Shown: positions 1 to 64,000 of the stretch, one piece after another
Numbering within the stretch: position 1 is the first letter of the stretch
How the letters are laid out: every line of letters begins with the position of its first letter
The notes under the pieces: model-generated
The model's input: the letters and a program-made list of their open reading frames with translations, nothing else
Told to the model about the DNA's origin: nothing
Databases searched by the model: none
From: an uncultured Kordia sp.
GTDB lineage: Bacteria; Bacteroidota; Bacteroidia; Flavobacteriales; Flavobacteriaceae
DNA length: 64,000 bases
Assembly (NCBI RefSeq): GCF_947496985.1
Contig: NZ_CANMEZ010000010.1
Coordinates: 62,001 to 126,000 of the forward strand
Direction: 5' to 3'
Program-made: the position numbers and the translations under genes

Positions 1-522
1 AGAATTGACAACACTTAAAATAGCGTCGATATCATGAATCATTAAATCTAACACCACAGGAACATCTGTTCCGCGCGGATTGAACTCTGCCAAACGATGT
101 GTTTCAATAAACATTGGCGAATTGATTTTGTCTTTCACTGATGTAAATGCAGGATTGAAACGTTCTACATGTCCTACTTGTCCTTTTACATTAAATTCTT
201 TTGCTAAGGCAATTAATTCTTCAGCTTCAGCGACAGTATTTGTAATTGGTTTTTCAATAAAAACATGTTTCCCTTTTGTGATTGCTTTTTTAGCACATTC
301 ATGATGTGAAAGAGTTGGAGTTACTATATCAACAACATCTACGGCATCAATTAATGCGTCAATTGAATCAAAATAAGTATAACCAAATTCTTCCGATATC
401 TTTTGAGCATATTCAGGATTTGCGTCATAAAAACCAATAAGTTCGTATTGTGAAGATTGTTGTAATAATCGAAGATGAATTTTTCCTAAGTGTCCAGCAC
501 CTAAAACTCCAGCTTTTAGCAT
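1..522 (-). CDS. Gfo/Idh/MocA family NAD(P)-dependent oxidoreductase, N-terminal part
   Basis: The first 174 codons of a gene that runs off the left edge of the window. The product begins MLKAGVLGAGHLGKIH, a Rossmann dinucleotide-binding loop (GxGxxG) with no signal peptide. It continues through the family's EKP motif (within HVFIEKPITNT), where the lysine belongs to the active site, and a GHVERFNPA segment. Family members oxidise or reduce sugars, inositols or related polyols; the substrate cannot be told from this half. Start is the ATG at 522, the only reasonable one before the AT-rich intergenic stretch. The gene to the right (pcm) is divergent. Confidence 0.9.
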   Translation of the reverse strand, partial: MLKAGVLGAGHLGKIHLRLLQQSSQYELIGFYDANPEYAQKISEEFGYTYFDSIDALIDAVDVVDIVTPTLSHHECAKKAITKGKHVFIEKPITNTVAEAEELIALAKEFNVKGQVGHVERFNPAFTSVKDKINSPMFIETHRLAEFNPRGTDVPVVLDLMIHDIDAILSVVNS

Positions 523-764
523 AAAAAAAGTGTTTTCAACAAAAATAATTTATTTTTCGAAAACCTTCTAGAGATACGTAACATTTATTAAAGAATTAAA
601 TGATTTAAATTTGAATGTTTACAAAAACTGTTGATTTTTCTCTGTTCTCTATTTATTTAAGCCTGTTACAAATCCACATATTGTTACATTAATTCATTCC
701 TGTATTGTAAAATTAATGAACCGCTTCGTACTCAGTAACTTGGATTTTTAATGATTTATTTCTA

Positions 765-793
765 TTGTTAGATGAAAAATACGTTTATTTTTG
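765..793 (+). promoter_or_regulatory. Bacteroidota-type promoter of pcm
   Basis: TTG at 765-767 and TATTTTTG at 786-793 match the TTG / TAnnTTTG consensus with an 18-nt spacer. The -7 box ends 7 nt before the pcm ATG at 801, so transcription would start at or next to the start codon. A TTG-initiated extension of the reading frame from 765 would lie inside the promoter and is not used here. Confidence 0.6.
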
Positions 794-800
794 CGATTGT

Positions 801-1442
801 ATGAAGGATACGTTTAAACATAAAGGAATGCGAAATCAGTTAGCACAAGTTGTTGCTGGTAAAGGAATTACAAATAGTAATGTGTTAGAAGGAATTCGAA
901 ATATTCCACGTCATTTGTTTATGGATTCCAGTTTTGAAGCGCATGCGTATCAAGATAAAGCGTTTCCTATTGGAGCGGATCAAACCATTTCACAGCCTTT
1001 CACAGTAGCTTTTCAAACACAATTGTTGGAGTTGACAAAAGGTGCTAAAATTCTTGAAATCGGTACTGGAAGCGGTTATCAAACAGCAATGTTGCTCGAA
1101 CTTGGCGCAAAAGTATATAGTATTGAACGTCAAAAAGAATTATTCAAACGTACGAGTTTATTTTTACCAAAATTAGGATACAGACCTAAACGTCTCATTT
1201 TTGGAGATGGTTACAAAGGATTGCCTGAAGAAGCTCCATTTGACGGAATTGTAGTAACTGCTGGTGCGCCATTTGTACCAAAGCCTTTATTAGCACAATT
1301 AAAAATAGGCGGAAAGCTTGTAATTCCTGTAGGTGATAAATCACAGATTATGACCTTGTTTGTGCGAACTTCTGAAAAAGAATTCACAAAAAAAGAATTT
1401 GGCGAATTTCGTTTTGTTCCTATGTTGGAGAATAAAAATTAA
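801..1442 (+). CDS. pcm: Protein-L-isoaspartate O-methyltransferase
   Basis: A 213-residue enzyme that methylates L-isoaspartyl residues in damaged proteins using S-adenosylmethionine, a cytoplasmic repair step. The SAM-binding loop EIGTGSGYQ is at residues 86-94 and the family signature QTISQP at 61-66. Length is normal for the bacterial family. I chose ATG 801 (MKDTFKHKG), which matches the usual N-terminus in flavobacteria; an in-frame TTG at 765 overlaps the promoter. Transcript is probably monocistronic. Confidence 0.93.
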   Translation: MKDTFKHKGMRNQLAQVVAGKGITNSNVLEGIRNIPRHLFMDSSFEAHAYQDKAFPIGADQTISQPFTVAFQTQLLELTKGAKILEIGTGSGYQTAMLLELGAKVYSIERQKELFKRTSLFLPKLGYRPKRLIFGDGYKGLPEEAPFDGIVVTAGAPFVPKPLLAQLKIGGKLVIPVGDKSQIMTLFVRTSEKEFTKKEFGEFRFVPMLENKN

Positions 1443-1836
1443 AAACCTACTCAATAATTTCCAGATATCTATTGAATACTTGAGAGACTTTTATCAAGTA
1501 TTAAAATATCCTCTTCTTATTTTGAATTTGAGTAATTAAATCATAGCTTTATTCACAAACGATATTGCATGAATAATTACTTTTAGAGACATACGTTTTT
1601 AAAGAACAACGATGGTGATTTTTTTGTTTCATTTTCTTTAGGCATACAAAGAAAACGAAAGATAGAAACTGAATTTTTAATTAATAGTTATTTTACTCAT
1701 AATACCTACAAATATTATTGTGTAATTTTAAAAATAGAACGATCGTTATAGAATAAAAATATTTTTTGGACTTCCCTATAATCCATTTTGACTTTTAGAA
1801 GATTAACTTAATAATAACTAATAAAAGAAAAATGAA
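1443..1836. promoter_or_regulatory. AT-rich intergenic region with a 10-bp palindrome upstream of the A-T-AOS gene
   Basis: No coding potential seen in 394 bp. The perfect palindrome AACGATCGTT at 1738-1747 lies 90 bp upstream of the fusion gene and resembles the half-site arrangement of many TetR-family operators. No exact TAnnTTTG box was found; TATTTTTTGG near 1760 is one base too long. The rest is unstructured. Confidence 0.4.
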
Positions 1837-4800
1837 ATGGACAAATTAATTCAAAGCATGGAAGACAATCCTGCAATTACAATTTGTGGATTGATTAAAG
1901 AACAGATGCTAGCACATCCTGAACGAATAGCAATTGTTGACGGCGAAACCAACATTGAATATCAACGTTTGATGAAAAAAGTGAGTGAAGTTGCTGGCGA
2001 ACTTAAAAATAGAGGAGTAAAACCAGGAGCCTTAGTTGGTATTTGTATGAATCGTACTTGGGAATTAGTTGCTACGCTGATTGGTGTAATGCAAGCAGGT
2101 TGTGCGTATGTGCCGCTAGATCCTGCATATCCAAAAGATCGTATCAAATATATGTTGGCGCATTCCAAAGCGGAAGCAGCTATTGTAGATACTGATATCA
2201 CTGCAAATTTATGCAATGAAGTTCGTGAGTTAGTGTGGATTCAAAAAATAGGAAATCATACCGATACTGTTGTACGACCTTCTGAGTACGATTTGGCATA
2301 TGTAATCTATACTTCTGGATCAACAGGAAAACCAAAAGGAGTTGCCGTAGAGCATAAAAGTGTGGTAGCTATGCGACAATCTGTGCGTAATCTATTTAGC
2401 GATGAAGAATTAAACGGAATGTTAGCGGCTGCTTCAGTTTGTTTTGATACATCTGTGATGGAAATCATGGGAACATTGTCGTTAGGTGGGAAAATAATTT
2501 TGGTAAAAAATGCTTTAGAATTGACTCAAATTCCAGCCTTAGACCAAGTCAGAACATTTGTAATGGTTCCATCATCAGTACAAGCATTGCTTTCCACTGA
2601 AAAATTGCCAGAAAATATTAAATGCTTAATCTTTGGAGGAGAAGCTTTAAAAAGATCTTTAGTGGAACAAGTATATGCACATGCGTCCATTTCTAGAGTT
2701 TTAAATGCGTACGGACCTACGGAAGATACCGTATATTCTACCATTTCAGAAGTTCCGCGTGACGCAAAAGTGATTACAATTGGGAAATCGGTTCCAGATT
2801 CACGCGCATATATTTTAGATGATCATTTACAACCTGTTTCTAACGGTGATGCAGGAGAATTACATTTGGCAGGAACAAAATTAGCGCGTGGTTATTTATA
2901 TGATGAAGAAAAAACAAAGGAACGTTTTATAGAAATAACTCCTACAGATTTAATTACTGATCATCGATTGTATAAAACAGGTGATTTATGTCGTTGGGCA
3001 GAAAATGGAGAAATTGAATTTCTAGGTAGAGTAGACCAACAAGTAAAAATACGAGGTTTCCGAATAGAACTCGAAGAAATAGAATCCACATTAGAATCTA
3101 TGGAAGGCATAAGTGCTGTAGCGGCGGCGGCTGTAGAAGGTGGAATAGGTCAAAAAATGTTGGTAGTATATGTTGTAAAGAAAAATGAATCAATTTCTAC
3201 AGAAAATATTAAATCGTACCTATCAGAACGATTGCCAAGATATATGGTTCCACAAGTTGTAAAATATTTAGAAGCATTACCATTATTACCAAATGACAAG
3301 CTCGATCGAAAGAAATTAATGCAAATGGAGAAAATACAAGTTTCACAAAGTGAAACTGACGATCTTCAACAAATTTTAGCAGATTCTAACAATGAATTAG
3401 AAACAGTAATTAGAACTACAATTTTAAAAGAAATTACGACGATTCTAAATCTTGGTGATCCAAAACAGATCTCGCCAGACGAATCATTTAACGCACTTGG
3501 ATTAGATTCATTAACCACATTAGAATTTAGCAGTAGACTTTCTAAATTAGTAGGTAAAAAGATAACTGCACCAACCATTTTTGAATATCCAACGCCAAAT
3601 AGTTTGGCAAATTATATCGTACATATAGAAAGTGGAAATGTAACTAATTCAACACATACACTATCTACTATTACTACGAATTCATTGGCTAATTTCCAAT
3701 CGCATATACAATCAAGTCATCCTACGTTTCAAGCAGCAAAAGCTATGGCATGGAATGTAACGGATAAAAGTAAGCTTGTGCAAGAAGTAATGCGTATGGT
3801 AAATGATAATCGTAGAAATCCATATAGTAAAGTATTAAAAACAGGAAGTGCAACCAGAGGAATTGTTGGTGATGCGTATAATGATGAGGAACAAGAAGCA
3901 ATTATTTGGACAACCAATTTGTATCTTGGTTTAAATCGCGATAAAGAAGTGATGGCAGAAGCTTCAAAGGCGTTAAATCGTTTTGGAACAGGAATGGGAA
4001 CTTCTGCAGCAGCATCTGGTATGACGAATCAACATTTAGAATTTGAAACTGAGTTTGCTGATTTAGTTGGAAAACCTAGTGCTTGTTTATTCCCAACAGG
4101 ATATACAGCCAATGTAGGAGCTGTAGCAGGGCTTTTAGGTAGAAATGATGTAGTTGTAATTGATCAATTGTGTCATGCTTCTATTGTAGATGGAGCTCGC
4201 TTATGTGGCGCAACAATTAGAACATTTCAACATAATAATGTAGAAGATTTAGAAGCCGTTTTAAAATCAGAAATATCTCCGTACCGTAGTATTTTAGTTG
4301 TTTTAGAAGGTGTATATAGCATGGGAGAAGGTGCTGCGCCAGTTGCTAAAATTGTTAGAACAGCAAAAAAATACGATGCACTTGTATTGGTAGATGAAGC
4401 ACATTCTTTTGGTTTTTATGGAAAAGGTGGTGCCGGAATTTGTGCAGATCAAGGCGTTACGGAAGAAGTAGATTTTATCATGACAACCTTGAGTAAAGCA
4501 TTAGGAAGCCTTGGTGGCGTTGTGGCGGCAAGTCAGGAACATGTTGATCTCTTAAAATCCTCTTCGAGAGCGTATATATTTCAAGCTTCTGTAAGTCCGG
4601 CTGATATGGCTGCAGCGCTGACGTCATTACGACGTTTGCGTTCAGATGATGCATTGCGTGGGCGACTTTGGGAAACAACACGCTATATGCGTAAGCAATT
4701 TGAAGATGCAGGATATGATTTAGGTACAGGTGATGGACCCATCGTAACACCGCATTTTAGTGATAAAGATAAACTGTATGCCATAGTGCAGCATATGTAC

Positions 4801-5397
4801 AAACGCGGTGTACAAACTTCTGCGGTAACCTATCCAATTGTCGAAAGTGGTAAAGGACGTTTGCGGTTTATATGTTCGGCAGCACATACAAAAGACGATG
4901 TTGATAAAACATTAGCAGCATTAATAGCAGCTGAGCAACAAGTAGATTCAGAAGTAATGATGTTGTCCAATGAAGTATATGATACAGATATAACGAATGC
5001 TGATCTTGAAAATTGGACACATATGTTTATTAACTATATGAAAAAAGTATTAGCTGAAAGTTCAGCGCCAGTTCCAAATTTGGGAATTTCTATTCATATT
5101 AAAGACGCTACTCATCCAATTTCATTTTTAATAAAAGACAAAGAAGTTACTTTAAGTTTTCAAGATAATTTTGATGTTTCCTATTGTTCTTTGCTATTGA
5201 TGGATAAAGTAGCGGTTTCAGCATTGCAAACGTTTAATATTCAAGGATTATTGGATAGTATTTGTAAAGGAACCTGTGTTTTAAATGGACAAATAGAACC
5301 ATTTATCTGGTTTGTTGGGCGCATTGTAGATTATCAAAAAGAAGTACAAGAACTTTCAAGTTCTAAACATACAACATCAGAAGAAGCAATAGCGTAG
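1837..5397 (+). CDS. NRPS-like adenylation / carrier / alpha-oxoamine synthase fusion protein
   Basis: A 1186-residue multidomain enzyme. Residues about 15-495 are an amino-acid adenylation domain: the P-loop [11 protein letters not shown] is at 158-168, FDTSVME keeps the Asp expected for an alpha-amino-acid substrate, and [14 protein letters not shown] and a late PNDKLDRKK loop follow. Residues about 515-600 are a carrier domain with phosphopantetheine Ser558 in GLDSL. Residues about 665-1050 are a PLP-dependent alpha-oxoamine synthase of the KBL/AONS/serine palmitoyltransferase class, with Schiff-base Lys887 in TLSKALG. The last ~135 residues are a separate unidentified domain; a lipid-binding SCP2-like fold is only a guess. 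Inferred reaction: the tethered aminoacyl thioester undergoes decarboxylative condensation with a second amino acid to give an alpha-amino ketone. No thioesterase, condensation domain or partner enzyme sits next to it. Confidence 0.88.
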
Positions 5398-5418
5398 AAA
5401 ATAGGAATATATCTAAAG

Positions 5419-5452
5419 TTGAGTACGTTCAGAAAATTTTGTTCGTGCTCAA
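5419..5452. terminator. Stem-loop between convergent genes
   Basis: Arms TTGAGTACG and CGTGCTCAA pair over 9 bp with one G-T pair around a 16-nt loop, between the convergent fusion gene and GNAT gene. There is only a weak T-run, so termination is tentative. Confidence 0.35.
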
Positions 5453-5475
5453 TTTGATGTATGTTAACGTGTGTT

Positions 5476-6012
5476 TTAATAAAGTTTATTGTTTGTAATA
5501 AGTTTTTTATCGCACCAATACCAAACAACATCTTCACCATCAGGTTCATAAGGTGCGAACTTATCGAATTCCATTCCAACTTTTTCCATCACTCTTATAG
5601 AAGCTTTATTATTCTTCATAGCAATTGCTATGATTCGTTCTAATTTGAGTTCATCAAATCCGTATGTCAAAATTGCTTGAGATGCTTCTGTAGCAAAACC
5701 CATTCCCCAATATTTAGGGAAAAACCTATAACCAAGATCAATTTCATTAAATTCTGGTAGATATGCTAAACCAGCCCAACCAATAAACTGCATTTCATTT
5801 TTAAAAAAGGTAGCCCATCTTCCATAACCATACTTCTTATAGTTATCAATTCTTATCTGTATTGCACGTTCCATTTCTTGCATAGATGCAATCAGCGGTT
5901 CGCCTGTATACTTGTGTACATCAGGATTAGAATACAATTGAAACATGTCTTCTTTATCATCTAAGGTAATTTCCTTTAGCACTAATCTATCTGTTTCTAT
6001 TAAAGTTTTCAT
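5476..6012 (-). CDS. GNAT family N-acetyltransferase (RimJ/RimL-like)
   Basis: A 178-residue protein beginning MKTLIETDRLVLKEIT, the standard opening of RimJ/RimL-type acetyltransferases, with the YRFFPKYWGMGFATEA acetyl-CoA-binding region in the middle and a late NNKASIRVMEKVGM segment. It should transfer acetyl from acetyl-CoA to an amine; the target (ribosomal protein N-terminus, antibiotic or metabolite) is unknown. Encoded on the minus strand like most genes of the following accessory block, and followed upstream by a spacer of the repeat family described at 6023-6180. Confidence 0.88.
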   Translation of the reverse strand: MKTLIETDRLVLKEITLDDKEDMFQLYSNPDVHKYTGEPLIASMQEMERAIQIRIDNYKKYGYGRWATFFKNEMQFIGWAGLAYLPEFNEIDLGYRFFPKYWGMGFATEASQAILTYGFDELKLERIIAIAMKNNKASIRVMEKVGMEFDKFAPYEPDGEDVVWYWCDKKLITNNKLY

Positions 6013-6022
6013 TTTGTTGTTT

Positions 6023-6180
6023 ATGAAGGCTCAATGTATGATTTCGTTCTGTGCTTAAACAACTAATTTAGTAAATCCAAACGGAATAGAAAACTCTTGT
6101 GGCTCTTGAACTTATTGAGATGAGGATTTTCGTAAATAAGAAAGTTCTTAGTTAATAATTCTATAAGGTGTTAGCAGTAG
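6023..6180 (-). repeat. Cassette-type intergenic element 1
   Basis: Spacer between the GNAT and nuclease-like genes. It holds TGTATGATTTCGTT and ACTAATTTAGTAAA, which recur with small changes in element 4 (TGTATAGTTTCGTT, ACTAAGTTAGTAAA). It ends AAGGTGTTAGCAGTAG, parallel to the ACCGTGTTGTA ends of elements 3 and 6. Read on the minus strand, it begins at the 3' end of the nuclease-like gene. Confidence 0.55.
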
Positions 6181-6183
6181 TAA

Positions 6184-6912
6184 TTATTTTACTCTATTCC
6201 ATTTCAAGCAGTTCATGTAAAACTTATTAATTACACCTTTATTTTTATCTGACAGCAAATCAATCCAATCTTCATATGATAAAACCTTGATGTTACATTT
6301 TTTAGCTCGATTGATTAACTCCATATCGACTGTTAATTCAGATAGTTTATATCGATTTGAAATTTGATGTATTATTTTATCCCTTTCTACTTGACTTTTG
6401 ATATCATGTTTATCAATCATTTTGCGTGGAGCCACAACAGTAAAAAAAGTTTGACAAGATTCATTTTTGACATTTTCAGCAATGCAAGCTAAGTTTCTAC
6501 TAGCTTGATTATAATTAAGTGCGTTCGTAGTTCTTTGACTTAAATTACTTTTCATTTTTGCTTCAATAATACCAAAGGTAGTCGCTTTTTTAGCTACTAT
6601 AATGTCTCCACGATTTTCATAATTAATTGTAAAATCACCCAAAGCTATATCAGTGTGTGTGTATCCTTCTTTATTTTTTTTAGTTTTTACAAATGGGCTT
6701 GAAATAAGTCCTTCGGATGACCAGTTTTTTACTTTACTAAAATCAATTAGTCCATCAATTTTTATTTTTTCCTTTATAGATTGATGCACTAATAATCTCG
6801 TCATCCAACCTTCATTAAATATTTCCGTAGGATTGACATTTGAAACGTTATTTTTAGTCTCACTTTCTATTGAATGCAATATTTGTTTGAAGAATTCTAC
6901 TATTTCTTTCAC
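6184..6912 (-). CDS. Hypothetical protein with PD-(D/E)xK nuclease-like core
   Basis: A 242-residue cytoplasmic protein I cannot name. Mid-protein, a Asp-rich strand (YTHTDIALGDF) is followed by RGDIIVAKKATTFGIIEAKMKS, in which the ExK of IIEAK fits the catalytic half of a PD-(D/E)xK nuclease fold; later segments look helical. That fits a restriction-type or repair endonuclease relative, but the family is not identified and activity is inference. The frame opens with GTG at 6912, because an in-frame TAG lies just upstream. The only in-frame ATG alternative is much further in. It may share a unit with the MarR/UbiA-like/ABM genes to its right. Confidence 0.6.
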   Translation of the reverse strand: MKEIVEFFKQILHSIESETKNNVSNVNPTEIFNEGWMTRLLVHQSIKEKIKIDGLIDFSKVKNWSSEGLISSPFVKTKKNKEGYTHTDIALGDFTINYENRGDIIVAKKATTFGIIEAKMKSNLSQRTTNALNYNQASRNLACIAENVKNESCQTFFTVVAPRKMIDKHDIKSQVERDKIIHQISNRYKLSELTVDMELINRAKKCNIKVLSYEDWIDLLSDKNKGVINKFYMNCLKWNRVK

Positions 6913-6960
6913 TTGATTCTATAGATTCATTATTAGTTTTTTCATTGAGATGTACATTTG

Positions 6961-7383
6961 TTATTCTCTAATTACGGTATAAAGTGAAGGTGTCGGTTTT
7001 AATCCATCAACAGGAACGATATTGGGTTGTTGCATCATTTTTTTAGTCGCTTCCATAAACGCTTTCGGACTTTCCCAAACTGCTACATTTATCAGTTCAA
7101 ATTTAGCATCGTCTTTTATTGATTGATGCAACTTTGTAGATATATAACCTGGTTGTGTTTTTAAAAAGTCTCTACACGCTTCCCAATATTTAATTGAAGC
7201 TTCTAATTTTCCTGCTGGCACTTCAAATGGATTTATAAGTACTGTGTGTTTTTTGTTCTCACTTGTCATTTTTTTCTCGTTTTTAGTTGTTGTTTTAGTT
7301 TTTTTCTCGTTGTTACACGATGTTATTCCTAAAAATAATAAGGTAATAAAAATTGCTTTTGTGATGTTTAAGGTTTGTTTCAT
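6961..7383 (-). CDS. Antibiotic biosynthesis monooxygenase (ABM) domain lipoprotein
   Basis: A 140-residue lipoprotein. The N-terminus is a signal peptide ending in the lipobox LGITSC, so Cys23 should carry lipid, followed by a Lys/Thr-rich linker. The rest (residues about 45-140) is a small ABM ferredoxin-like domain of the kind found in heme-degrading and quinone-modifying monooxygenases, with conserved PGYISTKLHQS and ...FELINVAVWES segments. Substrate unknown. It is last in a minus-strand operon after the MarR regulator and the UbiA-like membrane protein, 11 bp downstream of the latter. Confidence 0.8.
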   Translation of the reverse strand: MKQTLNITKAIFITLLFLGITSCNNEKKTKTTTKNEKKMTSENKKHTVLINPFEVPAGKLEASIKYWEACRDFLKTQPGYISTKLHQSIKDDAKFELINVAVWESPKAFMEATKKMMQQPNIVPVDGLKPTPSLYTVIRE

Positions 7384-7394
7384 ATTGTTTAATT

Positions 7395-8228
7395 TTAATT
7401 GGTAATACCTAAATAGCTAGCCCCTAAAAGTGCTATTGAACCGTCTATAAGTATATTATAATGAAAATCTTTTTTTGTTAATTTAGTTGATATGATTAAG
7501 AGTATTTGGATTAACACAGCTGAAAGAAATAATGGTATTGGTAAATAAGAGTTAGCGTAAATATTGATTAGTAAAGCGGTAATAATTAATAAAACTACAG
7601 CTAATATTTTTGCGTTTTTCACACCGATTACTTGCGGAATTGTTTTTTGTGTTGGCAAATCGTGTTTTAAATCTCTAATGTCAAAAGGAATTGCAATTGC
7701 CATAAAGTATAAATAGTGCGCGGGAATAAAATATAATAAAACCTGTGAGTTCAATACGTTTTCATTCATTATTGGAAACAAAACAATAATTGCTGTCCAA
7801 GTAAAAGCTATAGAATGTATTTTTAAATAGGGTAGTTCTCGTATATTTTTTTGTCCTAAACGAATTACATAAAAAAATGCGATACAGACTGCAACGATAA
7901 TTAAAGCTATAATTGTTATGCGTATTTCGTTGATGAGTTTTATAAAGTATAAAACAGATATCAATCCACTTAAAACGCTTAAATTTAAAATTAGTTTTTT
8001 ATGTCGACTAACCCATTTTAACCAAGGTGTTTTTGTTTCAAAACTTGCTTTAACCAATCGATGCGAGTTGTACACACAAAATGTTGCAAAAAAACCAAAA
8101 AAACCATATTCAATAATGTTTTCGATGCCAAACAGATTGGTAATTCCTGAAATAAGTACACCAGCCGAAGTAGCAATAACAACATTTAAGTAAATAATGT
8201 AGTTTAGTATTGTTTTAAAATAGTGCAT
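7395..8228 (-). CDS. UbiA-like integral membrane protein
   Basis: A 277-residue protein with about seven to nine hydrophobic helices. The segment FDIRDLKHDLPTQKTIPQVIG closely resembles the second Asp-rich prenyl-diphosphate loop of UbiA prenyltransferases (DxRDxxxD). The first loop is not NxxxD-like but CVYNSHRL, so substrate or catalytic capacity may differ. I use ATG 8228; a TTG at 8261 would add 11 residues but starts only 4 nt after the MarR stop. It lies in an operon between the MarR gene and the ABM lipoprotein gene. Together they suggest a regulated quinone or lipid-modification function, which is inference. Confidence 0.7.
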   Translation of the reverse strand: MHYFKTILNYIIYLNVVIATSAGVLISGITNLFGIENIIEYGFFGFFATFCVYNSHRLVKASFETKTPWLKWVSRHKKLILNLSVLSGLISVLYFIKLINEIRITIIALIIVAVCIAFFYVIRLGQKNIRELPYLKIHSIAFTWTAIIVLFPIMNENVLNSQVLLYFIPAHYLYFMAIAIPFDIRDLKHDLPTQKTIPQVIGVKNAKILAVVLLIITALLINIYANSYLPIPLFLSAVLIQILLIISTKLTKKDFHYNILIDGSIALLGASYLGITN

Positions 8229-8265
8229 TAAATTGGTATTGCTTGTGTTGGCGTGTATCAAAATC

Positions 8266-8697
8266 TTAACTAATGTTTTGCTTTATTTTATTAATGACAG
8301 ATAAGAATATGTCTATTTCACTTTTCGCTATATCTTTTGTAGCATTGTCTATAAAAATCTTTGCAACTTTATTTGCTTTTGTTACTTCGATTGTTCCTTT
8401 TTCTGTAATACAGATGAGTTTTAACCTTCGGTCTGTTTTAGATTGCTTTCTTTTTACAAATAGTTGTTTTTCAAGAATATCTACCATTCGTGTCGTTGCA
8501 GAGTTATCTTTCTTTGTAATAGTCGTAATTTCTTGCATCGAACGGTTGTTTTTTTCAAACAGGACGTTGAGTAACTCTAATTGTTCTGGTGTTATTTTTA
8601 ATCCATTCTCTTTTAAATGCCTTTTAAATTCTTTGAGAATAATTATTCTTGTTAATGCTATTTGATAAGTTGGGCTTTGCTCTCTAAATGAATTCAT
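8266..8697 (-). CDS. MarR family transcriptional regulator
   Basis: A 143-residue winged-helix repressor: the recognition region reads TITKKDNSATTRMVDILEKQL, followed by the wing KRKQSKTDRRLKLICITEKG typical of MarR. Family members respond to phenolic or oxidative ligands. I use ATG 8697 (MNSFREQS). A TTG start at 8730 would place the first codons across the inverted repeat 8709-8725 and upstream of the predicted transcript start. First gene of a minus-strand operon with the UbiA-like and ABM genes, so it probably controls itself and them. Confidence 0.88.
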   Translation of the reverse strand: MNSFREQSPTYQIALTRIIILKEFKRHLKENGLKITPEQLELLNVLFEKNNRSMQEITTITKKDNSATTRMVDILEKQLFVKRKQSKTDRRLKLICITEKGTIEVTKANKVAKIFIDNATKDIAKSEIDIFLSVINKIKQNIS

Positions 8698-8708
8698 ATT
8701 AATTTGAC

Positions 8709-8735
8709 TAATCAATGTTTGATTATGCAAATATA
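8709..8735 (-). promoter_or_regulatory. Promoter and probable MarR operator
   Basis: Perfect inverted repeat TAATCAA-TGT-TTGATTA at 8709-8725, 12 bp upstream of the MarR ATG. A -7 box (TATATTTG read on the minus strand, 8728-8735) sits directly behind it. The repeat would cover the transcript start, as expected for autorepression. Confidence 0.65.
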
Positions 8736-8825
8736 ATAAAAAATGATTAACTATTGTAAACAGACTATATATTTGGATTTGTTCTTACGTTATTTTTAAT
8801 AACTGATCATTCGAGTTTGTGGTTT

Positions 8826-8959
8826 ATCGGTAACGTGTTCGTGCATGGTTAGTTGCGGATTAAAAAACATCTACTTTTTTAAGTAATATGCATAATTAAA
8901 TAAGAAAACGGTGCAAGTTTGCACTTAAACTGCTATTGCTTTCATACTTTGTTACCTGC
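8826..8959 (-). repeat. Cassette-type intergenic element 2
   Basis: Spacer between the MarR operon and the NTF2/LysR pair. It is recognisably the same family as element 5: both run from a TAACG/CAACG end through CGTGYATG, a GCGGATT or ACGGATT segment and GCTATTGCTT to a TGTTA end. The last bases GTTACCTGC (8951-8959) pair with GCAGGCAAC at 10443-10451 on the far side of the NTF2/LysR genes. Contains a short hairpin GTGCAA-GT-TTGCAC at 8911-8924. No coding capacity. Confidence 0.6.
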
Positions 8960-9012
8960 TGGCTTTTTCTTGTCAAATATTCAGAAAAATCAAATTTACA
9001 GTAGTTATGAGT

Positions 9013-9402
9013 TTAGTCTATTACTTTTTCCAAATGCCATATTTTGGAAACTATCTGCCATCCATCCTCTCCATTAACAAACCCTAGATGGTCTACAAAG
9101 ACATTATTATGTGCTCTAATTCTTATTTTTACTGTTGCACAAGAAGTTGATAACCAATCAATCAATAAAATTTTTGCTTCAGGTTCTTGTCCTTTGCTGT
9201 GAGGAGACACTCTTCCTCCAACATCTTTACTAAAACTATCGATTGGTTCAACGAAAACTTTTCCTTCATCGACATCAAATAGACTAGAACTTTTGTGAAA
9301 TATTTTATTGAGCATTTCAGTATCACAATAATAAAGGGCATCGAAATAAGTTTGTACAGCACTTAGTAAATCGGTAGTTAAGTTCATTTCTTGTTTTTGC
9401 AT
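9013..9402 (-). CDS. NTF2-like (SnoaL / lumazine-binding type) family protein
   Basis: A 129-residue cone-fold protein with the usual N-terminal helix (DLLSAVQTYFDALYYCD), an intermediate His/Ser segment and C-terminal strands ending DGWQIVSKIWHLE, all characteristic of the NTF2-like superfamily subgroup annotated as putative lumazine-binding. Such proteins bind or isomerise small ligands; no substrate can be assigned. Divergent from the LysR gene, which likely controls it from the shared 135-bp region. Confidence 0.75.
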   Translation of the reverse strand: MQKQEMNLTTDLLSAVQTYFDALYYCDTEMLNKIFHKSSSLFDVDEGKVFVEPIDSFSKDVGGRVSPHSKGQEPEAKILLIDWLSTSCATVKIRIRAHNNVFVDHLGFVNGEDGWQIVSKIWHLEKVID

Positions 9403-9523
9403 ATTTTTTTAAATTTATTTTCCGTCAAAATTAGTTTGAGTATTGAACTATTTTAAATTTGGAAATTGAGCTTTTTTAATTTTTAGCTGAAATTTTATCA
9501 GTTAAGCTATAATGACAAATCAC

Positions 9524-9531
9524 TAACTTTG
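9524..9531 (+). promoter_or_regulatory. -7 promoter box of the LysR gene
   Basis: TAACTTTG matches TAnnTTTG exactly and ends 6 nt before the LysR ATG at 9538, leaving little or no 5' leader. No clear TTG box stands at the right distance. Confidence 0.5.
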
Positions 9532-9537
9532 TCACTT

Positions 9538-10428
9538 ATGGAAATCAAATATTTTAGGCTCATAAAAGCAATCGCTGAAGAAGGTAGTATTGCTAATTCT
9601 GCTGAAAAATTGTTTTTAACGCAATCGGCTTTGAGTCACCAATTAAGAGAACTGGAAGAAAGGTTAGGATTTAAGGTGTTTATCAGAACTCGAAATAAAT
9701 GGGAATTTACAGATGAAGGTGTTGAACTATATAAATTAGGGAATACAATTCTTGAAAGTATAGAAAAAGGTTTTCAAAATATTGAGCAGTTACGAACTGG
9801 CTCTGTTGGTACAATCAAAGTAAGTACAGAATGTTACAGTTTTTATCAAGGCCTTTCTGCTTTTATACAAAAAATGGGGCTTTTATATCCCGATATTAAT
9901 GTTGATTTAATTCTTGAAGCAACACACCAACCAATATCAAAAATTTTGTCAAACGACATTGATATTGCAATAACTACTTCAAAGCCAGAACATGAAATTT
10001 TATCAAGCATTGAAATCTATGAAGACGAGATTTTTGGAATTATTCATAAAGAAAATACGTTGAATAAATTAGATTTTTTAGATGCAAATGATTTTTCTAA
10101 TATACATTTGATAATTCATTCTTTTCCTTTGGAAACGGTCTCGGTATATGACCAATTTTTAAAACCGAATAAAATTACTCCACTCAAGATTTCCGCTATT
10201 CCTCTTACTGAAGTCGCCTTAGAAATGGTCAATGCTAATATGGGCATAATGTGTATGCCTAAATGGGCATTAAAATCTTTTAAATTGCCTGATGATTTGA
10301 TTTTTAAACAAATTGGTAGGAGTGGATTAAAAAGGAAACATTATTTAGTTTTCCGTAAATCCGATAAATCAAAGAAGTATGTTAATGATTTTATTTCAAA
10401 CTTTAAAGATGATTTTTCAAAGGCTTAA
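9538..10428 (+). CDS. LysR family transcriptional regulator
   Basis: A 296-residue LysR-type regulator. Residues 1-60 form the winged HTH (MEIKYFRLIKAIAEEGS, then LTQSALSHQLRELEERLGFKVF). A linker helix and a periplasmic-binding-protein-like effector domain follow (about 90-290). ATG 9538 is preferred over an upstream TTG at 9529, which lies in the promoter box. It is divergent from the NTF2-like gene, the classical LysR target arrangement. The pair shares one flanking inverted repeat (8951-8959 / 10443-10451), suggesting they move as one unit. Confidence 0.9.
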   Translation: MEIKYFRLIKAIAEEGSIANSAEKLFLTQSALSHQLRELEERLGFKVFIRTRNKWEFTDEGVELYKLGNTILESIEKGFQNIEQLRTGSVGTIKVSTECYSFYQGLSAFIQKMGLLYPDINVDLILEATHQPISKILSNDIDIAITTSKPEHEILSSIEIYEDEIFGIIHKENTLNKLDFLDANDFSNIHLIIHSFPLETVSVYDQFLKPNKITPLKISAIPLTEVALEMVNANMGIMCMPKWALKSFKLPDDLIFKQIGRSGLKRKHYLVFRKSDKSKKYVNDFISNFKDDFSKA

Positions 10429-10442
10429 GTGATTTTTAACTT

Positions 10443-10500
10443 GCAGGCAACGGTTTAGCACTTACTAGCTATGTTTTATAGACCGTGTTGTAGTGCGTTA
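10443..10500 (-). repeat. Cassette-type intergenic element 3 (58 bp, shortest copy)
   Basis: A compact copy of the spacer family. Left end GCAGGCAAC pairs with the left side of the LysR/NTF2 unit. Right end GTTGTAGTGCGTTA (10487-10500) includes the SMI1 stop codon and pairs with 11034-11047. Internally AACGGTTTA and TAGACCGTGTT form an imperfect hairpin whose right arm has two extra bases. The stretch TAGCTATGTTTTATA-ACCGTGTTGTA is shared with element 6. Confidence 0.7.
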
Positions 10501-11028
10501 TTCTTCTTTTTGTTCTTCGTGTTCAATAGCTAATTCCTCAAGCATATTTTCAAAATTCGAGTATTGAAATTCAAATTGATCATAAACTTCGTGGTCCCAA
10601 AGAACAATTGGGTAATCATTGTTTTCACATTTGGCTGTTGTATCAAAACATAGTAAACCCCAATCACTCCAATTGGCAAAAGGAATTCGACCGGTTTCGA
10701 TTGGATATCCATCAAAAATCATTTCCATTAGTTTAGCTCTCCAAGTATTGATTGGATGCGAGCAAAAAGAACATTCCGCTATGTACAATTCATAAAAATG
10801 TTTGATCTTCAGGAATTTCTTATAACTATCAGGAAGTCTATGTCCAATTTCATTTTCCAATTCAGATAATTCTGAATCCGTTACTGTGCTCTGGATTGGT
10901 AGCCAGTTTTTCCATTCCTTATTGTTGTCAGCACTACTGTCCAACATTTCGGTTTCAACATCGCCAGGTTTTGAGTTTATTTCAAGAGAAACAATCTCAT
11001 TCAGATATTTATTTATAATTTCTTCCAT
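10498..11028 (-). CDS. SMI1/KNR4 family protein
   Basis: A 176-residue protein with the SMI1/KNR4 core: VTDSELSELENEIGHRLPDSYKKFL, then a GRIPFANWSDWGLLCFDT segment and a C-terminal acidic helix. In bacteria this superfamily includes many immunity proteins of contact-dependent or polymorphic toxins, but orphan copies also occur. No toxin gene is next to it. Its stop codon lies inside a 14-nt repeat that is mirrored just upstream of the start, so the gene is bracketed as a unit. Confidence 0.85.
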   Translation of the reverse strand: MEEIINKYLNEIVSLEINSKPGDVETEMLDSSADNNKEWKNWLPIQSTVTDSELSELENEIGHRLPDSYKKFLKIKHFYELYIAECSFCSHPINTWRAKLMEMIFDGYPIETGRIPFANWSDWGLLCFDTTAKCENNDYPIVLWDHEVYDQFEFQYSNFENMLEELAIEHEEQKEE

Positions 11029-11033
11029 TTTTC

Positions 11034-11170
11034 TAATGCACTACAACGGTTCATGTATAGTTTCGTTACTGAAACACTAAGTTAGTAAAAAGAACTGGAT
11101 CATTTTTCAGCCGTTATGATTTTCTGATAGGAAAATCAGCAAGTAATGAACAATACATTTTGTTATACAA
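11034..11170 (-). repeat. Cassette-type intergenic element 4
   Basis: Left end TAATGCACTACAAC (11034-11047) is the inverted partner, 13 of 14 positions, of 10487-10500 across the SMI1 gene. The body contains the TGTATAGTTTCGTT and ACTAAGTTAGTAAA blocks shared with element 1, then a local hairpin around TTTTCTGATAGGAAAA. The right end GTTATACAA (11162-11170) overlaps the SDR stop codon and is a weak partner of 13524-13532. Confidence 0.6.
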
Positions 11171-12017
11171 AGGCTTTTTTCTTTAATTGAGTTTTCACAT
11201 CATTTATTTCGGAGATAGAGGCAATAGAAAATTGAATTTCAGTATTATAATCTTCCATTTTATTCTTATTTAATTTTTGAAATTCTTGCATAGTAGGACG
11301 AATTACTAGTTCGTTAATATCTACATCCGCAGGTTGATCAATAGCGTAGGCCACAGCTTTTGCAATTGAAATTGCAGGAATAGCATCTTTGTATACTTGC
11401 TGTATAAATTGTGAAGTTGCCTCATCTGAACTTCCTAATCGTAGTTCAGACTCTATTAAACCAGGTGTTAATATTGTTGTTCTAATATCCTTACCAACTT
11501 CTTGTCTCAATCCTTCACTTATTGCACGTACTGCATATTTAGTACCACTATAGACCGCTCCGCCTGGGCTTATTTTTAATCCAGCGACAGATGCTAAATT
11601 GATAAAGTGACCTGATTTTTGTTTTTCAAATTCCGGTAAAGCTGCTGCAATACCGTATAACACACCTTTTATATTAACATCAATCATACTGTCCCATTCG
11701 TCAATTTTTAGAGCACTTAATGGTGCTAAAGGCATAATACCAGTATTATTAACCATAACATCAATTTTGCCAAAAGTGGCAATGGCTTTTTTCACCAAAG
11801 CTTTTACATCATCAACACTGGTAACATCTGTTCTTAAAATTTCAACAGTTCCTCCATTTTTTTTAATTTCTGAAGCAACTTTTTCTAATTTGTCTATTCT
11901 ACGAGCACCTAATACTACTTTTGCCCCTTTTTCTGCCAAGTAACGAGCTGTAGCTTCTCCTAATCCACTACTTCCTCCTGTAATGACTACTACTTTGTCT
12001 TCTATATTATTTTTCAT
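11163..12017 (-). CDS. SDR family NAD(P)-dependent oxidoreductase
   Basis: A 284-residue classical short-chain dehydrogenase/reductase. It has the cofactor loop TGGSSGLGEATA near the N-terminus, NNTGIMP in the place of NNAG, the catalytic Ser in LASVAG and the YSGTKYA Tyr-x-x-x-Lys pair. Basic residues after the second strand (GARRIDK) favour NADP(H). Substrate unknown. It overlaps the upstream SDR gene by 4 bp (ATGA), indicating translational coupling, and both face away from the HxlR regulator. Confidence 0.88.
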   Translation of the reverse strand: MKNNIEDKVVVITGGSSGLGEATARYLAEKGAKVVLGARRIDKLEKVASEIKKNGGTVEILRTDVTSVDDVKALVKKAIATFGKIDVMVNNTGIMPLAPLSALKIDEWDSMIDVNIKGVLYGIAAALPEFEKQKSGHFINLASVAGLKISPGGAVYSGTKYAVRAISEGLRQEVGKDIRTTILTPGLIESELRLGSSDEATSQFIQQVYKDAIPAISIAKAVAYAIDQPADVDINELVIRPTMQEFQKLNKNKMEDYNTEIQFSIASISEINDVKTQLKKKAFV

Positions 12018-12883
12018 TTTATTTTTGTTTCTAATAAATAATCCATTTTGTACGCTTGCAAGGAACCATCTTGTATTGGTTGTGTTAATTCATTAACCTT
12101 ATCTGCTCCTAGTGGTAATCCTACAGTAGTTCTGGTTGGTCTAGAACCTTGAGGCATTTCAGCAAGCTTCAAATAAGCCTCAGCAACTAAATTAGGCTGT
12201 GGAAAATCTTCTGATTGTAGTAAGGTAGTAACACCTTCCATCATTCCATTCAAAATTGATTGTTGTTCTGAATACTCAGCTAACACTTCTGTTCTAGCTT
12301 CTGGAGTAAATGAACCGGCCAAGTTTGTTGCAAATGGTCCTGGTTCAACTAAAATAGTTTCTACACCTGTAGGAGCTAATTCGTATTTTAAACTTTGAGT
12401 GTAAGCTTCAACAGCAACTTTAGAAGCACAATAGGTAGCTGCAAAAGGTGCAAATACTCTACCATATGCAGATGTTGTATTAATGATTAGTCCTTTTCCT
12501 GCTTTACGCATAACTGGTAATACTGCTTGAGAGGTTCTAATAATACCATAGTAGTTTACGTTCATTAAGTCATTAGCTTGCTCTATACTAAAAGCCTCTG
12601 CAACTCCCATATGCATAATACCTGCATTGTTTATTAACACATCTATTGTACCTTCTTCTTTAATTATATTGTCCATTGCTTTTTTAACGGATTCATCTTT
12701 AGCAACATCCATATCTACAACTTTTACGTTAGATGAATAATTTTCTAATTCTTGTTTTTTTTCAGAATTGCTACCTTCAGTATTTCTCATTGTTGCATAA
12801 ACCTTGTATCCGTTATCTGCAAATAGTTTTGCTGAAAGGTATCCAAATCCGTTACTGCTTCCTGTGATAATTACATTTTTCAT
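12014..12883 (-). CDS. SDR family oxidoreductase
   Basis: A 289-residue short-chain dehydrogenase with GSSNGFGYLSAK cofactor loop, NNAGIMHMG, and the YCASKVA catalytic Tyr/Lys motif. ATG 12883 is chosen because the longer frame opening at 12925 would extend into the predicted promoter (12927-12934). It is the first gene of a two-gene operon. Its N-terminal sequence and CxSK active site place it with the SDR group that includes 3-oxoacyl and retinol-type reductases. HxlR regulation of such oxidoreductase pairs, in response to aldehydes or quinones, is common. Confidence 0.87.
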   Translation of the reverse strand: MKNVIITGSSNGFGYLSAKLFADNGYKVYATMRNTEGSNSEKKQELENYSSNVKVVDMDVAKDESVKKAMDNIIKEEGTIDVLINNAGIMHMGVAEAFSIEQANDLMNVNYYGIIRTSQAVLPVMRKAGKGLIINTTSAYGRVFAPFAATYCASKVAVEAYTQSLKYELAPTGVETILVEPGPFATNLAGSFTPEARTEVLAEYSEQQSILNGMMEGVTTLLQSEDFPQPNLVAEAYLKLAEMPQGSRPTRTTVGLPLGADKVNELTQPIQDGSLQAYKMDYLLETKIK

Positions 12884-12926
12884 TTTTTCTTGTTTTATAC
12901 GCTGTTTATTACTTTTAATTTGCAAG

Positions 12927-13007
12927 CAAAAATATGTAAATCACTTTTATTATACAAGTGAAAATTAATTTCATTTTGCAAGTAAAAAAATAAAAATTGT
13001 ACCTTTG
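12927..13007. promoter_or_regulatory. Divergent promoters and probable HxlR operators
   Basis: Minus-strand promoter: TATTTTTG (12927-12934) with TTG 20 nt behind it (12955-12957). Plus-strand promoter: TTG 12976-12978, 21-nt spacer, TACCTTTG 13000-13007. Between them lie several CAAG copies (TTGCAAGC, TACAAGTG, TTGCAAGT) and a CACTT...AAGTG inverted repeat around 12942-12960. This would be a plausible single regulator site covering both -33 boxes. Confidence 0.65.
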
Positions 13008-13034
13008 CAATCAATTGATAAAACATTAGATATA

Positions 13035-13460
13035 ATGGATCATAAATTCAGATGTAATTGCCCTATAACTGTTGCGCTTGATGTTATTGGCGATAAATGG
13101 GCATTAGTTATTGTTAAACAAATATTGACTGAAGGAAAAAAAACTTTCAAAGATTTTATTGAAAGCGAAGAATCTATTGCTACTAACATATTGTCTTCAA
13201 GATTAAAAATGCTTGAAGAATTTAAGATTATCACAAAAGATAAACTGCCAGATAATAAGAAAACAAATATTTATACTTTAACCGAAAAAGGTATAGACCT
13301 AATGCCAATAATAGCAGAATTATCTATTTGGAGCGATAAACACCTTAGAGAATTTCATCCAGAATTATATTCTGGTGAAGTGCTTGAAATTGTAAAAAGT
13401 AATAAAGAAGATTTTATTAATAAAACAATTGAAGACTATAAATTAAAAAATTGGAAATAG
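13035..13460 (+). CDS. HxlR family winged-helix transcriptional regulator
   Basis: A 141-residue HxlR-type regulator: CNCPITVALDVIGDKWALVIVKQIL is the family hallmark, with a redox-capable Cys pair before the helix. It continues with the recognition region ESIATNILSSRLKMLEEF and wing YTLTEKG. ATG 13035 fits the promoter (transcript start about 13014) better than an upstream TTG at 13005, which lies in the -7 box. Divergent from the two-SDR operon, which it probably controls. Confidence 0.9.
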   Translation: MDHKFRCNCPITVALDVIGDKWALVIVKQILTEGKKTFKDFIESEESIATNILSSRLKMLEEFKIITKDKLPDNKKTNIYTLTEKGIDLMPIIAELSIWSDKHLREFHPELYSGEVLEIVKSNKEDFINKTIEDYKLKNWK

Positions 13461-13523
13461 AGCGAAATTTATATAAAATCCGAATAGTTAATTTAATTCT
13501 AGGCGGTGAAATTTTTCAGCTTG

Positions 13524-13658
13524 TTGCCCAACGATGTCGTGTATGAGCAGTAACGGATTTATAGCTACTAACTTTAGGTAAGCAATATATTAAAATAAAC
13601 GCAATAGCGGTTCAAGTGCAAACTTGAACCGCTATTGCTTATAAACAATGTTAGCCGT
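13524..13658 (-). repeat. Cassette-type intergenic element 5
   Basis: Spacer between the HxlR and TfoX genes, in the same family as element 2 along its whole length. The left end TTGCCCAAC (13524-13532) is a weak partner of 11162-11170. The right end GTTAGCCGT (13650-13658) pairs at 7 of 9 positions with ACGGTCAAC at 15338-15346 across the TfoX/VOC/AraC group. Confidence 0.6.
13601..13638. terminator. 17-bp perfect hairpin inside element 5
   Basis: GCAATAGCGGTTCAAGT, loop GCAA, and its exact reverse complement. The loop is a GNRA tetraloop. It lies between convergent genes and could terminate both, but a degraded version in element 2 shows it is part of the repeat family. Confidence 0.6.
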
Positions 13659-13666
13659 TCGTTGTT

Positions 13667-14019
13667 TTACTTCTTCTTTCCTTTCTTTGATGATTTTGCC
13701 ATTTTATTGTAGTCAAGGCATAGGTTTAAATAAAATTCAAAGTCATTTCTGTTTTTAAATCCGAATGGATTTATGTAACAATAGCCTTTATATTCTTTAC
13801 CTTTCATGAACATCGTCTCATAACCATCTCTTTCAGAAAGTTCTTCCTGTCGGCTTGGGTCAAAACGCAACATTAAGTTTTCACCACTTATACAAACGCA
13901 GGTCTTTCCATTTATTATAAAGTTTAATACGGCAAACATTTTTTTTCCTCGATTTCAATGTCTGGAATTTCCGCAAGATATTCTCTAACTCTGTCAACAA
14001 GATTTGTGTCATAAGCCAT
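13667..14019 (-). pseudogene. TfoX/Sxy N-terminal domain protein, frameshifted at an A8 run
   Basis: Read from ATG 14019 the product starts MAYDTNLVDRVREYLAEI, the standard TfoX-N opening. At a run of eight A (13939-13946, minus strand) the frame meets a stop within four codons (CLPY-stop). The remaining domain (MFAVLNFIINGKTC...FDPSRQEELSERDGYE...GYCYINP) continues in the neighbouring frame to 13667. One extra A restores a single ~117-residue TfoX-N protein with a Lys-rich tail. So it is a pseudogene, a sequencing slip, or a gene rescued by polymerase slippage on the A-run. It starts 9 bp after the VOC gene and is probably co-transcribed with it. TfoX-N proteins are linked to competence or DNA uptake in some bacteria, but small orphans have no known role. 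Confidence 0.75.
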
Positions 14020-14028
14020 AAATCAAAA

Positions 14029-14403
14029 TCATTTACGTGAATGAAGCCCTACTGTATTACCTTCTGTATCTATGAAAATCGAAATAAAACCGAATTCACC
14101 AATGCTCATTTTAGGTTGTACCATTTTGCCACCAGCCATTTCAATTCTTTGTTCTTCTGCAATGTTGTCTTCGGTTTCAAAATAGACAACTGTGTTATTG
14201 CTACTTGGAACAAAATCGGTTTTTTCCACTAAAGCACCAGAAATATTTGAACTTTCGTGGTTAAACGGGAAAAATGATTGCTTTCCCCATTCAATAGGTG
14301 CATCTGATAGCTTTAAATTGAAAACTGTTTCGTAGAATTTTTTTGCTCTGTCTAAGTTTGCTACGTTTAGGTCAAACCAACCAACTGGATTTGTATTCGT
14401 CAT
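14029..14403 (-). CDS. VOC family protein (glyoxalase/bleomycin-resistance fold)
   Basis: A 124-residue vicinal-oxygen-chelate protein made of one pair of beta-alpha-beta-beta-beta modules: GWFDLNVANLDRAKKFYETVF at the start, then FETEDNIAEEQ and GEFGFISIFIDTEGNTVGLHS at the end. Family members bind metal and isomerise, open or sequester small molecules; this subgroup is of unknown substrate. It lies in an operon with the frameshifted TfoX gene, downstream of the AraC regulator. Confidence 0.87.
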   Translation of the reverse strand: MTNTNPVGWFDLNVANLDRAKKFYETVFNLKLSDAPIEWGKQSFFPFNHESSNISGALVEKTDFVPSSNNTVVYFETEDNIAEEQRIEMAGGKMVQPKMSIGEFGFISIFIDTEGNTVGLHSRK

Positions 14404-14487
14404 TTTTTTATGATTTTAAGTTTTTGCATTATTGCTATGCAAAGATAAAATCAGCTCAAATGACAAAATTGTAAAAATGGGACAAGG

Positions 14488-15306
14488 CTACTCCTTATCA
14501 AAAATCAAAGACATTTTTAAGTCGTCTCCAAAAAATTCCTTTGGTGTCAAGCCTGTGAATTCCTTGAATTCTTTTATAAAATGCGCTTGGTCAAAATATT
14601 CGTTCTCATATGCCAAGTCGGTTAGACTTGTGATTTCTTCGTTCAGTAACACTTTCAAGGTTGATTGAATTCTAATTGTTTTTGCGAGTTGTTTTGGGCT
14701 TAGTCCTATAATTGCAGAAAATTTACGTGCTAATTGTCTTCTACTTACATTATTAGTACTTGAAAATTCATTTACTGAAAATTGTCCATTAGCACTAAAA
14801 ATTGTTTCAACCGTTGATTTCACAATATCATCAACCTTATTTTTATCAGATAATTCTTTGAAAAGAAAGTTTTCGATGATTTGTATTCTTTCAGATGTAG
14901 AGTTTGCATTTAAGATTTGATTGCCAAGTTTGACTCCTTCTTCTCCGAATAATTTGTTCAATGGTATCGCCTTGTTTTCCAATTCTTTGATTGGAATTGA
15001 TGTAAAGGGTAAAAAACCATTTGGTTTGAATTGTACAACAAAACTACCAGTTACTCCAATGGGTTCAATCACGTAGGGCTTTGTTAGTTGGCCAATTAGA
15101 AAGCATTTTGGTAAAATTATTATTTCGCCATTTTGTGAATGATGTTTGTAGGTGTCACCATAATGAAAAATCAATTTCACTGTTCCGTCAGGCACGATTG
15201 TGTTTTTTAGAGGTATATTTTCTTTTTCACCATCTAATGTCCAGTATCGTTTGACAAACTCTGTGAGTTCGGTATTTGGCTCATATGTTTTTGGATTTAA
15301 GTCCAT
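14488..15306 (-). CDS. AraC family transcriptional regulator with DUF6597-type sensor
   Basis: A 272-residue regulator. Residues 1-150 form the N-terminal sensor seen in many flavobacterial AraC proteins (YEPNTELTEFVKRYWTLDGE, then NTIVPDGTVKLIFHYGD). The last 100 residues are two HTH motifs (VSRRQLARKFSAIIGLSPKQL and FDQAHFIKEFKEFTGLTPKEFF). ATG 15306 is preferred; the frame can extend to 15345 but would run into element 6. It lies 84 bp upstream of the VOC gene on the same strand. Confidence 0.87.
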   Translation of the reverse strand: MDLNPKTYEPNTELTEFVKRYWTLDGEKENIPLKNTIVPDGTVKLIFHYGDTYKHHSQNGEIIILPKCFLIGQLTKPYVIEPIGVTGSFVVQFKPNGFLPFTSIPIKELENKAIPLNKLFGEEGVKLGNQILNANSTSERIQIIENFLFKELSDKNKVDDIVKSTVETIFSANGQFSVNEFSSTNNVSRRQLARKFSAIIGLSPKQLAKTIRIQSTLKVLLNEEITSLTDLAYENEYFDQAHFIKEFKEFTGLTPKEFFGDDLKMSLIFDKE

Positions 15307-15337
15307 TGTCAATTTTTGTGAGGTGTCTTTTACAATG

Positions 15338-15543
15338 ACGGTCAACGGTCTTGTGTATGAAACGTAGCGTGCAGAAAGACACTAACTTTTCGGATTAACA
15401 CAGAGACAAATTTTTATATTTTATTTTTAATTTTTCTCTTTTTAAAAGCCAAATTAAAAATTTGGCGGACTTTATAAATATACACAAACCTTTCGATTAA
15501 GCACTTATTAGCTATGTTTTATATACCGTGTTGTACGCAGTTA
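15338..15543 (-). repeat. Cassette-type intergenic element 6
   Basis: Spacer between AraC and the HEPN gene. The left end ACGGTCAAC (15338-15346) pairs with 13650-13658. The right part TAGCTATGTTTTATATACCGTGTTGTA repeats element 3 almost base for base. Its last 14 bases GTTGTACGCAGTTA (15530-15543) contain the HEPN stop codon and pair with 16562-16575. Also contains a short A/T-rich inverted repeat around AAATTAAAAATTT near 15450. No coding capacity. Confidence 0.65.
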
Positions 15544-16548
15544 TTTATTTATCAACAGCCAATTTGTAATTGACATTTTGCTCAAAAGAATTACTTCCAT
15601 TTGGTTAATGAATTCTTCATCTTTTTCTTCTTGAGGAAGTTCAGTCCACAAATTTTCCGTTTTGAATTTCATTCCTGTATGTACAATCTTTGAACGAAGA
15701 CCATACAATGCGTTAAATTTCTTTTTGTTGTTTGGATTATCTCCAATATACTTTAACAGATAATCTCTATATTTTTTAGAAACTTTATATTGTAATTGAC
15801 CACATTCATTACATTTTTCAGCTTTGAAATCTCTATTCTCATAATTAACCATCGTTTCGATTGAGGTAAAAGCAGAAATTACAGATAAAGTCTTTTTGTA
15901 CTGTCTTAATTCCATTGCAGAAACAGTATGTGATATTGCTGTGTCTAAAACATTTTTAACTTCATTATCCAAGTTATAATATGAATCTAAACCTAGGAAG
16001 ATGTTGTTCGGGAATGAAATTTCTTTATCACGATAATAATCATAATTCGGATTTATTTGATAATATTCCATAAACGGAATAAATTCTACAGGTTCATATT
16101 TTAATTCTATATCCGTAAAATTTTCAATTTTCAATTGTTCAGGTAGTTCTGGCCAATGGAACATAGTCATACTCCATTTAGAAACCCAAGTATTAGCTTC
16201 TTCTCCTGCATTATCTTTTAAAATTGGCATTCCCCAATTTCCAGTCAAATCATAATATCTAAAAAACATATGATTTGTGAATAGAGTTAATAAATTTAAT
16301 ATTTCATCTTGTTTCGATAGAGTAGAAGCAGTAAGCGTTCGTAAATCTTTTAATCCATCGTCTTTTTGTGGTTCAATTACCTCGTGTTCCTCAATAATAT
16401 ATTCTAAAACAACAGGATAATGTTCTTGTAGTTCCGATTTTGGCATTCCGATTAAGTCAGCTGGATAAATTTGGAACTTTTTTGGATAGAGAAAGTACTT
16501 TTTAAGAGGGACTTTTGTGAATATAATTGTCTTATGAAATCTGTTCAT
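15541..16548 (-). CDS. Uncharacterised protein with Apea-like HEPN domain
   Basis: A 335-residue protein. Near the C-terminus a Cys pair (CNECGQ, possibly half of a zinc site) is followed by YRDYLLKYIG and then ALYGLRSKIVHTG. Here R285-x4-H290 is the R-x(4-6)-H ribonuclease motif of HEPN domains, in the context typical of Apea-like HEPN. The first 200 residues are rich in aromatic residues and not recognised. HEPN proteins act in abortive-infection, toxin-antitoxin and RNA-cleaving defence systems; a role here is inference, and no antitoxin partner (such as MNT) is adjacent. The gene is bracketed by its own 14-nt inverted pair, which includes its stop codon. Confidence 0.7.
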   Translation of the reverse strand: MNRFHKTIIFTKVPLKKYFLYPKKFQIYPADLIGMPKSELQEHYPVVLEYIIEEHEVIEPQKDDGLKDLRTLTASTLSKQDEILNLLTLFTNHMFFRYYDLTGNWGMPILKDNAGEEANTWVSKWSMTMFHWPELPEQLKIENFTDIELKYEPVEFIPFMEYYQINPNYDYYRDKEISFPNNIFLGLDSYYNLDNEVKNVLDTAISHTVSAMELRQYKKTLSVISAFTSIETMVNYENRDFKAEKCNECGQLQYKVSKKYRDYLLKYIGDNPNNKKKFNALYGLRSKIVHTGMKFKTENLWTELPQEEKDEEFINQMEVILLSKMSITNWLLINK

Positions 16549-16561
16549 TCTTGGTTTTCGG

Positions 16562-16618
16562 TAATTGCGTACAACGTATATATTCCTGTTTTTATATTGA
16601 TTTTGGTAAATAACAGGA
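16562..16618 (-). repeat. Cassette-type element 7, right end of the array
   Basis: TAATTGCGTACAAC (16562-16575) is the partner, 13 of 14 positions, of 15530-15543 across the HEPN gene, and is followed by ATATATTCC. An inverted repeat TTCCTGTT...AACAGGAA closes at 16618. No further unit or integrase lies to the right before smpB. Confidence 0.55.
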
Positions 16619-16730
16619 ACTACTTGTATAATAACTTCCTTTTATTTTTTCTAAATGTAAAACAAAGATTATACATATGCAATGAGATTTTCCGTAAAGC
16701 GAGAAGTGTAATTCGTGAATCAGTGTTAGG

Positions 16731-16818
16731 AATAGATTCCTGCCTACGCAGTAATGACAGTATTGTTATAAAGATAATGAGATCCTTAATCAAGTTCAGG
16801 ATGACGCAAAAAGTGTGA
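16731..16818. repeat. Dispersed intergenic repeat candidate
   Basis: ATTCCTGCCTACGCAGTAATGAC followed by GATCCTTAATCAAGTTCAGGATGACGC resembles the degenerate dispersed repeats (ATTCCTGCCT..GCAGGAATGAC type) known from many bacterial genomes. Not coding; occupies most of the 320-bp gap between the HEPN gene and smpB. Confidence 0.4.
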
Positions 16819-16868
16819 TTAAAAAATCATGTTGAAATAACATAATTTACTTATTAAATAATAGGAAT

Positions 16869-17327
16869 CTAACGGAAGTTCTTTTTGATACGATCCAAAT
16901 TACGCTTATTATCACGATCTTTCATCGTTTCACGCTTGTCATGAATCTTTTTACCTTTTGCAAGTGCAATAGATAATTTAGCCAATCCTTTTTCATTTAA
17001 AAATAAACGCAACGGAACAATCGTTAATCCAGCGTTTTTGATGCTTTTTTCTAAGCTTCGTAATTCTTTTTTGTTCAATAACAACTTTCGTGTACTACGC
17101 GGTTGGTGATTGTAATGCGTTCCAAAAGCATATTCTTCAATATACATATTCACTACAAAAAGTTCGCCTTGCTCATTAAATTCACAGAAACTCTCGGCAA
17201 TGGAAGCTTTGCTCATTCGAATAGATTTAATCTCAGTTCCGGTCAAGACAATTCCTGCCGTGTACTTGTCTAAGATTTCATATTGAAAGCGCGCCTTCTT
17301 ATTTTGTATGTTGATATTTTTTTGCAT
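16869..17327 (-). CDS. smpB: SsrA-binding protein SmpB
   Basis: A 152-residue RNA-binding protein that delivers tmRNA to stalled ribosomes for trans-translation. Signatures: [16 protein letters not shown] at the start, [14 protein letters not shown], then [14 protein letters not shown] and the basic tail [14 protein letters not shown]. Length and basic C-terminus are typical. ATG 17327. The gene appears monocistronic; its neighbours face it or diverge. Confidence 0.96.
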
Positions 17328-17452
17328 CGGTTGACAAAAGTACTAACATTTCTTGAAATGACAAGAAAGTGAGTGTTTATGATGAATTAAAAAGATTTTT
17401 TTTGTTTTGAAATACTATGACTTTTGTCATTTTTCTCCCAGAAATACTGCGA

Positions 17453-17460
17453 TACATTTG
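17453..17460 (+). promoter_or_regulatory. -7 promoter box upstream of the OmpW gene
   Basis: TACATTTG matches TAnnTTTG, 25 bp before ATG 17486. The nearest TTG (17424-17426) is a little too far (26 nt). Confidence 0.45.
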
Positions 17461-17485
17461 TATTATAATTTTAAATATAGACGTA

Positions 17486-18139
17486 ATGAAAAAAGCAGTT
17501 TTAGGTGTTTTTTTAATGTTAGGAATGTTTCAACTAACAGCACAAGAAGATGTACAAGATGTAAAACAAGATACAGACAAAAAATGGCAGGTTCGCGCAC
17601 GTTTTATCGCTGTAACTCCAAGTGAAAGCGCTTCTATTCAGGCAATTGGTGGAGATGTTTCTATTTCTACATCGTATGTGCCAGAATTAGATTTCACATA
17701 TTTCTTTACAGAAAATTGGGCGGCAGAATTAATTTTAGCAACCACAAATCATGATGTTGAAGCAATCAACACTGCGGCAGGGAATATAAACTTAGGTGAT
17801 GTTTGGTTATTGCCGCCGACATTAACTGTTCAGTATCATTTTCCGATAGGAGATTTCAAACCATATATAGGAACAGGATTGAACTATACTATTTTTTATG
17901 GCGCTGATGAAGGACCAATTGCAGATGATGTAAGTTATGATAACAGTATTGGATTTGCCTTTCAAGCAGGATTAGATTATGCATTAAATGACACTTGGTT
18001 TTTAAACCTTGATGTTAAAAAAATACTACTTCAAACTGATGCTACTGTAAATGCTAACACAGCGTTGGGCGCGACTGTAGGAGCAGATGTAGATATTAAT
18101 CCTTTGGTGATAGGATTTGGTATTGGAATGAAGTTTTAG
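17486..18139 (+). CDS. OmpW family outer-membrane porin
   Basis: A 217-residue 8-stranded beta-barrel protein. A signal peptide (MKKAVLGVFLMLGMFQLTAQ, cleaved before EDVQD) precedes alternating hydrophobic strands; WQVRARFIAVTPSESAS is the OmpW opening, with LPPTLTVQYHFP in mid-protein and a C-terminal aromatic residue (GMKF) for BAM recognition. OmpW forms channels for hydrophobic solutes. ATG 17486 is used, because the upstream extension precedes the promoter box and signal peptide. Confidence 0.9.
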   Translation: MKKAVLGVFLMLGMFQLTAQEDVQDVKQDTDKKWQVRARFIAVTPSESASIQAIGGDVSISTSYVPELDFTYFFTENWAAELILATTNHDVEAINTAAGNINLGDVWLLPPTLTVQYHFPIGDFKPYIGTGLNYTIFYGADEGPIADDVSYDNSIGFAFQAGLDYALNDTWFLNLDVKKILLQTDATVNANTALGATVGADVDINPLVIGFGIGMKF

Positions 18140-18164
18140 TAGTTGTTTTAAGTTATGGGAATGA

Positions 18165-18197
18165 AAAACGTCACTTTGAAAAGAGTGGCGTTTTTTT
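18165..18197 (+). terminator. Rho-independent terminator of the OmpW gene
   Basis: AAAACGTCACTTT and AGAGTGGCGTTTT pair with G-T wobbles, followed by seven T. Confidence 0.7.
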
Positions 18198-18310
18198 AGT
18201 TTTAGATCACTAAGAAAATGTGTCTTATTTAAATAAATACGACTTATGATTGTTGCTTTTTTTTTAAAATGTTATGTTCTTAGATTCATGTTTAACTAAA
18301 AATTTATATC

Positions 18311-18517
18311 ATGAAAAAAAAGAATCTTAAGTCATTAAAGATTAACAAAAAATCAATTTCTAATTTAAACATTGAGAATGTTAAAGGTGCTGGATTCACT
18401 GGAGGTTGTACAGATGGTTGTACACCTTTTCAAACAGCTTGGAATTGTACAGAAGGTGGTGCATGTACAGGAGATTGTGATGGAGGAATGTCTGGGCTAA
18501 ACAAATGTCCATACTAA
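18311..18517 (+). CDS. RiPP precursor-like peptide (class I lanthipeptide-type leader)
   Basis: A 68-residue peptide with Lys-rich leader MKKKNLKSLKINKKSISNLN ending ENVKGAG, then a Gly/Cys/Thr-rich core of 35 residues with six Cys (CTDGCTPF, CTEGGACTGDCDGG, CPY). The leader pattern (LxLxKxxIxxL...GG/GA) is that annotated in Bacteroidota as a class I lanthipeptide leader. Ser, Thr and Cys in the core fit ring formation, but no LanB, LanC or protease gene is nearby, so any modification is inference. It stands alone between its own promoter region and a strong terminator. Confidence 0.75.
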   Translation: MKKKNLKSLKINKKSISNLNIENVKGAGFTGGCTDGCTPFQTAWNCTEGGACTGDCDGGMSGLNKCPY

Positions 18518-18523
18518 AAAAAC

Positions 18524-18549
18524 AAAAGCCCTCAAATTTGAGGGCTTTT
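18524..18549 (+). terminator. Strong bidirectional terminator
   Basis: A perfect 26-bp palindrome, arms AAAAGCCCTCAAA and TTTGAGGGCTTTT, between the RiPP-like gene and the convergent phosphatase gene; works on both strands. Confidence 0.85.
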
Positions 18550-18574
18550 AATTTGTATTTTTTTAAGAAACTAG

Positions 18575-19084
18575 TTAATTAATAGTCAATAACTGAACAG
18601 ATTTTGTATCTCCAGTAATAGTTACAATGTATACATTTCCGTTATTGTTATCATCTATGGATTCAAATTTTTCCTCACCAAGTAGTTTATTGGTAAAAGC
18701 TGGCGTCGTATTACTATGTCCAACAATTAAAACTGTTTTTCCTTTTGTATCCTTTAAGAAATCTTCAAAGTTAATTTTATATGGATGATATGTAATAACT
18801 TTCAATTCATTTGTTTTTGCCGTTGGTGCTGCTGTTTGTTGTGTTCTATTGTATTCTGTAGAATACACAGCGTCAAATGTTATGTGTTGAAACATTTTTG
18901 CCCAGTTATGTGCTCTATTTTGTCCTTTTTCTGTAAGATTTGGATTTTTGTTTGTTTTATCGCTACGATCTTTTTCAGCATGGCGAATTAAATAATACAC
19001 AGATGTTTCCGAGTCTTTAGCCTCTTGTGCAAAGCAATTTAGTACAAGAAAAAGACTGAATAATAATAGAATGTTTTTTTTCAT
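18575..19084 (-). CDS. Secreted histidine phosphatase family protein (SixA/phosphoglycerate-mutase-like)
   Basis: A 169-residue protein with a signal peptide (cleavage after CFA of LVLNCFAQ). The domain keeps the RHAE signature with phosphohistidine His35 (YLIRHAEKD), NLTEKGQNRAHNWA, STEYNRTQQTA, and the second catalytic His in VGHSNTTP. It should hydrolyse phosphate esters in the periplasm; the substrate is unknown. ATG 19084 chosen over a TTG three bases earlier. It follows deoD by 18 bp on the same strand, so could be the last gene of a deoC-deoD-phosphatase operon. Confidence 0.87.
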   Translation of the reverse strand: MKKNILLLFSLFLVLNCFAQEAKDSETSVYYLIRHAEKDRSDKTNKNPNLTEKGQNRAHNWAKMFQHITFDAVYSTEYNRTQQTAAPTAKTNELKVITYHPYKINFEDFLKDTKGKTVLIVGHSNTTPAFTNKLLGEEKFESIDDNNNGNVYIVTITGDTKSVQLLTIN

Positions 19085-19102
19085 CAATAAGTTGTTTATG
19101 TG

Positions 19103-19801
19103 TTAGCTGATGGCTAGTGCAATTTCAATCATTTCTTTGAAAGTTTGTGCACGTTCTTCTGAAGTTGTTGTTTCATTCGTGACCAAACTATCCGAAATAG
19201 TTAATAAAGATAATGCTTTTACATTAAATCGGGCAGCAAGTGTATATAAAGAAGCTGTTTCCATTTCAACACATAACACACCATACTTAGCCCATTTTTT
19301 ATAATATTCAGGATCTTCTTGATAAAAAATATCACTTGTTAAAATGTTTCCAGCTTTTACAGGAATATTCTTTTCTTTCGCTGTATTAATGGCATCTAAG
19401 AATAATTCGGCATCAGCCGTAGGAGCAAAGGTTTCTCCCTGAAAAGGCAAATTATTCATATTACTATTAGAAGAAGAGGACATGGCAACTACAATATCAC
19501 GAATGTTTACATCTTTTTGATAGGAGCCAGCGCTGCCAACTCTAATTAGTTTTTGTACATCATACTCATTGATCAATTCATGTACATAAATACTAATAGA
19601 AGGTGCGCCCATTCCTGTACCTTGAACAGAAATAGGTTTTCCTTTGTAAGTTCCTGTATATCCATACATTCCACGAATATCATTATATAATGTTGGATTA
19701 TCAAAATAAGTTTCCGCAATCCATTTGGCACGTATAGGATCGCCAGGAAGTAAAACAGTAGGAGCAATTTCTCCCTTTTTTGCGTTGATGTGAATGCTCA
19801 T
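19103..19801 (-). CDS. deoD: Purine-nucleoside phosphorylase (DeoD type)
   Basis: A 232-residue hexameric-type phosphorylase that cleaves (deoxy)nucleosides with phosphate to base and (deoxy)ribose-1-phosphate. Signatures: [14 protein letters not shown] for phosphate binding, [25 protein letters not shown], and [13 protein letters not shown] with the base-contacting Glu. Its start lies 3 bp downstream of the deoC stop, so the two are co-transcribed and act together in nucleoside salvage. Confidence 0.94.
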
Positions 19802-19804
19802 AAA

Positions 19805-20470
19805 TTAGTATGTGTTTTTTGATGGTGTTCCAGTTATAATAGCAATTCCATTAGAAGTTCCCAAACGAGAAACACCAGCATCTATATATTTCTTAGCAGT
19901 TTCATAATCGCGAATACCACCAGAAGCTTTTAACTTGGCTTTTTCATTAACGGCAGTTTTCATGATTGTGATATCTGCTAAAGTAGCGCCACCAATTCCA
20001 AAACCTGTAGAGGTTTTTACAAAATCAGCGCCAGCTTCTACAGCTAGTTCTGAAGCTTTAGTTTTTTCTTCATCTGTTAAATAACAAGTTTCTATAATTA
20101 CTTTTAAAACTTTGTTTCCTGCAGCTAATTTGAGTTGTTTGATTTCTTCTTTGACTAAATTATATTTTCCAGATGTTAGCCAACCAATATTGATAACCAT
20201 ATCAAATTCGTCAGCACCATCTTCGTTTGCTAGTTTCAATTCGGCAACTTTAGCAGCTGTACTCATCGCGCCAAGCGGAAAGCCAATAACACTACAAACG
20301 TAAACAGAATCATTATTTTGCAAGCATTTTTTAGCAAGCGTTACATGACAACTATTTACACATACAGAAAAGAAATCGTGTTCAATGGCTTCATTACAAA
20401 GTTGTTGAATATCTTTTTCTGTTGCTGTTGGTTTGAGTAAGGTGTGATCTATGAATTTATGAATCTTCAT
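19805..20470 (-). CDS. deoC: Deoxyribose-phosphate aldolase
   Basis: A 221-residue class I aldolase that splits 2-deoxyribose-5-phosphate to glyceraldehyde-3-phosphate and acetaldehyde. Signatures: DHTLLKPTAT at the start, FPLGAMST, the activating Lys region KVIIETCYL, and the Schiff-base Lys in ADFVKTSTGFG; C-terminal KASGGIRDY. ATG 20470 (MKIHKFID) is used rather than a TTG nine bases earlier. First gene of the deoC-deoD operon. Confidence 0.94.
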   Translation of the reverse strand: MKIHKFIDHTLLKPTATEKDIQQLCNEAIEHDFFSVCVNSCHVTLAKKCLQNNDSVYVCSVIGFPLGAMSTAAKVAELKLANEDGADEFDMVINIGWLTSGKYNLVKEEIKQLKLAAGNKVLKVIIETCYLTDEEKTKASELAVEAGADFVKTSTGFGIGGATLADITIMKTAVNEKAKLKASGGIRDYETAKKYIDAGVSRLGTSNGIAIITGTPSKNTY

Positions 20471-20803
20471 ATTTTTCAAGTTTCTTTCGTAAATATTTTA
20501 AGTATATAGAAAATAATTTTCATCAATCATAAATAGAACTGTAATTATAATCTGATACATTTTTTCTTGATAAAAAACGAGCTAAAAATCAAGTCTGAAC
20601 ATAGGAAATTGTTTTGCAATTCGCTCTTAAAGTTACATGCTAAAAGCTTCGCTATGCAGTTTCACTTTTCCGTTCATTATTTCTTAGTACAGACAATTGA
20701 AACGGTATGTAATATTTAGCTTGTTGATTTTTAGAAAATTAAGTTTCTGTTATTTGATTGATGTAAATATATTTAAAATATATTCATTCAAACCTGATAA
20801 TTA
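20471..20803. other. Intergenic region, nothing assigned
   Basis: 333 bp with stop codons in all frames and no strong hairpin. A short imperfect repeat GCTAAAAGCTTCGC-type motif near 20640 is the only structure. It should hold the deoC promoter on its left side, but no exact TAnnTTTG box was found. Confidence 0.4.
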
Positions 20804-21292
20804 TCACGAAACAGTTGCCATACGTAAACTTTTAACACGTTCATTAAAACTTGTTTCTTCTACAGGAAGTATAACATTTGTAAATAATTCCATAAACTTT
20901 TCATTATGTTCATGGGCTTTTCCTTTTGAAATGTTGAAATGTATAAAAGAACTCCACATCACAGATTTGAGTACTGTTTTTTCTTCATTCCACATGCGAA
21001 TTTCTACTAATAATTGTTTGTTGCTAAATTGAAGTAATTGTGAATCAATTGTTACGGTTTCCATTACAAATGCTGGACGTATGTATGCAATTTGATGCGA
21101 ACCTACAACCCAAGTTGTACCTGTTTTTTTTGCATTTTCAAAAATATTTACATCATAATGATCAATAAGTTGATCTTCTCTGGCATTAATTAAATAATCT
21201 AAATATTTACTATTATTTAAATGGTTTAGTGGATCGCAATCTTGAAATCGTATTTTACTTTTGCTTTCTAAAATTTTTGGTAATTGTTTCAT
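20804..21292 (-). CDS. Acyl-CoA thioesterase (hotdog fold)
   Basis: A 162-residue 4HBT/YbgC-type protein: RFQDCDPLNHLNNSKYLDYLINAREDQL carries the catalytic Asp region and central hotdog helix, followed by GTTWVVGSHQIAYIRPAF. It should hydrolyse acyl thioesters. It lies 55 bp downstream of the TetR gene on the same strand; the gap contains a palindrome matching the one in front of TetR, so it is very probably the regulated target. The C-terminal quarter (PVEETSFNERVKSLR) is less conserved. Confidence 0.85.
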   Translation of the reverse strand: MKQLPKILESKSKIRFQDCDPLNHLNNSKYLDYLINAREDQLIDHYDVNIFENAKKTGTTWVVGSHQIAYIRPAFVMETVTIDSQLLQFSNKQLLVEIRMWNEEKTVLKSVMWSSFIHFNISKGKAHEHNEKFMELFTNVILPVEETSFNERVKSLRMATVS

Positions 21293-21310
21293 TATAACTT
21301 GTTTTTGACA

Positions 21311-21328
21311 ATATACCGTTTGGTATAT
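21311..21328 (-). promoter_or_regulatory. Second TetR operator, in front of the thioesterase
   Basis: ATATACCGTTTGGTATAT: arms ATATACC and GGTATAT identical to those of the site at 21968-21983, with a different central tetranucleotide. Confidence 0.75.
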
Positions 21329-21347
21329 TTTGGGTTAAAAAAATAGT

Positions 21348-21944
21348 TTATGCTCTTAATTCTTCGTTAATCATTTTATCTATTTGATTCATGGTATCTT
21401 TAATATAGAAATCATCATCCATTGTATATGTCATAAAAATAGCACCTTGAATCATGGTGTCAATGCGTTTGGCTGTGTACATGGCATTTATTTTTGTAGA
21501 AATTTCCCCAATTTCGATTCCATCTTCAATAATAGTCGCCAATTGATCTTGAATACGTTGAATAATAGTACGTACTTTTTGTAATAACAATGTATTTTGA
21601 TTATTCGCGTCCACGCCAATATTTAAAATAGGACAACCGCCCATTTTATTGGCATACATATAATAATTACGATAAAAATCAGAGATTAATAAGAGCTTTT
21701 TAATTGGAGAATCGCTTTGGTTCATATGTTTGACAATTTCCTTCATCAAACTTTTTACCATGAACTTAAAAGCAGCGATAGCTAATTGTTCTTTGCTTTC
21801 GAAGTTGCCGTAAATAGCACCTTTTGTCAAACCAGTTGCTTTGGTAATATCAGCAATACTTGTTGCTGCATATCCATTTTTGTTAAAAATAGGAGCGACC
21901 GTTTCAATAATATATGCTTTTGTTTTTTCTGCTTTGGTTGTCAT
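21348..21944 (-). CDS. TetR/AcrR family transcriptional regulator
   Basis: A 198-residue repressor with N-terminal TetR HTH (NGYAATSIADITKATGLTKGAIYGNF) and an all-helical ligand domain. The CPILNIGVDANNQN segment is typical of the AcrR-like C-terminal (TetR_C_33-like) group. A perfect operator lies 24 bp upstream of the ATG and a second in front of the thioesterase gene, so it should repress both in the absence of an acyl-type or hydrophobic ligand. Confidence 0.9.
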   Translation of the reverse strand: MTTKAEKTKAYIIETVAPIFNKNGYAATSIADITKATGLTKGAIYGNFESKEQLAIAAFKFMVKSLMKEIVKHMNQSDSPIKKLLLISDFYRNYYMYANKMGGCPILNIGVDANNQNTLLLQKVRTIIQRIQDQLATIIEDGIEIGEISTKINAMYTAKRIDTMIQGAIFMTYTMDDDFYIKDTMNQIDKMINEELRA

Positions 21945-21967
21945 AAAGACAAAGATAATTAAAAAAA

Positions 21968-21983
21968 TATACCAATTGGTATA
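21968..21983 (-). promoter_or_regulatory. TetR operator (perfect 16-bp palindrome)
   Basis: TATACCAATTGGTATA is fully palindromic and sits 24 bp upstream of the TetR start, where it would block its promoter. Confidence 0.8.
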
Positions 21984-22082
21984 AAAAATATTTTTATTGT
22001 AAAAACGTAGTTCAAGTATTGTTTATGTGTATTTGTAAATGATTGATTATTAGTAATTTTAAATAACAATAATAGATTTCAC

Positions 22083-22277
22083 ATGAAAAAAATGAACCTG
22101 AATACCAAATTGCATTTTAACAAACAAAAAGTTGCTTTTTTAGATTTAAGAAATGTAAAAGGAGGAACTGACCCTGCAAATGATCCGACAGCAACTGAAT
22201 CACTTGGAAAGCAGAGTACGTGTCCTATTGAAACCTGTACTTGTTTGGCCGATGCTCCAAGTCCTGTAAAGCTTTAA
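22083..22277 (+). CDS. RiPP precursor-like peptide
   Basis: A 64-residue peptide with leader MKKMNLNTKLHFNKQKVAFL ending NVKGG. The 38-residue core is Thr/Ser-rich at first, then has a CPIETCTC cluster (three Cys) and a non-Cys tail. It is the first of two adjacent precursors (27 bp apart). No modification genes are next to it; lanthipeptide-type processing is inferred from the leader alone. Confidence 0.7.
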   Translation: MKKMNLNTKLHFNKQKVAFLDLRNVKGGTDPANDPTATESLGKQSTCPIETCTCLADAPSPVKL

Positions 22278-22304
22278 TTTTTAATTATTTTAAATATCAT
22301 TACC

Positions 22305-22547
22305 ATGAAAAAAAAGAGTTTACAAAGAAAATTACAGCTTAAAAAGAAGTGTGTAGCCATATTAGATAAAGAAACGATTATTGGTGGAACTGGTTATACC
22401 GCAGATTGTCCACCATATACTATTGCAGCTTTGTGTAATCCTGGTGGAACAGGGACAGCAGGTTGCGGAACTCAAAATACCTGTTTAACAGATGCAGCAT
22501 TGAGTTGTACGCCAAGAGGTTGCGGAAATACATTGTTTAATTGCTAA
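22305..22547 (+). CDS. RiPP precursor-like peptide with TQNTCLT core
   Basis: An 80-residue peptide with a Lys-rich leader (MKKKSLQRKLQLKKKCVAIL) and IIGG boundary. The long core carries seven Cys; its end, TQNTCLTDAALSCTPRGCGN followed by TLFNC, is nearly repeated in the precursor at 22872. The shared TQNTCLT...SC.P.GCGN...FNC pattern suggests ring formation conserved between the two. Probably co-transcribed with the preceding precursor and followed by a terminator. Confidence 0.75.
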   Translation: MKKKSLQRKLQLKKKCVAILDKETIIGGTGYTADCPPYTIAALCNPGGTGTAGCGTQNTCLTDAALSCTPRGCGNTLFNC

Positions 22548-22598
22548 AACCTGAATTATATACCTACTATAATTATAAATTTTGAGTTAGTTAAAGGA

Positions 22599-22636
22599 GA
22601 TAGAAGTTTATGTTAGCATATGCTTCTATCTTTTTT
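22599..22636 (+). terminator. Terminator of the 22083-22547 precursors
   Basis: GATAGAAG and CTTCTATC close a hairpin, followed by six T. The same ATAGAAG/CTTCTAT stem is used by the terminator at 23139. Confidence 0.75.
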
Positions 22637-22821
22637 CTGTTAATACCAATTCATCTTGACTTTTCATATTCTCTAAAAATAATAGTTAATGATGTTATAA
22701 TAAAACACGTATGTTTTTCAACTACGCTTAAAGTGACAAGTATTGATTTCATTGTTGTTTTTAATGATTTCTTTTATTAAACTCATATCACATACTATTT
22801 TACACTTCTATTATTGGGTAA

Positions 22822-22837
22822 CAAGTTATTTAACTTG
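22822..22837 (+). promoter_or_regulatory. Inverted repeat upstream of precursor 22872
   Basis: CAAGTTA-TT-TAACTTG, 35 bp before the start codon. Possible operator or 5'-leader hairpin; nothing else noted in the 324-bp gap 22548-22871. Confidence 0.4.
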
Positions 22838-22871
22838 AGAACTATGAAGTAACATTAAAACTCAAAATATT

Positions 22872-23102
22872 ATGAAGAAAAAAGCATTTAAAGGACAATT
22901 GACTCTTAAAAAGCAAAACGTAGCTACATTTGAAACGGCAAAGGTTTTAGGTGGTTCTGTAAACTTTTGTTCTCCAGCAACATTTAATAGAGATTGTAGA
23001 ACAAGGAATGACGAAGCATGTAATACGCAAAATACATGTTTAACCTGTATTGCTGCAAGTTGTTCTCCACAAGGTTGTGGTAACAGCGTATTTAACTGTT
23101 AG
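22872..23102 (+). CDS. RiPP precursor-like peptide with TQNTCLT core
   Basis: A 76-residue peptide, leader MKKKAFKGQLTLKKQNVATF ending VLGG. The core holds nine Cys, and its last 26 residues (CNTQNTCLTCIAASCSPQGC, then GNSVFNC) are a close relative of the 22305 peptide, implying gene duplication. It has its own upstream region and terminator. No modification enzyme is nearby. Confidence 0.75.
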   Translation: MKKKAFKGQLTLKKQNVATFETAKVLGGSVNFCSPATFNRDCRTRNDEACNTQNTCLTCIAASCSPQGCGNSVFNC

Positions 23103-23138
23103 AAGCGTAACAGTAGTTTCTAAATAACAAATAATGGG

Positions 23139-23172
23139 TAGAAGTATATATTCATATATGCTTCTATTTTTT
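23139..23172 (+). terminator. Terminator of precursor 22872
   Basis: TAGAAGTATATAT and ATATATGCTTCTA form a hairpin with one G-T pair, followed by seven T. Confidence 0.75.
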
Positions 23173-23224
23173 TATGGGTAAGAAATAGGAAAAGGTAGTA
23201 TATTTACTTTCGTAAACAACTATT

Positions 23225-24718
23225 ATGACTTCAGAAAAGATTGATGTAAATACCGATTATGACCTTATTTGTGTTGGTGGTGGTATTATGAGTGCTTCTT
23301 TAGCTTTATTGACAAAATTAGTACAACCAAAACTGAATATTTTAATTTTAGAGCGATTGGATAAAGTTGCTTTGGAAAGTTCTGCAGCATGGAATAATGC
23401 AGGAACGGGACATTCGGCGTTATGTGAATTGAATTATACACCAGAAAAAGAAGATGGTTCAATAGATATTACGAAAGCATTAAAAATTTGTAAACAATTT
23501 GAAATTTCAAAACAATTCTGGTCATATTTAGTAAAAAATAATTTGATAGAAGATCCAGGTGAATTTGTGCAAAAGATGCCACATTATAGTTGGGTTAGTG
23601 GAGAAGAGAATGCAACGTATTTAGAAAAGCGATTTCAAACATTAAAAGATCATTTTATGTTTGACAAGATGGAGTTTACAAAAGATGTTTCTAAAATGAT
23701 GGAATGGTTTCCGCTTATCGCGAATGACAGAAGCGAAGACGAAATACTAGCTGCTACTAAAATGGAACGCGGAACTGGTGTGAACTATGGAAATTTAACT
23801 CGAAAACTGTTTGAAATTCTAGAAACTGAATACAATACCGAAGTGCAATGTAATCATGAAGTATTAGATATTGATCCAGATGATGAGGTAGAATGGTCAG
23901 TAAAAGTGAAGAATACAGTAACGAAAGAAATTCAACACCTAGATGCGAAGCATGTTTTTATTGGTGCTGGCGGTGGAAGTTTATTGTTGTTACAGAAAGT
24001 TGAAATTGATGAAAAAGATGGTTATGGAGGATTTCCTGTAAGTGGCGAATGGCTAGTTTGTAAAAATGAAACACTTATTCAGCAACACTTAGGAAAAGTA
24101 TATAGCAAAGCAGGAGTCGGCGATCCGCCAATGTCTACACCACATTTAGATACACGTTATATTAATGGAAAACGTGAATTGTTATTTGGTCCTTTTGCAG
24201 GATTTAGTCCGAAATTTTTAAAAGAAGGTTCACATTTAGATTTAGTAAAATCTATTAAGTTTGATAATATTTCGGCTATGTTTGGTGCGTTTTGGCACAA
24301 TTTACCATTGACCAAATATTTGGTAGAACAGGTACTAATGTCACACGAAGATCGTATGGATTCATTGCGCAAATTTGTCAAAAATGCTAAAAATGAAGAT
24401 TGGGAATTGATGGTTGCTGGACAACGTGTGCAAATTATTAAAAAAGATGAATTTGAAGGTGGAAAGCTTCAATTTGGAACCGAAGTCGTGCATAGTAAAG
24501 ATGGTAGTATTACAGCGTTGTTAGGCGCTTCACCTGGCGCATCTACGGCAGTTCAGATTATGTTAGAAGTGTTGGAAATTGCTTTTCCAGAAGAAGTACA
24601 TTCCGATCACGGAAAGAAAATTTTAGCAAAATTAGTGCCTTTTTGGAAACAGGAATTGACGAAAGAGTTGTTTGATGAACAGTTAGCCGAGGTTACAAAG
24701 ATTTTAGGATTGGAGTAG
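23225..24718 (+). CDS. mqo: Malate:quinone oxidoreductase
   Basis: A 497-residue peripheral membrane flavoprotein that oxidises malate to oxaloacetate and reduces membrane quinone. FAD-binding loop DLICVGGGIMSASLA is at the N-terminus; ALESSAAWNNAGTGHSALCE and TGVNYGNLTR are Mqo landmarks, and LLGASPGASTAVQIM near the C-terminus completes the flavin site. Length fits the family. It appears to be a single-gene transcript, ahead of a convergent lipoprotein gene. Confidence 0.96.
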   Translation: MTSEKIDVNTDYDLICVGGGIMSASLALLTKLVQPKLNILILERLDKVALESSAAWNNAGTGHSALCELNYTPEKEDGSIDITKALKICKQFEISKQFWSYLVKNNLIEDPGEFVQKMPHYSWVSGEENATYLEKRFQTLKDHFMFDKMEFTKDVSKMMEWFPLIANDRSEDEILAATKMERGTGVNYGNLTRKLFEILETEYNTEVQCNHEVLDIDPDDEVEWSVKVKNTVTKEIQHLDAKHVFIGAGGGSLLLLQKVEIDEKDGYGGFPVSGEWLVCKNETLIQQHLGKVYSKAGVGDPPMSTPHLDTRYINGKRELLFGPFAGFSPKFLKEGSHLDLVKSIKFDNISAMFGAFWHNLPLTKYLVEQVLMSHEDRMDSLRKFVKNAKNEDWELMVAGQRVQIIKKDEFEGGKLQFGTEVVHSKDGSITALLGASPGASTAVQIMLEVLEIAFPEEVHSDHGKKILAKLVPFWKQELTKELFDEQLAEVTKILGLE

Positions 24719-24790
24719 ATTTATGCTTTCAGTTCTCGGTTTTCAGTTATTTAGTTCCTAGAATTGAAACATTCAGCTTAAAATTTACCT

Positions 24791-24839
24791 TTCATTATTC
24801 ATTATTCATTATTCATTATTCATTATTCATTATTCATTA
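24791..24839. repeat. Tandem TTCATTA repeat (7 perfect copies)
   Basis: Seven exact copies of a 7-mer between mqo and the convergent lipoprotein gene. The last copy supplies the TAA stop of the lipoprotein gene (24837-24839 on the minus strand). Likely hypervariable by slippage, without changing the protein. Confidence 0.95.
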
Positions 24840-25133
24840 TTTTTTTGATATTCTTTCTTGATACCTATCATTAACAAAAACCAAATAATTTGACATACCT
24901 AACATGTCATTATTTCCTTTAATTTTAGTAATTAAGTACCATTTTTGATTATTGAAAATTTGTGGAGTTTTCCAATCAATTTCGATATAATTTGGTTGTA
25001 TGTTTTGAACATTTTCAATAGATATACCTTGTTCGAGAGTATCTACCCATTCAATAGTTTCATTGTAATAATTTTTACAACTAAAAAGGAGAAATGAGAA
25101 GATTAGTATGGAAGTGATTTTATAGCATTTCAT
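24837..25133 (-). CDS. Small hypothetical lipoprotein
   Basis: A 98-residue lipoprotein with signal and lipobox FLLFSC (Cys19); the mature part (YYNETIEWVDTLEQG...WYLITKIKGNND) is not recognised. Four bp after the 25138 gene on the same strand, so probably co-transcribed with it. Its stop codon lies in the tandem repeat. Confidence 0.7.
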   Translation of the reverse strand: MKCYKITSILIFSFLLFSCKNYYNETIEWVDTLEQGISIENVQNIQPNYIEIDWKTPQIFNNQKWYLITKIKGNNDMLGMSNYLVFVNDRYQERISKK

Positions 25134-25137
25134 GTAA

Positions 25138-25881
25138 TCACTGTATTTTCCATGATGTATTTAAATTAACATTAAATTCTTCACCAATTTGTGCATCATT
25201 CATAAAAATTAATGGAGTTATATAATTTCGTTCTAAAATTTGAACGTCAAAGAAAAACTGTGCTTTATCGTATAAAGAGTCTTTGTGCTTATTCATAAGT
25301 ACAACTTTCATAGAAAGATCTTTCAATTTATCAAAATTCCATTCAATATTAGGACAATTTAGATCGTAACCATTGTTTGCATCATTCACAGGAATTTTAA
25401 TGGTTAGTGTATCACCAATTCTATACTTTGCATACATAGCAAATGCTCGTTCTTTTTGCTTTTCTTCACATTCAAAAATTGGTTTCCAATAGGCTTTATA
25501 GGAAGTAACTTGCTCTTTTAGTTTAATATTTTTTTGATTTAAATTTCTATAATAGGAGGTTAAGATAATGGAAGACATATCATCGTAGTGCTGTATTCCG
25601 AGTGAATCAAAAAACTTTGTTATGTTTTTCGATTCTTCATGATGTCTTAGCAAATTATTTCTTAAGTGCATACCAATTCCAAAGTGATAATTTCTTGGTG
25701 TAGTATCATTTTCTGAAATATTTTTAAAAGTTTCAATAGCTGTTGCATTCCAATTTTGATCAAGATATTCAAACGAAATTTTTAACTCTTTAGGAATTTT
25801 TTCTTGTCTATTACATGATTGTAGTAGGAATGTCATTATAATAATGAGCATTATTTTTGATATATTTTTCCAATGATTCAT
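25138..25881 (-). CDS. Lipoprotein with DUF6794-type domain
   Basis: A 247-residue lipoprotein: lipobox FLLQSC (Cys23), then IPKELKISFEYLDQNW, ETFKNISENDT and YHFGIGMHLRNNL...DDMSSIILTSYYRNLN, matching the pattern of the DUF6794 family seen in Bacteroidota. The role of that family is unknown. C-terminal part (about 150-247) looks like a separate beta-rich region. First of a two-gene operon. Confidence 0.75.
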   Translation of the reverse strand: MNHWKNISKIMLIIIMTFLLQSCNRQEKIPKELKISFEYLDQNWNATAIETFKNISENDTTPRNYHFGIGMHLRNNLLRHHEESKNITKFFDSLGIQHYDDMSSIILTSYYRNLNQKNIKLKEQVTSYKAYWKPIFECEEKQKERAFAMYAKYRIGDTLTIKIPVNDANNGYDLNCPNIEWNFDKLKDLSMKVVLMNKHKDSLYDKAQFFFDVQILERNYITPLIFMNDAQIGEEFNVNLNTSWKIQ

Positions 25882-26027
25882 ATTGCATAATTTTATTACT
25901 TATGATTATTTTATTTCTCAAAACTTTAACTTTTTTCAATAAAATAAAGCCTTTCAAGTAGCGTTTATATAATGAATCTTGTAGTTCAGGAACTATACAA
26001 TAGTTTCTGTCTTTGTTAGTAAAAGCG

Positions 26028-26053
26028 AAGCGCAACTCATCTTAGTTGCGCTT
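26028..26053 (-). terminator. Terminator downstream of clpB
   Basis: AAGCGCAACT and AGTTGCGCTT pair perfectly over 10 bp around a short loop, followed on the minus strand by TTCGCTTTT. Confidence 0.75.
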
Positions 26054-26060
26054 TGTTTCT

Positions 26061-28667
26061 TTAGGATGGATCAACAATTAAATCAGTTTGATTTCGGAAT
26101 ACGAGTTCGTCATCAAACTCGTCTAATAAAATGATACTGTCTACAGTAACTTTTCCACTAAGAATTTCCTTTGATAGCTGATTTAATACTTTACGTTGAA
26201 TGACACGTTTTACAGGTCGCGCACCAAATTGTGGATCAAATCCTTGTTTTGCTAAAAATGAAATCGCTTCTTCAGTTGCATCAAGTGTAATTTGCTGTTT
26301 AGCCAGCATTTTAATGATATTTTTAAATTGTAATCGTACAATTTCTTTGATGTTATTTTGTGATAAAGGCGTAAACATAACAATATCATCAATTCTATTT
26401 AAAAATTCTGGTCGTACCGTTAACTTTAACAATCCTAATACTTCTACTTTTGCAGCTTCTGTAGCACTATAGGCATCTTCTAACGCTTTGAATTTTTCTT
26501 CAATAATATGACTTCCTATATTTGATGTCATAATAATGATCGTATTTTTAAAATCAGCAATTCGCCCTTTATTATCTGTCAATCTTCCCTCATCTAACAC
26601 TTGCAATAATACATTAAATGTATCGGGATGCGCTTTTTCAATTTCATCTAATAAAACTACAGAATACGGTTTTCTACGAACAGCTTCCGTTAATTGTCCA
26701 CCTTCATCATAACCTACATATCCTGGAGGCGCTCCAACTAAGCGACTTACCGAATGTGACTCTTGGTATTCGCTCATGTCAATTCGTGTCATAGCGCTTT
26801 CATCGTCAAATAAATAAGAGGCAAGTGCTTTGGCTAATTCTGTTTTTCCAACACCAGTTGTTCCTAAGAATAAAAACGAACCAATAGGGCGATTTACATC
26901 TTGCAATCCTGCACGGCTTCTACGAACAGCATCTGAAACAGCAGTAATAGCTTCTTCCTGACCAACTACACGTTTGTGTAATTCGGTTTCCAGTTGTAAT
27001 AACTTTTCACGTTCACTTTGCAGCATTTTTGTCACAGGAATTCCTGTCCATTTGGCTACAACTTCCGCAATATCTTCATTGGTTACTTCTTCTTTAATCA
27101 AAGCGTTTTCTTCTTGTAGCGCTAATACTTCTTGTAAAGCGTCTAAGTTTTCTTGCGCTTCTTTAATTTTTCCGTAGCGTAATTCGGCAACTTTCCCGTA
27201 ATTACCTTCTCGTTCTGCTCGTTCCGCTTCCGCGCGATAATTCTCAATAGCTTCTTTCGTAGCTTGTACTTTATCAACCACATCTTTTTCAGATTGCCAT
27301 TTGGCAAAAATCTCGTTACGTTCTTCTTTGATGTTTGCTAGTTCTGCATTTAGTGATTTTAATTTGGCTTCATCATTTTCGCGTTTAATGGCTTCAATTT
27401 CAATTTCTAATTGCATAATTCTCCTGTCTAAGACATCTAAGTCTTCAGGTTTTGAATTGATCTCCATACGAAGTTTAGAAGCAGCCTCATCAATTAAATC
27501 AATTGCTTTATCTGGTAAGAAACGATTTGTGATATAACGTTGAGAAAGTTCTACAGCAGAAATAATAGCTTCATCTTTAATACGTACTTTATGGTGTGTT
27601 TCGTATTTTTCTTTAATTCCTCTTAAGATAGAAATTGCACTTTCTGTATCTGGTTCGTTCACCATAATTTTCTGGAAACGACGTTCTAACGCTTTATCTT
27701 TTTCAAAGTATTTTTGATATTCATCTAGCGTAGTTGCACCAATTGCTCTTAGTTCTCCACGTGCTAATGCAGGTTTTAGAATATTTGCAGCATCCATAGC
27801 ACCTTGTCCGCCACCAGCGCCGACTAAAGTGTGAATTTCATCAATAAAGAGTACAATATCACCTTCTGCAGAAGTAACTTCTTTGATGACTGCTTTTAGG
27901 CGTTCTTCAAATTCTCCTTTAAATTTGGCTCCAGCAATTAAAGCACCCATATCTAATGAATATATTTGTTTGTCTTTTAAATTTTCAGGAACATCACCTT
28001 GAATGATTCTGTGTGCCATTCCTTCTGCAATAGCAGTTTTACCAACACCAGGCTCACCAACTAATATTGGGTTGTTTTTGGTTCTTCTTGATAAAATTTG
28101 TAAAACTCTACGAATTTCTTCATCACGACCAATAACAGGATCGAGTTTTCCATCGTTTGCCAATTGGTTTAAGTTATTTGCGTATTTATTTAAGGAATTA
28201 TAGGTTTCTTCCGCATTAGCAGAAGTGACACGTTCTCCTTTACTCAATTCTTGGATTGCTGCTTTTAACCCTTTTTCTGTAACTCCTTGATCTTTTAAAA
28301 TTTGCGCAATTTTACTATTCGATTTAAAAATAGCTAATACCAAATGTGATGTAGAAACAAATTCATCGTCCATATCTTTAGCAATAATGCTAGCATCTGT
28401 CAGTGTTTTTCCAGTTGCAGGAGATAACATAATATTTCCACCACTAACTTTTGCATAACTCTGTAAAGTGCTTTCTAATATTTGATGTAATAAAGAAACA
28501 TTTACATCTAGTTTTTTTAATAGAAATGGTAAGACATTGTCATCCACTTCCATGATTGCTTTGAATAAGTGATCATTTTCAATAAGTTGATGTCCGTATG
28601 TTTGTGTAAGCTGTTGGGCTTGTTGCACAGCTTCTTGTGATTTTATGGTATAATTATTAAAGTTCAT
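26061..28667 (-). CDS. clpB: ATP-dependent chaperone ClpB
   Basis: An 868-residue hexameric AAA+ disaggregase working with DnaK. Order: Clp-N repeats (1-145), first AAA+ with Walker A GEPGVGKT at 204-211 and Walker [11 protein letters not shown], the long ClpB-specific coiled-coil M domain (about 405-525, [13 protein letters not shown]...), then the second AAA+ with Walker A GTTGVGKT and [13 protein letters not shown], and a C-terminal domain. Full length and all catalytic motifs are intact. It is divergent from ytxJ and ends at its own terminator. Confidence 0.97.
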
Positions 28668-28835
28668 AACGTTCTAATGTATGTTTTTTGATAATTTTGC
28701 AATTGTTATTCCAATTGTGAATACACGACAAAATGGCGGTTAAAGCGTTTGTTTATAAGACATTTTGACAATTTTATTTTTTTTGAAAGTTTTTGAAACC
28801 ACTTTCGACTCATTGTTTAAATTTAGTGCATACTT

Positions 28836-29231
28836 ATGGGATTATTCAATAAAATATTCGGAAGTTCTAGTCCTTCTGAAACTCCAGAGCCTTCAAAACT
28901 ACGTTGGACACCATTAACAAATGTAAATCAACTTAATACTATTGTTGAAGAGTCGAAAACGCAACCAGTTGCTATTTTTAAACATAGCACACGTTGTGGA
29001 ATTAGCAGAATGGTTATTAAACAGTTTGAAGGATCGTACGATTTGGAAGAAAACCAAATGAAGGTTTATTATTTAGATTTGTTGAATTACCGTCCAATTT
29101 CAGAAGAAGTAGCTGCTCGTTTTCAAGTATGGCATGAAAGTCCACAACTGATTATGATAAAAAATGGAGTTACTGTAGCGCATGCTTCTCATAGTCAAAT
29201 TAATGCAATTCCGTTAGAGCAATTCGTATAA
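28836..29231 (+). CDS. ytxJ: Bacillithiol system redox-active protein YtxJ
   Basis: A 131-residue thioredoxin-fold protein with a single active-site Cys in STRCGISRM (TRCGISR), the mark of YtxJ monothiol bacilliredoxin-like proteins. FQVWHESPQLIMIKNG carries the cis-Pro region. It implies bacillithiol use by this organism. Divergent from clpB, apparently monocistronic. Confidence 0.9.
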   Translation: MGLFNKIFGSSSPSETPEPSKLRWTPLTNVNQLNTIVEESKTQPVAIFKHSTRCGISRMVIKQFEGSYDLEENQMKVYYLDLLNYRPISEEVAARFQVWHESPQLIMIKNGVTVAHASHSQINAIPLEQFV

Positions 29232-29354
29232 GAATTTATAGATTTTTCATTTCAGCTTAAGAATTAAGAATTTTTTAAGAAAGATTTTACTTTCTTATTT
29301 GTACATTGAAATTATCATCATTCAATCATTCAAAAAACGTTCTTAAAGCTGCTA

Positions 29355-30476
29355 ATGAAAACTACCATTAATCTATGGATAATGCTTTTTTTTGCATTTG
29401 CCATACAGTCGTTCGTACTCGCTATTTTATTTTTTTTAAAGCGAAAAGGAGATCGAATAGCTAATAGTATATTCGGAATTTTTCTTCTATTGTTCTCGTA
29501 CAATCAAATTTTCAATTGTGCGTATTGGTCTAACTATCAAAGTCCTCCCGTAGAGCATTTGTCTTTTACCAATTTTATTCCATGGGTTTCTTATGGCCCA
29601 TTATTGTATGTTTATATAAAACGCGTTTTAAAACAGAGTCCATTTACTTGGGCAGATTTTAGACATGCTATACCTATTGTTTGGATATTTAGTGTGTTTG
29701 GGCGTTTCTATTTTTTACCCTACGAAACTAAGTTAAAAATTACCAATGCCAATACATATGAAAACTATGTAAATTGGTGGCCAATTCCTAGAGAGTATAT
29801 GGTCTATACTGTAATGTTGCTAATGTTTTTATACGTTTTTAAAATTTATAATTTGTATAAAAAAGAAAAAGGGAATGTAACTGAGTCGCAACGTTTATGG
29901 GTAAAATCGTTATGGATGTGTTTTTCAGGATATGCATTTGTATTCTTTGTCTATTTCATGTTAATCTATTTTCGATTAATGACTATTTCCAATGATTATT
30001 TAATTGGATATGCAATGGTATTCTTTATAGGAATTGTTTCTTATTATAGTTTTATGCAACCTGATATTTTTTCAGGCACTATAAAATTTCCTTTTACAAA
30101 GTATCGGAATAATGGTTTGTCTTCCTCTATAGCCAATGAAATGAAAGATAAGTTGGTTTTTTTAATGGAATCAGATAAATTATTTTTAGATAATTCGCTT
30201 ACGCTAGATGTGTTATCAGAAGAATTAAACTTATCTCGACATCATACTTCGCAGTTGATCAACGAACATTTTCAGGTAAACTTCTTTGAATTTGTTAATA
30301 ATTATCGGATTGACGAAGCAATTAAGCTTTTGCAAGATCATAAGAATAAGTTAAATATCAATCAGATTATTTACGCTGCAGGATTTAATAATAGAACTTC
30401 ATTTTACAACGCATTCAAGAAAAAGACAGGTATTTCGCCAAGATCATACAGAAATAAGCATAAGAAACTTTCTTAA
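29355..30476 (+). CDS. AraC family regulator with seven-TM sensor (paralogue 1)
   Basis: A 373-residue membrane-bound regulator. Residues 1-230 form about seven hydrophobic helices (MKTTINLWIMLFFAFAIQSF..., FGIFLLLFSYNQIFN, PWVSYGPLLYVYIKRVL). The C-terminal 100 residues are a two-HTH AraC domain (LTLDVLSEELNLSRHHTSQL and AGFNNRTSFYNAFKKKTG). It is a clear paralogue of 31764, sharing long stretches of TM and HTH sequence. It stands 152 bp upstream of the RiPP-like precursor 30628, with the conserved leader hairpin between them. The regulator may sense an envelope signal and control the precursor, by inference. Confidence 0.88.
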   Translation: MKTTINLWIMLFFAFAIQSFVLAILFFLKRKGDRIANSIFGIFLLLFSYNQIFNCAYWSNYQSPPVEHLSFTNFIPWVSYGPLLYVYIKRVLKQSPFTWADFRHAIPIVWIFSVFGRFYFLPYETKLKITNANTYENYVNWWPIPREYMVYTVMLLMFLYVFKIYNLYKKEKGNVTESQRLWVKSLWMCFSGYAFVFFVYFMLIYFRLMTISNDYLIGYAMVFFIGIVSYYSFMQPDIFSGTIKFPFTKYRNNGLSSSIANEMKDKLVFLMESDKLFLDNSLTLDVLSEELNLSRHHTSQLINEHFQVNFFEFVNNYRIDEAIKLLQDHKNKLNINQIIYAAGFNNRTSFYNAFKKKTGISPRSYRNKHKKLS

Positions 30477-30583
30477 TATTCGCTATTTTTTTTTGTAAAT
30501 CTTTATCGGTGTGGATTATTTTGTTGACTTTTCTAGTTTACTTTATGATAGAAATAAACGGCCATTTGTTTTGTAAAGTGGAA

Positions 30584-30606
30584 GCCGAAAAACTTATAGA
30601 GTAGGC
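30584..30606 (+). promoter_or_regulatory. Conserved leader hairpin, copy 1
   Basis: GCC, 17-nt loop GAAAAACTTATAGAGTA, GGC; 21 nt before precursor 30628. Copies at 30839 and 33033 keep the loop while the stem changes. Confidence 0.6.
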
Positions 30607-30627
30607 ATTACTATTACATATTACATC

Positions 30628-30822
30628 ATGAAAAAACGAGAGTTTACACCACTAAAATTTAAAAAATCGGTAGTCTCTAGTTTCAGTACCGCAAAGATAA
30701 AAGGCGGAACTATTGGAATAGAGTCTGTTGACAGATTGAATTGTGAAACAGAAGATTGTACACAAGATTGTATTACACTTTTATATACAAATTGTTACCA
30801 ATGTCCTAACACAACTTGCTAA
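30628..30822 (+). CDS. RiPP precursor-like peptide
   Basis: A 64-residue peptide, leader MKKREFTPLKFKKSVVSSFS and KIKGG boundary; the core (TIGIESVDRLNCETEDCTQD then CITLLYTNCYQCPNTTC) has six Cys and many Thr. First of two precursors downstream of 7TM-AraC paralogue 1. Followed 16 bp later by the second copy of the leader hairpin. No modification enzyme genes nearby. Confidence 0.75.
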   Translation: MKKREFTPLKFKKSVVSSFSTAKIKGGTIGIESVDRLNCETEDCTQDCITLLYTNCYQCPNTTC

Positions 30823-30838
30823 AGCTAAGATAGTAAAA

Positions 30839-30860
30839 GCCGAAAAACCTACGAGTAGGT
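30839..30860 (+). promoter_or_regulatory. Conserved leader hairpin, copy 2
   Basis: GCC, loop GAAAAACCTACGAGTA (one base shorter), GGT (closing G-U possible). Precedes the degenerate precursor 30881; CCTAC/GTAGG can also pair inside. Confidence 0.55.
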
Positions 30861-30880
30861 ATTTTTTAAATTTTAGAATT

Positions 30881-31036
30881 ATAAAAAAACCAACTAAAAT
30901 CAACCTAGCTAAAGCAACAGTTACACAATTAAATAATATAATACAAAGCCAAGTAAAAGGTAATGTTACACGTTCATTTTTGAACTATCATACACGTGGG
31001 CTTTGTACTGTAGGAACTGGAGTTTTATGTTACTAA
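30881..31036 (+). pseudogene. RiPP precursor-like gene with ATA in place of ATG
   Basis: Aligning the three leader elements puts the start codon of this copy at 30881, where ATAAAAAAACCA stands in place of ATGAAAAAACGA. From there 51 codons are open: a KPTKINLAKATVTQLNN leader, QVKGN boundary (GG changed to GN), and a short core ending RGLCTVGTGVLCY. In-frame ATT at 30878 is the only alternative. Either the gene lost its start, or it uses a non-standard start; leader and core remain intact. No ATG exists in the frame between the element and the leader. Confidence 0.6.
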
Positions 31037-31101
31037 TTATCAAATAAAAATCACTAATCATCATTCAAATTTTTATTAATAAACATTAAAATCAAAACAT
31101 T

Positions 31102-31356
31102 ATGAAAAAGTCAGTTATCAAAAATTCATTACAAATTAATAAATCAACAATTGCACATTTAGTACAACAACAAGTTAGAGGAGGAGGAACATATACATGT
31201 CATGGTCATTCTTGCTGTCCTGAATTAACACAGGATCCAACTTGTGCAAACACTTGTGCTAATACGTGTGCATATACATGTAGTCCAGTTTGTACTGATG
31301 AAACTATCAATCCAAGAAGATGTGCAACAGAATCTTTTAGAACTTGTCCAGTATAA
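31102..31356 (+). CDS. RiPP precursor-like peptide, CxxxC-repeat core
   Basis: An 84-residue peptide, leader MKKSVIKNSLQINKSTIAHL with QVRGGG boundary. The core has twelve Cys, including a run of CANTC-CANTC-CAYTC-type repeats (TCANTCANTCAYTCSPVC), before ATESFRTCPV. The repeat unit would allow multiple rings. It lacks the leader hairpin of its neighbours. Follows the degenerate precursor by 65 bp. Confidence 0.75.
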   Translation: MKKSVIKNSLQINKSTIAHLVQQQVRGGGTYTCHGHSCCPELTQDPTCANTCANTCAYTCSPVCTDETINPRRCATESFRTCPV

Positions 31357-31536
31357 TCTCTAAAGAGATGCGACATTATATCTAAAATTCAAAATTGTTT
31401 TTTTCAGCACAAGCTGTTTTTCTAAGTTAGAACAGTGTAATCATTGATATAAAGAATTAAGTTAATAATTCCCCTTTTGGTTATTTTATGATTGCGTTTT
31501 GTGCTCAATAGATTGATTAATTCAATTTTTGTGATG

Positions 31537-31564
31537 ACAACTCCAAGCTTCGGTTTGGAGTTGT
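31537..31564 (+). terminator. Terminator with UUCG tetraloop
   Basis: ACAACTCCAAGC pairs with GTTTGGAGTTGT (one G-T) over 12 bp around a TTCG loop, followed by a T-rich run. A second weaker hairpin (CTTCCAA/TTGGGAG) follows near 31630. The 407-bp gap 31357-31763 holds nothing else. Confidence 0.8.
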
Positions 31565-31763
31565 TTATTTTTTATCAGAGTATACTAAATTTTTTATAAG
31601 TGTTTCGTTTAACTAATATCAAAGCTTCCAAATTTAAAACTTGGGAGTTTTTTATCAAATCATAAAAATTTATATATAGAATTTAATACTTATATACTTT
31701 TTAAGTATCTTACTGAAAGTTGCTAATTATTTTGATAAAATTTTCATGTATTAACCGATAGTA

Positions 31764-32888
31764 ATGAAGCTTAACATTGACATATGGATTTTGCTATTTT
31801 TTGCATTTTCTATGCAAGCTTTTATTTTAGGGTTTTTCTTTTTTATAAAACAGAAAGGAGATAAAGTAGCCAATAGACTTTTTGGAATCTTCTTATTGTT
31901 ATTTTCATACAATTTACTTTACAACTGTGGTTATTGGGCTACTAACGGCGGTGTATATCATCCACATTTTGTATTTACTAATTTAATTCCTTGGATTTCT
32001 TACGGTCCGTTATTGTACTTATATATTCGTCGTGTGTTATATCAAAATAAATTTGGACTAAAAGATGGTGTACATGCAATTCCACTAGTATCTATTTTTT
32101 TAGTTTATGGAAATTTTTTTCTATTACCAGCTTCTGAAAAACTACAAGCGTTAAGAACTACTGTATTTTCTCAAAATATAACATTGATTAAATTATACAG
32201 AGAGTATGTAATAGTAGTAGTTATTTTTGTCATGCTTTTTTATGCAGGATTGATATGTAAAGAGTATTATAACTATAAAAAAGAAACACCTCCAGTTCAA
32301 AAAAAACTTTGGATTGCAAGTTTATTAATTTGTTTTGTAGCATATGTATTTGTTTTCATACTATATTTTGTGTTGAATCATTTTAAGTTAATGACAATTA
32401 CAGGTGATTATATTATAGGGTATTGTATTGTAACGTTTATTGGAGTTGTCTCTTACTTTAGTTTCATGCAGCCAGATATCTTTTCCGGAAAAAAAATCAT
32501 CCCATATATAAAATATCGAAAAAATGGAATGCTAACATCTTTTGCACTTGAAATGAAACAGCAATTAGAAGATTTAATGGAAACAGAAAAAGTATATTTA
32601 GATCATACATTAACGCTTAGTAAACTTGCAGATTTATTAAATCTTTCCAAGCATCATACATCTCAAATTATTAATGAATACTTTCAATCAAACTTCTTCG
32701 AATTTGTAAGCAGTTATCGTATCAAAGAAGCGATTACTTTACTATCAGACACTTCCAATACCATGAATATTAATGAAATTATTGATGTGACAGGATTTAA
32801 TAATCGTTCCTCATTCTATACTGCTTTTAAAAAGAAAACAGGAATGTCGCCAACAGCGTATCAAAAGCATTTTTCTAAAAAGTCTTAA
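31764..32888 (+). CDS. AraC family regulator with seven-TM sensor (paralogue 2)
   Basis: A 374-residue close relative of 29355: the same multi-helix sensor (WILLFFAFSMQAFILG, FGIFLLLFSYN, PWISYGPLLYLYIRRVL) and C-terminal AraC domain (LTLSKLADLLNLSKHHTSQI, TGFNNRSSFYTAFKKKTG). It likewise precedes a leader hairpin and a small precursor (33079). The intervening sequence is also related (TTATCGG..., GGCCA, GGAA-CCGAAAA), which points to duplication of the whole module. Confidence 0.88.
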   Translation: MKLNIDIWILLFFAFSMQAFILGFFFFIKQKGDKVANRLFGIFLLLFSYNLLYNCGYWATNGGVYHPHFVFTNLIPWISYGPLLYLYIRRVLYQNKFGLKDGVHAIPLVSIFLVYGNFFLLPASEKLQALRTTVFSQNITLIKLYREYVIVVVIFVMLFYAGLICKEYYNYKKETPPVQKKLWIASLLICFVAYVFVFILYFVLNHFKLMTITGDYIIGYCIVTFIGVVSYFSFMQPDIFSGKKIIPYIKYRKNGMLTSFALEMKQQLEDLMETEKVYLDHTLTLSKLADLLNLSKHHTSQIINEYFQSNFFEFVSSYRIKEAITLLSDTSNTMNINEIIDVTGFNNRSSFYTAFKKKTGMSPTAYQKHFSKKS

Positions 32889-33032
32889 AAGTATTTTCTA
32901 AAACATAAAGTAAACAATGATCGGGACTGTTCAATATTTGTCAATCCTTATCGGCTCACGTGTGTTTTCTTACATTTTTGATTTCCTTTGAGAAAGAATT
33001 GTTCATGGCCAAAGACATTCGCAATAGCGGAA

Positions 33033-33055
33033 CCCGAAAAGCTAATAGAGTAGGG
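33033..33055 (+). promoter_or_regulatory. Conserved leader hairpin, copy 3
   Basis: CCC, 17-nt loop GAAAAGCTAATAGAGTA, GGG; 23 nt before precursor 33079. Compared with copy 1 (GCC/GGC) the outer pair changed on both sides, which keeps the stem. Confidence 0.6.
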
Positions 33056-33078
33056 ATTTTACTTTAATTTTAATTATT

Positions 33079-33258
33079 ATGAAAAAAAAGAGCATCTCAA
33101 ATATCTTAGTACTAAAAAAGTCAGTTGTAGCTGAATTAAGCGATAAAAACCAACAAGCGATTGTCGGTGGATCTACTGTTTCAACTTCAGTTATACGTGC
33201 ATTATGTGGAACTATTAATCCATTAAACTGCTCAATGAGTGCATTTTGTGCTTATTAA
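33079..33258 (+). CDS. RiPP precursor-like peptide (59 residues)
   Basis: Reading from ATG 33079: leader MKKKSISNILVLKKSVVAEL, IVGG boundary, and a core STVSTSVIRALCGTINPLNC ending SMSAFCAY (three Cys, Ser/Thr-rich). It follows AraC paralogue 2 and leader hairpin copy 3 and is closed by a strong terminator at 33275. As with the others, there is no modification enzyme nearby. Confidence 0.7.
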   Translation: MKKKSISNILVLKKSVVAELSDKNQQAIVGGSTVSTSVIRALCGTINPLNCSMSAFCAY

Positions 33259-33274
33259 TAAATTTTTGAAAAAA

Positions 33275-33305
33275 AAGATCGCCTAAAAACTATTTAGGCG
33301 ATCTT
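33275..33305 (+). terminator. Terminator of precursor 33079
   Basis: AAGATCGCCTAAA, loop AACTA, TTTAGGCGATCTT: 13 perfect base pairs. Confidence 0.85.
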
Positions 33306-33338
33306 ATCATTGTTGTTTTTTAAGTAATTATATGGTAT

Positions 33339-34164
33339 TTATTTGATATACTTGACTAACTTTTTTAAATCTTTAAAATTTATTTTAGTTTTTGCACTTA
33401 CAGAAACAACAACACCATTTGAAGGTAGAAATGTATAAAGAGCTTCATTAGTTGTTGAATCATAAATAGCATAATTTACAATGGATAAAGTTCCATCATT
33501 CTTGTTAATTACATCATCAATTACTTCTTTACTTACAATTTTATAATCATATTTGTAAATTGACTTCAGTTTCTTTAAAGTTTTTTTGTTAGGGCGTTTT
33601 CTTCAGTTAAAAGCGTTTTATTTTTTAATATTCCCAAACCATTTAATTGTTCCCCATATGATTTCATAACTTCTTTTCGTTTCATCTTTTTATATTTTTT
33701 AAATGAAACAATGTTAGATTGTAGTTGTTTAATAGCAAATAGTAAATCAGCTTCTGTAACTTTATCTAAACTACTTTTATCTGATATATCCATTATATCG
33801 TCATTGAATATAATATATAGGAGCTACTTCTCCTAAAAACTTATTTTGACTACATTTTTTGGAAAAAAACCGAGTTGTTCAGATTCCAGATAGTTCAAAT
33901 ATGCATATGCGTCTCTTTCTTTCTTATTTTTCTAAAGTACTTTAAACTCTTCTTTAGTGACAAATTTCACTTGTTCGTTAAAAGTCCATATATTTTGAAT
34001 AGCACTTTTAAGACGTTTTCCAAATTCAGAATCTTCAATAGGAACTAAAAGTGTTTTCTCTTTTAACAAATTAGATTGCTTTACCTTTTTTTTCATTCCT
34101 GGCTGTGCAAAAGCACTTGTGATAGAAATTAGGGAGATGAATACTAGTAGTATTTGTTTTTCAT
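33339..34164 (-). pseudogene. Decayed gene for a secreted protein of unknown family
   Basis: Minus-strand remnants of one secreted protein in several frames. A signal peptide (KQILLVFISLISITSAFAQ) is off-frame from its ATG at 34164 by one A (A5 in place of A6). It leads to PGMKKKVKQSN and then an in-frame TAG after EEFKVL, with KNKKERDAYAYLNYLES beyond. Further shifts precede MDISDKSSLDKVTEADLL (33793). A last shift at an A7 run (33581-33587) leads into KSIYKYDYKIVSKEV...DLKKLVKYIK, ending at 33339. At least four lesions, so not programmed frameshifting. Family not recognised. Confidence 0.75.
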
Positions 34165-34293
34165 ATCAATGATTATTGAATAATTTTAAGTGTGTAATGT
34201 TACGAAGATAAACCCCAAAAACGATACAGTTTATACTATTACAACCCGTAATTATCTAATTATGAGGTAATAACTTAAAAATAAAACAATAAA

Positions 34294-34320
34294 AAAGACC
34301 AGACTAAAAGCCTGATCTTT
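34294..34320 (-). terminator. Terminator of the fumarylacetoacetase gene
   Basis: AAAGACCAG and CTGATCTTT pair with one mismatch around a 9-nt loop, 24 bp past the stop codon of the minus-strand gene. Confidence 0.6.
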
Positions 34321-34343
34321 AATATGATTGTTATAATAAATTG

Positions 34344-35633
34344 TTACTTTTTCTTTGGTTCGAAAACTGGAAGTAATTTTGAAGAAACCTCTCCAAAACC
34401 AATACGAACATGCTCATTTTTACAATGTCCACGCATAGTTACGGTATCTCCATCATTGATAAAAGTACGCTCAGAACCGTCATTTAATTTTACAGGATTT
34501 TTTCCTGCCCATGATAATTCTAACATAGAACCATACGAATCAGGAGTTTTTCCCGACAACGTTCCACTTCCCATCATATCACCAGAATTTACAGGACAAC
34601 CATTTACAGTATGATGTGTTAATTGTTGTGCCATATTCCAATACATGTATTTAAAGTTAGAACGAGAAACAATAGTTTCTTCACTGTTTTCAGGCGTAAT
34701 CCCTACTTCTAAGTGAATATCGTAACTTTTCTTTCCTGTATACTGTAAATATTCTAATTGTGGTTTTAAAGGCTTAGGAGTCTCTACTCTAAAAGGTTCT
34801 AAAGCATCCATTGTTACAATCCAAGGTGAAATTGACGATGCAAAACTCTTTCCTAAAAATGGTCCTAAAGGCACATATTCCCACTTTTGAATATCACGTG
34901 CGCTCCAGTCATTAAAAACAACAACTCCAAAAATATAATCTTCAGCCTCTTCAATAGGAATTGGCTCTCCTAAATGATTGGCGTCTGTTGTAATAAATGC
35001 CATTTCTAATTCAAAATCAACACGCTTAGAAGGTCCAAAAATCGGTGTGTCTGATCCAGCAGGTAATGTTTGTCCTTGTGGACGATGAATTGGAATTCCA
35101 GAAGGAATGATAGAAGAACTTCTTCCATGATATCCTACAGGTACATGTAACCAGTTTGGCATTAATGCATTTTCTTTTCCTCTAAACATTACACCAACAT
35201 TGGTAGCGTGTTCAATACTAGAATAGAAGTCTGTATAATCACCAATTTGAACTGGCAATTGCATTTCTATTTCATCTAGTGTAAATATAATTGTATTTCT
35301 ATGTTCTGGATTATCGCGTAAACTTCCATTATCAGCATCAAAAATATCTCCAATACGGTTACGAACCAAGCGCCATGTTTTCTTTCCATCAGAAATAAAA
35401 TCATTTAAGCTATCTTGAAGAAAAATATCATCAGTTAAAGGAATTCCTTCAAAGTATCCAAGTTGATGCAATGCACCTAAATCGATGGCATAATCACCGA
35501 TACGGGTACCAATAGTAATTACATCATCTCTTGTAAGGAAAACTCCAAAAGGTATATTTTGTATGGGAAAATCGCTATCAGTAGCAACTTCTAGCCATGT
35601 TTTTCTATTGGGATTATTAGTAGTATCTGGCAT
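34344..35633 (-). CDS. fahA: Fumarylacetoacetase
   Basis: A 429-residue hydrolase for the last step of tyrosine breakdown (fumarylacetoacetate to fumarate and acetoacetate). It has the N-terminal SH3-like domain (FPIQNIPFGVFLTRDD) and the catalytic domain with DYTDFYSSIEHATNVG, PVGYHGRSSSI, FELEMAFI, NDWSARDIQKWEYVPLGPFLGKS and GTLSGK, including metal-binding Asp/Glu residues. Length fits. Divergent from glyA. Confidence 0.96.
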   Translation of the reverse strand: MPDTTNNPNRKTWLEVATDSDFPIQNIPFGVFLTRDDVITIGTRIGDYAIDLGALHQLGYFEGIPLTDDIFLQDSLNDFISDGKKTWRLVRNRIGDIFDADNGSLRDNPEHRNTIIFTLDEIEMQLPVQIGDYTDFYSSIEHATNVGVMFRGKENALMPNWLHVPVGYHGRSSSIIPSGIPIHRPQGQTLPAGSDTPIFGPSKRVDFELEMAFITTDANHLGEPIPIEEAEDYIFGVVVFNDWSARDIQKWEYVPLGPFLGKSFASSISPWIVTMDALEPFRVETPKPLKPQLEYLQYTGKKSYDIHLEVGITPENSEETIVSRSNFKYMYWNMAQQLTHHTVNGCPVNSGDMMGSGTLSGKTPDSYGSMLELSWAGKNPVKLNDGSERTFINDGDTVTMRGHCKNEHVRIGFGEVSSKLLPVFEPKKK

Positions 35634-35721
35634 AGTTGTGTTGAATATTTATAATTTGATAAAATTTGTTATTTCTATTCAAATATATGAGTTTTCTATA
35701 TGAGTTATGGAATCTATATCA

Positions 35722-35729
35722 TATTTTTG
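35722..35729 (+). promoter_or_regulatory. -7 promoter box of glyA
   Basis: TATTTTTG matches TAnnTTTG, 26 bp before the glyA ATG. Confidence 0.5.
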
Positions 35730-35755
35730 GATTTTATTAACATAGACTCAAAATA

Positions 35756-37030
35756 ATGCAACGCGACGAACAAATTTTTGAATTAATTCAAGCCGAAAAA
35801 GAAAGGCAAATAGAAGGATTAGAGTTGATCGCTTCTGAAAACTTTGTAAGTGATCAAGTAATGGAAGCTGTAGGCTCTGTACTGACAAATAAATACGCCG
35901 AAGGATATCCTGGAAAGCGTTATTATGGCGGCTGCGAAGTCGTAGATGAAGTTGAAAACATTGCCATAGATAGAGCAAAAGCTTTATTTGGAGCAGAATA
36001 TGTAAATGTACAGCCACACAGTGGAAGTCAGGCAAACACAGCTGTATTTGCAGCATGTTTGAAACCTGGAGATAAAATTTTAGGATTCGATTTGTCTCAT
36101 GGAGGACATTTAACACACGGATCGCCTGTAAACTTTTCTGGAAAATTATACAATCCTGTATTTTATGGAGTAGAGAAGGAGACTGGTATATTGAATTATG
36201 ATAAAATTCAAGAAATTGCAACTCAAGAGCAGCCAAAAATGATTATTGCAGGAGCATCTGCATATTCAAGAGATATTGATTTTAAACGCTTCCGCGAGAT
36301 TGCTGATAGCGTAAACGCATTATTATTAGCAGATATTTCGCATCCTGCTGGTTTGATTGCCAAAGGATTACTAAACGATCCAATCCCGCATTGTCATATC
36401 GTAACTACAACTACACACAAAACATTACGTGGACCACGTGGAGGTTTGATCATGATGGGGAAAAATTTTGACAATCCATTCGGAATCAAACTAAAAAATG
36501 GAAACTTACGTAAAATGTCTTCCTTATTAGATAGTGGTGTTTTCCCTGGAAACCAAGGTGGACCATTAGAACATGTAATTGCAGGAAAAGCAATTGCTTT
36601 TGGTGAAGCATTAACGGATGAGTTTATGCATTACATTTTACAAGTTCAAAAAAATGCCAAAGCAATGGCAGCTGCATTTGTAGCAAAAGATTATAATATC
36701 ATTTCTGGAGGAACTGACAATCATATGATGTTAATCGATCTAAGAAATAAAAATATCACAGGAAAAGATGCTGAGAAAGCACTCGGAAAGGCTGATATTA
36801 CTGTAAATAAAAATATGGTTCCTTTTGATGATAAAAGCCCATTTGTAACTTCTGGAATTCGTATTGGAACTGCAGCTATTACTACAAGAGGGCTAACAGA
36901 AGAAGATATGGCGCTTATTGTTGAATATATTGATGAAGCGTTAATGAATTACGAAAATGATGAAAAATTAGAAGGAATTGCATTTAAAGTGAATGTAATG
37001 ATGTCAGATAGACCATTATTCAAAGCATAA
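35756..37030 (+). CDS. glyA: Serine hydroxymethyltransferase
   Basis: A 424-residue PLP enzyme converting serine and tetrahydrofolate to glycine and methylene-THF. Signatures: [57 protein letters not shown], and the Schiff-base Lys in [16 protein letters not shown]-terminal [14 protein letters not shown]. Length normal. Single gene. Confidence 0.97.
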
Positions 37031-37082
37031 ATCATAAAAAAACAGCAATAGTATAATATTTTAACATAAAATTAAGATTTAC

Positions 37083-37090
37083 TATATTTG
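37083..37090 (+). promoter_or_regulatory. -7 promoter box of the CRTAC1-type gene
   Basis: TATATTTG matches TAnnTTTG, 24 bp before ATG 37115. Confidence 0.5.
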
Positions 37091-37114
37091 CAATGAGATG
37101 TAAAAATTGCGAAT

Positions 37115-38827
37115 ATGAAAAGTTATACTATTGCTGTATTAACATGTTTGTGTATCTTCCCGATGAATGCACAAATACTCTTCGAAGACAAAGCAGTTGA
37201 ACTAGGTATCAATATTACAGGAAACGCAAGTACACAATTAGGTGGCGTTAGTTTCTATGATTATGATAATGATGGCTGGGACGATTTAACCTTTGCAAGT
37301 AAAGAAAATTTCCCTGTACGATTTTTTAAAAACAATTCAGGAACGTTTGTCGAAGAAACGTTCAATATTACCATTGCCAATCATTCCAAACAAGTGTTAT
37401 GGGTTGATTATGATAATGATGGTGATAATGATTTGTTTGTAACACGTTTTGACGACTCAAATAAATTGTATAATAATGATGGAAACTTCAATTTTACAGA
37501 TGTTTCTGGAATTGCAGGACTTCCTTCAACGACTTTATACTCTTTTGGTGCTTCTTTTGGCGATTATGATAATGATGGTGATTTAGATTTGTTTTTATGC
37601 AATAAAGATGATGCTAAAATTATTCCAAATCAATTATACAGAAACAATGGAAACGGAACATTTACAAATGTTTCTTCATTTGCCGGAATTAGTCCGGTTG
37701 GACATTTATCATTCTGTTCTTCATTTTTTGATTATAATAATGATGGATTCTTAGATATTTACATCTCTAATGATCGATTCGCCAATACAAATATCTTGTA
37801 TAAAAATAATGGAAACGGAACCTTCACAGATGTAAGTTTGGCTTCTGGTGCTGGTGTTGCAGCCAATGCAATGTCTACAACAATTGACGATTACAATTAC
37901 GATGGTTTTCTGGATATTTATGTGACAAACACAACTGAAGGAAATCATTTATTAAAAAATAATGGAGACGGAACATTTACGGATGAAGCAACTTCTACAG
38001 GAACCATTTTTAATAGTATAGGTTGGGGCGCAAACTTTTTAGACGCCGACAATGATACTGATTTAGATTTATACGTTTGTAGTATGATCAATGATCCTGC
38101 TTCTGGATTGTTAACCACAGGATTTTATCAATGTGATACAGGTTATAATTATACAAGTCCAACAATGGCAGGGTTTGCGAATGATGCATATACGAGCTTT
38201 TCAAATGCACTTGGAGATATAAATAATGATGGATATCAAGATTTTGTAGTGATAAACTTGGCGCCAGACAATCATTCATTATGGAGAAATACTGGAGGAA
38301 CGAATAACTGGTTAAAAATCAAGCTTGAAGGAACCATGAGTAATAAAGCTGGAATTGGAGCAAAGATAAAAGCAACTGTAAATGGAGAATCAATGTACAG
38401 ATATGTATTGTGTGGAGAAGCTTTTTTAGGACAAAACTCAGCAACAGAAATATTCGGATTGGCAACAGCGACTACCATTAATACTGTAGAAATCTTTTGG
38501 CCAAGTGGACTTGTTGATACATATACAGATGTAAGCGCCAATCAAGTATTAACCGTTGTCGAAGGAAGTACATTAGGTATAAACGAAGAAAACGCTGAAA
38601 AATTCAGCGTTTATCCAAATCCTGCAAAGGATTATATTTTTGTAAATACAACAATATCAGAATCGTATACGCTTACAGTTTTTGATAGTTTGGGCAAACA
38701 AGTATTCTCTCAAAAATCGCAAGGTTTGCAATCAAAATTGGATGTTTCAAACTTATCTAGTGGAATTTTCTTTTTAGAAATTCGCACCGAAAAAAGTAAA
38801 ACGGTTCAGAAAGTTGTGATTCATTAA
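37115..38827 (+). CDS. CRTAC1-type FG-GAP/VCBS-repeat protein with ASPIC/UnbV domain, T9SS-secreted
   Basis: A 570-residue secreted protein: signal peptide (IAVLTCLCIFPMNAQ), then about six FG-GAP beta-propeller repeats with Ca-binding DxDxDG loops (DYDNDGWDDL, DYDNDGDNDLF, DYDNDGDLDLF, DYNNDGFLDIY...). An ASPIC/UnbV domain follows (NNWLKIKLEGT, GIGAKIKATVNG, IFWPSGLVDTY; about 400-485), and a C-terminal sorting tail (FSVYPNPAKDYIFVN...SGIFFLEI) of the type IX secretion class. Likely surface-attached or released; role probably adhesion or a carbohydrate-linked function, unproven. Confidence 0.9.
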   Translation: MKSYTIAVLTCLCIFPMNAQILFEDKAVELGINITGNASTQLGGVSFYDYDNDGWDDLTFASKENFPVRFFKNNSGTFVEETFNITIANHSKQVLWVDYDNDGDNDLFVTRFDDSNKLYNNDGNFNFTDVSGIAGLPSTTLYSFGASFGDYDNDGDLDLFLCNKDDAKIIPNQLYRNNGNGTFTNVSSFAGISPVGHLSFCSSFFDYNNDGFLDIYISNDRFANTNILYKNNGNGTFTDVSLASGAGVAANAMSTTIDDYNYDGFLDIYVTNTTEGNHLLKNNGDGTFTDEATSTGTIFNSIGWGANFLDADNDTDLDLYVCSMINDPASGLLTTGFYQCDTGYNYTSPTMAGFANDAYTSFSNALGDINNDGYQDFVVINLAPDNHSLWRNTGGTNNWLKIKLEGTMSNKAGIGAKIKATVNGESMYRYVLCGEAFLGQNSATEIFGLATATTINTVEIFWPSGLVDTYTDVSANQVLTVVEGSTLGINEENAEKFSVYPNPAKDYIFVNTTISESYTLTVFDSLGKQVFSQKSQGLQSKLDVSNLSSGIFFLEIRTEKSKTVQKVVIH

Positions 38828-38837
38828 AATCTATTTT

Positions 38838-39194
38838 CTAAAAAATATGTAAGATTGCTAAGATTAAAAGTGCAATTCCTACAATTACTTTAAAGGGCAT
38901 TAATTTCTTTGAAATTTTTACCAAAGCACCACCAATTGCTGGAACTTGACTTAGTACATGAGTTAATAATAACAAACCACCTGCAATTGCTACTGCGCTA
39001 TAAATTATGCTATGAAAACCTAATAGAAACCAAACACCTAATCCTAAAGAAGCACCACCGATTGCTGTTGTAAACGGCATTAATTTTTTAGCGATGTTGT
39101 TAAAGAAATCACTTTCTCCATCTAGTTTGTCAAGCGCTGTAATACCTAATAGAATTCCTGCTAAAATGTTAGCAATATCAAAAATAAGTCCCAT
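38838..39194 (-). CDS. Hypothetical small membrane protein
   Basis: A 118-residue protein with about four hydrophobic helices and two copies of a KKLMPF(T/K) motif (IAKKLMPFTTAIGGASLGLG and ISKKLMPFKVIVGIALLIL), indicating an internal duplication. Family unnamed to me. It converges with the CRTAC1-type gene. Confidence 0.65.
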   Translation of the reverse strand: MGLIFDIANILAGILLGITALDKLDGESDFFNNIAKKLMPFTTAIGGASLGLGVWFLLGFHSIIYSAVAIAGGLLLLTHVLSQVPAIGGALVKISKKLMPFKVIVGIALLILAILHIF

Positions 39195-39263
39195 TGTTTT
39201 TTAAAATTAAGTGTTAAACTATTCTTTGTTTTTATTGTTTACACCAATATACAAATAAAAAAA

Positions 39264-39296
39264 GCATGATAAAACTGAGTTATTGTTTTATCATGC
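39264..39296 (-). terminator. Terminator of the 39335 gene
   Basis: GCATGATAAAAC and GTTTTATCATGC pair perfectly over 12 bp around a 9-nt loop, flanked by A- and T-runs, so active in both directions. Confidence 0.8.
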
Positions 39297-39334
39297 TTTT
39301 CGTTGTATGGTTATATTTTTTTGTCTAAAACATC

Positions 39335-40909
39335 TTAGTCATCACCAAAAGGAATATTTTGATACGCTCCAGCATCTGTTTTGCCATTTGGTGCAGACGT
39401 TCGCATGGTTCCTAAAATATCAAAAGGAGCAAACATTGTAGTTGTTGATTCATTTCCTATACCAACAGCGCCAGAATTAGTTCCAATTATGAATTCGTTT
39501 GCTTCAGGATTTTTGAAATCAAAAGTAGTAGAGTTTGTCACAATATCAACTTCATCGAAGATTGTATCGTTATTGAAGTTGTATAACGCATCGTTGGCAA
39601 ATCTGTTTTGAAAATCATCAAATTTAATGGAACAGTTTTCAAACTTATAAATTAAGTCAGTACTCTCATTTTTATCAAGAATCAATTCAATTCCGTTGTT
39701 TCCATCAATAATACAATTAGAAAAGTTAGCTTCTAAAACTTCAGTAAGTATCGGGCTTCCATCTCCAAAATCTATATAATTATCTAACAATACTGTTGGG
39801 AATACTCTAAAACTATTTCTCCAATAGTTCGCAAATGTACAGTGTGTAAATGTGTATTTTCCGCCCAAATTACAATATAAAGAAGCTTGTCCTGCACTTC
39901 CAATCACTGTATTAGTAGCTTCTACATTACCTGTGCGTGCCAATAAACCAACAGTAGCACTGTTATGAATTTGAGAACTATTAAGTGTTAAGGTTGGATT
40001 ACTTGTTCCATCGCTATTTTCTGTTAGGATTCCTACAGAAGCATTTTTTATAGTTGCATGATTGATTATGTTGTTGGTACTTCCATCAGTTAACCAAATT
40101 GTTCCCCATTGTCCAGGAACGTTTGCAAAACCAGGTTCTAAACGATCGCCTTCAAAAATGACTTCACCTTCTAAATCTTCAGTTGTACTTGTAGTTCCAT
40201 TGACTTGTAATGAACCTTCATTGGCAACAATTAAACCAGAATTTGCATGAAAATGTATTCTTGCACCAGCATCAATATTTAATACTTTATTTTGCCCAAT
40301 AGCTGCATATCCATAAATTACATAGGGTTTATCGTTGGTCCAGTTGAGTTCGGTATCTTCCAAAAAGAAACCTTCAATTCGAGTTTCATTTCCTTCATCA
40401 TCTACCCCAAGAAGTAAAGTTTCAATAGTTCCATCATCAAATTGTTGCGGATATAGGAAAACGGCATCTTGTACAAGTGTAACTAATTCTACTTTTTGCT
40501 GATTTCCTCCATTATCAAATTCTATTGCATCTGTATATAAAAATTGATCACCACTTGAAAAATCATTGACATCAACAGTCGTTTCTACAAAAATGAACAA
40601 GCTATCATTTGCTAACAATTCAACATCTTGAAATACTTTTCCAGCAATTCCATCCACATTTAAACGATATTTAGACGTTTGTCCTTCTCCTAATTGAATG
40701 GTTGGAATATGAATATCGTCATCACTTCGATTGTATACTTTTAGGTTGTACGTGCTTGATCCAATATTGCTAAAAATAGTATCAAGATATACAGTATCTC
40801 TAGAAAATTCTAATTGTCCAGAACTTGGAACGGTTACAAAATCTTTTCTACATGAACTCCAAAGTATAGCAATAGCAAGAATTAAAAAAGTATATAAAAG
40901 TTTCTTCAT
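39335..40909 (-). CDS. Beta-helix-repeat outer-membrane lipoprotein
   Basis: A 524-residue lipoprotein, lipobox ILWSSC, then an Ig-like stretch (GQLEFSRDTVYLDTIFSN) followed by right-handed parallel beta-helix turns (GALIVANEG-type and TLTLNSSQIHNSATVGLLAR, ASLYCNLGGKYTFTHCTF) to about residue 470, ending AGAYQNIPFGDD. Such proteins are surface-associated; polysaccharide-linked function is a guess. Family otherwise unidentified. Confidence 0.75.
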   Translation of the reverse strand: MKKLLYTFLILAIAILWSSCRKDFVTVPSSGQLEFSRDTVYLDTIFSNIGSSTYNLKVYNRSDDDIHIPTIQLGEGQTSKYRLNVDGIAGKVFQDVELLANDSLFIFVETTVDVNDFSSGDQFLYTDAIEFDNGGNQQKVELVTLVQDAVFLYPQQFDDGTIETLLLGVDDEGNETRIEGFFLEDTELNWTNDKPYVIYGYAAIGQNKVLNIDAGARIHFHANSGLIVANEGSLQVNGTTSTTEDLEGEVIFEGDRLEPGFANVPGQWGTIWLTDGSTNNIINHATIKNASVGILTENSDGTSNPTLTLNSSQIHNSATVGLLARTGNVEATNTVIGSAGQASLYCNLGGKYTFTHCTFANYWRNSFRVFPTVLLDNYIDFGDGSPILTEVLEANFSNCIIDGNNGIELILDKNESTDLIYKFENCSIKFDDFQNRFANDALYNFNNDTIFDEVDIVTNSTTFDFKNPEANEFIIGTNSGAVGIGNESTTTMFAPFDILGTMRTSAPNGKTDAGAYQNIPFGDD

Positions 40910-41048
40910 TGTAATGGTTTAATAATTATATGTCTTTACTAGACATATATAGCTGTAAAAATATAACTTTTTGAAATTCTTATTATTGTTTAAAAGAATT
41001 AATTTTAGTCTATTATGCCTACTTTATTTGTTTAGTATGGTAATATGA

Positions 41049-42800
41049 CTAAGAAACCACGTTCTTTTTGAAAGTTCGTGAAATAGGAATTTCAATATCA
41101 GGGAGAATGTATAAAACCGTTCCGCTAATGGACTTGATTTGATTTTTATTTACAATATACGAACGATGCGTTTGAATAAAATTTGGCGGTAATTGAGCAG
41201 CAATTTCATTTAATTTATTTCTATCAACAATTGTTTTTTCAATTGTGTGTACTTCTATATAATTTCGATCAGATTTTATATAGGTAATTTCGTCTAAATA
41301 GACTTTCTGTTTGTTGTTGAGAAAAATACTTTTGCGTTCTACTTTTTTAGCGATGATTTCTTTCTCTTTTTCTACTTCTATTTTTTCTTTTGCGCTCGAT
41401 TTATACTTTTTATACACAAAAACGAGTAATGCTAATAAGCTGATACTTAATAAAGAAAGTACAAAGAAGTTATTTTCTAAAAATGATACAGAATCATTCA
41501 AATTAGTGTTTTCGTCTTGTAAATTTTCTACCTCTTCACGATATTTTACAATATTAATGAATGCTTCTTTTTGATTATCAATTATTTGACGATTAATGTT
41601 ATTAGCATAGGTTTGATATTGAATGCTTTTGTCTTTTTCAGAACTTGTATAGTGTTTGGCTAATACATTATAGGTAAAGTATAAATAATCTAAAAATTGA
41701 GTCGTATCAACCTTTGACAGATTTTCTTCCAAACGCAAAGCATAGTATGAAGCAGAATCTTTTGCATTGTTTTTTATAGAATAATCCAATAAATAATTAT
41801 GAACATTTAAGGAAACAAACGCCCGGTTAGTTTCATAAGCAATTGGTTTAAATTTTAAAGTATATGTTCTATATTTTTCTAAATTATTAGTTGTTTTTGC
41901 AATTTCGCATAACTGTTCATATTTAGAAAACACAATGTTTTTAGGCATAGAATCACTAATATTTAATAAAATTTCTTCGCTTTTTGCATAGCTCGTTTCA
42001 TGAATGTAAAACTTGGCTAAGTATAATCGTGTAAACATTAAAATATTCAGAATATCATTTTCTTCCATAAATGTTTCTGCTTCAATTGCTTTTTCAATCA
42101 AAGGTTTTACATCTTCTGCTTTTATAGGTCTAGGAATCAGTTGATAAGAAAGATCGAGTTCAGTAACTCGTGAAGCTGCAATTTTATATGAATCATTACT
42201 TTTTTTTGCAAAAATGATCTCTTGTGTATTGTAATTTAATGCTTTTCCAATTTCTTTTCTATTTCTGTGTAATAAAGAAATTCTACTTAAGGCTTCCGTG
42301 ATTAAATCATATTTATCAGTATCTTTTACATCATTAAAAATCTTTTTATACTTCACTAAAATACTGTCTGAGCTTGCATTTTTATACCGATTTAAATACG
42401 AAGCGTATTTCATTCTATTTGCAATATAAACATCATTTAATTGCGGAATTTTAGCAGTTTTTGCTAAAGAAAAAAGCTCTTTGTATAAGTTTGAAATTCG
42501 AGCAGTATCATTTTTAATCAATGAACTTTGTATTTGAACCTGTATTCCTTGTATTTGTAATACAGGAATTTGCGCACGATTAGCATATTTTACAGCAGAA
42601 TCTGCGTATTGTTGTTGTGCTGTAAAATCTTTTATAAAATCTGACTTTTCAGAAAGCTTGAAATATTCATGGCTTTTAATAGAATCATTATCCGTTTCTT
42701 GAATTTTTTGAAGAGAAGTTGCAACATCTAATTTAGATTCAGCTTGTCCAAAAGACAATTGGATCACAAAAAAAAGTAATAATATGTAGCGTTTTTTCAC
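41049..42800 (-). CDS. TPR-type sensor with C-terminal LytTR DNA-binding domain
   Basis: A 583-residue regulator. Signal/TM (MKKRYILLLFFVIQLSFGQ), then about 370 residues of helical repeats (TPR-like, IKSHEYFKLSEKSDF, DTARISNLYKELFSLAKTA...) on the periplasmic side, a TM helix at about 440-462 (NFFVLSLLSISLLALLVFVY), a Lys/Glu coiled coil, and a C-terminal LytTR domain (KVYLDEITYIKSDRNYIEVHT...PNFIQTHRSYIVNKNQI). It should couple a periplasmic signal to LytTR promoter binding. No partner kinase is visible. Confidence 0.85.
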   Translation of the reverse strand: MKKRYILLLFFVIQLSFGQAESKLDVATSLQKIQETDNDSIKSHEYFKLSEKSDFIKDFTAQQQYADSAVKYANRAQIPVLQIQGIQVQIQSSLIKNDTARISNLYKELFSLAKTAKIPQLNDVYIANRMKYASYLNRYKNASSDSILVKYKKIFNDVKDTDKYDLITEALSRISLLHRNRKEIGKALNYNTQEIIFAKKSNDSYKIAASRVTELDLSYQLIPRPIKAEDVKPLIEKAIEAETFMEENDILNILMFTRLYLAKFYIHETSYAKSEEILLNISDSMPKNIVFSKYEQLCEIAKTTNNLEKYRTYTLKFKPIAYETNRAFVSLNVHNYLLDYSIKNNAKDSASYYALRLEENLSKVDTTQFLDYLYFTYNVLAKHYTSSEKDKSIQYQTYANNINRQIIDNQKEAFINIVKYREEVENLQDENTNLNDSVSFLENNFFVLSLLSISLLALLVFVYKKYKSSAKEKIEVEKEKEIIAKKVERKSIFLNNKQKVYLDEITYIKSDRNYIEVHTIEKTIVDRNKLNEIAAQLPPNFIQTHRSYIVNKNQIKSISGTVLYILPDIEIPISRTFKKNVVS

Positions 42801-42897
42801 GAATGAAACGGAGATTAATATTGTGACAGCAATAGTTAGTTCTTCATAAAAGTAAGTATTCTACAGAAAAAAACATAACTTTTTAACTATTACACAA

Positions 42898-44091
42898 TCA
42901 ACCTTTATTTTTAGCGTGTTTTGCAGCTTTTTCAGCTTTACGAGCTGCTCTTCTGGCACGTCTTTTTTCACGTTTCTCTTTCCATTTTTTCTTTTGAAAA
43001 GCAAAATAGTTTTCGATACGTTTTTTGTTTTCTTTCTGTTCTTTAGTTAATGGTCTATCATGATGTTCTATCCAACGTGGAGATGTAACAGCTCCAACAA
43101 CTAAAACAATTTCTGCCAAACTATTGTCAGATGCTAGTTGTGCATTATGTGTATTTTGAGTAACTTTAATCTCAGTAGATTCATACCCAATATAACTAAT
43201 GACTAAGATATCATTTCTCTTCATGTTTATTTTGTAGTTGCCGTCAAAATCTGTACTCACACCATTTGTTGTATTTTTAACTATTACAGTTGCGCTTGGC
43301 AATGGCAAACCTGATTCATCTGTAATTACTCCGCTAACAGTAATATTATCACTTAAAATTGTTATGTCTTCTGGATTTATAGTGGTAACTGAGCCAATTA
43401 CTTTTCCTAATCTTTGAGTATGATATGGAAGTATCTGAACTTCAACTAGGCTATTATCTTGTTTTAATGAGAAGTTATGATTTTTATTCGTTACTTTTAT
43501 TTCAAGAGATTCATACCCTGTATAACTTGCTATTAAGACATCGTTTATTTTTGTAACGATGTTGTAATTACCATCAAAATCTGTAGTCGTTCCAGTATTA
43601 GTACCTTTAATCTTTATAGTTGCACCAGGTAATGGAAGTCCAGATTCATCAGAAATAATTCCACTAACAGTAATAGCATCTTTTTTAGTTTTTTTAGCAA
43701 CTTCTCCTTTTTTGTGAAGCGATCCAATATTTAAGGACGTATATGTACCAGTATTTGTCTGTTCCGTTTTAGGAGTATTTTTAGTGTCTTTTTTTATTTC
43801 TTGTGAGAAAAGCGTTATTGGTAACAAAAATGAAGCTGCATAAGATAACCAATGATTTCGTTGCTTTCTGTCTACAATTAATTTACGATCTAATTGAGAA
43901 GTTAAGAAACGTCCACAAACATTGTCATTTTTTTGAAAATGTTTCACAACGTTTTCATCACTGCTAACTGTAAAATCAACCACTTCTTTTGTGCAAACTC
44001 CACAAAACTTACCTTTTTGTGTTGGTGTCATTTCATTCCAATCTTCTTGACAAGGTTCTGGAATACTGATCATTATTTTTGGATGTTTCAT
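42898..44091 (-). CDS. Membrane protein with two carboxypeptidase-regulatory-like domains
   Basis: A 397-residue protein. N-terminus is a Cys-rich cytoplasmic module (PEPCQEDWNEM, KGKFCGVCTKEVVDFTV, CGRFLTSQL), probably metal-binding; one TM segment (WLSYAASFLLPITLFSQ); then two similar beta-sandwich CarboxypepD-reg-like domains (GIISDESGLPLPGATIKIKG and GVITDESGLPLPSATVIVKN), and a Lys/Arg-rich coiled tail. The two domains are a tandem duplication. Role unknown; the type is common in Bacteroidota. Confidence 0.8.
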   Translation of the reverse strand: MKHPKIMISIPEPCQEDWNEMTPTQKGKFCGVCTKEVVDFTVSSDENVVKHFQKNDNVCGRFLTSQLDRKLIVDRKQRNHWLSYAASFLLPITLFSQEIKKDTKNTPKTEQTNTGTYTSLNIGSLHKKGEVAKKTKKDAITVSGIISDESGLPLPGATIKIKGTNTGTTTDFDGNYNIVTKINDVLIASYTGYESLEIKVTNKNHNFSLKQDNSLVEVQILPYHTQRLGKVIGSVTTINPEDITILSDNITVSGVITDESGLPLPSATVIVKNTTNGVSTDFDGNYKINMKRNDILVISYIGYESTEIKVTQNTHNAQLASDNSLAEIVLVVGAVTSPRWIEHHDRPLTKEQKENKKRIENYFAFQKKKWKEKREKRRARRAARKAEKAAKHAKNKG

Positions 44092-44223
44092 AGTTACGTT
44101 TTAAATACAATTCAAATAAAACACAAAAAACATAGGTGTAAAACCAATAATGAGTGAAGTGGTGTTTTTAATGAGCTAACTATCTTGACATAGCTTTTTA
44201 AACGATTTAAAAGAAATTCATGG

Positions 44224-45393
44224 TTACTTCTTTCTTTTCCGTATCGCAATTAAACCAAATATTGGGCCTACTGCTAATATGATATAAATAATTGGCGCAT
44301 CGGTATAGGTTCTTAATTCATTTAATAATTGAATACTAAGTATGGTAATCGCAAATCCAATAGAATTTACAATCGTCAGTGCTGTCCCTTTTAAAGCTGC
44401 TGGCGCATTGTGAGCAACTAATGTTGAGAAAAGCGGAGAATCTGCAATAACAACCATTCCCCAAAAAAGGAGAAAAATAATAAAAAATACTTGTGACGAA
44501 ACAAAAAGCATAAATGGTAATAAAAGACAACATATACACGATAGAAACAAAGAAATAAAAGCAATTTTTTTAACGTTGAATCTTTGTGCTAAATAACCAC
44601 CTATAACGCAACCCAAACTACCAATTCCAATCACTATAAACGATAAAAAAGAAACATTGATTGCTGTTTCTGCATGTTTTTCTGTGTACATACTTAGTAT
44701 GATTGGAACAAATGCCCAAAAAGCGTACAATTCCCACATGTGTCCAAAATACCCAAAGGCAGCAGCTCGGAAACTTGGTTTTTTAAAAATGTTAGGAATT
44801 GAAGAGAGATTTATGTGTTGACTTTGTTTTCTATAAGGTCCATTAGGAACTAAACTAACCATTAATATACCGCCTAATGTTGCTATGGTAGATGTAATAA
44901 CTAAAACAAATTCCCAAGGTAAATTCCCTTTGATGTCTTTTAGTAAATGTGGAAGTGCAGTTCCAATAACTAAAGCACCAACTAAATATCCTAGCGATTT
45001 TCCAAGTCCTTTTTCAAAATAGTCTGCGGCAATTTTCATACCTACAGGATAAATGCCCGCAAGGAAGAAACCTGTTAAAAGTCGAAAAGCTAGAATGGAA
45101 GCATATGTATTTCCTTCCCAAATGATACAAATATTGAATGCAGCTCCTAAAAAAGCACACATCATAAAAACTTTAGATGATGAATACCGATCAGCTATGG
45201 ATAACAAAGCAAAAATTAATGTTCCAATAATAAAGCCAAGTTGAACACTAGAAGTTAGGTATCCCAAAGCGCTTTCTGCCAAATTGAAATTAGATTTCAA
45301 TTCTGACATAATTCCATTTCCTGCAAACCATAATGAAGTACATAAAAATTGTGAAATCACAATGATTGGAAGAATATGTTTAGGAACTTTCAT
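44224..45393 (-). CDS. MFS transporter
   Basis: A 389-residue permease with about 12 TM helices in two six-helix halves. It shows LWFAGNGIMSELKSNF before TM2 and the loop between TM2 and TM3, IADRYSSSKVFM, that fits the MFS D-R-x-x motif. RKRKK ends the sequence on the cytoplasmic side. Substrate cannot be told; MFS drug, sugar or organic-acid transport are all possible. Single gene. Confidence 0.85.
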   Translation of the reverse strand: MKVPKHILPIIVISQFLCTSLWFAGNGIMSELKSNFNLAESALGYLTSSVQLGFIIGTLIFALLSIADRYSSSKVFMMCAFLGAAFNICIIWEGNTYASILAFRLLTGFFLAGIYPVGMKIAADYFEKGLGKSLGYLVGALVIGTALPHLLKDIKGNLPWEFVLVITSTIATLGGILMVSLVPNGPYRKQSQHINLSSIPNIFKKPSFRAAAFGYFGHMWELYAFWAFVPIILSMYTEKHAETAINVSFLSFIVIGIGSLGCVIGGYLAQRFNVKKIAFISLFLSCICCLLLPFMLFVSSQVFFIIFLLFWGMVVIADSPLFSTLVAHNAPAALKGTALTIVNSIGFAITILSIQLLNELRTYTDAPIIYIILAVGPIFGLIAIRKRKK

Positions 45394-45591
45394 GAATTTG
45401 ATGTTGCTATAGTAGCTTTATGCTTCTAAGATTTTGTTATGTCTAAAACTACAATATTCTTATCCAATGTGAAAGTGAACTGAAGAGTTTTACTCGATAA
45501 TCGAGATTAAAAACATTCCAGAACTTATTTGTTTATATTAAAGAGGATTCTTGGATATCTCTCTTGAGGGAATAAATAGTTTTCATAAAAA

Positions 45592-45624
45592 AACTCCTTT
45601 ACTTCAGACAGAGATAAAGGAGTT
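45592..45624 (-). terminator. Terminator of the 45649 gene
   Basis: AACTCCTTTA and TAAAGGAGTT pair perfectly over 10 bp; an A-run precedes on the plus strand (a T-run for the minus transcript). Confidence 0.8.
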
Positions 45625-45648
45625 AAATACTGTAATATATAACACTAA

Positions 45649-45933
45649 TTATACTTCTTTTACAATGAAATTAAAGCTACTAGCTGTAGGTGTATAAACA
45701 CCATTTACATCTTGAAATACTTGCATTGTAAATCCTCCTGTATACGAATACAATATGTATGATAGCCCTGGGACTTGTAGTGTTGGCGACACTACAACTG
45801 CTGATTCTCCAGAAACTTTTCCATTGTAAGCAATAGTATATTTCTGTTGACCTTGATCATATTGGCAAGTAAATTTACTGTTGTCAGCATCAAGAACTCC
45901 ATTTGATGAGACAACTCCTCCAAAATTTGACAT
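45649..45933 (-). CDS. Hypothetical small protein
   Basis: A 94-residue Gly/Ser/Tyr-rich protein (MSNFGGVVSSNGVLD..., QKYTIAYNGKVSGE, PGLSYILYSYTGGFT, FNFIVKEV). No signal peptide; looks beta-rich. Not recognised; resemblance to carbohydrate-binding or tail-fibre tips is only impression. Divergent from the 46163 operon. Confidence 0.6.
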   Translation of the reverse strand: MSNFGGVVSSNGVLDADNSKFTCQYDQGQQKYTIAYNGKVSGESAVVVSPTLQVPGLSYILYSYTGGFTMQVFQDVNGVYTPTASSFNFIVKEV

Positions 45934-46162
45934 AATTTGATAGTTTTTAAATGATTAATAATAGTTAGTTGTATATCAATTTTGTTCTTAGCGCTAAGTT
46001 TTTAATTTGATATGATTCAAAAGTAGAAAGTTCTTAAAATGAATAAAAGATAGTAATTACGTAATTTTAAATACGTGTTTTAAGTAGCGCAAACACGTAT
46101 TAATACTTGTTGTTAATTATCTTATTTACAATAATTTAGTGTAAACTTTAAAACAATAGATT

Positions 46163-46936
46163 ATGGCTTTAAAAACAATTGGAGATTTTAGAGAAATTGA
46201 AATAGGGTTTGCTGCTGATATGACAAAAGCGTGGCAAGAAAAATACCTTTTGAAAGCATTTTTGTTTCATGAAAATGATATTACATGTTTAGAAAATGAA
46301 AGCAATGATGAGCAGAAAGTAATTGGAGTTCGTTTTTATATGGGAATTGAAAAAGGAAGTAATGGAGAAGAACCTGATATGATGGTTGTTGGTGTAGATG
46401 AACATCATCTTGATATTATTACTAGAACAGCAGAAACTGAAGAAGAAACTGTCAGTGGTATTTATAATTTTGCATTACCATGTCCAAGACTTTGTGATAA
46501 AGAAAGCGACTTGTTTTGGGGAATAGATAGTGGAACAACAAGTTATGAATCTGTTATTACAAAAACACCTTATGATGCTACGACAAGTGATTGTCAAATT
46601 GAAAAATATTCTATCACTAACGAAGTTGCTATAAAGCGAGTAACAGAATGGCAATGTGTTAAAAATAATGAGTTAAAATCTATTTATTTTGATATTAATG
46701 ATTTAAAAGCAATTTTCAATGAATTAGGAAATCCAGATGCAGTACGTATATACTTTGCTTTGGAAGATGAAGCACATCGTGTCATTTTGATAGGATGTAA
46801 AAAATCAGATACTGTTTCAGATTTGTATGAAGATTTTGATACAGAATATGTATATATTAATACAGCGGCTCCATGTACCGGAAATGGGGAATTATCATGT
46901 GATATTACAAGTGAATTATATCGTAATTGTGAATAA
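46163..46936 (+). CDS. Hypothetical protein, first gene of a two-component operon
   Basis: A 257-residue protein without signal or TM. It contains an internal pair of similar halves (IGDFREIEIGFA... with VIGVRFYMGIEKG, and TNEVAIKRVTEWQ... with DAVRIYFALEDEAH), each near a Cys (CPRLCD, APCTGNG). Unidentified. It is 12 bp upstream of a membrane protein that itself overlaps the histidine kinase, so it probably belongs to one transcript of four genes; a ligand- or target-protein role can only be guessed. Confidence 0.65.
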   Translation: MALKTIGDFREIEIGFAADMTKAWQEKYLLKAFLFHENDITCLENESNDEQKVIGVRFYMGIEKGSNGEEPDMMVVGVDEHHLDIITRTAETEEETVSGIYNFALPCPRLCDKESDLFWGIDSGTTSYESVITKTPYDATTSDCQIEKYSITNEVAIKRVTEWQCVKNNELKSIYFDINDLKAIFNELGNPDAVRIYFALEDEAHRVILIGCKKSDTVSDLYEDFDTEYVYINTAAPCTGNGELSCDITSELYRNCE

Positions 46937-46948
46937 CACTAAACTTAT

Positions 46949-47611
46949 ATGTTTACAGCATCTTTTTTACGAACTGTTAGTGAAATAGCTCAATTATCTA
47001 TTTTAGTTCCATTACTCATGATACTAATTCGTTTCAAGCGTTTTGGTAAACCTTTTATCACTTTAAGTGTATTGTTAGTTATGGCTTCTATTATTTCATT
47101 TATGGCGTATATACATTACGCTAAAGAAGAAAATAATATGTATTTATTACATATATATACGATTCTTGAATATATAGGTTGGACATTTTTTTATTATCAA
47201 CTATTTGAAAGTAAAATCATAAAAAAAGTACTTGTAGTTCTTATTATATTATTTGTATTGTTTTCAATAGCAAATACGATTTTTTGGCAACCATTAGAAA
47301 TAAATAATTCACATAGCAGATCGTTAGAAGGCTTTTTATTAGTCTGTTTTGCTGTTACTTGGTTATATAAAGTATTTGTAGACAGTGCGATAAAAAATAT
47401 AGAAAAACATCCTGTTTTTTGGATCAATACTGCAGTTTTAATCTACTTTTCAGGAAACTTTGTATTATTTACGGCACAAGATTTATTACTTGAAATTACA
47501 TTGAAAGAATTCATTGTAGCTTGGACATTACATGGATTCTTTTTAATACTTCATTATTTATTAATTTCCTTAGGTATATGGTTGAAAAAGCACAGGACAG
47601 CGCATCATTAG
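46949..47611 (+). CDS. Hypothetical integral membrane protein
   Basis: A 220-residue protein with about six to seven hydrophobic helices (LSILVPLLMILIRFKRFG, FITLSVLLVMASIISFMAY, VLVVLIILFVLFSIANTIFW...). No known motif recognised. It overlaps the next gene by 34 bp, so translation is coupled to the kinase, suggesting it is the sensor or membrane partner. Confidence 0.65.
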   Translation: MFTASFLRTVSEIAQLSILVPLLMILIRFKRFGKPFITLSVLLVMASIISFMAYIHYAKEENNMYLLHIYTILEYIGWTFFYYQLFESKIIKKVLVVLIILFVLFSIANTIFWQPLEINNSHSRSLEGFLLVCFAVTWLYKVFVDSAIKNIEKHPVFWINTAVLIYFSGNFVLFTAQDLLLEITLKEFIVAWTLHGFFLILHYLLISLGIWLKKHRTAHH

Positions 47612-48348
47612 TGCTATACATGGGAATGTTAGGAATGTTTTTCCTTGCCGTTGCTATTGTTGGTTTTGTATTAATCTATAAAAAACGATTGCTACAACAG
47701 CAAATAGCACATCAACAACAATTATTAAACAGTACGATAGAAATTCAGGATGAAGAACGAAAACGCTTTGCGGCTGATTTACATGATGAAATTGGAGGTG
47801 GAATTTCTACAATATTATTAAGTACTGCCAAATTAAAAAAAGAAGCTGCTAAAAACGAAAAAATTATAACACAATCTGAAACAATTCGGAAACAATTAGA
47901 TGATGTATTGCAAAAAGTACGTGAGATTTCATACAATATTATGCCGCCAACATTGGAAGATTTTGGCTTGAACGAAGCGTTAAGCGATTTATGTTACACT
48001 ATAAATGAAACAGGTTCACTCACTGTTCAATATGAATGGAGTGGAAGTGAAAAACGATTAAAATTTTCAACAGAACTTGCTATTTACCGAATTACAAAAG
48101 AATTAATAACGAATACCGTAAAACATGCAAATGCACAAGTAGTCACAATACAAATTACAAATACTACAAAATATTTCAAACTCATAGTGAATGATGATGG
48201 AAACGGATTTGACCAAAAAACGATTAAAAAAGGCGCAGGATTACGAAATATACATGATAGAGCGTTGATTTTAGGAGCAAATCTTACAATTTTATCTAGT
48301 ATAGGGAAAGGAACAATAACAACATTAAATTTAAATAAGTACATATGA
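47578..48348 (+). CDS. Sensor histidine kinase (HisKA_3 / NarL-type)
   Basis: A 256-residue kinase: a short TM anchor (about residues 10-35), a coiled linker, the HisKA_3 dimerisation helix with phospho-acceptor His69 (RFAADLHDEIGGGISTILLS), and a HATPase domain (ELITNTVKHANA, DDGNGF, GAGLRNIHDRALIL). ATG 47578 is used; an in-frame TTG at 47521 would deepen the overlap with the previous gene. Pairs with the LuxR-type regulator 4 bp downstream (ATGA overlap). Confidence 0.9.
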   Translation: MVEKAQDSASLVLYMGMLGMFFLAVAIVGFVLIYKKRLLQQQIAHQQQLLNSTIEIQDEERKRFAADLHDEIGGGISTILLSTAKLKKEAAKNEKIITQSETIRKQLDDVLQKVREISYNIMPPTLEDFGLNEALSDLCYTINETGSLTVQYEWSGSEKRLKFSTELAIYRITKELITNTVKHANAQVVTIQITNTTKYFKLIVNDDGNGFDQKTIKKGAGLRNIHDRALILGANLTILSSIGKGTITTLNLNKYI

Positions 48349-48995
48349 TACGAATTGGATTGGTAGACGATCATTTATTATTTAGAGAAGGTTTAAAAGC
48401 AATGTTTCATGATGAAAAAAATATGGAAATCATCTTGGAAGCTTCTAATGGGCACGATTTTTTAGAAGTATTGCGAAATTCTGTTATAAAACCTGAAGTA
48501 ATTCTATTAGATATTCGAATGCCAATTATGGATGGATACGAAACAGCAAAAATATTGCTAGAGAAATATCCAGATATGAAAATAATTGTCCTAACCATGC
48601 ATGAAGAAGAGCGCCATATTATAAAAATGATTGAATTGGGCGTAAATGGATATTTAATGAAAAATGCTAGCCCTGAAGAAGTAATTGATAGTATTCGTTG
48701 TGTAATGGAATACGATTATTATTTCAACAATAAAATAACAAACATCATGCGAAAAGTAATGATGTATCAAGGAAAACGAAATGGAGATCATCCAATAGTA
48801 CAACTTTCAGAACGCGAAATAGAAGTACTCGAATTAATATGTAAAGAATTTACAGCCAAAGAAATAGGAGAGAAGCTCTTTATAAGTTTTAGAACTGTAG
48901 AAGGACATCGAAAAAAACTACTTGCTAAACTGAATGTACGAAATACAGCAGGTTTGGTTGTATTAGCAATTAAAAATGAAATAGTAAAGATCTGA
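48345..48995 (+). CDS. NarL/LuxR-type response regulator
   Basis: A 216-residue regulator: receiver domain 1-125 with phospho-acceptor Asp56 (VILLDIRMPI), Thr/Lys positions (IIVLTMHE, GYLMKNASP), and a C-terminal LuxR HTH (LSEREIEVLELICKEFTAKEIGEKLFISFRTVEGHRKKLLAKL). Overlaps the kinase gene by ATGA. Targets unknown. Confidence 0.93.
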   Translation: MIRIGLVDDHLLFREGLKAMFHDEKNMEIILEASNGHDFLEVLRNSVIKPEVILLDIRMPIMDGYETAKILLEKYPDMKIIVLTMHEEERHIIKMIELGVNGYLMKNASPEEVIDSIRCVMEYDYYFNNKITNIMRKVMMYQGKRNGDHPIVQLSEREIEVLELICKEFTAKEIGEKLFISFRTVEGHRKKLLAKLNVRNTAGLVVLAIKNEIVKI

Positions 48996-49164
48996 TTTCG
49001 ACTAGCTCAGTCACCAGACTTCGAAAAGCTCATTTACCAGATTTGGATAAATCTCAGTCGCAAGGTTTCTAATATTGACGAATAAAGAAAAATAAATCAA
49101 CAGCAAAAACTGCGAAATGCTTTCTATAATCTAAAATATGTTACATTCAAATATAGTTCAGGTG

Positions 49165-50229
49165 CTATTTCTCTACAATTTTTACTTCAAAAAGTTTATC
49201 CCAATATTTTCCAGTTACGAAATATGTATTTGTCTTTGAGTTATAAGCAATTCCATTAAAATAGTCAATAGCTGGATGATTGGTTACTTTCTCTTTCAGT
49301 CCTCTAAAATCAATAATTCCTTCCAAAGCTCCATTTTTAGGGTTAATAATCATCATGCTTTGTTTTTGGTAACTATTGGCAAAGATTTTCCCATCTATAT
49401 ATTCCAATTCATTTGCTTTTACATACGTGCGTTTATTATCGCAGACTTGAATTGCGTATTGTTCTTGTAAATTTTCAGGATTTAAAATCCAAATTTTTTC
49501 GGTTCCGTCACTTTTATATAGCTTTTCACCATCATTACACAATCCCCAACCTTCTTTACTCTCTTGATATAAAAAGGTATCTAAACGTTTTAAGGTGTTT
49601 GGATCAAATACAAAACCAGCTTTTGCTTGCCAAGTAAGCATGTATAATTTATCATTCAAAACAGTAATTCCTTCACCAAAATACACACGATCTAAATCAA
49701 TTTTTTGATATATTTTTCCTGTTTTGTAATCTACTTTGCGTAAAGAAGATTCGCCACGTTGTCCTGTACTTTCAAATAATGTATCTCTATAAAATTCTAG
49801 CCCTTGTGTATATGCTTTTTGGTCATGCGGAAATGTATTTACAATAGTATAGGTATAAATTTTAGGAGATTTGTTTGATAAAAGCATCAACTTTTTAGAA
49901 ACAGTTGCTGTTTTTCCATCTGCATAAGTAATCGAAGCTTTCAGAATTTGATTCCCTAATAAGAAGTTTTCAGGGATAGTGGTATCCAAAATCAATGGAT
50001 TTGAACTAGAATTTTTCAATTCTTGATCATTTATAGTATATCGAATTGCGCTTACAGTTTGATTATTTTTATTAATTACGGTAGCCTTTAAACCTGATTT
50101 TACAGGGAATTTTGTCGATTTTCCATCAAATTTTAAAGAAAATTGTGGTGCGTTAGAATTTTTTTCTTCACTACATGCAAAAAATGTTAAACTTAAAAAT
50201 ATGATTATGAATACATTATATAATTTCAT
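49165..50229 (-). CDS. Glutaminyl-peptide cyclotransferase lipoprotein
   Basis: A 354-residue lipoprotein (lipobox FFACSE, Cys19) with a linker of about 90 residues and a beta-propeller domain. Landmarks: NTFPHDQKAYTQGLEFYRDTLFESTGQRGESSLRKVD, WGLCNDGEKLYKSDGTEKIWILNP, ELEYIDGKIFAN, and DYFNGIAYN near the end. Family members form pyroglutamate from N-terminal glutamine of exported peptides. Single gene ahead of the SRP RNA. Confidence 0.88.
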   Translation of the reverse strand: MKLYNVFIIIFLSLTFFACSEEKNSNAPQFSLKFDGKSTKFPVKSGLKATVINKNNQTVSAIRYTINDQELKNSSSNPLILDTTIPENFLLGNQILKASITYADGKTATVSKKLMLLSNKSPKIYTYTIVNTFPHDQKAYTQGLEFYRDTLFESTGQRGESSLRKVDYKTGKIYQKIDLDRVYFGEGITVLNDKLYMLTWQAKAGFVFDPNTLKRLDTFLYQESKEGWGLCNDGEKLYKSDGTEKIWILNPENLQEQYAIQVCDNKRTYVKANELEYIDGKIFANSYQKQSMMIINPKNGALEGIIDFRGLKEKVTNHPAIDYFNGIAYNSKTNTYFVTGKYWDKLFEVKIVEK

Positions 50230-50282
50230 TGGAATACTTTATTTCTGGCAAGGTAATTCATAAAAATCAGTTTAAAAAATGG

Positions 50283-50312
50283 TTGCTTAAATGTAAAAAC
50301 ATTTTATCTTTG
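50283..50312 (+). promoter_or_regulatory. Promoter of the SRP RNA gene
   Basis: TTG at 50283-50285, a 19-nt spacer, TATCTTTG at 50305-50312: a full match to the Bacteroidota consensus, with the RNA beginning 5 nt later. Confidence 0.8.
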
Positions 50313-50316
50313 CAGC

Positions 50317-50409
50317 GGCAAGTCCTACACAACCAGCTCCTGTTGAATCCTCCAGGGCGGGAACGCAGCAAAGGTAAATGGTTGAGCGGTGTGATGTAGG
50401 TAGCTTGCC
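50317..50409 (+). ncRNA. ffs: Signal recognition particle RNA (4.5S, small type)
   Basis: About 93 nt with closing stem GGCAAG/CTTGCC. The conserved apical hairpin carries TCCTCCAGGGCGGGAACG (Ffh-binding symmetric and asymmetric loops) and GCAGCAAAGGTAAATGG. The RNA pairs along its length, ends in a seven-T run, and has a consensus promoter directly upstream. It binds Ffh for co-translational protein export. Confidence 0.93.
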
Positions 50410-50490
50410 TTTTTTTATTCCCTAAAGTCAAGGTTCCAATTCTCCTTTTTTTTAATCATATTTGTAAAAAATTAACCTAAACACAATAGC

Positions 50491-51297
50491 ATGTCAAAAG
50501 TGGTCTTGATTACTGGTGGTTCATCAGGAATTGGAAAATCTATCGGAGTTTTACTAGCGTCAAAAGGATATATCGTTTACGGAACAAGTAGAAACCCAGA
50601 TAAATTCACAAACTTTAATGAGTTTAACTTGCTAGCTTTGGATGTGAGAAATACAGAAACCATTCAAAAAGCAGTAAGTACTATTATTGAAAAAGAAGGA
50701 CGACTTGACATATTGATTAATAATGCTGGTGTTGGAATTACAGGACCAATAGAAGAAACGCCAGATGATGAAATACACAAAGCGTTTCAAACTAATTTAT
50801 ACGGACCTATTGCTGTTATGAAAGCGGTTTTACCACAAATGCGATCACAAAAAAGTGGTTTAATCATCAATGTAACTTCAATTGCAGGTTATATGGGATT
50901 GCCATATAGGGGAATTTATTCAGCTTCCAAAGGTGCTTTAGAAATAGTAACAGAAGCCATGCGAATGGAAACTAAAATGTTTGGTGTTGAAATTACAAAT
51001 GTAGCACCAGGTGATTTTGCAACAAATATTGCTGCCGGACGTTATCATACGCCAGTTTATGACAATTCTCCATATAAAGAAGTATACAAAAATATGCTTA
51101 CTGAAATGGACGCGCACGTAGATGAAGGTTCAGATCCTAGCATAATGGCGGATTCTGTTTTAAAAATTATAGAAACCAAAAAACCGAAAATTCACTATAA
51201 AGTAGGTGCGTTTATGCAAAAATTCTCCATCGTGTTAAAACGAATCTTACCAGACAAAATGTACGAGAAATTATTAATGAATCATTATAAATTGTAA
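50491..51297 (+). CDS. SDR family oxidoreductase
   Basis: A 268-residue short-chain dehydrogenase: TGGSSGIGKSIG near the N-terminus, basic YGTSRNPDKF favouring NADPH, NNAGVGI, and active-site YSASKGALE with Ser in NVTSIAG. The substrate cannot be inferred. Single gene between the SRP RNA and the transglutaminase-type pair. Confidence 0.9.
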   Translation: MSKVVLITGGSSGIGKSIGVLLASKGYIVYGTSRNPDKFTNFNEFNLLALDVRNTETIQKAVSTIIEKEGRLDILINNAGVGITGPIEETPDDEIHKAFQTNLYGPIAVMKAVLPQMRSQKSGLIINVTSIAGYMGLPYRGIYSASKGALEIVTEAMRMETKMFGVEITNVAPGDFATNIAAGRYHTPVYDNSPYKEVYKNMLTEMDAHVDEGSDPSIMADSVLKIIETKKPKIHYKVGAFMQKFSIVLKRILPDKMYEKLLMNHYKL

Positions 51298-51477
51298 GAA
51301 CACATAATAAATGGTATGCAGTTGTGATTGCAAATAGATAAAATAAAAATAGTGAGCTTTAAAGGTGTATAACTCAAATTAAAAATTGTAATTTTATTCC
51401 TATCTATTTTAATAATCCCAATAACAAGTATCTTTAAGAGTTTTAAAAATCATCTTGAAAAGTGCTTATACTCTTAT

Positions 51478-53307
51478 ATGAAGCGTATCACTCATCCACT
51501 TATTTTACTATTTTTTGTTTTATTCAATTTTGTAGGATTTGCACAAGGTCTTGATATAAAATCGCAGATGGAGCGAATTATAATTCAGGAAGATTCTTCT
51601 TTTGTAAACGAAATCACCATTATTTTTGAAAAAAGTGATGCATCAAGAGTGTATCCAATTTTTTATGATACAGAATTAGAAAGAGTATTTGATATTAAAC
51701 TTTTTGCTAAAAAAAGAAAACGTTATAAAGAACTTCCTTTTGTAACAACTTACAATGAAGATGTTGAATTAGAAGATATTACGAGTAAGAAGATTAATTC
51801 TGTTAAAATTCCAGCAGCTAAAGAAATACAATTAACATACTCTATATCTTGTAAAGAATTAATGTATTTTACAAGTCTTCATTTCTTTTCGTATTACCAA
51901 ATAGATACATTAAGCTATCAAGTAAACGTCCCTAAAAGTTTTAAATTAATACATAATACAATCTATAAAGATTCACTAGATTTTTATGCTATTGATTCTA
52001 CAAAAACTGATATTGGTGCTGTATGGAATATAAAAGTTGTTCCCAAAAAAGTTAAGCCAGATCCATTACAGTATTTTAAAATATATAAAAACATGAAAGT
52101 TCCATTAATGCGAACTCTTGTGATGCCAAATTCATATGAAAAAGGACCAAAGGAATATATGAACGATTGGTATTTAATGAATGTAAACCGCAAAAAAGGT
52201 TTGGACGATTCTGTAAAACAAAAAATAGACGAACTCACAGCTAATGTAACTGATCCAATGGAAATTGTACATATTTTATATAACTATGTACGGAACAATT
52301 TTAAATATGTTGCAATAGAAATTGGTATGGGCGCTTTTATTCCTTCTCATGTGAATGAAGTCTATTTAAACAAACAAGGCGATTGTAAAGATTTATCTAA
52401 CTTTTTATCAGAAGCATTGCAATACAAAGGTATAAAGAGTGATATCGCTTTGGCAGCTACGTTTAACCATATTAGTGACTGTGATTTTCCTAGCTTAAGT
52501 TCGGCAAACCATGTAATTGGTATAGCATATATAAATGGCAAAACTATTCTGTTAGATCCGACAGATCCTATTCATTATGAAGGAACGCCCGTTCAAAGTC
52601 TACAAGATCGTACCATATTAATTGTAAATTCTGAAGGCGGTTTATTCTATGAAATAAAGCCATTTAGTGCTGAACAAAACGAAATATTATATCAATTAAA
52701 TCTAACATTGGACGCTAATAAAATGCTTATTGATGGAGCTTTTGCTATTGATTATAAAGGAATATCAAACAATTATTTAAGACGTTATTTAAAAAATGAA
52801 GGCGAAAAAGAATTTAAGAATTTCGGTAAAACATTCTATGAAGAAATTTTTGGAAATCAGTCAATAACAAACTTAAAAGTAACAAACGAATCAAAAAAGC
52901 TACATATTGATGGTAATGTTACAATTAATGGAAAAACATTTAATGACGGTTTAAACAAATATCTATTCATTGACTTTTTGCCTAGACTCATAGAAACAGA
53001 GACTAGAGAAACACTCATAGAAGATACATATTTACGGAGTCCTTTTTACAAAAAAATACGAGCAAGTATAAAAATAGACGAACCTATTGAAATGTTTGAA
53101 CCTATTCAGCATACATATTCAGGTGAAGGAATATCGCTAAATATCACCATAAAAGCAGTATCAAACTTGGAAATAGTATGTAACTATGATTTTATTTTTG
53201 ATCATATATTCATCAACAAGGAAAATATTGACAAAACAAATGAAATTCTAAAATCATTTAAAAAAATAATTAATGAACCTATTGTTCTCAAGAAGCAAAA
53301 AAGTTAG
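51478..53307 (+). CDS. DUF3857-type protein with transglutaminase-like domain
   Basis: A 609-residue secreted protein, signal peptide FNFVGFAQ. An N-terminal beta-rich DUF3857-type region (up to about 250) is followed by a transglutaminase/papain-like core with nucleophile Cys in NKQGDCKDLSNFLSEAL, His in LSSANHVIGIAY and Asp in ILLDPTDP. A C-terminal beta domain follows. It could form or cleave amide links at the cell surface; the actual reaction is unknown. Overlaps the next gene by 35 bp, so they are probably co-translated. Confidence 0.8.
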   Translation: MKRITHPLILLFFVLFNFVGFAQGLDIKSQMERIIIQEDSSFVNEITIIFEKSDASRVYPIFYDTELERVFDIKLFAKKRKRYKELPFVTTYNEDVELEDITSKKINSVKIPAAKEIQLTYSISCKELMYFTSLHFFSYYQIDTLSYQVNVPKSFKLIHNTIYKDSLDFYAIDSTKTDIGAVWNIKVVPKKVKPDPLQYFKIYKNMKVPLMRTLVMPNSYEKGPKEYMNDWYLMNVNRKKGLDDSVKQKIDELTANVTDPMEIVHILYNYVRNNFKYVAIEIGMGAFIPSHVNEVYLNKQGDCKDLSNFLSEALQYKGIKSDIALAATFNHISDCDFPSLSSANHVIGIAYINGKTILLDPTDPIHYEGTPVQSLQDRTILIVNSEGGLFYEIKPFSAEQNEILYQLNLTLDANKMLIDGAFAIDYKGISNNYLRRYLKNEGEKEFKNFGKTFYEEIFGNQSITNLKVTNESKKLHIDGNVTINGKTFNDGLNKYLFIDFLPRLIETETRETLIEDTYLRSPFYKKIRASIKIDEPIEMFEPIQHTYSGEGISLNITIKAVSNLEIVCNYDFIFDHIFINKENIDKTNEILKSFKKIINEPIVLKKQKS

Positions 53308-55303
53308 TGTATGTGTCATATGTTTATGTGCACTTTTTTATAGTTTTAAATCCTTTGTAAAGGATGAAATAAAAGATCCTTTTTTAAAATATTGTAAAAA
53401 TTCAGATGCCTATTATGTGCATTCATACCAAGATGTTACATATACAAAATCATGGATAGGATACAAGCGATACATTTCCATAAACAACAAATTAGTTGTA
53501 AATACGACGAAAGGTGTGGAAAATTATGCATTTCTAAATTTAGATGAATATACAAGTAATCGGATTAAAAACATCAAAGTAAGAACGCTTAAAGCAGATG
53601 GTTCTGTCGTTGAATTAGATTCTAGTTTGGTATTTAAACGCAATTCAAAAAGAATAAGGTTTGGCGCAATAAACTATCCTATTCCAGCTGTAGAACCTGG
53701 TGATACTATAGAAACGAGCTACGTGTATTATGAAAGTATTCAAAAATCTGATTTAAAGAGTTATGTTAACCTATATTCAAGTGTACCAAGTATTAATACA
53801 CAATACACGGTAAAAGCAGGAAAAGACTTCGCGGTTCGCTACAAAACATATAATGGATTTCAAGAACCTGCAGTCGTTTCTAATGATTCGTTAGTGTATT
53901 TACAATTCTCTGCAGATAAAATAAAAGGACTAGAAGTCAATGGATATAACTGCTTACCTTGTGAAAAACCATACGTATATTACTCATTAGAAAGCAAAAA
54001 AGATAAGTTGCGAACTTGGAAAAATGTGTATAATGAAGAATTCAATTTTCTAACACAACCAATGGCAATAGACAAACAACGATCTTCATATTATAAACGT
54101 TGGAAACGAAGAGTTATAGGAACAGCGAAAGACAGTTCTAAATTCTATAAATTAAAGTTGTTGTATAAAGAAGTATTAGACAATTTTACAATGGGATTAC
54201 CAAAAGAAAAAGAACTGATAAAATCTACTGGTTATTTTCTAAAAGAAGAAAGATTTGATCCCATAAGTATCAGAAGATTTTACAGACAATTGCTAGAAGA
54301 TTTAGAAATTGACTATTGGGCAGTATTTGGTAAAAATAAACAAGACGGAACTATTGATACTGATTATATAAGAAAAGGGGAATTTGATCACATATTTTTT
54401 GCTTATGAAAATGAAAAAGGATCTGTAAAGCTTTTATATCCACATGAAAATTTTTACAAATATCAAATAGACGAAATTCCAACAGATCTTTACAATACGA
54501 AAGCTGTACTCGTAAAACCATATTTAAAAACAAAAAAGAAGCGAAAAGATAAATTCATTAAAAGAAACTTAAAACTTGCTACAGTTGATTCTGTCTCAGT
54601 CGCAACGATTAATTTATCTGGAATGGATTACAATTATAATTTCATGCAGCAAACGGTTTTTAGCAATGTTGATATTGATAAAAAGACAGCTAATTTTAAA
54701 TACAGATTTAAAGTTTCTGGCGGATTATCTACCGAACTGCGAAGCTTTTATGATATGCTAAGTAGAAACAAAGATCTCAGTGAATTTTATGATACTTTAT
54801 CAGAGTTTGAAGGGAAAGATGATACTATAGATATTGATTCTGTTACAAAAAGAGTACAGAATACGAAAAAACCATTTGCATTCACTATAAGCGCAGAAGG
54901 AAAGCTAAACAATGCGCTCACGTTTATAAATGATAGCCTTGTAAGTGTTTCTATAGATAAACTAATTCAGCACAATCAGTTAGAAAACAGTTCGGATACG
55001 TATGATTTAAACTATTACTTAAACTATAACTATGCTGATTATTTCATGTTTTATCTAAACTTTCCATGTAAAATTGAAGTCTTAGGTCTTGAAAGTGGAA
55101 ATATAGATTTTAAAAATGATTTTGGAGAATATTTCTTTGAACTCAAACAGAGTGCGGATAATCAACTTAAATTTCAGTCAAACTATAAAATTTTGAAAAG
55201 CTTAATTCCAAAAGAAAATCTTGAAGAAATAAAGTTGCTCAATGAAGAAGTTAAAAACGTAAAAAGTAAACGGTTAATTATAAAATTAAAACGTACTGAG
55301 TAA
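53273..55303 (+). CDS. DUF3857-type secreted protein (relative of 51478)
   Basis: A 676-residue protein with an N-terminal membrane or signal segment (VCVICLCALFYSF) and a DUF3857-type beta-rich region (YVHSYQDVTYTKSWIGYKRY... GAINYPIPAVEPGDTIETSYVY). The equivalent of the catalytic Cys site in its neighbour (QGDCKDL) is missing: the corresponding stretch (around DLEIDYWAVFGKNKQDG) lacks Cys. So it may be a non-catalytic partner. Start at 53273 lies inside the end of the upstream gene. Confidence 0.75.
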   Translation: MNLLFSRSKKVSVCVICLCALFYSFKSFVKDEIKDPFLKYCKNSDAYYVHSYQDVTYTKSWIGYKRYISINNKLVVNTTKGVENYAFLNLDEYTSNRIKNIKVRTLKADGSVVELDSSLVFKRNSKRIRFGAINYPIPAVEPGDTIETSYVYYESIQKSDLKSYVNLYSSVPSINTQYTVKAGKDFAVRYKTYNGFQEPAVVSNDSLVYLQFSADKIKGLEVNGYNCLPCEKPYVYYSLESKKDKLRTWKNVYNEEFNFLTQPMAIDKQRSSYYKRWKRRVIGTAKDSSKFYKLKLLYKEVLDNFTMGLPKEKELIKSTGYFLKEERFDPISIRRFYRQLLEDLEIDYWAVFGKNKQDGTIDTDYIRKGEFDHIFFAYENEKGSVKLLYPHENFYKYQIDEIPTDLYNTKAVLVKPYLKTKKKRKDKFIKRNLKLATVDSVSVATINLSGMDYNYNFMQQTVFSNVDIDKKTANFKYRFKVSGGLSTELRSFYDMLSRNKDLSEFYDTLSEFEGKDDTIDIDSVTKRVQNTKKPFAFTISAEGKLNNALTFINDSLVSVSIDKLIQHNQLENSSDTYDLNYYLNYNYADYFMFYLNFPCKIEVLGLESGNIDFKNDFGEYFFELKQSADNQLKFQSNYKILKSLIPKENLEEIKLLNEEVKNVKSKRLIIKLKRTE

Positions 55304-55903
55304 TTCCATAATGTGAATAGAGCTTATAATTTTTCATCAAAAATATAAATGAAATATACCACAATGAAAACATATAAGGTTATTTGTATGCATAATGACA
55401 CTAACTGTAACAGTACAAAGAAAGATTGAAATTCCAAAAGAATGTACTGCTCAAGTCGTAAATATGGTTAGTAAGTTAGAAAACTTAAATAGTAGAACAA
55501 CCTATAATGGATAAACTTTCTTTAGAAGAAATAGACTTTCTGTTAGATAACGATACAAACAGAATAGGACTATGATTCTTCATTTGGTAGCTACCGAAAA
55601 ATACGATCAAATGTATACTTTTGAAATAATGTAAACTTACAATGCTCTCAGCATCTTTTTAGGGAACCAAAACCTTAAAACACTTTAATATATAGATTTT
55701 CACCTTGATTGGGATAGTTAATATTTCTAATATCAAATAGATAACTTTGATTTTGGACAGGAATAGTGTATTTTTAGATGTAATAAAATCTTTAAATAAG
55801 TAGATTAATTACTGTAGAATGATAGAAATTTCTGCTAAACTTATAATATAGATTAATGGCAGTTTATACCATTCTCAAAATTCCAACTAGAAAAGATTAC
55901 TAC
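55304..55903. other. Long AT-rich gap upstream of the cargo-like gene
   Basis: 600 bp. Apart from a degraded coding remnant (55396-55624), no open gene and no strong hairpin. The upstream region of the 55904 gene should hold its promoter, but I find no exact TAnnTTTG. Confidence 0.4.
55396..55624 (+). pseudogene. Broken small gene, unknown family
   Basis: MTLTVTVQRKIEIPKECTAQ..LENLNSRTTYNG then stop; the frame appears to resume at MDKLSLEEIDFLLDNDTNRIG and, after another shift, DSSFGSYRKIRSNVYF. Three frames of consecutive coding-like sequence suggest one decayed short gene. Not recognised. Confidence 0.45.
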
Positions 55904-57244
55904 ATGTATACACAAAAACATAAGACAATCGAAAATCAGAAAGCTTCGGCTGCTACTCCATTTATTCAGAAACAAGAAGGATTTGAATTAGTTGATAATC
56001 GACCAGAATTTATAGTACAAAGAAAACAGCAAAGGACAATTAATAAAAGCCCATACATGACGCAGTTACAATTTTTTAAAGGTGCTCCAATTCAACGAAA
56101 ACCTGATGCAGTTTTTGAAGATGATATGAGTAGGCGAAATAAAGAATTGCAAGATGTAAAGGATTTAGATTTATTCAAAGGATCAAAATCTGATACAACT
56201 GTGACTCCAGGAGGAATGAGAGTCAAAACGAAATCAGGAGGTATATTTAGTGAGTTGGAAGAAAAACTAAATCACTCACAACTCTCTCGTGATATTAGTA
56301 AAACTGAAGTTGATCATGATGCACTTATTTCACAGGCGCAGCAAGCAAAAGATGTTAAAGGTGCAGAAACTAAGACATTACTTAGTGAGCATAGTAAAAA
56401 GAAGCCTGGAGATAAAAAATCTCCAGAATATGTAAAATGGGATAGTGAGAGAAAGGGAATAATAGATGAGAATAAATTATCTGGAAAAAAATTAACACAA
56501 GCACAAGCTAATAAAAGAACTGCTATTGAAGATAAGAAAAACGAAAAACCAAATCTTAAAAATAGTGCTGCTTTAAGTTGGATAGATCGCCACAAAGCAG
56601 TTGAAAAAGCCGCAAAAGCTGCTGATCCTTTAATGAAAAGTTTATCGAGCGGAGGCGATCTTTCTTCAACACATGAACGTAATGTAAATGCAAGAGAGCA
56701 GGATGGAAGCCTAAAAGGAACGCGATCCTTTGGAGATGATGGTGCCACTATGGAATCAGGCAATCCACTTTCTATTGTAGGAGCCGATGAGTTTTTAAAC
56801 AAACCAGATAGTGCAGACAGAGGCGCACCAATACTGCCAGAATTAACCAAGTCAGATACGGGCAGTCGTAAACATACAGATGCATTAAAAAGTACTGTAG
56901 GAGCTTGGGGCGAAGCAGATGTAAACAGACTTCAAGGGAAAGAACGTGATGCAACGCGCTTGCTTCATACAAAACCTAAAAGTAAAGTAAAAAGGACAGA
57001 TGGTGAAAAAGCTGAAAAAGTAGATTCCCAGTTTTATCTTAGTGTAGATCATTATGAATCTGCAATGCCTATATCACCAGTGGAAACAGATTATAAACGT
57101 AAAAAAAAGCCACTTTATGAGGTAAAAGATGGTGGGTCTTCTTCATTAGAACAATACGACAAAGAACAAAAAAGTCAAGAAAATCGTAAAAAGCTAAGAG
57201 AAAAAATAAATGCATTCAGAGCTGCTCGCCAAGGCAAACACTAA
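55904..57244 (+). CDS. Hypothetical protein with N-terminus like eCIS-associated DUF4157-type cargo
   Basis: A 446-residue protein from ATG 55904. Residues 28-70 read ELVDNRPEFIVQRKQQ (DNRP at 31-34, QRK at 39-41) ... NKSPYMTQLQFFKGAPIQRK. This is the segment often found at the N-terminus of DUF4157-linked proteins associated with extracellular contractile injection systems in Bacteroidota and cyanobacteria. No HExxH metalloprotease follows. The body is Lys/Glu/Asp-rich and low in hydrophobics, with coiled-coil-like stretches (ALSWIDRHKAVEKAAKAADP, KKLREKINAFRAARQGKH at the end). It may be a secreted cargo or structural protein; function unknown. No tube, sheath or baseplate genes lie nearby. 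Confidence 0.6.
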   Translation: MYTQKHKTIENQKASAATPFIQKQEGFELVDNRPEFIVQRKQQRTINKSPYMTQLQFFKGAPIQRKPDAVFEDDMSRRNKELQDVKDLDLFKGSKSDTTVTPGGMRVKTKSGGIFSELEEKLNHSQLSRDISKTEVDHDALISQAQQAKDVKGAETKTLLSEHSKKKPGDKKSPEYVKWDSERKGIIDENKLSGKKLTQAQANKRTAIEDKKNEKPNLKNSAALSWIDRHKAVEKAAKAADPLMKSLSSGGDLSSTHERNVNAREQDGSLKGTRSFGDDGATMESGNPLSIVGADEFLNKPDSADRGAPILPELTKSDTGSRKHTDALKSTVGAWGEADVNRLQGKERDATRLLHTKPKSKVKRTDGEKAEKVDSQFYLSVDHYESAMPISPVETDYKRKKKPLYEVKDGGSSSLEQYDKEQKSQENRKKLREKINAFRAARQGKH

Positions 57245-57302
57245 ACACTAATTAGAAGTAGTTTATATAAAATAGCACTAGTTTTTCCGTTTAGTATATA
57301 TC

Positions 57303-57839
57303 TTATGAATTATGATTCCTTTGTGTCATAAAAAACAATTCTTTTTCAAGATCAATTGCAGTATTCTTGACTCGTTTTTTAATCACGAAATAAGGAATTC
57401 CATACATTAAAAACGCATGAAAAATAATAAATACTAGCAGAATTCCACTCGACTCAACATTAGTCATTATCATAAAAATGAAAAATAAATAAAACACTGT
57501 AATGATTACATAAAATGGAATTAAAAAGTTACTAAATCCATTAATTTCAGTATCAATTACGATATGATCATTCTGTTGTCTAAATGATCCAGTAGCATGC
57601 GCTAAATAGCTAGTTCTATCAAAAAACTCTCTACGTCTTCTAATTTCAAATGTATTCTGTGTAATATTTCCTTTGTATCTGTTTTTACTAGAAGAAAAAG
57701 CTTCAAACATACTTGAAAATGCACCAATATGACCTTCGTCTACATGTTGTTTAAAGCTTCTAATAAACTCAGACTTATTTACAGGAAGCTTAATTTGTGT
57801 ATGTTTTATCAGTTGTATATTCTCTAAAAAATTCTTCAT
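57303..57839 (-). CDS. Hypothetical membrane protein
   Basis: A 178-residue protein. N-terminal half soluble (ENIQLIKHTQIKLPVNKSEFIRSF...NRYKGNITQNTFEIRRRREFFDRT), C-terminal half with two hydrophobic helices (FLIPFYVIITVFYLFFIFMIM, GILLVFIIFHAFLMYGIPYFVI). Not recognised. Faces the cargo-like gene and diverges from 58049. Confidence 0.6.
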   Translation of the reverse strand: MKNFLENIQLIKHTQIKLPVNKSEFIRSFKQHVDEGHIGAFSSMFEAFSSSKNRYKGNITQNTFEIRRRREFFDRTSYLAHATGSFRQQNDHIVIDTEINGFSNFLIPFYVIITVFYLFFIFMIMTNVESSGILLVFIIFHAFLMYGIPYFVIKKRVKNTAIDLEKELFFMTQRNHNS

Positions 57840-58048
57840 AATCCTACTTTTTATAAAATATATGTGGTGAATTTTAGGAAGATGTTACATGTTATAATGA
57901 AATAAAATTACAGAAGTAATTATTGAAAGCCTTTAAAATTAGTGTAACATTTTTTTAAAATAGGCGTCGTATGAACGCAATACTTAATATATTGTGAATA
58001 TAAAATTTACATGGTTCATTTATAAAATAACTAACTTAGCAATCGAAT

Positions 58049-58609
58049 ATGAGCAGTTCAAGCACTTTTTTACTAGAATCAAAACTAAAACGCTTAAAGA
58101 TTTCGTTTTCAAAAGAAAATGGTAAAATCATTATAGGAAAATCCAAAGTTGATTATATGGTATTATTCGGTTTTATCATTTTACCAATAATTATAGGAAT
58201 AGCTGCTATAATATTTATAAACATAACAACTTTTGAAATTGCTCTAAGAGCAGAAAATAAAGTTATAGGAGTTAGTGTTGCTTTATTGATTGTTGGAGTC
58301 ATAAATATTTTTCGAATGCTATCAAAAAAGAAGGCAAATCAAAATAAAAAAATATTAGAAGATAACGTCATTAAAATAATTGAAGATGAACAAGTACAAC
58401 GTTTTGAAGCTTCAAATATTAGTGACTTTGAATACGCAACCAAACAACTTGAAGATGAATCTTTTGAAGCGAAACTATTTTTAGTAGATACTAAGCATCA
58501 AAAACACTTAATACTTGGGTTTGATGGTGAAAATGAACAATATGTATTAGATGACGTCTTTTGGTTTATTGACTATTTTAAAAAACACCTTGGATTGCAA
58601 ACTACTTAA
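58049..58609 (+). CDS. Hypothetical membrane protein
   Basis: A 186-residue protein with two TM helices near residues 35-60 (YMVLFGFIILPIIIGIAAIIF) and 70-88 (GVSVALLIVGVINIF) and a cytoplasmic C-terminal domain (NISDFEYATKQLEDESFEAKLF...FWFIDYFKKHL). Family unknown. It is 11 bp upstream of the lipocalin-like gene and so likely co-transcribed. Confidence 0.65.
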   Translation: MSSSSTFLLESKLKRLKISFSKENGKIIIGKSKVDYMVLFGFIILPIIIGIAAIIFINITTFEIALRAENKVIGVSVALLIVGVINIFRMLSKKKANQNKKILEDNVIKIIEDEQVQRFEASNISDFEYATKQLEDESFEAKLFLVDTKHQKHLILGFDGENEQYVLDDVFWFIDYFKKHLGLQTT

Positions 58610-58620
58610 AACAAACATAT

Positions 58621-59022
58621 ATGCGTATCGGAATTATACTTTTTTTACTAGTTGGACTAAATTTAGCTACCGCACAAACAAACTTTGAAAAAGAGATCAT
58701 TGGTTCATGGAAACTAAAAACACAAGTAAAATCTTTCAAGGCTACTGGAAAGTCAAAAACAGCTAATCAACCTGTTCATGTAGAAGTTGATCCACTAATA
58801 AGTTCAGATGTGTTACTCAGGTTTGAAAAAAATGAAAAACTAGCAATTGATAAGCAACAATTTCTTCTAGAAGTTACGTATACGCTTAAAAATAACATGC
58901 TTACTATTGGTGATCGTACATTTGAAATTTTAGAGATAAAAAATGATATGCTAATCCTAAAAGATATATCATTATCAAACGATATGCGTTACGAATACAA
59001 AAGAATAAAAACGGATGAGTAA
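58621..59022 (+). CDS. Secreted lipocalin-like domain protein
   Basis: A 133-residue protein with signal peptide ([14 protein letters not shown]) and [14 protein letters not shown], the G-x-W strand A motif of Bacteroidota lipocalin-like proteins, followed by alternating beta strands to [11 protein letters not shown] small-ligand-binding role is inferred. Overlaps the VF530 gene start by 8 bp. Confidence 0.7.
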
Positions 59023-59242
59023 CACACAGCCAAACAATCCGTTGCATGGAGTAAAATTAGCTGAAATAATAGAAACCTTAGTTGATTATTATGGTTTTGA
59101 AGAATTAGGAAAACGGATCAATATCAATTGCTTTAAAAGTAATCCTTCCGTTAAGTCAAGCTTAAAATTTCTCAGGCGAACACCGTGGGCTCGTACTAAA
59201 GTTGAAAACTTATACCTAAGAGTAATTCAGAAAGTAAATTAA
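59015..59242 (+). CDS. VF530 family DNA-binding protein (DUF2132)
   Basis: A 75-residue protein matching the VF530 pattern throughout: [34 protein letters not shown]...[24 protein letters not shown]. The family is small, helical and thought to bind DNA; role unknown. Last gene of a three-gene transcript with 58049 and 58621. Confidence 0.9.
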
Positions 59243-59645
59243 GACGATGAGTTTACCATCTTTTGTTTTACAAAAAAATGAAAGATAAATCTTAAAAAAT
59301 ACCAACTCTACATTCAAACATGACAACTATACATGTTTTGGTCAAAAATCAATTCATTTTACCGTAATTTATAGTATAAATAGATTATTTATTTAGTTGT
59401 TATAAAATCAAAGTTTCAAAAAAAAGAAGCAAATTGTCACTCAATACAATAGCATACTACTGTTGAAAATCAGTAGCATACTTTGAAACCTCGATTGTAA
59501 AGCCTGTGTGATGCAGGCTTTTTTTAATTCTATTGATTTTGAATGCTGAAATTTACATTCAATTCACTTTTCATATCTCTTAAAAAAACACATACATAAA
59601 AATATTTTTTACTTTTGAATTTCTATAAAAACAGGTTTTCAATTC
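59243..59645 (+). terminator. Intergenic region with terminator (stem 59500-59520)
   Basis: A hairpin AAGCCTG / CAGGCTT at 59500-59520 is followed by six or more T. Upstream of it, GCATACTACTG and CAGTAGCATACT (about 59450-59480) form an imperfect hairpin and a direct repeat. The stretch could end a small RNA, but no promoter or known RNA family is recognised, so only the terminator is asserted. Confidence 0.55.
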
Positions 59646-60482
59646 ATGAGTAAAACACAAAAAGAAAGAACAAAATCCAACACGTTGATACACAGGTTTT
59701 CAAATTTTTTTTCATGGAGTTCTATTCGGAAATTACTAGTGTTAAGTATCTTCTCGCTGATCGTTAATCATCTGTCGGAACGAAATAGTTTTCCAGATAG
59801 TGACGCATATGCTTTTCCAATTGAAGGAATTATTGCCTCTATTACGCTAGGAACTATTATTGGTATTGTGGCTGATTTTAATTTTAAATTCTACAAAAAA
59901 AAATATTTCTCAAAACAAGTAGAAACAGGAAGGATTGTGCGCTTTATAGTGTCAACACTAGGATACATTACATTAATTTATATTCCGGTGTATTTAATTG
60001 CAAATAAGGGAGAACTACAATTATATTATTTGTTAATTGGTTTATTACTCACACTACTGATTTGTTTTGTTGCTTTTATCCTCTTATATGCTGCGGATAT
60101 ATACAAGTTGTATAGAGTTTCTATTGAAGAAGCAAAGATAACTATTGCGCATGGAGCAAAAACAACTAGACTTACCTATGAAGATATTGCTTGTTTTTAT
60201 AGTGAAAACAAAGTTGTATATGCAGTTCAACAAGATGGCAAAACCATCACAACTGATTTTACACTAAATGAATTAGAAGAAACCATCAATAGTCAATTAT
60301 TTTTTAGAGCAAACCGACAAATTATTCTTCATATAAATTCTATTGATCAAATTGAAAAAATAGAAAATGGAAAGTTATTAGTGCGGTTAAAAATATCTAT
60401 TTTGAACACTGAAATCTCGGAAATCAATATCAGTCGTTACAAACGAAAAGCTTTTATGGATTGGTTTGAACAAAAGGTATAA
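59646..60482 (+). CDS. LytTR family transcriptional regulator, membrane-bound
   Basis: A 278-residue protein. About four TM helices (KLLVLSIFSLIVNHLS, IEGIIASITLGTIIGIV, IVSTLGYITLIYIPVYLIA, YLLIGLLLTLLICFVAFILLY) precede a C-terminal LytTR DNA-binding domain (LTYEDIACFYSENKVVYAVQ, FRANRQIILHINSIDQIEKI). The membrane part probably senses or anchors. Apparently single gene. Confidence 0.85.
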   Translation: MSKTQKERTKSNTLIHRFSNFFSWSSIRKLLVLSIFSLIVNHLSERNSFPDSDAYAFPIEGIIASITLGTIIGIVADFNFKFYKKKYFSKQVETGRIVRFIVSTLGYITLIYIPVYLIANKGELQLYYLLIGLLLTLLICFVAFILLYAADIYKLYRVSIEEAKITIAHGAKTTRLTYEDIACFYSENKVVYAVQQDGKTITTDFTLNELEETINSQLFFRANRQIILHINSIDQIEKIENGKLLVRLKISILNTEISEINISRYKRKAFMDWFEQKV

Positions 60483-60598
60483 AAAACACCAGACTATTCA
60501 GTTGTAAATTTACGACCATTCAGTAAAAACAATAGTATTTATAGGGTTTTTCAAGAAGATAGTTCATTATTTCGCTTTGAAATTAAAAACGAAAAACA

Positions 60599-61261
60599 AT
60601 GAACAAAAACACTTTACAACACGTATTAACTCCACTAATTGCAATTTTTCTTATCTTCTTTATATGGTTTGGACCTATTCCAACGCCATATGTAACAACT
60701 ATTGTAATCTCTATATTAATCTTTGTAGCAAGTTATATAGAATACAAAGGGAAACTATTTTCTTCTCTCGGGTTTCAACGTTCCAATTTTAAATTTAAAA
60801 GCATTTTTGTTATTGCTCCTTTGGTGGCGCTTGGACTATTTTTATTTTATCTTTTTGTATTGATACCTTTAGCAACCAAGCTTACAGGAATTCCAATAGA
60901 TTACTCAGATTTTGAAGGATTAGAAGGTAATTGGGCCTTGTGTTTATTTGCTTTACTATTCATATGGATTTCCGCAGGATTTGGAGAAGAAATTGTCTTT
61001 AGAGGATATTTTATGAAGCAATTTGTAAAGTTTTTTGGAGATGGTAAAGTAAGTATTGTTATAAATATTATAGTATTTGCTTGTTTATTTGGCTATTTAC
61101 ACGGAACTCAAGGAATTACAGGGCAAATTGTTACAGGTACTATTGGTGCTATTATTGCTACTATATTTTACCTACGTAAGTATGATTTATGGTTTGTTAT
61201 TGCGATACACGGATTTTTTGATACTATTGCTTTGATTTGTATTTACTTAGGTTTAGTTTAA
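60599..61261 (+). CDS. CPBP family intramembrane metalloprotease
   Basis: A 220-residue membrane protein (about six to eight TM). It carries the ABI/CAAX-protease motifs: GFGEEIVFRGYF (EExxxR), FGYLHG (HG of the second motif) and IAIHGFFDTIALI (the third His). These residues hold zinc or activate water; substrates are membrane proteins or peptides, in some cases bacteriocin-related. Here no precursor is adjacent. ATG 60599. Confidence 0.88.
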   Translation: MNKNTLQHVLTPLIAIFLIFFIWFGPIPTPYVTTIVISILIFVASYIEYKGKLFSSLGFQRSNFKFKSIFVIAPLVALGLFLFYLFVLIPLATKLTGIPIDYSDFEGLEGNWALCLFALLFIWISAGFGEEIVFRGYFMKQFVKFFGDGKVSIVINIIVFACLFGYLHGTQGITGQIVTGTIGAIIATIFYLRKYDLWFVIAIHGFFDTIALICIYLGLV

Positions 61262-61594
61262 TAATTTATAAATGATAGGGGTTTTACTATTTTCAGATTC
61301 AAAAAAATGTTAATAACTCACGGACTATTCTATTTATGAAGTTGATTATAACGTTTGATAATATTGTAATTTTACGCCAAATTTGCGTTCAGGATTGATG
61401 CGGCATCCTTTTTTTATTTTGATATGTCATTACAAGGAGAAACGACGAAGTAATTTGTTTTTCAATACAAAGATTGTTACGAGTTTTTTGAAAATTCTTG
61501 CAAAGACGTTTGATTTAAAAAAAGATAGAGCAGAAAGCCTGACAAAACGCCCAAAAAGGAAAACACAACTTTCATATATTAAAATAGACAACAA
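61262..61594. repeat. Intergenic region with dispersed-repeat remnant (61425-61457)
   Basis: TGTCATTACAAGGAGAAACG followed by ACGAAGTAATTTG is the degenerate form of a widely dispersed bacterial repeat (GTCATTGCGAGGAG..CGACGAAGCAAT type). A short hairpin AGGAT/ATCCT with seven T lies before it (61391-61416). Nothing else in the 333-bp gap. Confidence 0.5.
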
Positions 61595-62248
61595 ATGAAA
61601 TTTTTTATCGACACAGCTAATTTAGATCAAATTCGTGAAGCACAAGCCTTAGGAATTTTAGATGGTGTAACAACGAATCCGTCATTAATGGCGAAAGAAG
61701 GAATTACTGGAAAAGAAAACATCATCAATCATTACAAAGCAATTTGTGAAATAGTTGAAGGCGATGTTTCTGCTGAGGTAATTGCAACGGACTTCGAAGG
61801 AATGGTTAGAGAAGGAGAAGAGTTAGCAGCGTTAGACCCGCAAATTGTAGTAAAATTACCAATGATTGCTGATGGTATTAAAGCGTGTAAATATTTTTCG
61901 GACAAAGGAATTAAAACAAACGTAACCCTAGTTTTTTCTGCAGGACAAGCTTTGTTAGCAGCTAAGGCAGGAGCAACGTATGTATCTCCATTTATTGGTC
62001 GTTTGGATGATATTTCTACAGATGGATTGAATCTTATTGCAGAAATCAGAATGATTTATGATAATTACGGATTTGGAACTGAAATTTTAGCAGCTTCTGT
62101 ACGTCACACAATGCACGTAATTGATTGTGCAAAAATTGGTGCTGATGTTATGACAGGTCCATTAAAGTCAATTGTTGGATTGTTAAAGCATCCATTAACA
62201 GATATCGGATTGGAAAAATTCTTAGCAGATTACAAAAAAGGAAACTAG
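61595..62248 (+). CDS. fsa: Fructose-6-phosphate aldolase / transaldolase-like protein
   Basis: A 217-residue short transaldolase: [40 protein letters not shown] with the Schiff-base Lys, [32 protein letters not shown], and [10 protein letters not shown]. Length and motifs place it in the TalC/FSA group, whose members are either true transaldolases or fructose-6-phosphate aldolases; which reaction applies cannot be told here. Convergent with the 62347 gene via a shared terminator. Confidence 0.9.
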
Positions 62249-62284
62249 TATTTTAAATATAAAGTAGTTGAATACTACTTTTAC

Positions 62285-62328
62285 AACATAAAAAGCATCT
62301 TAGAAATTTCTAAGATGCTTTTTATGTT
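62285..62328. terminator. 44-bp perfect palindrome, bidirectional terminator
   Basis: Perfectly symmetric around AAATTT, arms including AAAAAGCATCTTAG, flanked by A/T runs on both sides. It lies between convergent fsa and the thioredoxin-fold gene. Confidence 0.85.
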
Positions 62329-62346
62329 TATATAGATTTATTTTTA

Positions 62347-63765
62347 CTACTTTTTTAACTGATCTCTTAAATCTGTGTTGTATACGTTTGAAAACGCATC
62401 CAGAATTCTTCCACTCTGATCTGTAATAATCAATTTATTAATACTGATTAAAGCAAAATCTCTTGAAAGGCTTTCTTCATTCACAACTCGATATTGCTGG
62501 CTTACAGGAAATTCAAGTTCTCGTAAAGCGCGTTTCCAACGTTTATGATCGGTGTCTAAACTGATTCCGACAATATTTAGCTCTGGAAAATCTTCAGCCA
62601 ATACTTTAATTTTACGAGTAACCAGCTTTTTATGTCCAGTTTGTCTAGAAGTCCAAAAATAGAAAACAGTCTTTCCTTTTTTAGAATTTAAAGTATTTAC
62701 AGGAATCTTATTATATTTTGTGTCTTGTACATGAATTTTATCAGAAAAGAAACTTCCTTTTTGCAAATCCTTAATTCCTTTATGCAAGTTTGATATTTCT
62801 TTTTTAGACTCTGAATTATGCGATATTACTTGAAACATTTTAAAGAAATCATTGTTCTTATCAATGTCAGTATGATTATTTCTAAAATAAGAATAGGCGG
62901 TATAACGTAACAGTTTATCACGTACATTTGGTAACGTAACTAAACTGTCAATCATTTTCAATTTATTTTTATTGTAAATAAGAGAAGTATTTATTTTAGA
63001 ATTTTCTTTTAATGACTTCTTAATACATTCACTATACGATTCATTATTAATATACTGCATTGCATATCGAATATATGGAACGTAATAATTTAATGTAGAA
63101 TCATTCAAATTGACGTTTTTTCTATAATTAAAAAAATCTTTCGGTATTATAATAGAATCATTGACGCGTTCATTAATTGTGTTTTCATACGTTTCTTTGC
63201 AACGATACTTTGTATAGGTGACTACATTATTAATGAAATCTTTAAAATCTGCTGAAATTGTAGGGTTTTGAGAGAAAAACTCTTTTGTTCGTTGTATTCT
63301 ATCTTTATAAACAGAATCAATACGCTTTTCAAAAGAAGCCGGATCTAATTTACAATCTTTATATAAGTTGTTGTCTCTATATTGTTGTTGAACTAAATAT
63401 AAATCAGTGTAAAAATTATTTTTCTCAGCACCTTTTCCTGTATAAAACAAAGATTCATCAAACGCTAATGTATTCAAACGCAATAAAATACTATCGCCTT
63501 TTTCTATGTTAATGTATTGATGTTCAGGGTTGTGGTAGAATTTGTATAAGCCATTTTCATGATCTTTAAGTTTAACCAAAAAACGATTGTCCTCATCGAG
63601 TTTTAAAGAATCGACAAGTTTATCTTTATGATACAACAACACATATTCGTCACTAGGATTGATAATTTCACCACCAAAATAGGCAACATTTTTATTGCTT
63701 TCTTTCTTAGGTTTACTACAACCAAAGCAGACTAGAATAAGTAATAAAGGGGTAATGTATTTCAT
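62347..63765 (-). CDS. Lipoprotein with TlpA-like thioredoxin fold lacking the CxxC motif
   Basis: A 472-residue lipoprotein, lipobox VCFGCS (Cys16). After a beta-sandwich region (GGEIINPSDEYVLLYHKDKLVDSL...) and a helical middle (to about 345), the C-terminal domain is a TlpA/thioredoxin fold: KTVFYFWTSRQTGHKKLV sits where the WCxxC active site is expected, then VGISLDTDHKRWKRAL and NKLIITDQSGRILDA. Both active-site Cys are absent, so it cannot act as a dithiol oxidoreductase. Other family members lacking Cys serve as structural or chaperone parts. Single gene. Confidence 0.8.
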   Translation of the reverse strand: MKYITPLLLILVCFGCSKPKKESNKNVAYFGGEIINPSDEYVLLYHKDKLVDSLKLDEDNRFLVKLKDHENGLYKFYHNPEHQYINIEKGDSILLRLNTLAFDESLFYTGKGAEKNNFYTDLYLVQQQYRDNNLYKDCKLDPASFEKRIDSVYKDRIQRTKEFFSQNPTISADFKDFINNVVTYTKYRCKETYENTINERVNDSIIIPKDFFNYRKNVNLNDSTLNYYVPYIRYAMQYINNESYSECIKKSLKENSKINTSLIYNKNKLKMIDSLVTLPNVRDKLLRYTAYSYFRNNHTDIDKNNDFFKMFQVISHNSESKKEISNLHKGIKDLQKGSFFSDKIHVQDTKYNKIPVNTLNSKKGKTVFYFWTSRQTGHKKLVTRKIKVLAEDFPELNIVGISLDTDHKRWKRALRELEFPVSQQYRVVNEESLSRDFALISINKLIITDQSGRILDAFSNVYNTDLRDQLKK

Positions 63766-63935
63766 AGTAATTTAGTCAACTTTTTCAAGTTTTAACAAAT
63801 CTAACCAACACAAATACAATATGCTGTTAACAGGCTGTTAAAAATCTATGTTAAAACGTTAAGACAAACCATGATAATATTCAATGTAATTGTTACTTTT
63901 GCGCAATATATAAAAAGTTTAAAAAATAATAAAGA

Positions 63936-64000
63936 ATGTTATCTGTATCTAACTTATCCGTACAATTTGGGAAACGCGTTTTATTTGATGAAGTAAATAC
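63936..64000 (+). CDS. ABC-F family ATPase, N-terminal fragment
   Basis: From ATG 63936, MLSVSNLSVQFGKRVLFDEV opens an ABC ATPase of the ABC-F (ribosome-associated, EttA/Uup-type) class, which usually starts with this LSVSNLSVQFG pattern. It runs off the right edge, so subfamily cannot be set. Confidence 0.7.
   Translation, partial: MLSVSNLSVQFGKRVLFDEVN

Follow-up and report, generated by a model that had tools for sequence, protein, structure and literature searches.

The core heptanucleotide of the canonical attC site is GTTRRRY. One criterion for an integron is an IntI integrase with its IntI-specific additional domain, and the IntI insertion is a marker required by IntegronFinder (PMC9668308). 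A subgroup of 'integron-like' tyrosine recombinases is also known (PMC8138268). We analysed a stretch of 64 kb of flavobacterial DNA (the window), which probably (at a rough probability of 0.88) contains a solo-leader, partly decayed, integrase-less satellite array belonging to a non-IntI, integron-like flavobacterial gene-capture system. This system seems to resemble the integron in look and working, with a different recombinase. The features of the locus are as follows, with sites scored by R1, a covariance model trained on 57 sites taken from other loci, with none from the window.

1837..5397, + strand: large gene forming the left flank of the array locus, presumably adenylation/KAPA-like from its domain names.
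6033..6169, + strand (the anti-gene strand): possible degenerate cassette site, after which a core-like GTTAGCAGTAG stands at 6170; by eye, the site has the arm ATGTATGATTTCGTT...CAACTAATTTAG common to the sites of the family.
6184..8697, − strand: decayed unit with no exact end pair, containing an ORF without a Pfam family (6184-6912), ABM (6961-7383), a UbiA-like gene under the Pfam cut-off (7395-8225) and MarR (8266-8697).
8822..8963, + strand (anti-gene strand): cassette site (R1 34.0 bits, E 1.3e-4).
8951..10451, no single strand: NTF2+LysR unit with the weak end pair GTTACCTGC/GCAGGCAAC, containing an NTF2/lumazine-binding-like gene (9013-9402, − strand) and a LysR regulator (9538-10428, + strand), both from Pfam.
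10439..10499, + strand: cut-down site of the SMI1 cassette, 60 nt (R1 18.7 bits, E 0.19; also a motif match), which retains the arm GCACTTACTAGCTATGTTTTATAGACCGT.
10487..11047, − strand: SMI1/KNR4 cassette unit (Pfam SMI1_KNR4, 1.8e-11) with the exact core pair GTTGTAGTGCG...TGCACTACAAC.
11035..11174, + strand: cassette site (R1 66.5 bits, E 2.2e-11).
11163..13530, no single strand: dehydrogenase/HxlR unit, its end pair decayed and none exact, containing two short-chain dehydrogenases (11163-12017 and 12014-12883, − strand) and an HxlR regulator (13035-13460, + strand), from Pfam.
13520..13663, + strand: cassette site (R1 53.5 bits, E 1.1e-8).
13650..15346, − strand: TfoX-N + glyoxalase/VOC + AraC unit (Pfam) with a weak end pair.
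15334..15542, + strand: cassette site of the long class, with a spacer of about 182 nt (R1 63.6 bits, E 9e-11), which goes with the next unit.
15530..16575, − strand: cassette unit of a 335-aa protein, with the exact core pair GTTGTACGCAG...TTGCGTACAAC.
16576..16660, − strand: attI-like leader containing inverted TTCCTGTT/AACAGGAA blocks and contiguous with the first cassette.
16869..17327, − strand: smpB, the conserved right flank (SmpB, 1.9e-55).

The array is partly decayed: only two of its approximately six units, those of SMI1 and of the 335-aa protein, have an exact core pair in the 64-kb window, and one site is cut down. The end pairs that the initial annotation had proposed for these two units (10487-10500/11034-11047 and 15530-15543/16562-16575, respectively) were recovered as claimed, each with 13/14 positions matching; both are exact over 10 nt and then show a G/A mismatch at position 11. 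The pairs proposed for the NTF2+LysR unit (8951-8959/10443-10451) and the TfoX–VOC–AraC unit (13650-13658/15338-15346) are present, but weak by eye, at 8/9 and 7/9. The label HEPN, first given to the 335-aa protein, was not confirmed: Pfam gives no family for it at E up to 0.001; a homologue occurs in two of 249 genomes of the family, its own included. R1, whose alignment took 57 of 65 references drawn from 88 short-class sites, matches five of the seven related spacers first counted in the array. With the filters off over positions 1-30000, the match at 15334-15542 splits into two weaker ones and the sixth spacer (6033-6134) reaches 12.7 bits (E 0.4). A chance-level match outside the array (29880-29962) scores higher, at 14.0 bits, so R1 does not establish this spacer. 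The seventh spacer, after 16575, is no cassette site: its similarity is to the leader found at the start of other arrays in the genus.

The spacers belong to one family that is found across many Flavobacteriaceae; a search with the site motif reached at least 109 stretches, mostly flavobacterial (80 of the 109 among the matches listed). Read on the gene strand, a cassette opens with GTTRNNNNNNA and closes with the complementary core CNNNNNNYAAC, after which comes its site. Within these stretches, 567 of 627 exact core pairs have one asymmetric mismatch, G/A at position 11, compared with 12 of 146 pairs in a reversed DNA control; this count was made without the position-11 rule, which did define the units used for the fold, neighbour-change, ORF-strand, core-motif and array-direction counts and for the exact-pair search in the window. 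All of these counts cover related sites and genomes and are hence not independent. As the initial annotation had it, the core is longer than and different from that of attC: GTTRRRY fits only 19 of 372 unit cores, and only GTTR is kept (the units there being defined as GTTR-starting). The longest ORF lies on the gene strand in 318 of the 328 units that have one; duplicate loci were left out of these last two counts. A unit's core is also its own, as had been predicted from the window: 61 of 76 units match their own core at 12/14 or better, compared with 2.2% of trials with the cores of other units (units from other genomes, at the 76 of 113 motif places that had at least 2.6 kb downstream).

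Near-identical cassettes mark the boundaries of the mobile unit. The cassette kept its own left hairpin arm while its neighbour changed in 72 of 89 pairs (two of the 89 being the same DNA twice, L070 and L132). Identity starts at AAC, with 0.47 at position −4 and 1.00 from position −3 onward (n = 34), and stops one base past AAC (0.36 at position +1; n = 74), so that the break is the AAC/GTT triplet. MITEs or transposon ends lying between genes, with no cassette function, would also be repeated, dispersed and hairpin-forming, as the spacers are. A transposon would need constant ends, whereas here the cores vary between cassettes but are complementary within each, and the mobile unit is a gene plus one arm that breaks at AAC; this reading is therefore ruled out, retaining in our estimate a practically negligible probability.

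The site consists of an R box of about 10-11 bp, an unpaired spacer, an L stem of about 16 bp and a loop. In the stem, 97.6% of cells pair, compared with 31-50% when slid, and the covariation score is 0.478 compared with 0.135 for shuffles, none of 500 reaching the observed value; double-sided pair changes (11, compared with 9.3 shuffled; 62 of 500 shuffles reach 11) are no better than shuffles. The two strands differ sharply: G·T wobbles number 140 on the anti-gene strand compared with two on the gene strand, and of 171 sites (the unique ones among 172, with 165 falling in three length classes), 148 have the better fold on the anti-gene strand. Strand choice would apparently be written in a wobble code rather than in extra-helical bases. 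The exact site motif has no match in viral_contigs. Intergenic hairpins that fold, with compensatory changes that fit RNA, might suggest terminators or regulators of small operons, the cores being by-products. Yet the strand favoured by the wobbles is the wrong one for sense transcripts, Rfam gives no match at E up to 0.01 over three array loci (60 kb), and an RNA structure cannot account for paired cores hundreds of bases apart, so that we give this explanation almost no credence.

The arrays are accompanied by a tyrosine recombinase that sits at their head; the initial annotation had proposed to look for such a co-occurrence. The recombinase family heads a co-directional array at 20 of 27 loci, which were picked partly by recombinase match and partly by site motif (L017, L027, L032, L045, L072, L089 and L103); five of the remaining loci have no array (four at contig ends, and L171 with none in 7.8 kb) and two are divergent. 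For L162-L171 and L027, the position of the recombinase comes from the best tblastn match and not from its full frame. The initial annotation had seen no integrase. This holds next to the array in the window, where no recombinase remnant was found in positions 15500-18500, but not for the genome, which has on another contig an intact recombinase of 428 aa, retaining R, K, H, R, H and Y, at the head of another array. There is also a plasmid-borne copy in a fish-associated Chryseobacterium.

This recombinase is not IntI. Its KDR-to-HTLRH span is 61-62 residues in 21 of 21 members, compared with 103 in nine of nine IntIs, and the columns of the 32-residue IntI1 insertion hold a single residue in 21 of 21 members, compared with 32 in nine of nine IntIs. 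TIGR02249 matches the members under its cut-off only, and NF040815 (XerA-like, 'tyrosine recombinase/integron integrase') is over its cut-off for both of the members among the scores listed. In a Xer-rooted tree with long outgroup branches, the recombinases form a separate group (95/94) beside IntI and apart from the Xer proteins of the same family. The profile of the N-terminal module has PDB entry 4o66 as its best match (E 0.0016, over only 39 positions), and Pfam finds HARP in one of 20 members, weakly (E 0.049).

The sites follow this recombinase and not IntI. A match to the site model occurs in 68 of 116 genomes that have the recombinase (the other 48 being without a match at the threshold used), compared with 37 of 279 without it, and in nine of 77 genomes with IntI only, compared with 28 of 202 with neither enzyme; the recombinase is linked to the sites only by position and co-occurrence, and these genome counts ignore kinship. 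An ordinary integron with its IntI elsewhere in the genome, the window then being a plain CALIN, would suit the site plan and the AACG at the exchange point, which match attC in the available part of PMC2727003, as well as the place of the recombinase group next to IntI and its matches to TIGR02249. We nevertheless hold it to be very improbable: no IntI over the cut-off was found in 40 genomes, the one studied here included, or in 41 genomes of the same family (of 395 searched), the insertion is missing from every member compared, GTTRRRY cores are rare and the sites do not track IntI.

In the genus, a palindromic leader lies between the recombinase and the first cassette and is also found at solo arrays; all 11 same-genus genomes have it, but none of 29 other relatives does (30 of the 57 leader places listed were taken as loci). 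Several arrays of the genome studied here begin with a solo copy. L214 carries a homologue of the window leader at this locus, as do, judged by eye and in a more diverged form, L216 and L217. smpB was found in all 11 same-genus genomes, this one included, and what precedes it differs from species to species, the genes of the array having no fixed place among close relatives: L214 and L216 have other cassettes at the locus, and in L219, L222 and L223 the left-flank gene directly adjoins smpB with no array. The latter three are also without the leader and thus do not demonstrate gain or loss of a single cassette. Remnants of a recombinase gene persist at some solo leaders, including one of this genome, so the platforms there have probably decayed.

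These remnants, together with the decayed cores in the window, might mean that the system, although real, is dead throughout the genus, its leaders and arrays being fossils. We think this unlikely given the intact 428-aa ORF with its catalytic residues, the different cassettes that sister species carry at the same locus and a genome of another genus (G024) in which one cassette is present in 12 near-identical copies, spread over two arrays, of which one has an intact recombinase at its head. Comparison with other genomes supports the initial annotation in its proposal of a distinct flavobacterial mobile-cassette system, or the fossil of one.

The content of the cassettes was surveyed in 120 of the 318 gene-strand ORFs (130 listed, of which ten, the longest and those at the end of the list, were dropped). 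Pfam gave 89 families, none in more than three of the 120 proteins, and PADLOC gave 145 models, none in more than two. With so mixed a content, a reading as a 'defence island' was not adopted.

We propose the following mechanism. Each cassette comprises one or a few genes and, 3′ of the gene, a hairpin recombination site. The folded bottom (anti-gene) single strand of this site would be recognized by a tyrosine recombinase (about 350-430 aa) whose gene heads a different array elsewhere in the genome; exchange would take place inside the GTT/AAC triplet, and the excised cassette would be inserted at the attI-like leader or at another site. Solo-leader arrays would be served in trans by the distant recombinase, and its HARP-like N-terminus may have a DNA-annealing role.

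On balance, we lean towards regarding this system as a second integron lineage: a non-IntI clade of tyrosine recombinases that dispenses with the domain held to be essential for integron function, carries a HARP-like annealing module at its N-terminus, performs single-strand cassette capture at folded sites of its own class, and supplies several solo-attI arrays across one chromosome. It would then be the capture platform of the Flavobacteriaceae, a family in whose genomes, as far as searched here, no IntI was seen. We found no description of it in the open-licence PubMed Central literature on integrons in Flavobacteriaceae/Bacteroidetes, on integron-like systems, on Aquimarina or on HARP recombinases, preprints being outside this scope. 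If such a lineage exists, integron-type capture would be independent of the IntI insertion and, since IntegronFinder requires that insertion, marine Bacteroidota may contain a large cassette reservoir that has gone unnoticed. The system would also be a natural case against which to ask how tyrosine recombinases come to use folded single-stranded DNA and how the strand is chosen, and would offer a possible explanation for the patchy small accessory genes of flavobacterial genomes.

Among known systems, XerA, XerC and XerD share the catalytic core of the recombinase, which differs from them in forming its own group, in its extra N-terminal domain and in the arrays alongside. For the 'integron-like' subgroup, the available part of PMC8138268 describes no cassette system, site or flavobacterial array. 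Like a CALIN, the array in the window has no recombinase beside it, but it starts with an attI-like leader and its sites are not canonical attC sites. The integron is closest: both systems have a tyrosine recombinase heading a co-directional array, a cassette site 3′ of the gene, exchange within GTT with G after AAC, a favoured bottom strand and, with attC as given in the available part of PMC2727003, an R box, an unpaired spacer, an L stem and a variable loop, the exchange point, strand preference and site plan being read here from sequence alone. They differ in that the recombinase here has a HARP-like N-terminus and no IntI insertion, in that the R box has about 10-11 bp and a fixed G·T at position 11 rather than the heptanucleotide, in the L stem of about 16 bp and in the several solo-leader arrays per genome.

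A 52-nt direct repeat (D1), whose copies lie 5 kb apart with 85% identity, heads the list of repeats in the array region. The pattern derived from it has three matches in the 5.48 Mb Kordia genome and is present in five of 40 relatives, this genome included, and the reversed pattern, used as a control, gave none in the same genome and relatives. An exact 26-nt version matches at least 109 stretches of genome_contigs; the 80 matches listed fall, as we take the taxonomy to be, in Flavobacteriales, mostly in genera of Flavobacteriaceae, with one Roseivirga. The spacers thus form one family, as the initial annotation had proposed. Downstream of the constant arm, the sequence differs from unit to unit and begins with GTTR (the 26-nt pattern itself ends in GTTR; the pattern used on the 40 relatives does not). 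The proposed covariation between end cores and the enclosed unit was also recovered: a unit's own 14-nt core finds a reverse-complement mate with at least 12 matches in 61 of the 76 units with enough downstream DNA, compared with 2.2% (at least 12 of 14) when cores of other units are tried in the same DNA. In the 109 stretches (787 kb, both strands), there are 627 exact 10-nt GTTRNNNNNN pairs separated by 180–3000 nt, each counted from both strands. Position 11 is a G at one end and an A at the other in 567 of these 627 pairs versus 12 of 146 in reversed DNA; the core is therefore GTTRNNNNNN followed by a mismatch that gives orientation. The 372 units carry 152 distinct core 10-mers, and the attC motif GTTRRRY, from which the core had been said to differ, fits 19 of them (19/372 units).

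The sites are predicted to fold. In the alignment of the ~118-nt class (57 sites), the two sides of a 16-bp stem, with the invariant AAC/GTT added, can pair in 97.6% of cells; sliding the partner by 1–3 columns lowers this to 31–50%. The covariation score of the stem is 0.478 versus 0.135 after shuffling, and 176 cells are changed on both sides versus 54.7, values reached in 0 of 500 shuffles; the number of pairs with a both-side change shows no excess (11 versus 9.3 shuffled, reached by 62 of 500). G·T wobbles are one-sided, with 140 on the anti-gene (bottom) strand and two on the gene strand, and the better fold is on the anti-gene strand at 148 of 171 sites, a preference found in both main length classes (81/89 and 58/72). 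The stem could also be read as an RNA hairpin, but sense transcripts would place the wobbles on the opposite strand. The site is, by its fold, apparently built for a folded bottom strand. An asymmetric unpaired stretch separates the core from the stem, and a G directly follows AAC in 57 of 57 aligned rows. In the window, the loop parts of two sites (13596–13643 and 8909–8945) share an inverted repeat (GCAATAGCGGTTCAAGTTTGCACTTG...), which in one of them is a near-perfect local hairpin.

The unit that moves can be delimited from 89 cassette pairs with an identity of 85% or more, many of them from a single genome, G024. The flank on the side of the own arm is shared and the other flank differs in 72 pairs; 12 pairs agree on both flanks (two of these being duplicate records of one place), four differ on both and one shows the opposite pattern. 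Where neighbours differ, identity sets in at the preceding core's AAC (0.47 at position −4, then 1.00 to +21; n = 34) and ends one base past the cassette's own AAC (0.36 at +1; n = 74). The exchange point therefore lies within AAC(G)/(C)GTT, as it does in integrons. A cassette thus delimited is compact: the ORF starts at a median of 26 nt into it and the stop lies at a median of 15 nt from the core end. ORFs run in the same direction in 318 of the 328 units that have one of at least 60 aa, and 44 of 372 units have none of that length. In G024, a cassette of ~438 bp with the core GTTATGTACAG has 12 copies in three fetched stretches (L136, L138 and L141), spread over two distant arrays and in places tandem.

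No integrase had been visible in the initial annotation. This stands for the surroundings of the window leader but not for the genome, in which an intact 428-aa recombinase ORF lies on contig C12 (L134, 14870–16156), followed by cassettes as far as the end of the contig. A TIGR02249 search of 40 genomes gave no match over the cut-off; two of the best partial matches (G007 and G024) are on contigs with site motifs nearby. Cassettes lie downstream and co-directional at 20 of 27 fetched recombinase loci, the nearest at 31–136 bp in 13; the other seven comprise two divergent arrays and five loci without an array, four of them at contig ends. The catalytic R, H, R, H and Y are present in 21 of 21 members, and the catalytic K column holds K in 20 and R in one (L132). 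The stretch from KDR to HTLRH measures 61–62 residues in all 21, compared with 103 in nine of nine IntIs. The 21 members group together (95/94) in an Xer-rooted tree of 36 proteins, in which IntI (100/99) and same-family Xer (100/99) stand separately; the tree program issued a warning about long outgroup branches and uneven composition. The N-terminal module, double by eye in the recombinases of the genus, has the SMARCAL1 HARP domain (4o66) as its best PDB profile match (E = 0.0016), and Pfam HARP matches one of 20 members (E = 0.049), which at most suggests a HARP-like module. A rainbow-trout Chryseobacterium plasmid (L227, NZ_CP041688.1, 9962–20093) carries the recombinase followed by five sites matching our covariance model (E ≤ 0.0025); recombinase-headed arrays, or platforms, therefore travel on plasmids too.

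The co-occurrence of sites with a tyrosine recombinase, which the initial annotation had suggested looking for, was found at two scales, with a recombinase threshold (E ≤ 1e-68) chosen by eye at the break before scores reach Xer level and with statistics that ignore the relatedness of genomes. Among 41 Flavobacteriaceae, 27 have both, one sites only, three the recombinase only and ten neither (Fisher, 2.6e-6); the corresponding counts among 395 Bacteroidota in the wide sense are 68, 37, 48 and 242 (3e-19). True IntI occurs in 105 of the 395 genomes and in none of the 41. Where both enzymes occur, 17 of 28 genomes have sites; where this recombinase occurs alone, 51 of 88 do. The fractions are nine of 77 for IntI alone and 28 of 202 in the absence of either enzyme. 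Sites therefore track this recombinase, not IntI; weak matches or loss of the recombinase may account for the residual 12–14%. Three genomes (G064, G076 and G092; family code f38) hold both enzymes; in G076, two listed sites are on the contig of this recombinase (C33) and IntI is on C10.

The Kordia genome has 33 matches to the model, built from 57 sites of other loci, over eight contigs, and an intact family recombinase was found at one of its arrays only. Arrays of the genus open with a palindromic leader, commonly, on the gene strand, TTTAGTTATAGTAGAAATAACAGGAATTCCTGTTATACATAC followed directly by GTTR. This pattern is present in 11 of 11 same-genus genomes (1–10 matches each, some places being scored on both strands) and in none of 29 other relatives; the reversed control gave none. 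Thirty of the 57 matches were fetched (L205 and L206 being second-strand copies of L196 and L188), and on visual inspection every one but L185 can be taken to join a cassette core. For 15 leaders ending directly in AAC, a core mate with 10 or 11 of 11 matches was found in seven within the short flanks searched. At the genome's own platform the leader has a different sequence (ATATACTGAATTCGGTATAT) but is still palindromic apart from one mismatch. C-terminal recombinase remnants lie beside six leaders (L187, L188, L190, L202, which belongs to this genome, L203 and, marginally at E = 0.005, L195); no such remnant was found next to the window leader. Satellites, arrays with a solo leader, therefore look in part like platforms minus the recombinase, which suggests that some are platforms decayed by recombinase loss; they would be served in trans by a recombinase elsewhere.

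The window spans positions 62001–126000 of contig C10, and its array lies between two genes:
Window 1837–5397: large gene, left flank
Window 16869–17327: smpB, right flank
We take the large gene to be a fused adenylation/KAPA-like gene. The covariance model matches five sites in this array. The array genes do not occupy the same place in close relatives; a shared place in all of these was what the initial annotation had named as contrary to its reading. Only ~50–100 bp separate the left gene from smpB in G010, G008 and G002; the array locus of G004 and G006 is without the left gene too, and that of G005 has one other gene. Sites with different cassettes are present in G007, with a recognisable leader, and in G009, whose leader looks diverged by eye; a single site and a diverged leader are present in G001, and G003 has a leader and no clear site. 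The recombinase of G007, and its cassettes where compared, are identical to those of Kordia jejudonensis (L070). Seven window genes (GNAT, 6184–6912, UbiA-like, MarR, SMI1, the first SDR and the 335-aa gene) have no match at 1e-8 at the same-genus loci, and the array is therefore species- or lineage-specific within the genus as sampled. For the first protein of the array (335 aa), a single homologue was found in 248 other family genomes. Most window cores are decayed, and free exchange of the array may therefore have ceased. Two genomes of the genus (L215 and L218) lack the left-flank gene next to smpB. Elsewhere in the window, on the + strand, are two DUF805b RNA motifs (Rfam RF02914; 30575–30607 and 33024–33056) and two small cysteine-rich peptides (22305–22547 and 22872–23102) that begin with a similar KKK...L.LKK pattern and have a Gly-Gly motif, presumably resembling RiPP/lanthipeptide precursors.

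As far as sequence can tell, the system works like an integron. PMC2727003 describes attC as R boxes, an unpaired central spacer, an L stem and a variable loop, used as the bottom strand and mostly with a G after AAC; the site plan here, known from sequence, is the same. We do not file the system as an integron because the IntI-specific domain is absent and the core departs from GTTRRRY. Integron IntI has this domain, whereas the recombinase here lacks it; PMC8138268 notes that the insertion is incompletely conserved in integron-like recombinases. The best name for the system is an integron-type variant, which may form a lineage of its own.
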